A stretch of 42,637 nucleotides of DNA from Betaproteobacteria bacterium. GTDB taxonomy: Bacteria; Pseudomonadota; Gammaproteobacteria; Burkholderiales; Usitatibacteraceae. The position numbers and the translations under genes are program-made. Shown in pieces: positions 1-42,637 of the stretch. The first letter of the stretch is position 1. Each line of letters starts with the position of its first letter. The notes below the pieces were generated by a model that was given only the letters and a program-made list of their open reading frames with translations, did no database searches and had not been told where the DNA came from. The stretch is taken from assembly GCA_019449455.1 (NCBI GenBank), contig JAGRPO010000242.1:1-42637 (forward strand), read 5' to 3'.

Positions 1-1368
1 CGAGGGCGCGTCGTTCGTGTGCAGCGTGGAGAGCACGAGGTGGCCGGTGAGCGCGGCCTGGACGGCCATGTCCGCCGTCTCCAGGTCGCGGATCTCGCCC
101 ACCATGATGATGTCCGGGTCCTGGCGCATGAGCGCGCGCACGCCCGTGGAGAACGTCAGGTCGATGTCGGGGTTGACCTGCATCTGGTTGAAGCGCGAGT
201 CCACCATCTCGATCGGGTCCTCGATGGTGCAGACGTTCACCTCCGGGGTCGCGAGCTGCTTGAGCGTCGTGTAGAGGGTCGTGGTCTTGCCCGAGCCCGT
301 GGGCCCGGTCACGAGCAGGATGCCGCCGGACTGGCTGGTGAGGTGGTGCCACGTCTCCTGCTCGTCCCTGGTGAAGCCCAGGTCGGAGAGGTCGCGCTGC
401 AGCACCTCGGGGTCGAAGATGCGCATCACCACCTTCTCGCCGTGGGCGGTGGGAAGCGTCGACAGGCGCAGCTCGATCTCCTCGCCGTCGGGCATGCGCG
501 TCTTGATGCGGCCGTCCTGCGGGCGCCGCTTTTCCATGACATCCATGCGGCCGAGGATCTTGATGCGCGCGGTCATCGCGACCAGCACCGGGTACGGGAT
601 CTGGTAGACCTCGTGCAGCACGCCGTCGATGCGGAAGCGGATGACGCCCACGTCGCGCCGCGGCTCGAGGTGGATGTCGCTCGCGCGCTGGTCGAACGCG
701 TACTGCCACAGCCAGTCGACCAGGTGGACGATGTGGTGGTCGTTCGCGTCGAGCTGGCGGCCGGCCTTGCCCAGCTCCACGAGCTGCTCGAAGTTGGACA
801 GGCCCGAGGTCTGCACCCCCGCCTGCTCGGCGCGCTTCACGCTCTTGGCGAGGTTGTAGAACTCGCCCTGGTAGCGCTCGATGTCGACGGGGTTCGCGAT
901 CACGCGCTTCACGCGCACGCGCAGCATCTCCGTGAGCTCCTTCTCCCAGCCGCGCGTGAAGGGCTCGCAGGTGGCGATGGTCACCTCCTTGCCGCTCGAC
1001 TCCACGGGCAGGATCCCGCGGCGCTGCGCGTACTCGGAGCTCATCACGTCGGTCACCGCGCGCAGGTCGATCTTGAGCGGGTCGATGTGGAAGAACGGGA
1101 TCTGCAGCCGCGCGCCGAGCCAGGCGGTGAGCACCTCGGCGTTGAGCGGCGTGTTCGGCGGCGCCGGGGAGCGCAGGCGCGCCTCGCCGATGATCGTGAT
1201 CGGGTGCTTGCCCGCCCGCGCCCGCGCGTGGTCCTGCAGGAGCTTGGACGCGTCCTCCCGGGCCACGCGGCCGTCCTGCACGAGCCACTCGAGCATTTCC
1301 TTCAGCGTGAGCTTGCGGTCGGCGGCCGTTGCGGGCGCCTGGGGGGCGGCTGGGGTGGCGGATGCCAT
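1..1368 (-). CDS. GspE/PilB-family secretion or pilus assembly ATPase (C-terminus cut by window edge)
   Basis: Hexameric ATPase that powers type II secretion or type IV pilus assembly at the inner-membrane base. The first 456 residues are visible. An Ala/Pro-rich start is followed by an MshEN-like N-terminal domain (about 20-160), then the ATPase core with Walker A GPTGSGKT (355-362) and the Walker B/Asp-box segment DPDIIMVGEIRD (417-428). The frame is still open at base 1 in the family's STLHTND stretch, so the C-terminal domain and any zinc Cys tetrad lie outside. Start is ATG at 1368, 9 bases after the CDF transporter stop, so co-transcription with LysR and CDF genes is likely. No other secretion or pilus gene is visible, so GspE versus PilB cannot be decided. 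Family assignment is secure. Confidence 0.93.
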   Translation of the reverse strand, partial: MASATPAAPQAPATAADRKLTLKEMLEWLVQDGRVAREDASKLLQDHARARAGKHPITIIGEARLRSPAPPNTPLNAEVLTAWLGARLQIPFFHIDPLKIDLRAVTDVMSSEYAQRRGILPVESSGKEVTIATCEPFTRGWEKELTEMLRVRVKRVIANPVDIERYQGEFYNLAKSVKRAEQAGVQTSGLSNFEQLVELGKAGRQLDANDHHIVHLVDWLWQYAFDQRASDIHLEPRRDVGVIRFRIDGVLHEVYQIPYPVLVAMTARIKILGRMDVMEKRRPQDGRIKTRMPDGEEIELRLSTLPTAHGEKVVMRIFDPEVLQRDLSDLGFTRDEQETWHHLTSQSGGILLVTGPTGSGKTTTLYTTLKQLATPEVNVCTIEDPIEMVDSRFNQMQVNPDIDLTFSTGVRALMRQDPDIIMVGEIRDLETADMAVQAALTGHLVLSTLHTNDAPS

Positions 1369-1377
1369 GGCGCGATT

Positions 1378-2280
1378 CTATCGCACCGGCTCGCCGGGCT
1401 CCTCCCAGCTCCTCGGGTCCTCGAGGGACTCGAGGTGGGTGAGCACCTCGACGTGCGGAACGGCCTCCATGATCTCCCGTTCGAGCCGGTGGGCGACGTC
1501 GTGGCCGTCGTGCACGCTCATCGCGCCGGGCACCAGGATGTGGACGTCGACGAAGCTCTTCTTGCCGGAGGCGCGCGTGCGCAGGCGATGGTAGTCGCCG
1601 CCCTGCGCCTTCACCTTCTCCAGCACGGCGACGATGCGCGCGCGCTCCTCGTCCGGGATGGCGCGATCCATGAGCCCGTCGAAGGAGCGCCGGATGAGCG
1701 ACCAGCCGGTCCAGAGGATCTGCAGGGCCACGGCGATGGCGATCAGCGGGTCGAGCAGGATCCAGCCGGTGAAATGGACGATCCCGACGCCCACCATGAC
1801 GCCCGCCGTCGTCCACACGTCGGTGAGCAGGTGGTGCGCGTCCGCCTCCAGGGTGATGGAGCGGTGCTCGCGCGCGCCCTTGAGCAGGAACCAGCCGCAC
1901 AGGAGGTTCGCGCCGGCCGCGAGCACGGAGAGCACGAGGCCGAGGCCGACCTGCTCCAGGGGCTGCGGCGAGAGGAGCCTGGGGATCGCGCTCCAGATGA
2001 TGGCCCCGGCGGCCACGAAGATGAGGGCGCCCTCGATGCCGCTCGAGAAGTATTCGGCCTTCTCGTGGCCGAAGTTGTGGTCCTCGTCCTCCCCCGAGTG
2101 CGCGTAGGAGAGGGTCGCCAGCGCCACCAGGGCCGCGGCCAGGTTGACGAAGGACTCGAGCGCGTCCGACAGGAGCCCGACCGAGCCGGTGAGCGCGTAG
2201 GCGCCGAACTTGAGGGCCATGGTGACGACGGAGGTCGCCACCGAGAAGAGGATGTAGAACGTCGGCGACCGGGCGCTCAT
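1378..2280 (-). CDS. Cation diffusion facilitator (CDF) metal efflux transporter
   Basis: Inner-membrane proton-coupled exporter of divalent metals such as Zn, Fe, Mn or Co. It has 300 residues, the usual length, with about six membrane segments over residues 8-200 and a cytoplasmic ferredoxin-like C-terminal domain (about 208-295). TM2 carries LLSDALES (Asp39, Glu42) and TM5 carries DAHHLLTD (His150, Asp154), matching the two half-sites of the CDF transport centre. HNFGHEKAEY in the loop after TM2 is also typical. The ATG at 2280 overlaps the LysR stop by four bases (ATGA), indicating translational coupling. Metal specificity cannot be read reliably. An upstream extension in this frame is antisense-like and was not used. 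Confidence 0.94.
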   Translation of the reverse strand: MSARSPTFYILFSVATSVVTMALKFGAYALTGSVGLLSDALESFVNLAAALVALATLSYAHSGEDEDHNFGHEKAEYFSSGIEGALIFVAAGAIIWSAIPRLLSPQPLEQVGLGLVLSVLAAGANLLCGWFLLKGAREHRSITLEADAHHLLTDVWTTAGVMVGVGIVHFTGWILLDPLIAIAVALQILWTGWSLIRRSFDGLMDRAIPDEERARIVAVLEKVKAQGGDYHRLRTRASGKKSFVDVHILVPGAMSVHDGHDVAHRLEREIMEAVPHVEVLTHLESLEDPRSWEEPGEPVR

Positions 2281-3218
2281 CGCCTGGCCCTCGCGCGGGC
2301 GGGCTTCACCGCGTCGCCGCCGATGAGCCGCTCGCCGTTGTCGATCACGAACCGCTCGAAGGCCTGGGCGATCCTCGGCAGGCGCCGGTCCGTCCGGTGC
2401 ACCACGTACCACTGCCGCATCACGGGGAATCCCTCCACGTCCAGTATCACGAGGCTACCGAGTGCCAGCTCCTGGCGCAATGCGTGCGCGGAAAGGAACC
2501 CAACGCCGAGCCCGGCGGCGGCGGCCTGCTTGATGGTCTCGTTGGCCGCGATCTCCATCTCGATGCGCGGCACGATGCCGGCCTCGTCGAAGGCCTGGTC
2601 CATCGCGAGCCGCGTCGACGAGCCGCGCTCGCGCGTGAGGATGGGCTCCTGCGCGATCCTCGCGAGCGGGATGCGCCGCTTGCCCGCGAGGTGGTGCGAA
2701 GGCGCGGCGGCGATGACGTGCGGATGCGGCGCGAAGGGCGTGGCGACGTGGCCGGGCTCGACCGGCGGCTGGCTGATCACGGCGAGGTCGGTCTCGTGCG
2801 CCGCGAGCCGCGAGAGCAGCTCGTCGCGGTTCTGCACCGTGAGGCGCACGCGGATGTCCGGATGGAGCCTGCGGAACGCGGCCACGATCCAGGGAAAGAA
2901 GTGGTCGCCCGCGTTGATGACCGCCACGTCCAGGAGCCCGCGCTCGAGGGCGTCGAGCTCGGCGATGGCCTCCTCGGCCCCGCGGATGTGGCCCAGGATC
3001 TCGCGCGTGTGCAGGAGCACCTCCTCGCCTTCCGGCGTGAGCTTGAGGCGCCGCCGGCCGCGCTCGAAGAGCGCGGCGCCCGCGTGGCCCTCGAGCTGCT
3101 TGACCTGGATCGACACGGCCGGCGCGGAGAGGTGCAGCTCCTCGGCCGCGCGCGTGAGGGACAGGTGGCGCGCGGCGCTCTCGAAGACGCGCAGCTGCCG
3201 GAGGGTGGCGTTTCTCAT
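2277..3218 (-). CDS. LysR-type transcriptional regulator, CbbR-like
   Basis: DNA-binding regulator of 313 residues. The N-terminal winged helix-turn-helix (about 5-64) reads RQLRVFESAARHLSLTRAAE with the recognition helix around LSAPAVSIQVKQLE. The rest is the LysR substrate-binding domain. The N-terminus resembles CbbR-type regulators of carbon metabolism, but no Calvin-cycle genes are nearby, so the effector is unknown. It heads a set with the CDF transporter (4-base overlap) and the secretion ATPase, and is divergent from the 92-residue protein at 3314. The start ATG lies inside an 18-base dyad, which suits autorepression. There is no strong Shine-Dalgarno. Local sequence is AT-rich against the background. 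Confidence 0.93.
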   Translation of the reverse strand: MRNATLRQLRVFESAARHLSLTRAAEELHLSAPAVSIQVKQLEGHAGAALFERGRRRLKLTPEGEEVLLHTREILGHIRGAEEAIAELDALERGLLDVAVINAGDHFFPWIVAAFRRLHPDIRVRLTVQNRDELLSRLAAHETDLAVISQPPVEPGHVATPFAPHPHVIAAAPSHHLAGKRRIPLARIAQEPILTRERGSSTRLAMDQAFDEAGIVPRIEMEIAANETIKQAAAAGLGVGFLSAHALRQELALGSLVILDVEGFPVMRQWYVVHRTDRRLPRIAQAFERFVIDNGERLIGGDAVKPARARARR

Positions 3219-3265
3219 TAAACGATCACTTAATCAAAACCAAAGATCATTTTACTTTCACTTAA
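3217..3265. promoter_or_regulatory. Candidate LysR-type operator in the divergent intergenic region
   Basis: AT-rich island in G+C-rich DNA between the LysR gene and the divergent 3314 gene. An 18-base dyad (ATTAA at 3217-3221, TTAAT at 3230-3234, centred on GATC 3224-3227) covers the LysR start codon. The octamer TCACTTAA occurs at 3226-3233 and again at 3258-3265, 32 bases or about three helical turns apart. A TAAAAT -10-like hexamer for the LysR gene reads on the minus strand at 3249-3254, without a clear -35. LysR regulators usually bind two phased sites in such intergenic DNA; binding here is inferred. Confidence 0.5.
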
Positions 3266-3313
3266 AGATTTCCGCGAGTACCTTGGCCTCGACCACCAAC
3301 GAGGGGGAGCGCC

Positions 3314-3592
3314 ATGGACAGGAACGAGACGACCCGCGACGGCTCCGCCGGACGGGATGCGTTGAACGCGGTCTTCTGGGACCTGGGACTGCGCTTCCAG
3401 TGGGACCCGGCGACCTGGAGCGTGCTCATGCAGCTGGAGGGCCTCCCGGCGCAGATCGCCTACTACCTGGAGCACTGGCAGCCGCACCTGCTGGCGGTCT
3501 ACGAGCCCGCCTTCCTCGCCAGCCTCGTGGAAAGCCGCCTCGCCCTGCCCCCCAACTCGCGCTTCGGGCTGGAGGCGATGGCGCGCGCCTGA
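3314..3592 (+). CDS. Hypothetical 92-residue protein divergent from LysR gene
   Basis: I do not recognise this family. The protein is acidic to neutral and soluble-looking, with no signal peptide or membrane segment. Its core (about 15-76) is rich in aromatics: ALNAVFWDLGLRFQWD, then a predicted helical stretch with YYLEHWQPHLL and YEPAFLASLV. The coding call rests on a strong Shine-Dalgarno (GAGGGGGAG at 3301-3309, four bases before the ATG), the divergent position beside a LysR gene with phased repeats between them, and a composition unlike the Arg/Ala-rich antisense frames of this genome. It ends 18 bases before the converging acetoacetyl-CoA synthetase stop. It is the most obvious target of the neighbouring regulator, which is an inference. 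Confidence 0.7.
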   Translation: MDRNETTRDGSAGRDALNAVFWDLGLRFQWDPATWSVLMQLEGLPAQIAYYLEHWQPHLLAVYEPAFLASLVESRLALPPNSRFGLEAMARA

Positions 3593-3610
3593 GGCGGGAC
3601 TCGGCCGTCC

Positions 3611-5569
<1,959 letters not shown>

Positions 5570-5584
5570 GTCGCTTCTTCCGTG

Positions 5585-6259
5585 TCAGTCGAGCTTGCCG
5601 GCCGCCATTTTCACATCGATTGCGGTCGCCAGGGCGGCCGCGATCGCCGCCTCCACGCCGCGCGCCATCGTCGCGAGGGCCATCGCGGGCTCTCCCGGGC
5701 GGGCCACGGCCTGGCTGTCGAGCCAGGGCACGTGGATGAACCCCGTGCGCGCCGGGCGTCCGCTCGACGCCATGAAGTGCAGCACGCCGTAGAAGAGGTG
5801 GTTGCAGACGAAGGTGCCCGCGCTGTTGGAGACCTCGGCCGGAACGCCGGCCTCGCGGATGGCGGCCGCCATGGCCTTGACGGGAACCGTGGCGAAATAC
5901 GCGGCGGGCCCCGCCGGGGCCACGGGCTCGTCGACGGGCTGCGAGCCGGCGTTGTCGGGAATTCGCGCGTCGTCCACGTTGATCGCCACGCGCTCCACCG
6001 AGAGGCACGCGCGCCCGCCCGCCTGGCCCAGGAGGATCACGAGGCGGGGCTCGTGCTCCACGATGGCGCCGGCGACGATCTCGATGGCGCGACGGAACTG
6101 CGTGGGAACGTGCAGCGTGCGGACGCGCGCGCGGCCGATGGCCGCCGGCAGGCGCCCGCAGATCTCCCACGAGGGGTTCACCTCCTCGCCGCCGAAAGGC
6201 TCGAAGCCGGTGACCAGCACCCCGCCCTCCGGCGCGGCGGCCTTGCGTGCGCGGGCCAC
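5585..6259 (-). CDS. pcp: Pyroglutamyl-peptidase I (pyrrolidone-carboxylate peptidase)
   Basis: Cytosolic cysteine peptidase (family C15) that removes N-terminal pyroglutamate (5-oxoproline) from peptides. It has 224 residues. Family landmarks are VLVTGFEPFGG near the N-terminus, the catalytic Glu in VERVAIN (Glu89), the Cys in SNSAGTFVCNHLFYG (Cys152) and the His in FIHVPWL (His176), so the triad is complete. Start is a GTG at 6259, four bases after the bdhA stop; no ATG fits near the N-terminus. The gene sits between two ketone-body enzymes with no obvious metabolic link to either, which is odd. The C-terminal tail is Ala-rich. Confidence 0.93.
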   Translation of the reverse strand: MARARKAAAPEGGVLVTGFEPFGGEEVNPSWEICGRLPAAIGRARVRTLHVPTQFRRAIEIVAGAIVEHEPRLVILLGQAGGRACLSVERVAINVDDARIPDNAGSQPVDEPVAPAGPAAYFATVPVKAMAAAIREAGVPAEVSNSAGTFVCNHLFYGVLHFMASSGRPARTGFIHVPWLDSQAVARPGEPAMALATMARGVEAAIAAALATAIDVKMAAGKLD

Positions 6260-6263
6260 GGGC

Positions 6264-7055
<792 letters not shown>

Positions 7056-7081
7056 GCTCTCTCCTCCCGAGGTGCGCCGGC

Positions 7082-7708
7082 TCACTCGCCGCGCATCGCC
7101 CACGCCCGCCGGGCGGCGGGCCGTGAAAAACAGTCCGCCAGCCAGCGCGCGAGGTTGGGTCGCGCCGCGTGGTCCATGCGCCGCGCGCGGAACATCGCCG
7201 CGGCGAGGTTCAGGTCGGCCACGGTGAAGGCGCCGCCCGCGAGGTACGGCCGGTGCGCGAGCGCGGCGTCCACCACCGCGAGCGGCCGCTGCAGCTTCTC
7301 GAGGGCGGCCTGCGCCTTGGCCGGGTCGCGCTTGTCCTCGGGCAGCACGATGGCGTTCGCGGCCCACTCGTTGATGGCGGGGTCGATCTCCGTCACGGCG
7401 AAGAACGACCACTGGAAGGCGAGGCCCTCGCCTTCGATCGTGGCCGGCCACAGTCCCTTGTCGTGCTTGTGCGCGAGGTACAGGTTGATCGCCATCGACT
7501 CCCAGAGGGTGAACCCGTCGTCGTCGACGGCCGGCACGCGGCCCATGGGGTTCGCCTGCCGGAAGGCGGGGTTGTTCTTGCCGAGCGGCCCGTCGGGGTC
7601 GTCCCGGTAGTGGATGGGGACGTGCTCGTAGGGAAGGCCGAGCTCCTCGGCCATCCAGAGGGCGCGGATGGCGCGCGAGGCGGCGATGCCGTAGATCCTG
7701 AGTGTCAT
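7082..7708 (-). CDS. Glutathione S-transferase family protein
   Basis: 208-residue cytosolic GST. The thioredoxin-like N-terminal domain (about 1-80) starts [28 protein letters not shown] and has the cis-Pro segment GRVPAVDDDGFTLWESMAI, which binds glutathione. The all-helical C-terminal domain (about 88-200) carries the hydrophobic staple region AGGAFTVADLNLAA. The active-site residue is probably Ser10 within GIAASRA. The substrate cannot be predicted. It overlaps the upstream acetyltransferase gene by four bases (ATGA) and precedes bdhA by 26 bases, so it is inside the ppsA operon. Confidence 0.92.
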   Translation of the reverse strand: MTLRIYGIAASRAIRALWMAEELGLPYEHVPIHYRDDPDGPLGKNNPAFRQANPMGRVPAVDDDGFTLWESMAINLYLAHKHDKGLWPATIEGEGLAFQWSFFAVTEIDPAINEWAANAIVLPEDKRDPAKAQAALEKLQRPLAVVDAALAHRPYLAGGAFTVADLNLAAAMFRARRMDHAARPNLARWLADCFSRPAARRAWAMRGE

Positions 7709-8156
7709 GCGTCTTCTCCCGGGCGAAGCATCTCGATGTGGGCGATGCCGTCCTCGTCGTACGGCTCGGAGGCCTTCACGAACCCGAAGCGGCCGTAGAA
7801 GCGCTCCAGGTGCAGTTGCGCGCCGATGCGGATCGCCGCGCGGGGCCAGAGCGCCCGCGAGCGCGCGAGCGCCTCCGCGAGGAGGGCGCGGCCCGCGCCC
7901 GTGCCTCGCGCCGCGCCCACCGTGATCACGCGGCCGATCGAGGGCTCGGCGAACTTGACGCCCGGCGGCACGAGGCGGCAATAGGCCGCGACCCGGCCGC
8001 CGTCGCGCCGGAACAGGTGCCAGCTCTCGGGGTCCGCGCCGTCCATGTCCTGGAAGACGCAGGCCTGCTCGACCACGAAGACGGCCGAGCGCGCCTGGAG
8101 GATGTCGTGGACCTCGCGCGCCGTGAGCTCGTCGAGGCGCGCGAAGCGCCACCCGG

Positions 8157-8160
<4 letters not shown>
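7705..8160 (-). CDS. GNAT-family N-acetyltransferase, ElaA-like
   Basis: 151-residue acyltransferase of the GCN5 superfamily using acetyl-CoA. It starts [31 protein letters not shown], which is the ElaA-type N-terminus. The acetyl-CoA-binding strand and loop are [20 protein letters not shown], followed by [14 protein letters not shown]. The acceptor substrate is unknown. It overlaps the ppsA stop by four bases upstream and the GST start by four bases downstream, so translation of the three genes is probably coupled. The assignment to the ElaA subgroup is by motif only. Confidence 0.9.
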
Positions 8161-10550
<2,390 letters not shown>

Positions 10551-10593
10551 GCTCGCTCGCAAGGGTCGGGTGACGGGCGGTTCGGAATTTGCA

Positions 10594-10631
10594 ATTATAT
10601 CGGAGGCTTGCGGCCGATGCTGCGCTGCATC
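10594..10631 (-). promoter_or_regulatory. Candidate ppsA promoter with inverted repeat at the -35 position
   Basis: On the minus strand a perfect TATAAT (plus 10594-10599) lies about 40 bases before the ppsA ATG. No TTGACA-like hexamer is found 16-18 bases further up; instead that position is covered by an inverted repeat, GATGC at 10616-10620 and GCATC at 10627-10631 with a six-base centre TGCGCT. A -10 without a -35 plus a dyad suggests activator-dependent transcription. The regulator is not known, and the ppsR promoter on the other strand is not clear. Confidence 0.5.
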
Positions 10632-10698
10632 AAACTCCCGGCCAGACAACCTGCCCTCCCGCGCCCGCGCGGGGACCCACCGTTCCCGGAACCGACCC

Positions 10699-11523
10699 AT
10701 GCCACAGCGCCGCCGCGTCTTCTTCGTCTCCGACCGCACCGGCCTCACCGTCGAGGCCCTCGGCTCCTCCCTGATCTCCCAGTTCGACGGCTTCGACTTC
10801 GTCCGCGTGACGCTCCCGTTCATCGATTCCGCCGACAAGGCGCGCGCGGCGGTCGCCCAGATCAACTCGGCGCACCGCGAATCCGGCAAGCGCCCGCTGG
10901 TCTTCAGCTCCCTCGTCAACGACACCGTGCGGGCCGAGATCGACAAGGTCGACGGGCTCGTGCTGGACGTGTTCGGGAAGTTCATCGTCCCGCTCGAGCA
11001 GGAGCTGGGGCAGAAATCGATGCACGCGGTGGGCAAGAGCCACAGCGCCGGCAACGCCAAGGACTACAACCACCGCATCGAGGCGATCAACTACACCCTG
11101 TCCCACGACGACGGCGTCACCCACCGCGGCCTGGACGAAGCGGACCTCGTGCTGGTCGGGGTCTCGAGAAGCGGCAAGACGCCGACCTCGCTCTACATGG
11201 CGATGCAGTTCGGCATCAAGGCGGCCAACTACCCGCTCATCCCCGAGGACCTCGAGGCCAACCGCCTGCCGCCGTCGCTGATGCCGCTCAAGCACAAGGT
11301 CTGGGGCCTCACCATCCACCCCGACCGGCTGCACCAGATCCGCAAGGAGCGCCGGCCGGACTCCCGGTACGCCGCGCTCGACAACTGCCGCTACGAGGTG
11401 GCCGCCGCCGAGAAGCTCATGCGCCAGGCCGACATCCGCTTCCTCGATTCCACGACGAAGTCGATCGAGGAGATCGCCACGACCATGCTGCACGAGGCCC
11501 AGCTCGTGCGTCGGGTATATTGA
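10699..11523 (+). CDS. ppsR: PEP synthase regulatory protein (kinase/pyrophosphorylase, DUF299)
   Basis: Bifunctional enzyme that inactivates PEP synthase by ADP-dependent phosphorylation and reactivates it by phosphate-dependent dephosphorylation. It has 274 residues, the normal length, starting [21 protein letters not shown]. The nucleotide-binding P-loop is GVSRSGKT (154-161). [16 protein letters not shown] and [19 protein letters not shown] are family signatures. The ATG at 10699 was chosen because homology begins there; an in-frame extension back to 10543 is not family-like. It is divergent from ppsA across 148 bases, the arrangement common in betaproteobacteria. Confidence 0.96.
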
Positions 11524-11564
11524 CGCCCTCACAACCAATAATCCGTCACTGGAGGAGAAGCCAG

Positions 11565-13466
11565 ATGAAGCCCGCACGTCGCGTCCTGCCCGCCTTGCTG
11601 ATGACCGTTTTCGCCGGCGCCGCCGTTCCCGCCGCGAACGCCACCCACTTTTCCAACGTCGTGGTCTTCGGCGACAGCCTCTCGGACGCGGGCTACTTCC
11701 GGCCGTTCCTCGCGAGCCTGGGCCTGCCGGCGCCGCTGGTGGCCACGCTCGGGCGCTTCACCACGAACCCCGGGCCGATCTGGGCGGAGCTGGTCGCTGA
11801 ACACTATGGCGCCTCGCCGGCGCCGTCGAATGCCGGCGGCTGGAACTTCGCGCAGGGCGGCGCCCGCGTCGCCTCGGACTCCTCCAGCACCCCGCCGGGC
11901 GGCGCCCAGCGTCCGGTGAGCACGCAGATCACCGAGTACCTGGCCCGCAACGGCGGCGCCGCCGACTCCCGCGCGCTGCACACCGTGTGGGCCGGCGCCA
12001 ACGATTTCTTCCAGAACTTCGGCGCGTTCGCGGCCGGTGGCATCACGCAGGCGCAGCTGCAGGCCAACGTCCTCGGCGCCGCCACGGCGGAAATCCAGCA
12101 GGTCGGCCGCCTCTATGCGGCCGGCGCGCGCTACGTGATGGTCTTCTCGGTGCCCAACATCGGCGCGACGCCCTCGTTCACCTCCCTCGGGGCGGCCGCC
12201 TCGGGCGCGGCCACGGCGCTCTCCGCCGGCTACAACACGACGCTCTTCACGGGGCTCGCCTCCGCGGGCCTGCGCGTCATCCCGGTGGACACGTTCGCGC
12301 TCATCGCCGAGATCCAGGCGAACCCCGCCTCCTTCGGCTTTTCCAACGCGACCGCGATCGCCTGCGGCCCGTTCCCGCCGATCACGACCTCGGGCAGCGC
12401 GCAGTTCTGCTATTCCGGCAACCTCGTCGCTCCCGGCGCCGCCACGAGCTACGTCTTCGCCGACGGGGTGCACCCGAGCACGGCCTCGCACCGCATCTTC
12501 GCGGACTTCGCCACGTCCCTCGTCGACGCCCCGAGGGCGTACTCGATGCTGGCCGAAGCTCCGCTGCGCATGCGCGCCGGCCACGTGCAGGCGATCTCCG
12601 ATGGCCTCGCAAACGGCCAGTCGGCCCCGATGGGCAAGCTCACCGCGTTCGCCTCGACCGGGTCCGGGAACTTCGAGACACAGGCGCAAGGCGACGACGC
12701 GGGGTTCAACGCGGACAACACCGCCCACGCGGTCGGCGTCACGATGCGCGCCTCGGAGGCAGTCACGGTCGGCGCCGCCGTCGGCAGGACCAAGGCGGAA
12801 GGCAGCTTCGGCGGCGACCTGGGCGGGTTCCGCGCGAGCGAGAACTCGGTGTCGATCTTCGTGGGGGCGCGCTCCGGCGGCCTCTACGCCAACGGCGCCG
12901 CGACGCTCGCCAACCTCGACTACTCGGATTCGCGCCGGACGGTCAGGCTCGGTTCCGTCACCCGCGTGGCCGAAGCGAGCCCGTCGGGCTCCAACGCCTC
13001 GGCCTTCGTCAACGCCGGCTACGACTTCGCGTTCGGCAAGGTCTCCGTCGGCCCGATGGTCGCGTGGACCTCGCAGAACGTGGAAGTGAACGGCTTCGAC
13101 GAGACGGGCGCGGGCAGCGCGAACCTGCGCATCGCCTCCCAGAAGCGCCGCTCGGAAGTGGCGAGCGTCGGCATCCGCGCCTCGTGGGACCTGGGCGCCA
13201 TCACGCCCTACGCGAGATTCACCGCCGACAAGGAGCGCGAGAAGGACGGCCGTACCGTCAGCGCCACGCCGCTGTCGCTGGTATCGGGCAACTGGTACGA
13301 CATCCCCGCCTACCAGCCGGCCGACTCCAGCTACGGCACGATCACCGTGGGCGTGCGCGGGATGATCGGCGATTCGATCGGCTACGGCCTCAACTACTCC
13401 AAGGTCACCGGGCGCAGCGGCGTGTCCGAGGATTTCGTCGCCGGCACCCTCTCGGTGCGGTTCTGA
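11565..13466 (+). CDS. GDSL-type esterase/lipase autotransporter
   Basis: Outer-membrane protein of 633 residues, EstA-like. A signal peptide (1-26, ending AANA) leads to an SGNH hydrolase passenger (about 28-325) with GDSLSDAG (Ser38), GAND (Asn146) and DGVHP (Asp300, His303), so the catalytic residues are present. A C-terminal autotransporter beta-barrel (about 360-633) has alternating strands and ends in Phe (TLSVRF), the Bam-recognised tail. It should display an esterase on the cell surface. Substrate is unknown. A strong GGAGGAGA (11551-11558) precedes the ATG. It lies 41 bases after ppsR, without a visible terminator between, and is followed by a strong terminator hairpin. Confidence 0.94.
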   Translation: MKPARRVLPALLMTVFAGAAVPAANATHFSNVVVFGDSLSDAGYFRPFLASLGLPAPLVATLGRFTTNPGPIWAELVAEHYGASPAPSNAGGWNFAQGGARVASDSSSTPPGGAQRPVSTQITEYLARNGGAADSRALHTVWAGANDFFQNFGAFAAGGITQAQLQANVLGAATAEIQQVGRLYAAGARYVMVFSVPNIGATPSFTSLGAAASGAATALSAGYNTTLFTGLASAGLRVIPVDTFALIAEIQANPASFGFSNATAIACGPFPPITTSGSAQFCYSGNLVAPGAATSYVFADGVHPSTASHRIFADFATSLVDAPRAYSMLAEAPLRMRAGHVQAISDGLANGQSAPMGKLTAFASTGSGNFETQAQGDDAGFNADNTAHAVGVTMRASEAVTVGAAVGRTKAEGSFGGDLGGFRASENSVSIFVGARSGGLYANGAATLANLDYSDSRRTVRLGSVTRVAEASPSGSNASAFVNAGYDFAFGKVSVGPMVAWTSQNVEVNGFDETGAGSANLRIASQKRRSEVASVGIRASWDLGAITPYARFTADKEREKDGRTVSATPLSLVSGNWYDIPAYQPADSSYGTITVGVRGMIGDSIGYGLNYSKVTGRSGVSEDFVAGTLSVRF

Positions 13467-13493
13467 CGCTTCGCCGATCCTGCGAGACGCGAG

Positions 13494-13518
13494 CGGGCCG
13501 CCCACGGGCGGCCCGTTT
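13494..13518 (+). terminator. Rho-independent terminator after the esterase autotransporter
   Basis: Perfect 10-base inverted repeat, CGGGCCGCCC at 13494-13503 and GGGCGGCCCG at 13506-13515, followed by TTTCG. The tight loop (effectively CACG after opening one pair) and very stable stem suit an intrinsic terminator, although the T tract is short. It lies 28 bases after the autotransporter stop and ends 15 bases before the next start codon. Confidence 0.75.
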
Positions 13519-13530
13519 CGCTTGCGACCC

Positions 13531-13839
13531 GTGAAACGCATCTACAACGCCGCCAACCTGCCCGACGCCCACATCGTGGCCGGCTTCCTCGCCTCGCGCG
13601 GGATCCGCGTGCGCATCCTCAACGCGAACGCCGCGGGGGCCATCGGCGAGATTCCCGCCGACGCCGCCGCGCCGCAGCTCTGGGTCGAGGATGCGCGCGA
13701 CGAGGAACGGGCGCGCGAGGCGATCGCCGACTTGCACGCGCAGGCCGAGGGGCCGCCGCGGCGCTGCCCCGCCTGCGGCGAGGAAAACCCGCCCGCCTTC
13801 GACATGTGCTGGTCCTGCGGGAGCGGGCTCGAACGCTAG
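13531..13839 (+). CDS. DUF2007 domain protein with C-terminal zinc ribbon
   Basis: 102-residue small cytosolic protein. Residues 1-67 form the DUF2007 fold (KRIYNAANLPDAHIVAGFLASRGIRVRI, then a strand ending LWVEDARDEERAREAI), a PII-like putative signal-binding domain. Residues about 79-98 form a zinc ribbon with CPACG and CWSCG. The GTG at 13531 was chosen because the family begins with M-K-R-x-Y; a TTG three codons earlier is possible. There is no convincing Shine-Dalgarno, and the preceding terminator leaves only 15 bases, so how it is expressed is unclear. It converges on the patatin gene with 25 bases between the stops. Confidence 0.85.
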   Translation: MKRIYNAANLPDAHIVAGFLASRGIRVRILNANAAGAIGEIPADAAAPQLWVEDARDEERAREAIADLHAQAEGPPRRCPACGEENPPAFDMCWSCGSGLER

Positions 13840-13864
13840 CGCGCTCGCGGCGCGCCGCCAGCTC

Positions 13865-16081
13865 TCAGGGAGTGCCGAGAAAGAGGTAGAGCCGCCCGGG
13901 CCGGCCCTTCGAATCCGCGTAGCCGAAGTACATCGGTCCGAGCGGCGTGTTGGCGGCGAAATAGATCCCGTAGGAATCGAGCCGGCGCGTGAGCGTCGGC
14001 TCGGTGACCGGCTCGCGCATGCGCCCGGTCTCCAGGGACAGGCCGCCCAGCAGCGACAGGCCCAGGATGGGCATGGGGCGCGTGAGGCGCCACTGGACCT
14101 GCATCGTTCCCAGCCCGTATTCCCCCCCGAGAATCTGGCCCGGCGCGAACGCCGAGAGCCGCCGCATCCCGCCGAGCGAGAAGGTATCGCCCAGGGGCAG
14201 CGATCCGTGCGTGGACTTTCCGCCCTCGAGGCTCCCGAGGAGGGTCAGGTCGCCGATCGACCAGGCGCCGCCCAGCCGCGCCTCCGCGCGTCCGTACTTG
14301 CTCATGCCCTCCGACACGTGCTGGGCGTCGAAGTAGGTCACGTCCGCGCGGTAGCCCCGCGTGGGGAAGAACGCGTAGTCCTGCGTGTCGAGCGCGAGCC
14401 GGGCCGTCGCGCCCCCGAACCGGAAGGTCGCATCGGGCAGGATCGTCGGGCCGGTGTCGCGCGTCGAGCGCAGGTGGCGCTCGAGCAAGCCGACGCTCGC
14501 CTGGCCGTAGGCGCCGAGGTTGGCGCCCAGGTCGATTCCCGCGCGCGTGTCGCGCAGCCGGTATTCGGCGATGCGGTCGCCCTCGAAGAAGAGCCCGGTC
14601 TTGGCGAGCCCGACGGAGGCGAACGGCCGCAGGAATCCGACCTGGCGGTCGTCGAAGGGCTGGTAGAACTCCGTGGCGAGCGCCTGGTCGCTGCCGAGCT
14701 GGAACGTGGTGAGCCATTCCGCCCCCTTGGTGTTGATCCAGGTCTTGCGGTAGAGGGCGCGCAGGTTGAAGGGCGACTCCCGGCTGAAGTCGGACGACAG
14801 GTTGAGCCCGAAGCGCAGGTAGTCGGGGCCCCACGGCTTCTCGATCGGCGTGAGCCGCAGGACCGTCTTGTCGCGCTCGCGCAGGATCGAGTAATCGAGG
14901 TTGTGCAGGTCGCCGCGGCTGTAGATGCGCACGAGGTCCTCGGAGAGCGCCTTCGTGTCGAGCGGCTGCCCCTCGCGCTGGCGGATGCCGTCGCGCAACT
15001 CCGCCGGGTTGACGAAGCGCGTCGCGGCCACGCGGATCTCGTCGATCACCGGCGGCTGCGTCGGCGCCAGGCGCACGCGCGCGCGCCACTCGCGGTACTC
15101 GGCCGGGCTCACCGACAGGGACCGGAGCCCGCCCGCGGCCTCGAGTGCGGCCTTGCGGCCGGCCTGCGCGGCGTCGAGCTGGCGCGTGAAGTCCGCCGCC
15201 GTGATCTTTCCCAGGTCCGGCTTCAGGTAGACGTCGCCCGGCTGCAGGAGCGAGAGCGAGCGCGCGACGTTCTGCTCGGTGAGGAGGTTCACCATCTGCC
15301 CGACGACGCTCACCAGGCCCGTCACCTCGTCGGGCCTGAAGAGGGGCGAGCCCACGTTCACGGCGATCACCACCTGCGCGCCGCACCGGTCGCGCACCTC
15401 CTGGATCGGCACGTTGTCGACGAGGCCGCCGTCGACGAGCTTCCGCCCGTCGCGGATCACCGGCGCGATCACGCCCGGCACGGCCATGCTCGCGCGCATG
15501 GCGGTCGCGAGGTTGCCGTCGCGCAGCGCGACGCGCTCCCCGGTGCCGATGTCCGTCGCGATGAGCGTCAGCGGCAGGGGCAGCTCCTCGATGTTGCGGT
15601 CGCCGGGGTCGCTGCGGACGAGCTCGTTGAAGAAGAGCTTGAACTTCTCCCCCGTCACCACGCCCTCCCGGTAGCGCAGTCCCTCCCTCGTCACGCCGAA
15701 CTCGAGCCCCGAGTAGAAGCGGTCGTCGAGGTGCTTCCTTCGCAGGTCGACTTCCTGGCGGCCGGCGCTGTCGTCGAACATCCCTCCCCAGTCCGTCCGC
15801 CGGATCGTCTCCCTCATCTCCGCGGGCGACGCGCCCGCCACGTAGGCCCCGCCCACGAGCGCGCCCATGCTCGTCCCGGCGATGCAATCGAAAGGGACGC
15901 GAAGCTCCTCGAGCACCTCCAGCACGCCGAGGTGCGCGCCGCCGCGCGCGCCGCCGCCGCCGAGCACCAGGCCGACCTTCGGGCGCGCCGCCTGGGCGGG
16001 CGCGGCGATGGCGTCGCCCGACGGCGACAGGAAGCCGGCGATCAGGGCGGCGGCCAGGAGGCGAAATCGGGAAGCGTTCAC
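13865..16081 (-). CDS. Patatin-like phospholipase with C-terminal outer-membrane barrel (PlpD-like, type Vd)
   Basis: 738-residue secreted lipase that carries its own outer-membrane barrel. Signal peptide about 1-27. The patatin domain (about 34-300) has the oxyanion loop GGGGARGG (41-48), nucleophile motif GTSMG (Ser71) and DGG (Asp217), so the Ser-Asp dyad is intact. A POTRA-like segment (about 340-410, PPVIDEIRVAATRFVNPAELR) and a 16-strand Omp85-type barrel follow. This is the architecture of Pseudomonas PlpD. The start is a GTG with GGAG seven bases upstream. It lies 58 bases after the transporter gene yhhQ on the same strand; a small hairpin without a T tract (16124-16137) is between them. 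The gene may be the tail of the envelope operon or separate. Confidence 0.94.
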   Translation of the reverse strand: MNASRFRLLAAALIAGFLSPSGDAIAAPAQAARPKVGLVLGGGGARGGAHLGVLEVLEELRVPFDCIAGTSMGALVGGAYVAGASPAEMRETIRRTDWGGMFDDSAGRQEVDLRRKHLDDRFYSGLEFGVTREGLRYREGVVTGEKFKLFFNELVRSDPGDRNIEELPLPLTLIATDIGTGERVALRDGNLATAMRASMAVPGVIAPVIRDGRKLVDGGLVDNVPIQEVRDRCGAQVVIAVNVGSPLFRPDEVTGLVSVVGQMVNLLTEQNVARSLSLLQPGDVYLKPDLGKITAADFTRQLDAAQAGRKAALEAAGGLRSLSVSPAEYREWRARVRLAPTQPPVIDEIRVAATRFVNPAELRDGIRQREGQPLDTKALSEDLVRIYSRGDLHNLDYSILRERDKTVLRLTPIEKPWGPDYLRFGLNLSSDFSRESPFNLRALYRKTWINTKGAEWLTTFQLGSDQALATEFYQPFDDRQVGFLRPFASVGLAKTGLFFEGDRIAEYRLRDTRAGIDLGANLGAYGQASVGLLERHLRSTRDTGPTILPDATFRFGGATARLALDTQDYAFFPTRGYRADVTYFDAQHVSEGMSKYGRAEARLGGAWSIGDLTLLGSLEGGKSTHGSLPLGDTFSLGGMRRLSAFAPGQILGGEYGLGTMQVQWRLTRPMPILGLSLLGGLSLETGRMREPVTEPTLTRRLDSYGIYFAANTPLGPMYFGYADSKGRPGRLYLFLGTP

Positions 16082-16139
16082 GGCGATGCTCCGGCATGAC
16101 GGCGATCCGCCATTCTGCCCGAGCCCGCCGGCGCGGGAA

Positions 16140-16868
16140 TCACACCTTCACGGAGAAGGGCGTGAAATCCGTGTCGCGGTCGTAGTAATCCTCGTGCTCC
16201 GCGCGCTTGAGCCAGCCCACGACGGCATAGGTGACGGGCGTGAACGCGACCTCCACGCCGACCTTCGTCACGAACTGCGCGAGCATCACCACCGGCAGCT
16301 TGTCGTCGGGGATGATCCCGGTGCCGTAGAAGGCGAGCGGGTAGAAGAGGAGCGAGTCGACGCCCTCGCCCAGGATCGTCGATCCGACGGTGCGCGACCA
16401 CAGCCACCTTCCCCCGGTCGCGATCTTCATCTTCGCGAGCGTGAACGAGTTCGCGAACTCGCCGCAGAAGTAGGCGAACATCGAGGCGGCCGCGATGCGC
16501 CAGGCCTGGCCGAACGCGACCTCGTAGGCGGCCTGGTTCTTCCAGAACGGCGCCGGCGGCAGCGCCACCACCACCCACGCCATGAAGGAGGCGAAGGCGA
16601 GCCCGGCGAACCCCGCCCAGATCACGCGGCGCGAGCGCGCGTAGCCGTAGACCTCGGTGAGGATGTCGCCGAAGACGTACGAGATCGGGAAGAAGAGGAC
16701 CCCGGCGCCGAACGTGAGCGGCCCGAGGACCGGGAGGTCCACCTGCGCGATCTTGGCCGGTCCGATCAGGTTCGAGCAGATGAGGACGGTCACGAAGGCC
16801 GCCATCACGAACTCGTAGTGCCTGTACTGGCCGTGCGGCGGCGGCAAGGGCGCGGGAGTCCTGTTCAT
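16140..16868 (-). CDS. yhhQ: Queuosine precursor transporter (YhhQ/QPTR, DUF165)
   Basis: 242-residue inner-membrane protein with about six hydrophobic segments. The family takes up preQ0/preQ1 for synthesis of the modified tRNA base queuosine. Family signatures visible are ICSNLIGPAKIA, FFPISYVFGDILTEVYGYARSRR and FCGEFANSFTLAKMKIATGGRW, followed by RTVGSTILGEGVDSLLFYPLAF. The ATG at 16868 overlaps the stop of the upstream methyltransferase gene by four bases. No queuosine biosynthesis gene is in the window, so uptake versus other roles rests on family knowledge. Confidence 0.93.
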   Translation of the reverse strand: MNRTPAPLPPPHGQYRHYEFVMAAFVTVLICSNLIGPAKIAQVDLPVLGPLTFGAGVLFFPISYVFGDILTEVYGYARSRRVIWAGFAGLAFASFMAWVVVALPPAPFWKNQAAYEVAFGQAWRIAAASMFAYFCGEFANSFTLAKMKIATGGRWLWSRTVGSTILGEGVDSLLFYPLAFYGTGIIPDDKLPVVMLAQFVTKVGVEVAFTPVTYAVVGWLKRAEHEDYYDRDTDFTPFSVKV

Positions 16869-17665
16869 CGACTTCCCCTGCCCGGCTCGAGGCCCCGCTG
16901 CCTGACCGCCTCGAAGAGCGCGATCGATCCCGCCACGCCCGCGTTGAGGCTCTCGGCGCGCCCGGGCATGGGGATGCGAGCGCGGACCTTCGCGGCCTTC
17001 TCCAGTTCCGGGGAGAGTCCCGCGCCTTCGTTGCCCACGAGGAAGGCCACCGGCCCGCGCAGGTCCGTCTCGAAGACGCTCGCACCCGCCTTTCCGCTGA
17101 GCGCCACCGTCGCGCCCTCGAAGCCCGACGCGAACGCCGCGAGGTCCGCCCCCTCGAGGATGTTCAGGGCGAAGTGCGCGCCCTGCCCCGCGCGCAGCAC
17201 CTTGGGCGACCAGGCGAAGGCGCACGTGGGCGAAAGCAGGACGTGCTCGACGCCGGCGGCCGCGGCGCTGCGCAGCAGCGTGCCGACATTGCCGGGGTCC
17301 TGCAGGTCCTCGAGCGCGAGGCAGAAGCGCGCCCCCGCCGGCACGGCGCGCCCGGCGGGCGTGGGCACCACGGCGAGGATCCCGGCCGGCGATTCCACGC
17401 CGCTCACCGCGCCGAAGAGCGCGTCGGCGAGTTCCACGATCACGGCGGCGCCGGCGCGCGCGCGGGCCACGATCGCGGGCTGCGCCTCGGCGGCCGCCCG
17501 CGTGACGAAGAGCTGCGTGACGGTCCGCCCCGTGTCGAGGCAGGCCTCGACGAGGTGCGCGCCCTCGATGACGGTGAGGCCGCGCTTCCTGCGCTCGGCC
17601 GCCGACGAGGCCAGCTTCGCGAGCGACTTGTAGGCGGGGTTGTCCCGCGAGGCGACGGTCTTCAT
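16865..17665 (-). CDS. SpoU/TrmH-family RNA 2'-O-methyltransferase
   Basis: 266-residue SPOUT-class enzyme that methylates ribose 2'-OH in rRNA or tRNA with S-adenosylmethionine. An N-terminal substrate-binding domain (about 1-100) precedes the knotted catalytic domain with motif 1 NVGTLLRSAAAAG (Asn126, Arg132), motif 2 GNEGAG (211-216) and motif 3 IPMPGRAESLNAGVA (Ser239-Asn241). It is RlmB-like, but the target base cannot be told. It sits two bases after rnhB and overlaps yhhQ by four bases, making a small RNA-processing tail to the lipid A operon. Confidence 0.93.
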   Translation of the reverse strand: MKTVASRDNPAYKSLAKLASSAAERRKRGLTVIEGAHLVEACLDTGRTVTQLFVTRAAAEAQPAIVARARAGAAVIVELADALFGAVSGVESPAGILAVVPTPAGRAVPAGARFCLALEDLQDPGNVGTLLRSAAAAGVEHVLLSPTCAFAWSPKVLRAGQGAHFALNILEGADLAAFASGFEGATVALSGKAGASVFETDLRGPVAFLVGNEGAGLSPELEKAAKVRARIPMPGRAESLNAGVAGSIALFEAVRQRGLEPGRGSR

Positions 17666-17667
17666 CG

Positions 17668-18279
17668 TCAGGACGGAAGGCCCCGCCGTGCCAGGGCTGC
17701 GCGCACCGGCCCGAACGTGCGGCGGTGGATCTCGCAAGGGCCCAGCGCCAGGAGCGCGGCCAGGTGCTCGGCCGTCGGGTACCCCTTGTGGCGCGCGAAG
17801 CCGTAGCCCGGGTAGCGCGCGTCGAGCGCGACCATCTCCTCGTCGCGCGCGGTCTTCGCGAGGATGGAGGCGGCCGAGATCGCCGCGATGAGCCGGTCGC
17901 CCTTCACGACCGCCCGCGACGGCCATCGCGTGCGCGGCACGTGCAACCCGTCCACGACGACCTCGTCGGGCTCGACCCCGAGCGCCTCGACGGCCCGCGC
18001 CATCGCGGCGAGGCTCGCGCGCAGGATGTTCATCCCGTCGATCTCCTCCACCGTCGCCGAGGCCACGGCCCACGCGAGCGCGTCGCGCCGGATGGCCGTG
18101 GCGAGCGCCTCGCGGCGCGCGGGCAGGAGGAGCTTGGAGTCGGCGAGCCCGGCCACGGGCCGCGCCGGGTCGAGGATCACCGCGGCGGCGAACACGGCGC
18201 CGGCGAGCGGCCCGCGCCCGGCCTCATCGACCCCGCACAGCCGCGAGTTCGGGTTCGCCGTGGAGCGGTTGCGGGGCAT
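17668..18279 (-). CDS. rnhB: Ribonuclease HII
   Basis: Cleaves RNA in RNA-DNA hybrids, including single ribonucleotides left by DNA polymerase. It has 203 residues. The acidic active site is visible as [13 protein letters not shown] (Asp18, Glu19) and VVVDGLH (Asp110), with [21 protein letters not shown] following. The ATG at 18279 lies 56 bases inside the end of lpxB. No later start codon precedes the conserved CGVDEAG block, so the long overlap is real. Position downstream of lpxB is common in proteobacteria. Confidence 0.95.
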
Positions 18280-19429
18280 GGGTTGCTCCGTTGGAGAGCC
18301 AGGGCGCCAGCGCCTGCGCCACGCGCTCGTCGTTGCCGCACCGAAGCTCGGCGTGGATCGCGTCGTAGCGCGCCTGGAGCCGCTCGCGCGCGACCTTGTG
18401 GTCGAGCCAGTTCGCGACCGCCTGCTCGAGGTTTTCCGGCGTGGCGTGCTCCTGCAGCAGCTCGGGCACGATGAACTCGCCGGCGAGGATGTTGGGCAGC
18501 CCGACGTAGGGCAGCAGCGCCTTGCGCATCATGAGGCGGTAGGTGAGCGCGGGGACCTTGTACGTGATCACCATGGGGCAGCGCGCCAGCGCGCCCTCGA
18601 GCGTGGCGGTGCCGCTCGCGATGAGCGCGCAGTCGGCCGCCTGCATGGCGAGGCGAGCATGGCCGAAGAGGATCGTGAGGTCGAGCGACTGGGCCTCGTG
18701 CGCGTACAGGCGCGCCTCGAAGAACTCGCGCGTCTCGCGGGTGGCGAGCGGCACGAAGAAGCGCACCCCGGGGCGGCGCGCCGCGAGCCGCCTCGCCGTC
18801 TCGATGAAGAGGTCGGCGTGCGACTCGAGCTCGCCGCGGCGGCTGCCCGGCAGCAGGGCCACCGCCGTGGACGATTCCCGCAGGCGAAGCTGCGCCCGCG
18901 CCTCCTGCCGCCCCGACGCGAGCGGGATCTCGTCGGCGAGCGGATGACCCACGTAGGTGGCGGCGATGCCGGCCTTCTCGTAGATCGCGGCCTCGAAGGG
19001 AAATATCGTGAGCACGCGGTCCACCGCCCGCCCGATGGACGGCAGCCGACCCGGGCGCCAGGCCCAGATGGACGGGCTCACGTAGTGCACGGTGGGGATG
19101 CCGGCGCGCTTGAGCTTCGCCTCGAGCCCGAGGTTGAAGTCGGGGGCATCGACGCCGATGAACAGGTCGGGCCGGTCCGCGGCGAGCCGCGAGGCGAGGT
19201 TCGAGCGGATGCGCAGCAGCTCCGGAAGGCTCCTCGCCGCCTCGACGTAGCCGCGCACCGAGAGCTTTTCCATCGGCACGAGCGTGCGCGCCCCCGCGGC
19301 GATCATCCGCGGGCCGGCGATGCCGTAGAACTCGGTGCCGGGGAACCGGCTGGTCGCCGCGCGCACCAGCGCCGCTCCCAGCATGTCGCCCGAGGCCTCC
19401 CCGGCCACGATGGCCACGCGCCGGGGCAT
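18224..19429 (-). CDS. lpxB: Lipid-A-disaccharide synthase
   Basis: Membrane-associated GT19 glycosyltransferase that joins UDP-2,3-diacylglucosamine and lipid X to form the lipid A disaccharide. It has 401 residues, slightly longer than usual because of a variable C-terminal tail that overlaps rnhB. Signatures include [68 protein letters not shown] and [11 protein letters not shown]. The ATG shares one base with the lpxA stop (TGATG), so the two are translationally coupled. Confidence 0.97.
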
Positions 19430-20205
19430 CAGCGCACGATGCCCCGCGTCGACGCGGCGAGGAACTCCACGATCGCCCCCACCTCGGGCGCCGACTGCGC
19501 CTGCCGCTCGAGCTCGGATCTGGCCTCGGCGAGGGTGAGTCCGGACTTGTAGAGCGTCTTGTAGGCGCGCTTGAGCGCCGCGAGCGCCTCGGGCGTGAAG
19601 CCGCGGCGCTTCAGGCCCTCGCTGTTGATGCCGTGCGGCGCGCAGGGGTGGCCGGCGACCGTGACGTACGGAGGGACGTCCTGGAGGACGACCGACGAGA
19701 CCCCCGCCATCACGTGCGCGCCGATCCTCACGAACTGGTGCACGCCGGTGAAGCCGCCGAGCACGGCGTGGTCGCCGATCCAGACGTGGCCCGCGAGCGT
19801 GGCGTTGTTGGCGAAGACCGTGTGGCTGCCCACGCGGCAGTCGTGCGCGATGTGGCAGCTCGCCATGATCCAGTTGTCGCTGCCGACCGTCGTGACGCCC
19901 GCGTCCTGCACCGTGCCGCGGTGCAGCGAGCAGTACTCGCGGATGGTGTTGCGGTCGCCGATCGCGAGGCGCGTGGGCTCGCCGCGGTACTTCTTGTCCT
20001 GGTTGGCTTCCCCGATGGAGCAGAAGTGGAAGATGCGGTTGTCCCGGCCGATGGCCGTGTGGCCCGTCACCACGCAGTGCGCGCCGATCGTCGTGCCCTC
20101 GCCCACCTCGACGTCGCCGTCGATCACGCTGTAGGGCCCGACCCGCACGCCGGCGGCGAGCCGCGCGCGCGGGTCGACGATGGCCGTGGGGTGGATCCCG
20201 GTCAT
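19429..20205 (-). CDS. lpxA: UDP-N-acetylglucosamine acyltransferase
   Basis: First step of lipid A synthesis: transfer of a 3-hydroxyacyl chain from ACP to UDP-GlcNAc. It has 258 residues with left-handed beta-helix hexapeptide repeats over about 1-190 ([20 protein letters not shown] and onward). The catalytic His lies in SCHIAHDC (His121, matching E. coli His125), and NATLAGH and [14 protein letters not shown] are conserved. A helical C-terminal domain ([20 protein letters not shown]) closes it. Start ATG at 20205, 16 bases after fabZ. Confidence 0.97.
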
Positions 20206-20221
20206 TCGCGCCCCCGCCCGG

Positions 20222-20665
20222 CTAGACGGGCCTGAGCGTGCACAGGAGCTCGGCCTCGGAGGCGACCTTCCCGTCGACCTTCGCCACGGCCCTGAACTTG
20301 CCCATCCCGCGGGTGAGCCGCAGCTGCTCCACCTCGAAGACGAGCTGGTCGCCGGGGCGCACGGGGCGCTTGAACCGCGCGCCGTCGATGCCGACGAAAT
20401 AGTAGACGCTCTTGCCGTCGTTCTTCTGTCCCGTGGACAGCAGGCCCAGCATCGCCGCCGCCTGTGCCATCGCCTCGATGATGAGCACGCCCGGCATGAC
20501 CGCGTAGTGCGGGAAGTGCCCCTGGAAGAACGGCTCGTTGGCGGTCACGTTCTTCAGCGCCACGATGCGCGCGTCCTTCTCCCACTCGACGATCCGGTCG
20601 AGCAGCAGGAAGGGGTAGCGGTGCGGCAGGTACTCCTTGATCTGCTCAATGTTCATCGATTTCAT
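20222..20665 (-). CDS. fabZ: 3-hydroxyacyl-ACP dehydratase
   Basis: Dehydrates 3-hydroxyacyl-ACP in fatty acid elongation and competes with LpxA and LpxD for the same substrate. It is a 147-residue hotdog fold with catalytic His50 in FFQGHFP and Glu64 in [22 protein letters not shown] near the N-terminus is typical. The ATG at 20665 was chosen over the in-frame ATG at 20656 because GGAGGAAG lies just before it. The start is 20 bases inside lpxD. Confidence 0.97.
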
Positions 20666-21731
20666 GGTCTTCCTCCGAATGGGCCTTGCCGCGGGCGAGG
20701 CGCGCGATCTCGTCGAGCCGGCGCAGGTGCGCGGCGTTCCTGAGCCAGTCCGCGTGCGGCATCATGGGCAGGCCCGAGGTGTAGACGCCGGCCTGCGTGA
20801 TCGACTTGGTGATGAAGGTCATCCCCGAGATCGTGACGCCGTCGGCGATCGTGAGGTGGCCGACGATGCCCACGGCCCCCCCGATCACGCAGTGGCGGCC
20901 GATGACGGTGCTGCCGGAGATCCCGGTGCAGCCCGCGATCACCGTGTGCGCGCCGATGCGGCAGTTGTGCGCGACCTGGACCAGGTTGTCGATCTTCACG
21001 CCCTCGCCGACGACGGTGTCGCCGAGCGCGCCGCGGTCGATCGTCGTGTTCGCGCCGACCTCCACGTCGTCGCCGAGCACCGCGCGGCCCACCTGCGGGA
21101 TCTTCAGCCACTTCCCCTGGTCGGGCGCCATGCCGAACCCGTCCGCGCCGATGACGGCCCCCGAGTGCAGGATGCAGCGCGCCCCCACCTCGCAGCCGTG
21201 GTAGACGGTGACCCGGGGATGGAGGATCGTGTCGTCGCCGATCGACGAGCCCTCGCCCAGCACCGATCCCGCGCCGATGCGCGCGCGCTCGCCGACGCGG
21301 GCGCCGGCGGCGATCACCGCGAAGGGCCCGATCTCGGCGGAGGCCGCGACCTGCGCGGCCGGGTCGACGGACGCCGTCGGGTGCGAGCCCGCCACCGCCG
21401 GCCGGGGCGGGTGGAAGAGCGCGAGGGTGCGCGCGAAATACGCGTAGGGGTTGTCCGAGACGATGCGCGCGATGGCGGTCGCGTCGCGGTCGCGCGGCCC
21501 CAGGATCACCGCGCCCGCGCGCGTCGCGGCGAGCTTCGACCGGTAGCGCGGGTTGGCGAGGAAGGTGATCTCGCCGGGGCCGGCCTCGTCGATCGTGGCC
21601 ACGCCGGTCACAGAGACCGAGCCGTCGCCCGCGATCTCCCCGCCGAGCCGCCTGACGATCTCCTGCAGGGTGAGGGCGGCGGGCGCCGCGGCGGCGGCGG
21701 GCTGCCTCAGGGTCGGGCTCGGGGGTGGCAC
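20646..21731 (-). CDS. lpxD: UDP-3-O-acylglucosamine N-acyltransferase
   Basis: Third step of lipid A synthesis: N-acylation of UDP-3-O-acylglucosamine. It has 361 residues. An N-terminal uridine-binding domain (about 20-115, [27 protein letters not shown]) precedes hexapeptide repeats forming a left-handed helix. The catalytic His is in VQVAHN (His255), and GADGFG is conserved. The start is a GTG at 21731, 16 bases after skp, with a weak ribosome-binding site and an Ala/Pro-rich leader of about 18 residues; the true N-terminus could be slightly shorter. It overlaps fabZ by 20 bases. Confidence 0.96.
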
Positions 21732-21747
21732 GGGGAGGCTCGCACGG

Positions 21748-22242
21748 CTACTTGTCCGCCAGCGCCTTGATGACCTTGTCGGTGATGTCGATGCGGGAGC
21801 TGGCGAACACGGCCTCCTGCACGACCAGGTCGAACTTCTCGGCCTCGGCGATCTGGTTGATGGCGCGCGTGGCGCGCTCCTGGACCTGCGCCAGCTCCTC
21901 GTTCCGGCGCAGGTTGAGGTCCTCGCGGATCTCGCGCTGCAGGCGCTGGAAATTGCGGCTCACGTCGGCCAGCTGCCGCTCCTTCTCCCGGCGCGCGGCC
22001 TCCGGCAGCAGCACGCTGTCCTTCTCGAGCTCGACCTGCAGGTCGCGCCCCTGCTTCTCGAGCTTGGCCAGCTCGACGTTCCTCGCCGCGAACTCGCGCT
22101 CGAGCTTCTGCTGCGCGCGCTTGGCCGGCGCGGCCTCGCGGAAGACGCGCTCCGTGTTCACGAAACCGATCTTCACGTCCGCGGCGACGCCGGCCGTCGC
22201 GATAGCGCCGAGCGCAGCAGCCAATCCTTTCCGCCAGTCCAT
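21748..22242 (-). CDS. skp: Periplasmic chaperone Skp/OmpH
   Basis: Trimeric chaperone that holds unfolded outer-membrane proteins on the way to the Bam complex. It has 164 residues. A signal peptide (1-21, ending GVAA) leads to [15 protein letters not shown], the family's start, then a long charged coiled-coil (about 45-125, rich in Glu, Arg and Lys) and a C-terminal part ending [12 protein letters not shown]. It is placed between bamA (18 bases) and lpxD (16 bases), as in most Gram-negative bacteria. Confidence 0.94.
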
Positions 22243-22260
22243 GCGAGTCGCTCCGATGAC

Positions 22261-24558
22261 CTAGAAGATCCTGCCGAGCTGGAACTGGAAGCGTTCCTGC
22301 TTGTCGCCGTCCTGCTTCTTGAAGGGCGCGGCGAACGAGAACTTGAGCGGACCGACCGGCGAGTCCCAGCTCACCGCCACGCCCGTGGAGGCGCGCAAGT
22401 CGGAGAAGCTCACCTTTTCGCCGGCGCCCCAGACGCTGCCGGCGTCGACGAAGGCCGACAGGCGCACGCCCTTGTCCTTGATGCCGGGCATCGGGAAGAG
22501 GAACTCGAGGTTGGCCACGGCGCGGCGGTTGCCGCCGAGCACGTCGCCGTTCAGGTCGCGCGGCCCCAGCGAGGCGGACTCGAAGCCGCGCACCGAGCCC
22601 ACGCCGCCGGCGTAGAAGTTCTTGAAGAAGGCGAGCGCCTTGCCGCCGTAGCCGTCCGCGTAGCCGAACTCCCCGTTCACCAGGAGGGTGAGCCAGCCCA
22701 GCCGGTCGGGCGTCCAGAGGAACTGCTGCTGGATCGAGGCCCGGTAGTACTTCAGGTCGCCGGGCGGCACGCCCACCTCCAGCGCGAGGTCGGTGAGCCA
22801 GCCGCGGGTCGGATAGGTCAGGCTGTCGCGCGTGTCGCGCGCGTAGCCGATGTTGGCGCGGACGGTGTTGGTCCTCTCGCCGAAGGTGTTCACGAAGTCG
22901 ATGTAGCGGGGCGGGGCCGTGAGCTCGTCGAGCTTGAGCTTCGTCGCCTCCGCCGTCAGCCCGAGGCGCACGGTGTCGTATTCCGTGACCGGCACGGCGA
23001 AGCTCACCCCGGCGCCGGTCGAGGTCGTCTGGTACGAGGAGACCACCAGAGAGGAGGTGTCGACGTCGCGGCGGAAGACGTCGATGCCCGCGGCGATGCC
23101 GTCGATGGTCCAGTAGGGATCCACGAAGGAGAGCGAGTAGACCCTGTTGATCGAGCCGTTGTTCACCTGGAAGGCGAGCTGGTTGCCCGAGCCGAAGATG
23201 TTGGCCTGGGAGACGGACGCCGACACCGTGAGCTTGTCGGCCTGGGAGTAGCCCACGCCGAAGTTGAGGCTGCCGGTGTTCTTCTCCGTGACCGTGACCA
23301 CCACGTCGACCTGGTCGGCGGTGCCGGCCACGGGCGGGGTCTCGATGTTCACCTCGGAGAAGTAGCCCAGGCGCTGCAGGCGCTCCTTGGAGCGGGCGAT
23401 CTTCTCGAGGGAGTACCACGAGCTCTCGAGCTGGCGCAGCTCGCGCCGGACCACCGCGTCCTGGGTGCGCGAGTTGCCCACGACGTTCACGCGCCGCACG
23501 TAGACGCGCCGCCCGGGATCGACGAAGAAGGTGAAGCTCGCCACGCGCTTTTCCCGGTCGAGGTCGGGCACCGGGTTCACGTTGGCGAACGAGTAGCCGT
23601 CGTTGCCGAGCCGGTCGGTGATGCGCTTGACGCTCTCGATGATCCGCTCGCGGGAGAAGGTGTCGCCGGCGCGCAGGCTGGTGAGCTCGCGCAACTCGCG
23701 TTCCGGGACGATGAGGTCGCCGCCGAACTTGAGCTCGCCCAGGCGGTAGACCGGGCCCTCGGTGACCGCGATGGAGATGAAGATCTTCTCGCGGTCGGGG
23801 GTGATCGAGACCTGCGTGGAGTCGATGTTGAACTCGAGGTAGCCGCGGTTCAGGTAGAACGAGCGCAGCGTCTCCAGGTCGGCCGTGAGCTTCTGCTTGG
23901 AGTACTGGTCGTCCTTGGTGATCCAGGTGAGCCATCCCGGCGTCGTGAGCTGCATCTGGCGCAGCAGCTGCCCCTCGGAGAAGTCCTTCGCGCCGATGAT
24001 GTTGATGTCGGCGATGCGCGTGATCTCGCCTTCCTCGATGTCGAAGCGCAGCGACACGCGGTTCCTCTCGAGGGGCGTGACCGTGATCTTCACCGTCGAG
24101 GAGTAGAAGCCGCGCGAGGTGTACTGGCGCTTCAGCTCCTTCTCCGCGCGGTCGAGGAGCGACTTGTCGTAGATCTTGGATTCCGAGATGCCCGCCTGCT
24201 TCAGGCCGTCCTTGAGGTTGTCCTTCGTGAACTCCTTGGCGCCCTCGATCTCGATGGCCGCGATGGCCGGGCGCTCCTGCACGAAGACGACGAGCACGTC
24301 GCCGTCGGCCTCCAGCCGCACGTCGGAATAGAAGCCGGTCGCGTAGAGCGCCTTCACCGATTGCGCGGCCTTGTCGTCGTCGATGCGCTCGCCCACCTTC
24401 ACGGGCAGGTAGGAGAAGACGGTGCCGGCCTCGGTTCGCTGGACGCCCTCCACGCGGATGTCCTTTACCACGAAGGGCTGGATGGCCAGCGCCGGCACCG
24501 CGGCGGCGAGCGCGCAGGCGACGGCGAGGCGCGAGGCGTGGAAGCGGGGATTTTTCAA
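22261..24558 (-). CDS. bamA: Outer-membrane protein assembly factor BamA
   Basis: Essential core of the Bam complex that inserts beta-barrel proteins into the outer membrane. It has 765 residues. Signal peptide 1-25 (ending PALA), five POTRA domains (about 26-425) and a 16-strand barrel with the VRGF motif of strand-lid loop 6 at 656-659, ending RFQFQLGRIF. The start is a TTG at 24558, four bases after the rseP stop; no ATG or GTG gives an intact signal peptide, so a rare start codon and coupling to rseP are likely. It is the assembly factor for the two barrel proteins encoded at 11565 and 13865. Confidence 0.96.
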   Translation of the reverse strand: MKNPRFHASRLAVACALAAAVPALAIQPFVVKDIRVEGVQRTEAGTVFSYLPVKVGERIDDDKAAQSVKALYATGFYSDVRLEADGDVLVVFVQERPAIAAIEIEGAKEFTKDNLKDGLKQAGISESKIYDKSLLDRAEKELKRQYTSRGFYSSTVKITVTPLERNRVSLRFDIEEGEITRIADINIIGAKDFSEGQLLRQMQLTTPGWLTWITKDDQYSKQKLTADLETLRSFYLNRGYLEFNIDSTQVSITPDREKIFISIAVTEGPVYRLGELKFGGDLIVPERELRELTSLRAGDTFSRERIIESVKRITDRLGNDGYSFANVNPVPDLDREKRVASFTFFVDPGRRVYVRRVNVVGNSRTQDAVVRRELRQLESSWYSLEKIARSKERLQRLGYFSEVNIETPPVAGTADQVDVVVTVTEKNTGSLNFGVGYSQADKLTVSASVSQANIFGSGNQLAFQVNNGSINRVYSLSFVDPYWTIDGIAAGIDVFRRDVDTSSLVVSSYQTTSTGAGVSFAVPVTEYDTVRLGLTAEATKLKLDELTAPPRYIDFVNTFGERTNTVRANIGYARDTRDSLTYPTRGWLTDLALEVGVPPGDLKYYRASIQQQFLWTPDRLGWLTLLVNGEFGYADGYGGKALAFFKNFYAGGVGSVRGFESASLGPRDLNGDVLGGNRRAVANLEFLFPMPGIKDKGVRLSAFVDAGSVWGAGEKVSFSDLRASTGVAVSWDSPVGPLKFSFAAPFKKQDGDKQERFQFQLGRIF

Positions 24559-24562
24559 GGGG

Positions 24563-25933
24563 TCAGCCCGTGAGGAGCCGGTTGATGTCGTTGTAGAAGG
24601 CGAAGAAGGTGAGCCCGGCGAGGATCGCCAGCCCGATGCGCTGGCCGATTTCCATCGCGCGTTCGGACACGGGAGAGCCCTTCACGATCTCGGCCGAATA
24701 GTACACCAGGTGCCCCCCATCGAGCAGAGGGATGGGCAGCAGGTTCAGCACGCCCAGGCTCACGCTCACGAGCGCGAGGAACCCGGCGAAGGACACCCAG
24801 CCCATTTGCGCCGACTGCCCCGCGTAGTCCGCGATCGTGATGGGGCCGGAGAGGTTCTTCCACGACACCTGGCCCAGCAGCATCTTGCCCAGCATCCTCA
24901 GGCTGAACACCGAGAGGTCCCACACGCGGTGCGCCGCCTTCGGAATCGCGGCGAGGGGGTCGTGGCGGACCGTGGTCGTCATGCGTTCCCATTCGCGGCG
25001 CACCTCGGGCCCGGGCTCCACCTTGAGCAGCCCGATTCGCGCCTCGCCCTCTCCGGTCGCCTCGGGCACGGCCGAAATCGCGAGGCGGTCGGCGCCGCGC
25101 TCCACCTCGAGGACGAGCACCCGCCCGGCGGAAGCGCGCACGCGCGCCGTGAACTGCCCCCAGGTCGCCACCGGGGCACCGCCGATGGCCACGACGCGGT
25201 CCCCGTCGCGAAGTCCCGCACGCTCGCCCGCGCCACCGGGCAGGACGCGGCCGAGCACCGCCGGAACGCGCGGCGTGAAGGCCTTCAAGCCCAGCTTCTG
25301 GAGGAAATCGCGGTCGAGGTCGTCCTTGGTGAGCGACGACAGGTCGAGCGAGCGCACGGTGGCGCCCCCGCCCGCGCTTTCCAGTTCGATCGCCACCTCG
25401 CCGCCGCGCACCGCTTCCTTGAGCAGGAGCCAGCGCACGTCGGTCCAGGTGGCGGTGGGCTCGCCGCCCACGGCGCGAATGGTGTCGCCGTTCGCGAGCC
25501 CCGCGGCCGCGGCCGCGCTCGCCTGCGGCGGATCGCCCACCACGGGCTTCACGCCCGGCAGGCCCGTGACGTAGAGCCCCCAGTAGAGGAAGAACGCCGC
25601 GATGAAGTTGGCCGCGGGCCCGGCCAGGACGACCGCGATGCGCTTGCCCACCGGCTGCAGGTCGAAGGCGCGCGACCGCTCGGACGGGGCCACTTCGCCT
25701 TCCCGCGAGTCGAGCATCTTCACGAACCCCCCGAGCGGAAAGGCCGCGATCACCCACTCCGTGCGGTCGGGGCCGAGGCGTCGGATCCACAGGGGGCGGC
25801 CGAAGCCCACCGAGAAGCGCAGGATCTTCACGCCCGCGAGCCGCGCGACGGCGAAGTGGCCCCATTCGTGGATCACCACGAGCACGCCCACGGTGACGAG
25901 GAAGGATGCGATGGTGACGAGGGCGCCTGGCAT
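24563..25933 (-). CDS. rseP: Site-2 intramembrane zinc protease RseP
   Basis: Cuts the anti-sigma factor RseA within the membrane in the sigma-E envelope stress response. It has 456 residues. The zinc motif is IHEWGH (His22, Glu23, His26) in TM1, and the third ligand Asp405 is in LLDGGH near the C-terminus. Two periplasmic PDZ domains lie between (about 125-300; GLRDGDRVVAIGG in the second). Start ATG at 25933, 20 bases after dxr. Its placement next to bamA and skp links stress sensing with barrel assembly. Confidence 0.96.
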   Translation of the reverse strand: MPGALVTIASFLVTVGVLVVIHEWGHFAVARLAGVKILRFSVGFGRPLWIRRLGPDRTEWVIAAFPLGGFVKMLDSREGEVAPSERSRAFDLQPVGKRIAVVLAGPAANFIAAFFLYWGLYVTGLPGVKPVVGDPPQASAAAAAGLANGDTIRAVGGEPTATWTDVRWLLLKEAVRGGEVAIELESAGGGATVRSLDLSSLTKDDLDRDFLQKLGLKAFTPRVPAVLGRVLPGGAGERAGLRDGDRVVAIGGAPVATWGQFTARVRASAGRVLVLEVERGADRLAISAVPEATGEGEARIGLLKVEPGPEVRREWERMTTTVRHDPLAAIPKAAHRVWDLSVFSLRMLGKMLLGQVSWKNLSGPITIADYAGQSAQMGWVSFAGFLALVSVSLGVLNLLPIPLLDGGHLVYYSAEIVKGSPVSERAMEIGQRIGLAILAGLTFFAFYNDINRLLTG

Positions 25934-25953
25934 GGTTCCGATTTTCCCCGATT

Positions 25954-27156
25954 TCAGACGGCGCGGCGCCCGAGGCGCGAAATCTCGCGCCGGGCGGCCT
26001 CGCGGGCCTCGCGGTCCGCGCGCCACGCCGTATCGAGCGAGTCGAGCGGTTCGACCGCGCTTGCCGACAGGACGTTCTCGATGACGGCCGCGATGGCGTT
26101 GAACGCGAGGCCGCCGGCGAGGAAGCTCTCCACGGCCACCTCGTTGGCCGCGTTGAGGATGGCCGGGGCCGTCCCTCCCCGGTCCAGGGCGGAGAACGCC
26201 AGGCGCACGCAGGGGAAGCGCCCGTCGTCCACGCGCCCGAACTCGAGCCGGCCGAGCGCAGCGAAGTCCACCGGGGCGACTCCCGCCTCGATGCGCTCGG
26301 GCCAGGCGAGCGCGCAGGCGATCGGCGTGCGCATGTCCGGGGCGCCCAGCTGGGCGATGACCGAGCCGTCGTGGTACTCGACCATGGAATGGATGACGCT
26401 CTGCGGGTGGATCACGACCTCGATCGCCTCGCGCGGCGCGCCGAAGAGCCAGAACGCCTCGATCACCTCGAGGCCCTTGTTCATCATCGTGGCCGAGTCC
26501 ACCGAGATCTTGCGGCCCATCACCCAGTTGGGATGCGCGCAGGCCTCGTCGGGCGTGACCTCGGCGAGCCGTTCGACCGGGGTCGAGCGGAAGGGGCCGC
26601 CCGAGGCCGTGAGGAGGATCCGGCGCACGCCGGCCCGGGCGGCCTCGCCCGCGCGCCCGCAGACGAAGCCGCGCGGCAGCGACTGGAAGACCGCCGAATG
26701 CTCGCTGTCGATGGGCAGCAGCACCCCGCCGCCCTCGGCCAGCGCGGCGAGGAAGAGCGAGCCGGAGACCACGAGCGCCTCCTTGTTGGCGAGCAGCACG
26801 ATCTTGCCCGCGCGCGCCGCGGCGAGCGTGCCCGGCAGGCCCGCCGCGCCCACCACCGCGGCCATCACCGCATCGGCCTCGGGAAGCGCGGCGACCCGCT
26901 CGAGCGAGCCCGGCCCGGCGAGCACCTCCGTGGCGACTCCCCGGGCCCTGAGCGTGGCCCGCAGGCGCTCCGCGGCCGCCTCGTCCGCCATCGCCGCCCA
27001 GCGCGGCTCGAAGCGCTCGCACTGCGCCGCGAGCTTCTCGTGGCTCGTGCAGGCCGCGAGCGCCAGGACCTCGAAGCGCTCCGGATGGCGCGCCACGACG
27101 TCGAGCGTGCTCTCGCCGATCGATCCCGTGGAGCCGAGAATGGTTAGCCGCTTCAT
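25954..27156 (-). CDS. dxr: 1-deoxy-D-xylulose-5-phosphate reductoisomerase
   Basis: Committed step of the MEP isoprenoid pathway, making 2-C-methyl-D-erythritol 4-phosphate with NADPH. It has 400 residues. NADPH-binding loop GSTGSIG (8-14), metal ligands Asp150 and Glu152 in PIDSEHSA, plus [30 protein letters not shown] and a C-terminal helical domain. It overlaps cdsA by four bases (ATGA). Its product feeds UppS, encoded two genes upstream. Confidence 0.97.
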
Positions 27157-27986
27157 GCGAGCGAGAGCAGCAGCGCCGCGGCGGGCAGGGTCGGGGTGAG
27201 CGCGTCGATGCGGTCGAGGACGCCGCCGTGGCCCGGCAGGAGCGCGCTCGAGTCCTTGCGTCCGGCGCCCCGCTTCATCCACGACTCGAACAGGTCTCCC
27301 AGCACGGACAGCGCCGCGAGCGCCAGCATCGCGAGGAGGGCGGGCGCGCCCCCGCCGGCGCCGAAGATCGGCGTGAGCGGCCCCGGGCCCGCATGCGCGT
27401 GCAGGTCGAGCGCGATGCCGTAGGCGAGGACGCCCAGGAGCGCGCCGATCACGCCCTCCCAGGTCTTGCCGGGGCTGATGGCGGGCGCGAGCTTGTGCCG
27501 CCCGAAGCGCCGGCCGGCGAAGTACGCGGCGATGTCGGCCACCCACACGAGCGCGGCGCAGGCGAGCAGGATCCACGGGCTCGCCTCGCGGATCACCACG
27601 AGCGCCGCCCACAGGGGCCAGACCACGAGCCAGCCCGCCACGCCCGACGCCCACGGCTCGGGGCGAAGGCGCAGCAGCAGCCACGCCGGCACCGCGAAGA
27701 CCCAGAAATAGGCCGAGGCGATGAACGAGGCCTGCGCCACGTTGGAGAAGACGAGCTGCGGTCCCCGCAGGCAGGCGAGCGCGAGGGCGAGCGCGATGGC
27801 CGCGGAAAGGACGAGGTAGGCGCGGCGGGCGCCCGGGCCGAAACCGCAAAGGCGCGACCATTCCCAGCAGGAGGCGAGCGCGATCGCGCCCGCGAAGGCA
27901 ACCCACGCCGCCGGCCCCGCGAGGAAATTCATCCCGAGAACGAGGGGGAGCAGGACGACCGCGGTGAGGACTCGCGTCTTGAGCAT
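27153..27986 (-). CDS. cdsA: Phosphatidate cytidylyltransferase (CDP-diacylglycerol synthase)
   Basis: Inner-membrane enzyme forming CDP-diacylglycerol from phosphatidate and CTP for all phospholipids. It has 277 residues with about eight membrane segments. The family signature near the C-terminus reads [14 protein letters not shown], then [13 protein letters not shown], including the conserved Lys, Asp and Gly-His-Gly-Gly. The start was set at ATG 27986 ([14 protein letters not shown]), which begins the first membrane segment; the longer frame upstream is antisense-like Arg/Ser-rich sequence. It follows uppS by 19 bases. Confidence 0.95.
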
Positions 27987-28005
27987 GCGCCTGCCCGGGA
28001 GGCCT

Positions 28006-28773
28006 CTAGCCGGCCTTGGGCTGGGGCAGGCTGGAGGCCAGCTGCTCGCTCGTGCGCCCGAAGCGCCGCTCGCGCGAACGGTACGAGGCGATGGCCTCGT
28101 CGAGCGCCTCGGCGCCGAAGTCGGGCCACAGGACCGGCGTGAAGTGGAACTCGGCGTAGGCGAGCTGCCAGAGGAGGAAGTTGGACACGCGCTCCTCGCC
28201 GCCGGTGCGGATGAAGAGGTCCGGCTCCGGGGCATAGTGCATCGAGAGGTAGCGCGAGAGGAGCTCCTCGGTGACCTCCTCGCCGGGATGCTCGGCGCGG
28301 CACCGGTTGGCCGCCTGCAGGATGTCCCAGCGGCCGCCGTAATTGGCCGCCACGGTGAGCGTGAGGCGGGCGTTGCCGGCCGTGAGCGCCTCGGCGCGGC
28401 GGATGTGGTCGACGATGACGGGGTCGAACGCCGACAGGTCGCCGATCACCTTGAACCGGATGCCGTTGCCGTGCAGCTTCCCGACCTCCTGCTCGAGGGC
28501 CTTGAGGAAGAGCTGCATGAGGACGCTCACCTCCTCCTTCGGGCGGCGCCAGTTCTCGCTCGAGAACGCGAAGAGCGTGAGGCATTCCACGCCGCGCGCG
28601 ATGCAGGCCTTCACGACCTCGCGCACGGCCTCGACGCCGCGGCGGTGTCCCGCCACGCGGGGCAGGAAGCGCGCCTTCGCCCACCGGCCGTTGCCGTCCA
28701 TGACGATGGCGACGTGGCGCGGGACGTCCCCGGCCCGGGGTATGGCGAGCGTGCTGCTCTCGAATTCGGCCAT
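28006..28773 (-). CDS. uppS: Undecaprenyl diphosphate synthase
   Basis: cis-Prenyltransferase that makes the C55 lipid carrier for peptidoglycan and LPS. It has 255 residues. Signature [14 protein letters not shown] (catalytic Asp26) near the N-terminus, then [23 protein letters not shown], the NYGGRWDI loop and [19 protein letters not shown]. The first 18 residues are a variable extension. Position 23 bases after frr and 19 before cdsA. Confidence 0.97.
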
Positions 28774-28796
28774 GGCTCGGGCGGCGGCGGTCGGGA

Positions 28797-29363
28797 TCAG
28801 ACCGCCATCAGTTCCTTTTCCTTCTCCCCGACCATGCGGTCGATGTCGGCGACCGCCTTGTCGGTGAGCTTCTGCACCTCGTCCTGGACGCGCTTCTCCT
28901 CGTCCTCGGAGACGTCGTGCTTCTTGAGGGTCTCCTTGAGCTGGGTGTTGGCGTCGCGGCGCACGTTCCTCACGGCGACCTTCGCCTCCTCGCCCTCGTG
29001 CCTGACGATCTTGGTCAGCTCGCGGCGGCGCTCCTCGGTGAGGGCCGGCATCGGCACCCGGATCATGTCGCCGGAGGTGGCGGGGTTCACGCCCAGGTCG
29101 GAGTCGCGGATCGCGCGCTCGACGGTCTGCACCATCTTCTTCTCGTAGGGCTGCACGCCGATCGTGCGCGCGTCGGCGAGCGTCACGTTGGCCACCTGGT
29201 TGATGGGCGTGGGCGTGCCGTAGTAGTCCACGCGCAGGTGGTCGAGGAGGCCGACGTGGGCGCGGCCGGTGCGCACCTTGGCGAGGTTGTGCTTGAGGGT
29301 GTCGATGGACTTCGCCATCTTCTCGGCGGCCAGCTTCTTGATGTCGTCCATGTTCTGAGCCAT
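28797..29363 (-). CDS. frr: Ribosome recycling factor
   Basis: Splits the post-termination ribosome with EF-G. It has 188 residues, close to the usual 185. Signatures include [64 protein letters not shown] and [11 protein letters not shown]. The ATG at 29363 begins [10 protein letters not shown]; a second in-frame ATG four codons on is less likely because AGGA lies before the first. Gap of 14 bases after pyrH. Confidence 0.97.
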
Positions 29364-29377
29364 GCGTCCTCCGGGTT

Positions 29378-30094
29378 TCAGCTGTGGACCAGGGTGCCTT
29401 CGGCCTCCCCCATCACGACGCGCCGCAGGGCGCCGTCCTTGAAGATGGAGAAGACGTTGATGGGAAGCCGCTGGTCGCGGCACAGGGCCAGCGCCGTCGC
29501 GTCCATCACCTTGAGGTTCTTCACGAACGCCTCGTCGAAGGTGAGCTTCTCGTAGCGGGTCGCCTTGGGGTCCTTCATGGGGTCGGCGGTGTAGACGCCG
29601 TCCACCTTCGTCGCCTTCAGCACGATCTGCGCCTCGACCTCGCGCCCGCGAAGCGCGGCCGCGGTGTCGGTGGTGAAGAAGGGGTTGCCCGTGCCCGCGG
29701 CGAAGATGACGATCTTGCCTTCCTCGAGGTAGCGGATGGCCTTGCCGCGGATGTAGGGCTCGCAGACGGGCTCGATGTTGAGCGCCGACTGCACGCGCGC
29801 GACGAGCCCGGCGCGGTTCATCGCGTCCTGCAGCGCGAGCGCGTTGATCACGGTCGCGAGCATGCCCATGTAGTCGGCGGTGGCGCGGTCCATCCCTGCC
29901 GCCCCCAGCGAGACGCCGCGGAAGATGTTGCCCCCGCCGATCACCACGCCCACCTGCACGCCGAGGTCGGCGACCTCCTTCACCTGGCCGACGATGCGCT
30001 CGACCACGGCCCGGTTGATGCCGAAGGCGTCGTCGCCCATGAGGGCCTCGCCGGAGAGCTTGAGGAGGATGCGCGAGTAGGCGGGTGCGGTCAT
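29378..30094 (-). CDS. pyrH: Uridylate (UMP) kinase
   Basis: Phosphorylates UMP to UDP; hexameric amino-acid-kinase fold, inhibited by UTP and activated by GTP in relatives. It has 238 residues starting [74 protein letters not shown] and [13 protein letters not shown] are all present. Start ATG at 30094, 38 bases after tsf. It supplies UDP for the UDP-sugars used by the lpx genes downstream and by galU at 38935. Confidence 0.97.
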
Positions 30095-30132
30095 CGGGGC
30101 TCGATTCGGTAACGGGGCCTGGGACGGGCGGC

Positions 30133-31011
30133 TCAGGCCGCCGTCTTCGTCATCGCCGCGACCTCCGCGGCGAAATCGGACTGCTTCTTCTCGATGCCCT
30201 CGCCCACGACGAGGAACCGGAAGGACAACACCTTCGAGCTGGCCGCGGCGAGCATCTTCTCGACCGTGAGCTTGTCGTCCTTCACGAACGGCTGGCCCAG
30301 CAGCGTGATCTCGCCGAGGTACTTGTTGATGCCGCCCTCGACCATCTTCGCCGCGATCTCGGGCGGCTTGCCGGATTCCCTCGCGCGCGCCTCGATGATG
30401 GCGCGCTCGCCGGCGAGCGCGTCTGCCGAAACCTGGTCCTTCGAGAGGTACCTGGGCTTCGCGAAGGCGACGTGCATCGCGACGTCCTTGCCCACCGCGT
30501 CCTGGCCCTCGAATTCGACGATCACGCCGATCTTCACGCCGTGCACGTACTGCGCGAGGCGGGCGGCCGACTGCACGCGCTCGAAGCGGCGCACGGTGAT
30601 GTTCTCGCCGATCTTCTGCACCAGCGCCTGGCGCGCCTCCTCGACCGTCTTGTCGCCGATCGCGAGCGCCGTGAGGGCGGCCACGTCGGCCGGGTTCGCG
30701 GTCGCGACGAGCTCGGCCAGCGCCTTCGAGAAGGCGGCGAAGTCCGGGTTCCTGGCGACGAAGTCCGTCTCGCAGTTCACCTCGACCATCGCGCCCAGCT
30801 TCGAATCGGGCGAAAGGTAGGTGCCGATGGCGCCTTCCGAGGCCACGCGCGAGGCCGCCTTGGAGGCCTTGGCGCCGCTCTTGATGCGCAGCAGCTCCTC
30901 GGCCTTCTTCATGTCGCCGCCCGACTCCTCGAGGGCCCTCTTGCACTCCATCATGCCGAGCCCGGTGAGCTCGCGCAGGTCCTTCACCATGCTCGCGGTG
31001 ATTTCAGCCAT
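30133..31011 (-). CDS. tsf: Elongation factor Ts
   Basis: Nucleotide exchange factor for EF-Tu. 292 residues from the chosen start. The N-terminal UBA-like domain ([28 protein letters not shown]) is followed by the core with [13 protein letters not shown] and the coiled-coil/C-terminal module. Two ATGs exist, at 31017 and 31011. I chose 31011 because GGAG lies eight bases before it but only two before the other. The gene follows rpsB after 79 bases that contain a terminator hairpin, so its expression is likely lowered relative to rpsB. Confidence 0.97.
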
Positions 31012-31041
31012 TTTCATTGCTCCAGTCGCATTACGGATGCG

Positions 31042-31063
31042 AAAAGGGGGCTTCGCGCCCCCT
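31042..31063 (-). terminator. Intrinsic terminator/attenuator between rpsB and tsf
   Basis: On the minus strand a seven-base stem AGGGGGC and GCCCCCT (plus 31057-31063 and 31045-31051) with a five-base loop GCGAA is followed by TTTT. It lies 27 bases after the rpsB stop and 30 before the tsf start. Partial termination here would give more S2 mRNA than EF-Ts and downstream mRNA. An attenuating hairpin between these genes is known in E. coli. Confidence 0.8.
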
Positions 31064-31090
31064 GTCCGCGTGTACGTTGCGCGAAAGGCC

Positions 31091-31852
31091 TCAGCCCTTC
31101 GCTTCCTCTGCGTCCTCGACCTCGACGAACTCCTCCGTGGAGGACGCCGCCGGGGCCACCATCTCGGTGATCACCTGGCTCCTGCCCTCGAGGATCGCGT
31201 CGGCCACGCCGCGGGCATAGAGCCGGATGGCGCGGGTCGAGTCGTCGTTGCCCGGGATCACGTAGTCGATGCCGTCGAGCGAGTTGTTGGTGTCGACCAC
31301 GCCCACGATGGGGATGCCGAGCTTCTTCGCCTCGGTGACCGCGATCTTGTGGTAGCCCACGTCGATCACGAACAGGGCGTCGGGAATGCCGCCCATGTCC
31401 TTGATGCCGCCCAGGGAGCGCTCGAGCTTCTCCTTCTCGCGGGCGAAGTTGAGGCCTTCCTTCTTGGTCAGCTTCTCGACGGACCCGTCGAGGATCATCT
31501 GGTCCATTTCCTTCACGCGCTTGATCGACTGCTTCACCGTCTTGAAGTTGGTGAGCATGCCGCCCAGCCAGCGGTAGTCGACGTAGGGCGCGCCGGCGCG
31601 CTGCGCCTCTTCCTTGAGGATGTCGCGGGCCTGGCGCTTCGTGCCGACGAAGAGGATCTGCCCCTTGTTGGACGTGAGCTGGCGCACGAACTTGAGCGCT
31701 TCCTGGTACATCGGAAGCGACTTCTCGAGGTTGATGATGTGGATCTTGTTGCGGGCACCGAAGATGAACGGCGACATCTTCGGGTTCCAGTAGCGCGTCT
31801 GGTGGCCGAAGTGAACGCCGGCCTCCAGCATCTGGCGCATGGTGACGGACAT
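31091..31852 (-). CDS. rpsB: 30S ribosomal protein S2
   Basis: Structural protein of the small subunit. It has 253 residues. Signatures are [66 protein letters not shown] and PDALFVIDV. The acidic C-terminal tail ([14 protein letters not shown]) is common in betaproteobacteria. AGGAG lies seven bases before the ATG at 31852. It is the first gene of the long envelope/translation operon and has a roughly 120-base structured leader. Confidence 0.98.
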
Positions 31853-31972
31853 GGTGTTGCTCCTGTGGTTAAGGTTGGCCTCCCCCCGCGAACCCGGTTG
31901 CCCGGGACCTTAGCCTTGCTGCGGGGGTGCGGATTTGCCCTGGGGTGAAATCGACGACTCCCTCCCGGACAG
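31853..31972 (-). promoter_or_regulatory. Structured rpsB 5' leader
   Basis: About 120 bases between the predicted start of transcription and the rpsB ATG. As RNA from the minus strand, an outer helix UAAGGU/ACCUUA (plus 31907-31912 and 31870-31875) encloses a directly stacked hairpin CCCGG-GCAA-CCGGG (plus 31893-31906) with a GNRA tetraloop, and then a G-rich unpaired strand. The structure ends about 10 bases before the AGGAG. S2 is known to repress its own mRNA in other bacteria; use of this fold for that is inferred. Confidence 0.5.
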
Positions 31973-31978
31973 ACTGCG

Positions 31979-32008
31979 ATTATAGCCGGAAAAGGGCCAA
32001 GTTTTCAA
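31979..32008 (-). promoter_or_regulatory. Sigma-70 promoter for the rpsB operon
   Basis: Minus-strand TTGAAA (plus 32003-32008) and a perfect TATAAT (plus 31979-31984) separated by 18 bases. It is the best housekeeping promoter in the window and stands in a small AT-rich patch. Predicted transcription start is near 31972, about 120 bases before rpsB. Confidence 0.8.
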
Positions 32009-32055
32009 ATAGATCGGGTCTGCACGCCCCCGCGCGGCGTCCTCCTGCGGCCGGG

Positions 32056-32081
32056 GCGGGGGAGGCGGCCGCCTCCCCCGC
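32056..32081. repeat. Perfect 26-base intergenic palindrome
   Basis: Arms GCGGGGGAGGC (32056-32066) and GCCTCCCCCGC (32071-32081) flank GGCC, giving exact dyad symmetry. It lies between the divergent promoters of rpsB and map, upstream of both. There is no T tract on either side, so it is not a normal terminator. It may be a protein-binding site or a cruciform-forming element. I see no second copy in the window. Confidence 0.8.
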
Positions 32082-32119
32082 TTCGGCCGCCCGTTCACGG
32101 GCCCTCTCCCGCCTGCCGC

Positions 32120-32125
32120 TATAAT
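32120..32125 (+). promoter_or_regulatory. Candidate -10 element of the map promoter
   Basis: A perfect TATAAT lies 28 bases before the map start codon. The best -35-like hexamer (TTCACG, 32094-32099) is 20 bases away, too far for a standard promoter, so only the -10 is supported. Transcription from here would leave a leader of about 20 bases. Confidence 0.55.
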
Positions 32126-32153
32126 CGCGCCTTCCCCATTTGCCGCCGATCCC

Positions 32154-32981
32154 GTGTCAATCGAAATCAAGACCGCGCAGGACATCGAGAAGATGCGCAT
32201 CGCCGGGCGCCTGGCCGCCGAGGTGCTGGACTTCATCACCCCGCACGTGAAGGCCGGCGTCACGACGGGGCGCCTGGACAAGCTCTGCCACGACTACATG
32301 GTCGACGTGCAGGGGACGATCCCGGCGCCGCTCGACTACGCGCCGCCCGGCCACCGCCCGTACCCCAAGTCGATCTGCACCTCCGTGAACCACCAGGTCA
32401 GCCACGGCGTGCCCGGCGACAAGGTGCTCAAGCACGGCGACATCGTGAACATCGACATCACGGTGATCAAGGACGGCTACCACGGCGACACGAGCCGCAT
32501 GTTCACGGCGGGCGAGCCCTCCATCCAGGCCCGGCGCCTGTGCGACGTGACCTACGAGTGCCTGTGGAAGGGCATCGCGCAGGTGCGCCCCGGCGCGAAC
32601 CTGGGCGACATCGGCCACGCCGTCCAGCGCCACGCCGAGTCGCACGGCTTCAGCGTCGTGCGCGAGTTCTGCGGCCACGGCATCGGCCGGCGCTTCCACG
32701 AGGAGCCGCAGGTGCTCCACTACGGCCGCCCCGGCCAGGGCATCGCGCTGCAGGCCGGCATGATCTTCACCATCGAGCCCATGATCAACGCCGGCCGGCG
32801 CGACATCCGGTCCCTGGCCGACGGCTGGACGATCGTCACCGCCGACCATTCCCTTTCCGCGCAGTGGGAGCACACCATCCTGGTGACGCCGGAGGGCTTC
32901 GAGGTCCTCACGCTCTCCGCCGGAGCGCCCGCCGTCCCGGCGTTCGTGGAGAGCGATCGCACCGCGTCCGTGGCGCCCTGA
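32154..32981 (+). CDS. map: Methionine aminopeptidase, type I
   Basis: Removes the N-terminal Met from new proteins after deformylation. It has 275 residues. All five metal ligands are visible: Asp101 (VNIDITV), Asp112 (GDTSRMF), His175 (GHGIGRRFHEEP), Glu208 (FTIEPM) and Glu239 (QWEHTILV). The GTG at 32154 is the start: the family begins SIEIKTAQDIEKMRIAGRLAA. The tail after residue 255 is variable. Divergent from rpsB, as in many proteobacteria, and 37 bases before glnD. Confidence 0.97.
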   Translation: MSIEIKTAQDIEKMRIAGRLAAEVLDFITPHVKAGVTTGRLDKLCHDYMVDVQGTIPAPLDYAPPGHRPYPKSICTSVNHQVSHGVPGDKVLKHGDIVNIDITVIKDGYHGDTSRMFTAGEPSIQARRLCDVTYECLWKGIAQVRPGANLGDIGHAVQRHAESHGFSVVREFCGHGIGRRFHEEPQVLHYGRPGQGIALQAGMIFTIEPMINAGRRDIRSLADGWTIVTADHSLSAQWEHTILVTPEGFEVLTLSAGAPAVPAFVESDRTASVAP

Positions 32982-33018
32982 GCCCGCTGCCGCGGGCGCC
33001 GACCGCATTCCCGCCGCC

Positions 33019-35610
33019 ATGACCCAGCCCGTCGCCACGACCTCCCCCGCGGCGGGGCCGCGCGCGCGCGACCCCGCCGACGCCCGCCGCTGGCTCAAGG
33101 CGAGGCGCGAGGAGCTGCGCGCGCGCTACCTGCGCCGCCCCGACCCGCAGCGCTGCCTCGCGGCGTACGCCGCGCTCGTCGACACGCTCGTCGTGCGCCT
33201 CTGGGCCGAGTGCATCCGGGACCCGGCCATCGCGCTGGTGGCGGTGGGCGGCTACGGGCGCGGGATGCTCTTCCCGCACTCCGACGTGGACCTCCTCGTC
33301 CTGCTGCCCGACGGGCACGCCCCGGACGGCGGCATCGAGCGCTTCGTGGGGCTCCTGTGGGACTGCGGCCTCGAGCCGGGCAACAGCGTCCGCACGGTCG
33401 CCGAGTGCCTGGAAGAGGCGGCGAAGGACGTGACGGTGGACACGAGCCTTCTCGAATCGCGCCCCGTGGCGGGCAACCGCGCCCTCGTGGCCGAGCTCGA
33501 CGGCCGCCTCGCCCGGCGCCGCAGCGTGCGCGAGTTCTTCCGCGCCAAGGTCGAGGAGCAGAGGAAGCGCCACGACCGCTTCCAGGAGGCCGCGTACAAC
33601 CTCGAGCCCAACATCAAGGAGAGCCCCGGCGGGCTGCGCGACCTGCAGACGGTGCTGTGGCTCGCCCGCGCCGCCGGCCTCGGCCACAGCTGGGCCGAGC
33701 TCGCCGCGCAGGACATCATCACCGCGCGCGAGGCCGCGGGCATCAAGCGCAACGAGCGCGTCCTGCAGGACCTGCGCCTGCGCCTGCACCAGCTGGCCGG
33801 GCGGCGCGAGGACCGGCTCGTCTTCGACCACCAGATCGAGATCGCGCGGCAGCTGAAGCTCAAGGGCGCGAAGTCGCTCGCGGCCTCCGACCTCCTCATG
33901 CGCCGCTATTACCTCGCGGCCAAGGCCATCTGGCGCTTCAACCAGATCCTGCTGGCCAACCTCTACGCGCGCATCGTCCCGCGCAGCGAGAGGAAGAGCC
34001 GGGCACTCGACGCCGACTTCCGCGTGGCCGACTACACGCTCGACCTGCGCGACGAGTCGCTCTTCGAGCGCAGGCCCGGCACGATCCTCGAGGCCTTCCG
34101 CCGCCTGCAGGACGACCGCGGCATCGCGAACCTGTCGGCCACCGCCCTGAGGTCGCTGTCGCGGGCGCTCCCGCGCATCGACCGCGGCTTCCGCGAGGAT
34201 CCGCAGAACCGCCGCCGCTTCATGGAGATCGTGCGCGGCGACCGCCTCACCTGGACGCTGCGGCGCATGAGCCGCTACGGGGTCCTGGGACGCTACATTC
34301 CCGCCTTCGGCCGCGTCACCGGGCAGATGCAGCACGACCTCTTCCACGTCTACACCGTGGACGAGCACATCCTCATGGTGGTGCGCAACCTGCGGCGCCT
34401 GCGCCTGCCCAAGTTCGACCTCGAGCACCCGTTCTGCTCCAGGCTCATGCAGGAGTTCGACGCGCCCGAGGTGCTCTACCTCGCCGCCCTCTTCCACGAC
34501 ATCGCCAAGGGCCGGGGCGGCGACCACTCCACGCTGGGCGCGCTCGACGCCGCGCGCTTCTGCCGCGCCCACGGCCTGGCGAAGGCCGACGCGAAGCTCG
34601 TCGCCTGGCTGGTCGAGAACCACCTCCGGATGTCCGCGACGGCGCAGAAGCAGGACCTGTCCGATTCCGAGGTGATCTCGGAGTTCGCCACGCTCGCGCG
34701 CGACGAGCGCTCGCTCACCGCGCTCTACATCCTCACCGTCGCCGACATCCGCGGCACCAGCCCGAAGGTGTGGAACGCGTGGAAGGGCAAGCTCCTCGAG
34801 GATCTCTTCCGCTCCACGCGCCGCATCCTGCGCGGCGACACCGAGTACGCCGCCAAGTCGATCGAGGCGAAGAAGGCCGAGGCGCTGCGCATCTTCCGCC
34901 ACTACGTCCCCGAGCCCGGCACGCACGAGGCGCTGTGGAAGCACTTCGGCGAGAACTACTTCCAGCGCTTCGAGGCCGGCGAGATCGCGTGGCACACGCG
35001 CACTCTGTGCCTTCGCCCGGCGCCCGAGCGCCCCGTCGTGCGCGCCCGCCTCTCGCCCATCGGGGAGGGCCTGCAGGTCATGGTCTATGCCCACGACCGG
35101 CCGGGCGTATTCGCGCGCATCACCGGCTTCTTCGAGCGCCACCAGTTCGACATCGCCGCGGCCAAGATCTACACCACCGGCCACGGCTTCGCGCTCGACG
35201 GCTTCCAGGTGCTCTCGCGCACCCGCTCCGGCGAGCACTACCGCGAGCTGATCCACAAGGTGGAGGAAGGGCTCGCGGCCGCCCTCGCGCCGGACACGCC
35301 GCTGGGCGCGCCGCCCACGGGCCGGATCTCGCGCTGGGTGAAGCACTTCCCCATCGAGCCCAAGGTCGAGATCGTGCGCACGCGCTCCGGGGACGCCTGG
35401 CAGGTGTTCGCGAGCTGCGCCGACCGCCCGGGGCTCCTCTCGGCCATCGCGCGGGCGATGCTCGCCGCGGGCCTCAACCTCGCGGACGCGCGCGTGACCA
35501 CGCTCGGGGCGCGCGCCGAGGACGTCTTCGTGGTGAGCGGCGCCGCCCTGGACGACGAGGCCGGCCGCGAGGCCTTCGCCGCGCAGCTGCGCGGCGTGCT
35601 CGCCGGCTGA
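33019..35610 (+). CDS. glnD: [Protein-PII] uridylyltransferase/uridylyl-removing enzyme
   Basis: Nitrogen sensor that adds UMP to PII proteins when glutamine is low and removes it when glutamine is high. It has 863 residues. Nucleotidyltransferase domain with GGYGRGMLFPHSDVDLLVLL (Gly77-Gly78, Asp89, Asp91), a GlnD PII-UT linker (NIKESPGGLRDLQT), an HD hydrolase domain with FHDIAKGRGGDHS (His493, Asp494), and two C-terminal ACT domains (about 686-760 and 794-863; AHDRPGVFARITGFF and CADRPGLLSAIARAM) that bind glutamine. All activities look intact. The Shine-Dalgarno is weak. Probably co-transcribed with map. Confidence 0.97.
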   Translation: MTQPVATTSPAAGPRARDPADARRWLKARREELRARYLRRPDPQRCLAAYAALVDTLVVRLWAECIRDPAIALVAVGGYGRGMLFPHSDVDLLVLLPDGHAPDGGIERFVGLLWDCGLEPGNSVRTVAECLEEAAKDVTVDTSLLESRPVAGNRALVAELDGRLARRRSVREFFRAKVEEQRKRHDRFQEAAYNLEPNIKESPGGLRDLQTVLWLARAAGLGHSWAELAAQDIITAREAAGIKRNERVLQDLRLRLHQLAGRREDRLVFDHQIEIARQLKLKGAKSLAASDLLMRRYYLAAKAIWRFNQILLANLYARIVPRSERKSRALDADFRVADYTLDLRDESLFERRPGTILEAFRRLQDDRGIANLSATALRSLSRALPRIDRGFREDPQNRRRFMEIVRGDRLTWTLRRMSRYGVLGRYIPAFGRVTGQMQHDLFHVYTVDEHILMVVRNLRRLRLPKFDLEHPFCSRLMQEFDAPEVLYLAALFHDIAKGRGGDHSTLGALDAARFCRAHGLAKADAKLVAWLVENHLRMSATAQKQDLSDSEVISEFATLARDERSLTALYILTVADIRGTSPKVWNAWKGKLLEDLFRSTRRILRGDTEYAAKSIEAKKAEALRIFRHYVPEPGTHEALWKHFGENYFQRFEAGEIAWHTRTLCLRPAPERPVVRARLSPIGEGLQVMVYAHDRPGVFARITGFFERHQFDIAAAKIYTTGHGFALDGFQVLSRTRSGEHYRELIHKVEEGLAAALAPDTPLGAPPTGRISRWVKHFPIEPKVEIVRTRSGDAWQVFASCADRPGLLSAIARAMLAAGLNLADARVTTLGARAEDVFVVSGAALDDEAGREAFAAQLRGVLAG

Positions 35611-35615
35611 TTCGC

Positions 35616-35647
35616 GCGGCCCGGGGCGGGTCGCCGCCCGCGGCCGC
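35616..35647. terminator. Possible bidirectional terminator between convergent glnD and response regulator genes
   Basis: Nested inverted repeat: outer arms GCGGCC (35616-35621) and GGCCGC (35642-35647), inner arms GGGCGG (35624-35629) and CCGCCC (35634-35639), loop GTCG, with a two-base internal mismatch. It fills the 37-base gap between the two stop codons. No T run follows on either strand, so it may work with Rho or only slow polymerase. Confidence 0.4.
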
Positions 35648-36694
35648 TCAGTGCAGCAGCGTGCCGGGCGCCGAGGGCTCGTCGAGATCCAGGTCCACCG
35701 CCGGCGGCCGGTCGGGCGCCACGGCCTCGGGCCGCGCGGCCTCGGGCGGCGAGAGCTCCGAGAACGCCATCGCCAGGTTGCGCCCCGATCGCTTGGCCGC
35801 GTAGAGCGCCCGGTCCGCGCGGTCGACGAGCATGTCCGCCACGGTCCCGGCGTCGGGTATGCAGCCGGCGGCGCCGAAACTCATCGTGACGTACCTCGCG
35901 ACCTTCGATCCCCGGTGCTCGACCTCGAGGGCGGCGACGGCGCGCATCGCCTCGACGGCCCTCGCGAGGGCCGACTCCTCGGTCGTGTCCGGCAGGATCA
36001 GCGCGAACTCCTCGCCGCCGTAGCGCGCGGCCAGGTCGCCGGGACGCCGGCACACCGCGCGCAGCGCCGAGGCGACGCGGCGCAGGCATTCGTCGCCCGC
36101 GGGGTGCCCGTAGGTGTCGTTGAAGGACTTGAAGTAGTCGACGTCGGCGACCACCACCGAGATCGGCCGCCGCTCGCGCCGCGCGCGCCCCACCTCGCGC
36201 ATGAGGTCCAGGTCGAAGCGGCGCCGGTTGGCCAGCCCGGTGAGGCCGTCCTGCTGCGACAGCCGCCCGAGCCGCTCGTTGGCCTCGCGCAGCTCGAGCG
36301 TCACCGCCATCAGCTCGCGGCGCATGTCGTCGAGCCGGCGCAGGGCGCGGATCTTGGCCTCGAGCACCACGGGGCTCACGGGCTTGGTGAGGTAGTCGTC
36401 GCCGCCCGCCTCGATGCCGCGCGTGTAGTCCGCCTCGTCCTCCATCGAGGTGAGGAAGATCACGGGCACCCAGTGCTCGGAGCTCAGCTGGCGGATGCGG
36501 CGCACCACCTCGAGGCCGTCCAGGCCCGGCATCTGCACGTCGATCAGCACCAGGTCGGGCTTCTCGCGGTCGAAGATCTCGAGCGCCTGCAGCCCGTCCT
36601 CCGCCTCGACCGGCTCGAGGCCCAGCTTCTTCAGGATGCGGATCGTGGCGAAGCGCATCACGCGGGCGTCGTCGGCGACCAGGACCTTGTACAT
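35648..36694 (-). CDS. PleD-like response regulator with GGDEF diguanylate cyclase domain
   Basis: 348-residue cytosolic protein that should make cyclic-di-GMP when phosphorylated. The receiver domain (1-120) has ADDA, phospho-acceptor Asp52 (LIDVQMPG) and LTKP. A coiled linker (RRELMAVTLELREANERLGRL) leads to the GGDEF domain (about 145-310), with active-site GGEEF (226-230) and an intact inhibitory RxxD site (Arg217-Asp220) five residues before it. A Pro/Asp/Glu-rich tail of about 30 residues follows. The start, ATG 36694, is 10 bases after the small membrane protein gene. No cognate histidine kinase is in the window. Confidence 0.95.
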   Translation of the reverse strand: MYKVLVADDARVMRFATIRILKKLGLEPVEAEDGLQALEIFDREKPDLVLIDVQMPGLDGLEVVRRIRQLSSEHWVPVIFLTSMEDEADYTRGIEAGGDDYLTKPVSPVVLEAKIRALRRLDDMRRELMAVTLELREANERLGRLSQQDGLTGLANRRRFDLDLMREVGRARRERRPISVVVADVDYFKSFNDTYGHPAGDECLRRVASALRAVCRRPGDLAARYGGEEFALILPDTTEESALARAVEAMRAVAALEVEHRGSKVARYVTMSFGAAGCIPDAGTVADMLVDRADRALYAAKRSGRNLAMAFSELSPPEAARPEAVAPDRPPAVDLDLDEPSAPGTLLH

Positions 36695-36704
36695 GTCTCG
36701 CGCC

Positions 36705-37079
36705 TCAGTCGACCGGCAGGCCGTCGTTGAGCCTGAGCCAGCCCTTGATCACCCGGTACAGGTACCAGATGAAGAGCGCCGTGTAGGGAAGCCAGAAGAG
36801 GGGCGACAGGAGGATGGTGAGCACCAGGAGCGCCGTGAGGACGCCGCACACGACGATCCACAGGAGCCCCCACCAGAAGGTGCGCGCGAGCCACGAGAAA
36901 TGCGAGTCGAGGAACGTGCCGCGCACGGCGTCGCGCTTGGCCATGCCGAGGATGATGGCGACCACCGCGAGCAGCCAGGCGGTGAACGGCGCCAGTGCGT
37001 GCAGGATGTAGAGGACGTGGGCCAGGCGCTTGTCGTCGTCGAGGCTTCGCCCGGGCGTTGCGGCGGGTTCGGTGCTCAT
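36705..37079 (-). CDS. Small integral membrane protein (DUF4870/Tic20-like)
   Basis: 124 residues with three or four hydrophobic segments (about 22-48, 66-92, 94-112), a short charged N-terminus (SLDDDKRLAHVLYILHAL) and a C-terminus YRVIKGWLRLNDGLPVD. This pattern occurs in a widespread family of uncharacterised proteobacterial membrane proteins. Function is unknown. It lies 41 bases after def and 10 before the GGDEF regulator, so it may be co-expressed with either. Confidence 0.82.
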   Translation of the reverse strand: MSTEPAATPGRSLDDDKRLAHVLYILHALAPFTAWLLAVVAIILGMAKRDAVRGTFLDSHFSWLARTFWWGLLWIVVCGVLTALLVLTILLSPLFWLPYTALFIWYLYRVIKGWLRLNDGLPVD

Positions 37080-37120
37080 CGGTTCGTCCTTTCGGGGTTA
37101 TCGGCTCGTTGCACGGCCGC

Positions 37121-37657
37121 TCAGTCGTCGGGGCCGGGATCGTCGCCGGGGAACAGCACGTCGGTGAATCCGAAGCGGCTCATGTCCGGCATCCGCATCG
37201 GGTAGAGGATGCCGTCGAGGTGGTCGCACTCGTGCTGCACCACCCGCGCGTGGAAGCCCTCCGCGACGCGCTCGATCGGGCGGCCGCGCGCGTCGAACCC
37301 GCTGTAGCGCAGCTTCGTGCGCCGCGGCACCACGCCCCGCAGGCCCGGCACCGACAGGCACCCCTCCCAGCCGTCCTCCATGTCCTCGCCGAGGAACGTG
37401 ACGACCGGGTTCACGAGGACGGTGAACGGCACCTCCTCCGCGTCCGGATAGCGCGGGTTGGCAGTGACGCCGAAGATCACCACGCGCACGCTCTCGCCGA
37501 TCTGCGGGGCCGCCAGGCCCGCGCCGTCCTCGTGGGCCATGGTGTCCTGCATGTCCTCGACCAGGCGGTCGAGCTCCGGCGTGCCGAAGCGCTCCACCGG
37601 CCGCGCCACCTGGCGCAGCACCGGGTGCCCCATGCGCAGCACCTCACGGATGGCCAT
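37121..37657 (-). CDS. def: Peptide deformylase
   Basis: Removes the formyl group from N-terminal Met of new proteins; Fe2+ enzyme in cells. It has 178 residues. Motif [11 protein letters not shown] (45-54), motif [10 protein letters not shown] (Cys100) and motif [12 protein letters not shown] (His142, Glu143, His146) are complete. It overlaps the phosphorylase gene by 14 bases. It is not beside fmt, its usual partner, so it may be a second copy in this genome; this cannot be tested here. The C-terminal tail is acidic. Confidence 0.96.
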
Positions 37658-38393
37658 GGCGCTCCACCACCTTCTCCACCACGAGGCTCACGCGCCCCAT
37701 GGTCTCCTTCAGGACCTTCGAGATCTCCTCGATCGAGACCGCCTGCGCGCTCGTCCCGCGCCCGGCCGCGGGGTTGGCCACCAGCGCGAGGGCCGCGTAC
37801 GGGATCCCGAGCTCGCGGGCGAGCGCCGCCTCCGGCATGCCCGTCATCCCCACGAGGTCGGCGCCGTCGCGCTCGAAGCGGTCGATCTCCGCGGCCGTCT
37901 CCAGGCGCGGTCCCTGCACGGCGGCGTAGGTGCCGCGCGGGACCACCGCGACGCCGGCATCCCGCGCGCCCTCGATCAGCATCCCGCGCGTCGCCTCGCA
38001 GTAGGGGTGCGTGAAGTCCACGTGCACCACGGGCTGCTCCGCCCCCTCGAAGAAGGTGGACTTGCGCCCCCAGGTGTAGTCGATGATCTGGTCGGGGATC
38101 ACGATGTCGCCGGAAGCGAGCCCGGGCGTGATGCAGCCCACCGTGCACACCGCGAGGATGCGCGTGACGCCCTTCTCCTTCAGCGCCCAGATGTTGGCGC
38201 GGTAGTTGATCTCGTGCGGGGCCAGCGTGTGGCCGTAGCCGTGGCGCGCGAGGAACGCCACCTCGCCGCCGGCGAGGTGGCCGTAGGTGAGGGGGCCGGA
38301 GGGCTCGCCGTAGGGCGTGCGCACGATCTGCTTCCTCAGCACTTCGAGGGTCGCGAGCTGCGTGAGGCCGGAACCGCCGATGATGGCGAGCAT
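37644..38393 (-). CDS. MtnP-family phosphorylase, probably S-methyl-5'-thioinosine phosphorylase
   Basis: Purine nucleoside phosphorylase (PNP/MTAP superfamily) of 249 residues. It starts [10 protein letters not shown] and has the phosphate and ribose motifs [23 protein letters not shown] (in part) and [22 protein letters not shown] and VANPAAG. At the base-binding position, where adenine-specific MTA phosphorylases have Asp in ATDYD, this protein has Asn207, the residue PNPs use for 6-oxopurines. With hpt directly upstream (2-base gap) this favours methylthioinosine, giving hypoxanthine and methylthioribose-1-phosphate. Plain MTA phosphorylase remains possible. Start ATG at 38393. Confidence 0.88.
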
Positions 38394-38395
38394 CG

Positions 38396-38938
38396 TCAAC
38401 CCTTCAGCGCGTAGACGGCGGGGAGGTTGCGCCACAGCCCGTAGGCGTCCATGCCGAAGCCGAAGACGTAGCGGTCGGGCACGCGCACGCCGGTGAAATC
38501 CGCGGCGATGGGCTTGGGCCGGCCGAGCTCCTTGTCGGCGAAGACCGCGCACAGGACCAGCTTCGCCCCCATGTCGAGGAGCCGCGCGCGCACCGCGGCG
38601 AGCGTGATGCCCTCGTCGAGGATGTCGTCGACCACGAGCACGGTGCGCCCGCGCACCTCCTCGCGGGGCGCGAGGCGCCAGTCGATCTCGCGGCCGCTCG
38701 TGCGCTTGCCGTAGCGCGTCACCTCGATGGCGCCGAACTCCAGCGGGAAGGCGAGCAGCGGCAGGAGCTGGCCCGTGAAGACGGCCGCCCCGCCCATGAT
38801 CGACAGCACGATGGGGAACTCGCCGGCCAGCCGCGCGGTGATCTCGCCGGCCATCCGCGTCACGGCGGCGCGCACGGCGTCCGCCGGGCAGACCACGTCG
38901 GCTGCGGCGAGCATGGCGAGGGCCTCGTCCCGGTTCAC
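38396..38938 (-). CDS. hpt: Hypoxanthine-guanine phosphoribosyltransferase
   Basis: Salvages hypoxanthine (and guanine) to IMP (GMP) with PRPP. It has 180 residues with the PRPP-binding loop [14 protein letters not shown], the substrate-side segment [10 protein letters not shown], and a C-terminal [24 protein letters not shown]. The start is a GTG at 38938 that overlaps the galU stop (GTGA); the family N-terminus (NRDEALAML) begins there. The phosphorylase that would release hypoxanthine is the next gene, two bases on. Confidence 0.93.
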
Positions 38939-39822
38939 GGCCGCCTGCCGCCCTTGCCGGAGAGCTTGTCGAGGTAGGCGCGGAACCCGTCGGCCACCTC
39001 GGCGTGCCGGAGCGCGTAGTCGACGGTCGCCTCGAGGTAGCCGAGCTTGGTGCCGCAGTCGTAGCGCCGGCCGTGGAACTCGTAGGCGTAGACGGGCTCC
39101 TCGGCGAGCAGGCGCGCGATCGCGTCGGTGAGCTGGATCTCGCGGCCCGTGCCGGCGCGGGTCTGCTCGAGGTGGTGGAAGATGCGCGGGCTCAGCACGT
39201 AGCGGCCGACCACGCCGAGGGTCGAGGGCGCGTCCTGCGGCTTCGGCTTCTCCACGATGCCCGTCATGCGCGCAAGCCGCCCCTTGGGCGGCGTCGTCGA
39301 GACGATGCCGTAGGAGCCCGTCTCCGAACGGTCGACCTTCTGCACCGCGACCAGGCTCGCGCCGTCCTTCACGTGCTGGTCCAGCATCTGCTTGAGCGCC
39401 GGGACCTCCGCGTCGATGAGGTCGTCGGCGAGGATGACCGCGAAGGGCTCGTCGCCCACGAGGTGGCGCGCGCACAGCACCGCGTGGCCCAGCCCCAGCG
39501 CCTCGCCCTGGCGCACGTAGACGCAGTTGAGGCTCGCCGGCAGGAGCGCGCGCACCTCCCGCAGCAGCTTCAGCTTGCCGTGCGCCTGCAGCTCCGCCTC
39601 GAGCTCGTAGGCCTTGTCGAAGTGGTCCTCGATGGCGCGCTTTCCGCGGCCGGTGACGAAGATCAGGTCCGTCACTCCCGCGGCCACCGCCTCCTCCACC
39701 GCGTACTGGATGAGCGGCTTGTCGACGATGGGGAGCATCTCCTTCGGCGAGGCCTTGGTGGCGGGCAGGAAGCGCGTGCCCAGGCCCGCGACGGGGAAAA
39801 CGGCCTTGCGGATCTTCTTCAT
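38935..39822 (-). CDS. galU: UTP-glucose-1-phosphate uridylyltransferase
   Basis: Makes UDP-glucose for exopolysaccharide, LPS core and osmolyte synthesis. It has 295 residues. The nucleotidyltransferase signature [39 protein letters not shown] is at the N-terminus, shown here in part as [41 protein letters not shown] and [20 protein letters not shown] follow. The ATG at 39822 is six bases after ligA, with AAGGA upstream. Confidence 0.96.
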
Positions 39823-39828
39823 GTTCCT

Positions 39829-42637
<2,809 letters not shown>

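Follow-up and report, generated by a model that had tools for sequence, protein, structure and literature searches.

The 42,637-nucleotide stretch of DNA analyzed here (the window) carries on its minus strand rpsB, which encodes ribosomal protein S2, and the sequence directly ahead of this gene raises the question of whether it specifies a leader RNA through which S2 could control its own synthesis and, if so, in which fold. Most of the 80 loci gathered as S2 protein relatives were betaproteobacterial by name, with a best identity of 78%, and on this basis the window is taken to be betaproteobacterial. The original prediction placed in a leader of about 120 nucleotides a CCCGG-GCAA-CCGGG hairpin flanked by UAAGGU and ACCUUA and followed by a Shine-Dalgarno sequence, and each of these elements is present on the minus strand at its predicted place (Table 1). 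The length also agrees with the promoter, as the near-consensus sigma-70-type promoter at 32008-31979 leads to an expected transcript start near position 31972 and hence a leader of about 120 nucleotides (31972 to 31853). A loose -10-like box ending 19-73 nucleotides 5' of the motif was identified in 40 of the 54 leaders with a GGAGGC-type linker, a raw count taken without a chance control. The divergent plus-strand gene upstream (window 32154-32981) is, from a reading of its open reading frame, presumably methionine aminopeptidase (map), and the divergent neighbor of E. coli rpsB is likewise map.

Table 1. Features of the rpsB leader and its surroundings in the window; A1, A3, and A4 are the leader alignments described in the text.
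Feature	Position	Strand	Basis
rpsB, ribosomal protein S2	31091..31852	-	open reading frame and S2 protein relatives
Shine-Dalgarno AGGAG	31860..31864	-	sequence
Pseudoknot 3' strand ACCUUA (right arm of the originally predicted outer helix)	31870..31875	-	covariation
Conserved linker GAGGCCA, P1 to pseudoknot	31876..31882	-	alignments A1 and A3
P1 3' strand GCGGGGG	31883..31889	-	minimum-energy fold, energy comparison, covariation
P3 hairpin CCCGG-GCAA-CCGGG	31893..31906	-	minimum-energy fold; stem counts versus shuffles
J2-3, pseudoknot 5' strand UAAGGU (left arm of the originally predicted outer helix)	31907..31912	-	covariation
P1 5' strand CCCCCGC	31921..31927	-	covariation in A1 and A4
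Conserved unpaired segment AAUCCGCA, 5' of P1	31928..31935	-	nearly invariant A1 columns
5'-terminal hairpin P0, accessory, outside the published motif	31936..31971	-	leader fold
Sigma-70-type promoter TTGAAA-18-TATAAT for rpsB	31979..32008	-	11/12 consensus positions

Leader topology and its support from covariation

The topology of the leader is a helix P1 enclosing the hairpin P3, with the UAAGGU/ACCUUA pairing forming a pseudoknot that crosses P1. The nesting of the hairpin inside a closing helix, as originally predicted, had overlooked that GCGGGGG (31889-31883) pairs with the upstream CCCCCGC (31927-31921). Once this P1 is formed, its loop contains UAAGGU but not ACCUUA, and the two can then pair only as a pseudoknot. 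In the window, P1 has seven base pairs, P3 five, and the pseudoknot six; P1 and P3 both occur in the minimum-energy fold of the leader, which also contains a possible P2 of three base pairs (AGC/GCU). The folding program is unable to predict pseudoknots, and its fold pairs two of the UAAGGU bases elsewhere and joins CCUU and GAGG in a 4-bp hairpin that by inspection is impossible in relatives carrying ACCCU.

Every pair named in the nested fold, with UAAGGU/ACCUUA closing the hairpin and a 17-nucleotide bulge on one side, is possible, and the outer ones covary; the fold is nevertheless very improbable, as it excludes a P1 that covaries at six of seven positions in alignment A1 and, at -13.5 kcal/mol compared to -24.3 kcal/mol for P1 plus P3, is less stable by 10.8 kcal/mol. 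The importance attached to the GNRA loop found no support either, with the window and its six genus-mates with a leader (L001-L007) reading GCAA, UCAC, UCGC, GAAA, GAAA, GCAA, and UCGU (GNRA in just 4/7), while outside the genus the sequence and length of the hairpin vary, as P3 does across the leaders at large. A stem of at least five Watson-Crick pairs starting no more than four nucleotides from GGU was found in 51/101 leaders compared to 270/2020 shuffles.

The stability of the window leader was no greater than chance in two folding tests (z of -0.53 and +0.37), and the case for its structure therefore rests on comparison across relatives, that is, on covariation. The leader set comprised 107 rpsB loci (L001-L107), of which 103 were retained after removal of L026 (which lacks a 5' end), L093 (wrong start), and both L039 and L105 (little upstream sequence). 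A sequence-free search of these 103 for the P1 plus pseudoknot architecture found it in all of them with helices of 5 + 5 bp (292/309 shuffled sequences), in 98 at 6 + 5 bp (623/1030), in 83 at 7 + 5 bp (76/309), in 62 at 6 + 6 bp (76/309), and in 44 at 7 + 6 bp (28/309); the architecture without sequence constraints is thus common in shuffles and informative at the stricter settings only.

Alignment A1 consisted of 37 hand-picked leaders (that of E. coli and 36 from the set of 103), including 16 from the family of the window and others that were mostly betaproteobacterial, with L061, L104, and L106 titled as gammaproteobacteria or Chromatiales; two or three rows that are partly misaligned by eye (L081, L102, and L108) were retained. 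Over P1 and the pseudoknot, 94.0% of 481 cells in A1 were standard pairs and 88 cells were double-changed from the commonest pair, compared to at most 53.5% paired and at most 14 double-changed cells in controls slid by one to three columns. Nine pairs of the complete A1 structure showed a double change, an unremarkable count given a shuffled mean of 7.5 and 77 of 500 shuffles that reached it. P1 alone showed changes on both sides at 6/7 pairs with 95.4% of its cells paired. A model containing P1 only (R1) was run on 100 of the 107 loci (without L026, L039, L093, and L104-L107), and the 55 matched at E<=0.5 gave alignment A4, in which P1 showed both-sided changes at 7/7 pairs and 97.9% of cells paired, the alignment having been fitted to P1. 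The pseudoknot, absent from that model, was 93.0% paired in A4, and its fourth pair was A-U in 27 and G-C in 27 of the 54 rows with letters, with zero mismatch. Taken alone, the A4 pseudoknot did not rise above its controls in some measures, with six further pair types (shuffled mean of 6.0, reached in 431/500), both-sided changes at three pairs (reached in 44/500), and a covariation score of 0.256, compared to 0.238 when slid by +1; two of the five count-and-score measures for the pseudoknot alone were no better than shuffles. Two further alignments had more limited use. P1 3' strands of two groups stood one column apart in A2, which was left unused, and A3 (30 of the 103 leaders), in which P1 is seemingly one column off in part of the rows, served only to build a second model, R2.

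An anchor-based parse covered 101 of the 103 leaders (L096 and L099 were unparsed) and found the fourth pseudoknot pair intact in 101/101 (52 A-U, 46 G-C, and three G-U; best of 1000 shuffles 85), where the search pattern for the 5' strand admits only A or G at that position. The fifth pair was intact in 93/101 (best shuffle 88), and the sixth was poorly kept (46/101; best shuffle 37). Leaders with an AGAC-type linker were separated from the GGAGGC type by a simple letter pattern, and among the 47 of the AGAC type alone the fifth pair (43/47; best shuffle 43) and the sixth (8/47; best shuffle 10) did not exceed shuffles, leaving only the fourth to do so. A first version of this parse (86/101, 82/101, and 40/101 at the fourth to sixth pairs) had mis-picked later copies of AACC or GGU and was replaced. 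Parsimony on a tree of the S2 proteins required four state changes at the fourth pair and 14 at the fifth; since the rows are related, many of the double changes descend from few events. The UAAGGU/ACCUUA pairing, for which the original prediction had proposed a covariation analysis, does covary as a pseudoknot, and P1 covaries too.

Relationship to described S2 leaders and distribution

Comparison with known S2 leader models gave a divided answer, the layout being that of the rpsB motif (Meyer 2009) while the Rfam t44 model (RF00127) failed to match the window leader even at E<=10. The rpsB motif is described, in the published text consulted, as standing ahead of rpsB with a long P1, variable P2 and P3, and a J2-3 segment that pairs with a 3' extension after P1 (PMC2704228); the pseudoknot is given as five pairs in most groups, P2 as short or absent, and the listing of the motif as including "a few" Betaproteobacteria (PMC2704228). 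Likened to this text, the window agrees in its place upstream of rpsB, its P1, its variable P3, and its pseudoknot, and it differs in a P2 of at most 3 bp and a P3 that directly abuts the pseudoknot strand. The E. coli rpsB leader, which the t44 model matches, has by inspection the same position and the same layout of P1, P3, and pseudoknot (CACGUAUC/GAUACGUG and GGGGU/ACCCC), and shares with the window the GGAGGC linker before AACC, whereas at the fourth pair of the pseudoknot the window has A-U where E. coli has G-C. Architecture, position ahead of rpsB, and covariation thus bear out the idea of a betaproteobacterial version of the S2 leader. The feature is very probably the betaproteobacterial counterpart of the known S2 (rpsB) leader, as its predicted structure and homology indicate, and would by analogy most likely mediate S2 feedback through the pseudoknot near the Shine-Dalgarno sequence. 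As its fold matches a type already described, the feature exists but most of it was known before.

The Rfam scan of the window gave no t44 match at the gathering score of 44 bits, and the 12 Rfam matches at E<=10 in positions 31400-32300 did not include t44. The t44 cut-off was reached in 0/150 genomes of the window's order, its own genome included, and the leader is accordingly not filed as RF00127. The t44 model stops at UAAC, leaves its final ten positions unpaired, and therefore lacks the pseudoknot. At E<=10, t44 gave matches in 47 of the 150 genomes, and the 33 matches in the order with E<=0.0065 all overlapped R1 matches, indicating that both models see the same element. The leader is a relative of the known S2 leader that has diverged too far for the Rfam model to match it.

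R1 matched 93/150 genomes of the order and 91/185 genomes of the class at E<=0.01, and R2, derived from the Burkholderiaceae-like A3 leaders, matched 10 of the 57 order genomes that R1 missed and none on the R1 list. The S2 leader is therefore common in the order (103/150 genomes with the two models), and as 150/150 genomes are missed when the Rfam model is applied at its cut-off, such rpsB leader annotations are probably incomplete. Two members of the window's family (G009 and G018) were missed by R1 even though their leaders (L020 and L014) carry UUAAGGU/ACCUUAA, so that a genome missed by R1 is no proof that the leader is absent. Match places were inspected for the 30 best-scoring of the 95 matches that R1 gave in the order, the best 10 of the class search (window included), and all 10 R2 matches; the 54 inspected loci (35 + 19) represent 49 distinct places, including that of the window, as L109-L113 from the t44 search repeat five R1 loci. 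At all 49, which had the top scores in their respective searches, rpsB lay just downstream on the same strand, although at L137 it could be read for only 21 residues before the contig end. Genome G152 had a second, weak R1 match apart from the first (C21:133664-133719, E of 0.0035), and G138 had two R1 matches on two contigs (C221 and C126).

RNAs from this region have been noted in individual species. A short transcript linked to rpsB and derived from its 5' UTR, BprB, is described in Bordetella pertussis with autoregulation proposed (PMC3110155), and by that description both BprB and the window leader are rpsB 5' UTR RNAs of betaproteobacteria; the Bordetella leader in the present set (L078) has an AGAC-type linker compared to GAGGCCA in the window. 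In Burkholderia pseudomallei, an sRNA candidate has been connected with the S2 gene by authors who cite t44 (PMC5719362), and a study of Alcanivorax discusses T44 RNA as an sRNA whose start site is also that of rpsB (PMC9788540). The consulted portion of a paper on 20 further ribosomal leaders names rpsB only within the Bacteroidia L13 operon (PMC7247131). A wide betaproteobacterial distribution of the S2 leader was not met in the literature searched and is not claimed here as unpublished. The analysis corrects the topology and ties a leader on which Rfam is silent to a known S2 feedback system.

Predicted mode of control

Translational repression by S2 is the likeliest function of the leader, with S2 binding and the direction and step of control carried over from E. 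coli. In that species, as summarized in the sections consulted of a 2024 review, excess S2 helped by S1 represses its own translation via the leader, the level of tsf drops as well, the ribosome binding site lies outside the operator, and the mechanistic details of S2 autoregulation are called unclear (PMC10931766). By analogy, S2 in excess over 30S subunits would bind the folded leader (jointly with S1 in E. coli), and bound S2 may lock or stabilize the pseudoknot next to the Shine-Dalgarno sequence; the locked pseudoknot would keep the 30S subunit off that sequence so that S2 output falls, and the downstream tsf would be lowered through coupling. Steric exclusion of the 30S subunit is the weakest part of this scheme and uncertain, given that the E. 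coli ribosome binding site is described as not being part of the operator (PMC10931766). A control of reversed sign was also considered, in which the 3' strand of the pseudoknot forms a hairpin with the sequence up to the start codon; such a hairpin is possible in 10/96 leaders and was rejected as a general mechanism.

The same structure could instead work chiefly at the level of transcription, through attenuation or early termination that yields a short leader RNA. The RNAs of B. pertussis, for which inhibited full-length transcription is proposed in the consulted text (PMC3110155), and of B. pseudomallei, the S2-linked sRNA candidate (PMC5719362), speak for this mode. It is unlikely, as a search of the minus strand over 31000-32400 gave no terminator-like site, and short RNAs may also arise from decay or lost coupling after translational repression. 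Less probable still is a constitutive 5' UTR element enhancing mRNA stability or translation independently of S2; the genus does have the 5'-terminal hairpin, and S2 binding is here proposed by analogy, but both the architecture and the gene are the same as in the E. coli leader that S2 represses. That the element is an independent, t44-like sRNA acting in trans is hardly credible: Rfam types t44 as an sRNA, and the Alcanivorax discussion of T44 takes the same line (PMC9788540), but the 49/49 distinct inspected match places stand directly before rpsB, and the fifth pseudoknot base is 1-8 bases from a loose Shine-Dalgarno pattern in 94 of the 96 leaders with that pattern (101 parsed), as expected of a cis element.

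Lineage-specific forms and downstream genes

The leaders differ between lineages in several parts. The accessory hairpin P0 stands at the very 5' end of the window leader and ends at AAAU. Among the genus leaders it was found in 7/7 with folds of 48 nucleotides and in 6/7 with shorter segments; under a fold-based rule it occurred in 27/54 GGAGGC-type leaders compared to 569/2160 shuffles (26%) and in 13/47 AGAC-type leaders compared to 478/1880 shuffles, and under a strict rule in 23/101 leaders compared to 197/2020 shuffles. P0 is by these counts at most a lineage-limited feature.

In the Burkholderiaceae-like A3 loci (within L033-L103), an AGAC-type linker (UUUUAGACC, CUUAAGACC) replaces GGAGGC just before AACC, and in Comamonadaceae-like leaders a bulged A was seen in P1 by inspection. 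At the foot of P1 in the window (31879-31883, minus strand), GGAGG looks like a Shine-Dalgarno sequence and precedes the true one; as GGAGG is missing from the AGAC-type A3 leaders, a general decoy role is unlikely. The betaproteobacterial S2 leaders may, as a tentative reading that falls somewhat short of an even chance, constitute a subclass of their own, marked by the switch between A-U and G-C at the fourth pair, a pseudoknot ending near the Shine-Dalgarno sequence, GAGGC and AGAC linkers swapped between lineages, and in part a start-proximal hairpin, with S2 or S2 plus S1 reading a contact surface unlike that of E. coli. The divergent forms are natural variants for asking what S2 recognizes.

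Gene content downstream of rpsB was obtained from a Pfam scan of 20 minus-strand open reading frames (7705 to 31014), with gene names read from the Pfam families. Matches fitting genes of the usual cluster were identified for 14 of them, corresponding to tsf, pyrH, frr, uppS, cdsA, dxr, bamA, skp, lpxD, fabZ, lpxA, lpxB, rnhB, and a SpoU-type methylase; an open reading frame lacking a Pfam match at E<=1e-8 occupies what we take to be the usual place of rseP and would bring the cluster to 15 genes, compared to the 17 downstream genes whose output the original prediction placed under the leader. Of the five other frames scanned, four lacked a match and one gave a weak acetyltransferase match. 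Neither a consensus promoter nor a minus-strand terminator was found over 14000-31900, which allows for a long transcript; S2 repression of genes past rpsB-tsf is at most a possibility. In E. coli, the intergenic region between rpsB and tsf (L108 1286-1395) gave an Rfam match to CssrA, placing an RNA family between the two genes there.
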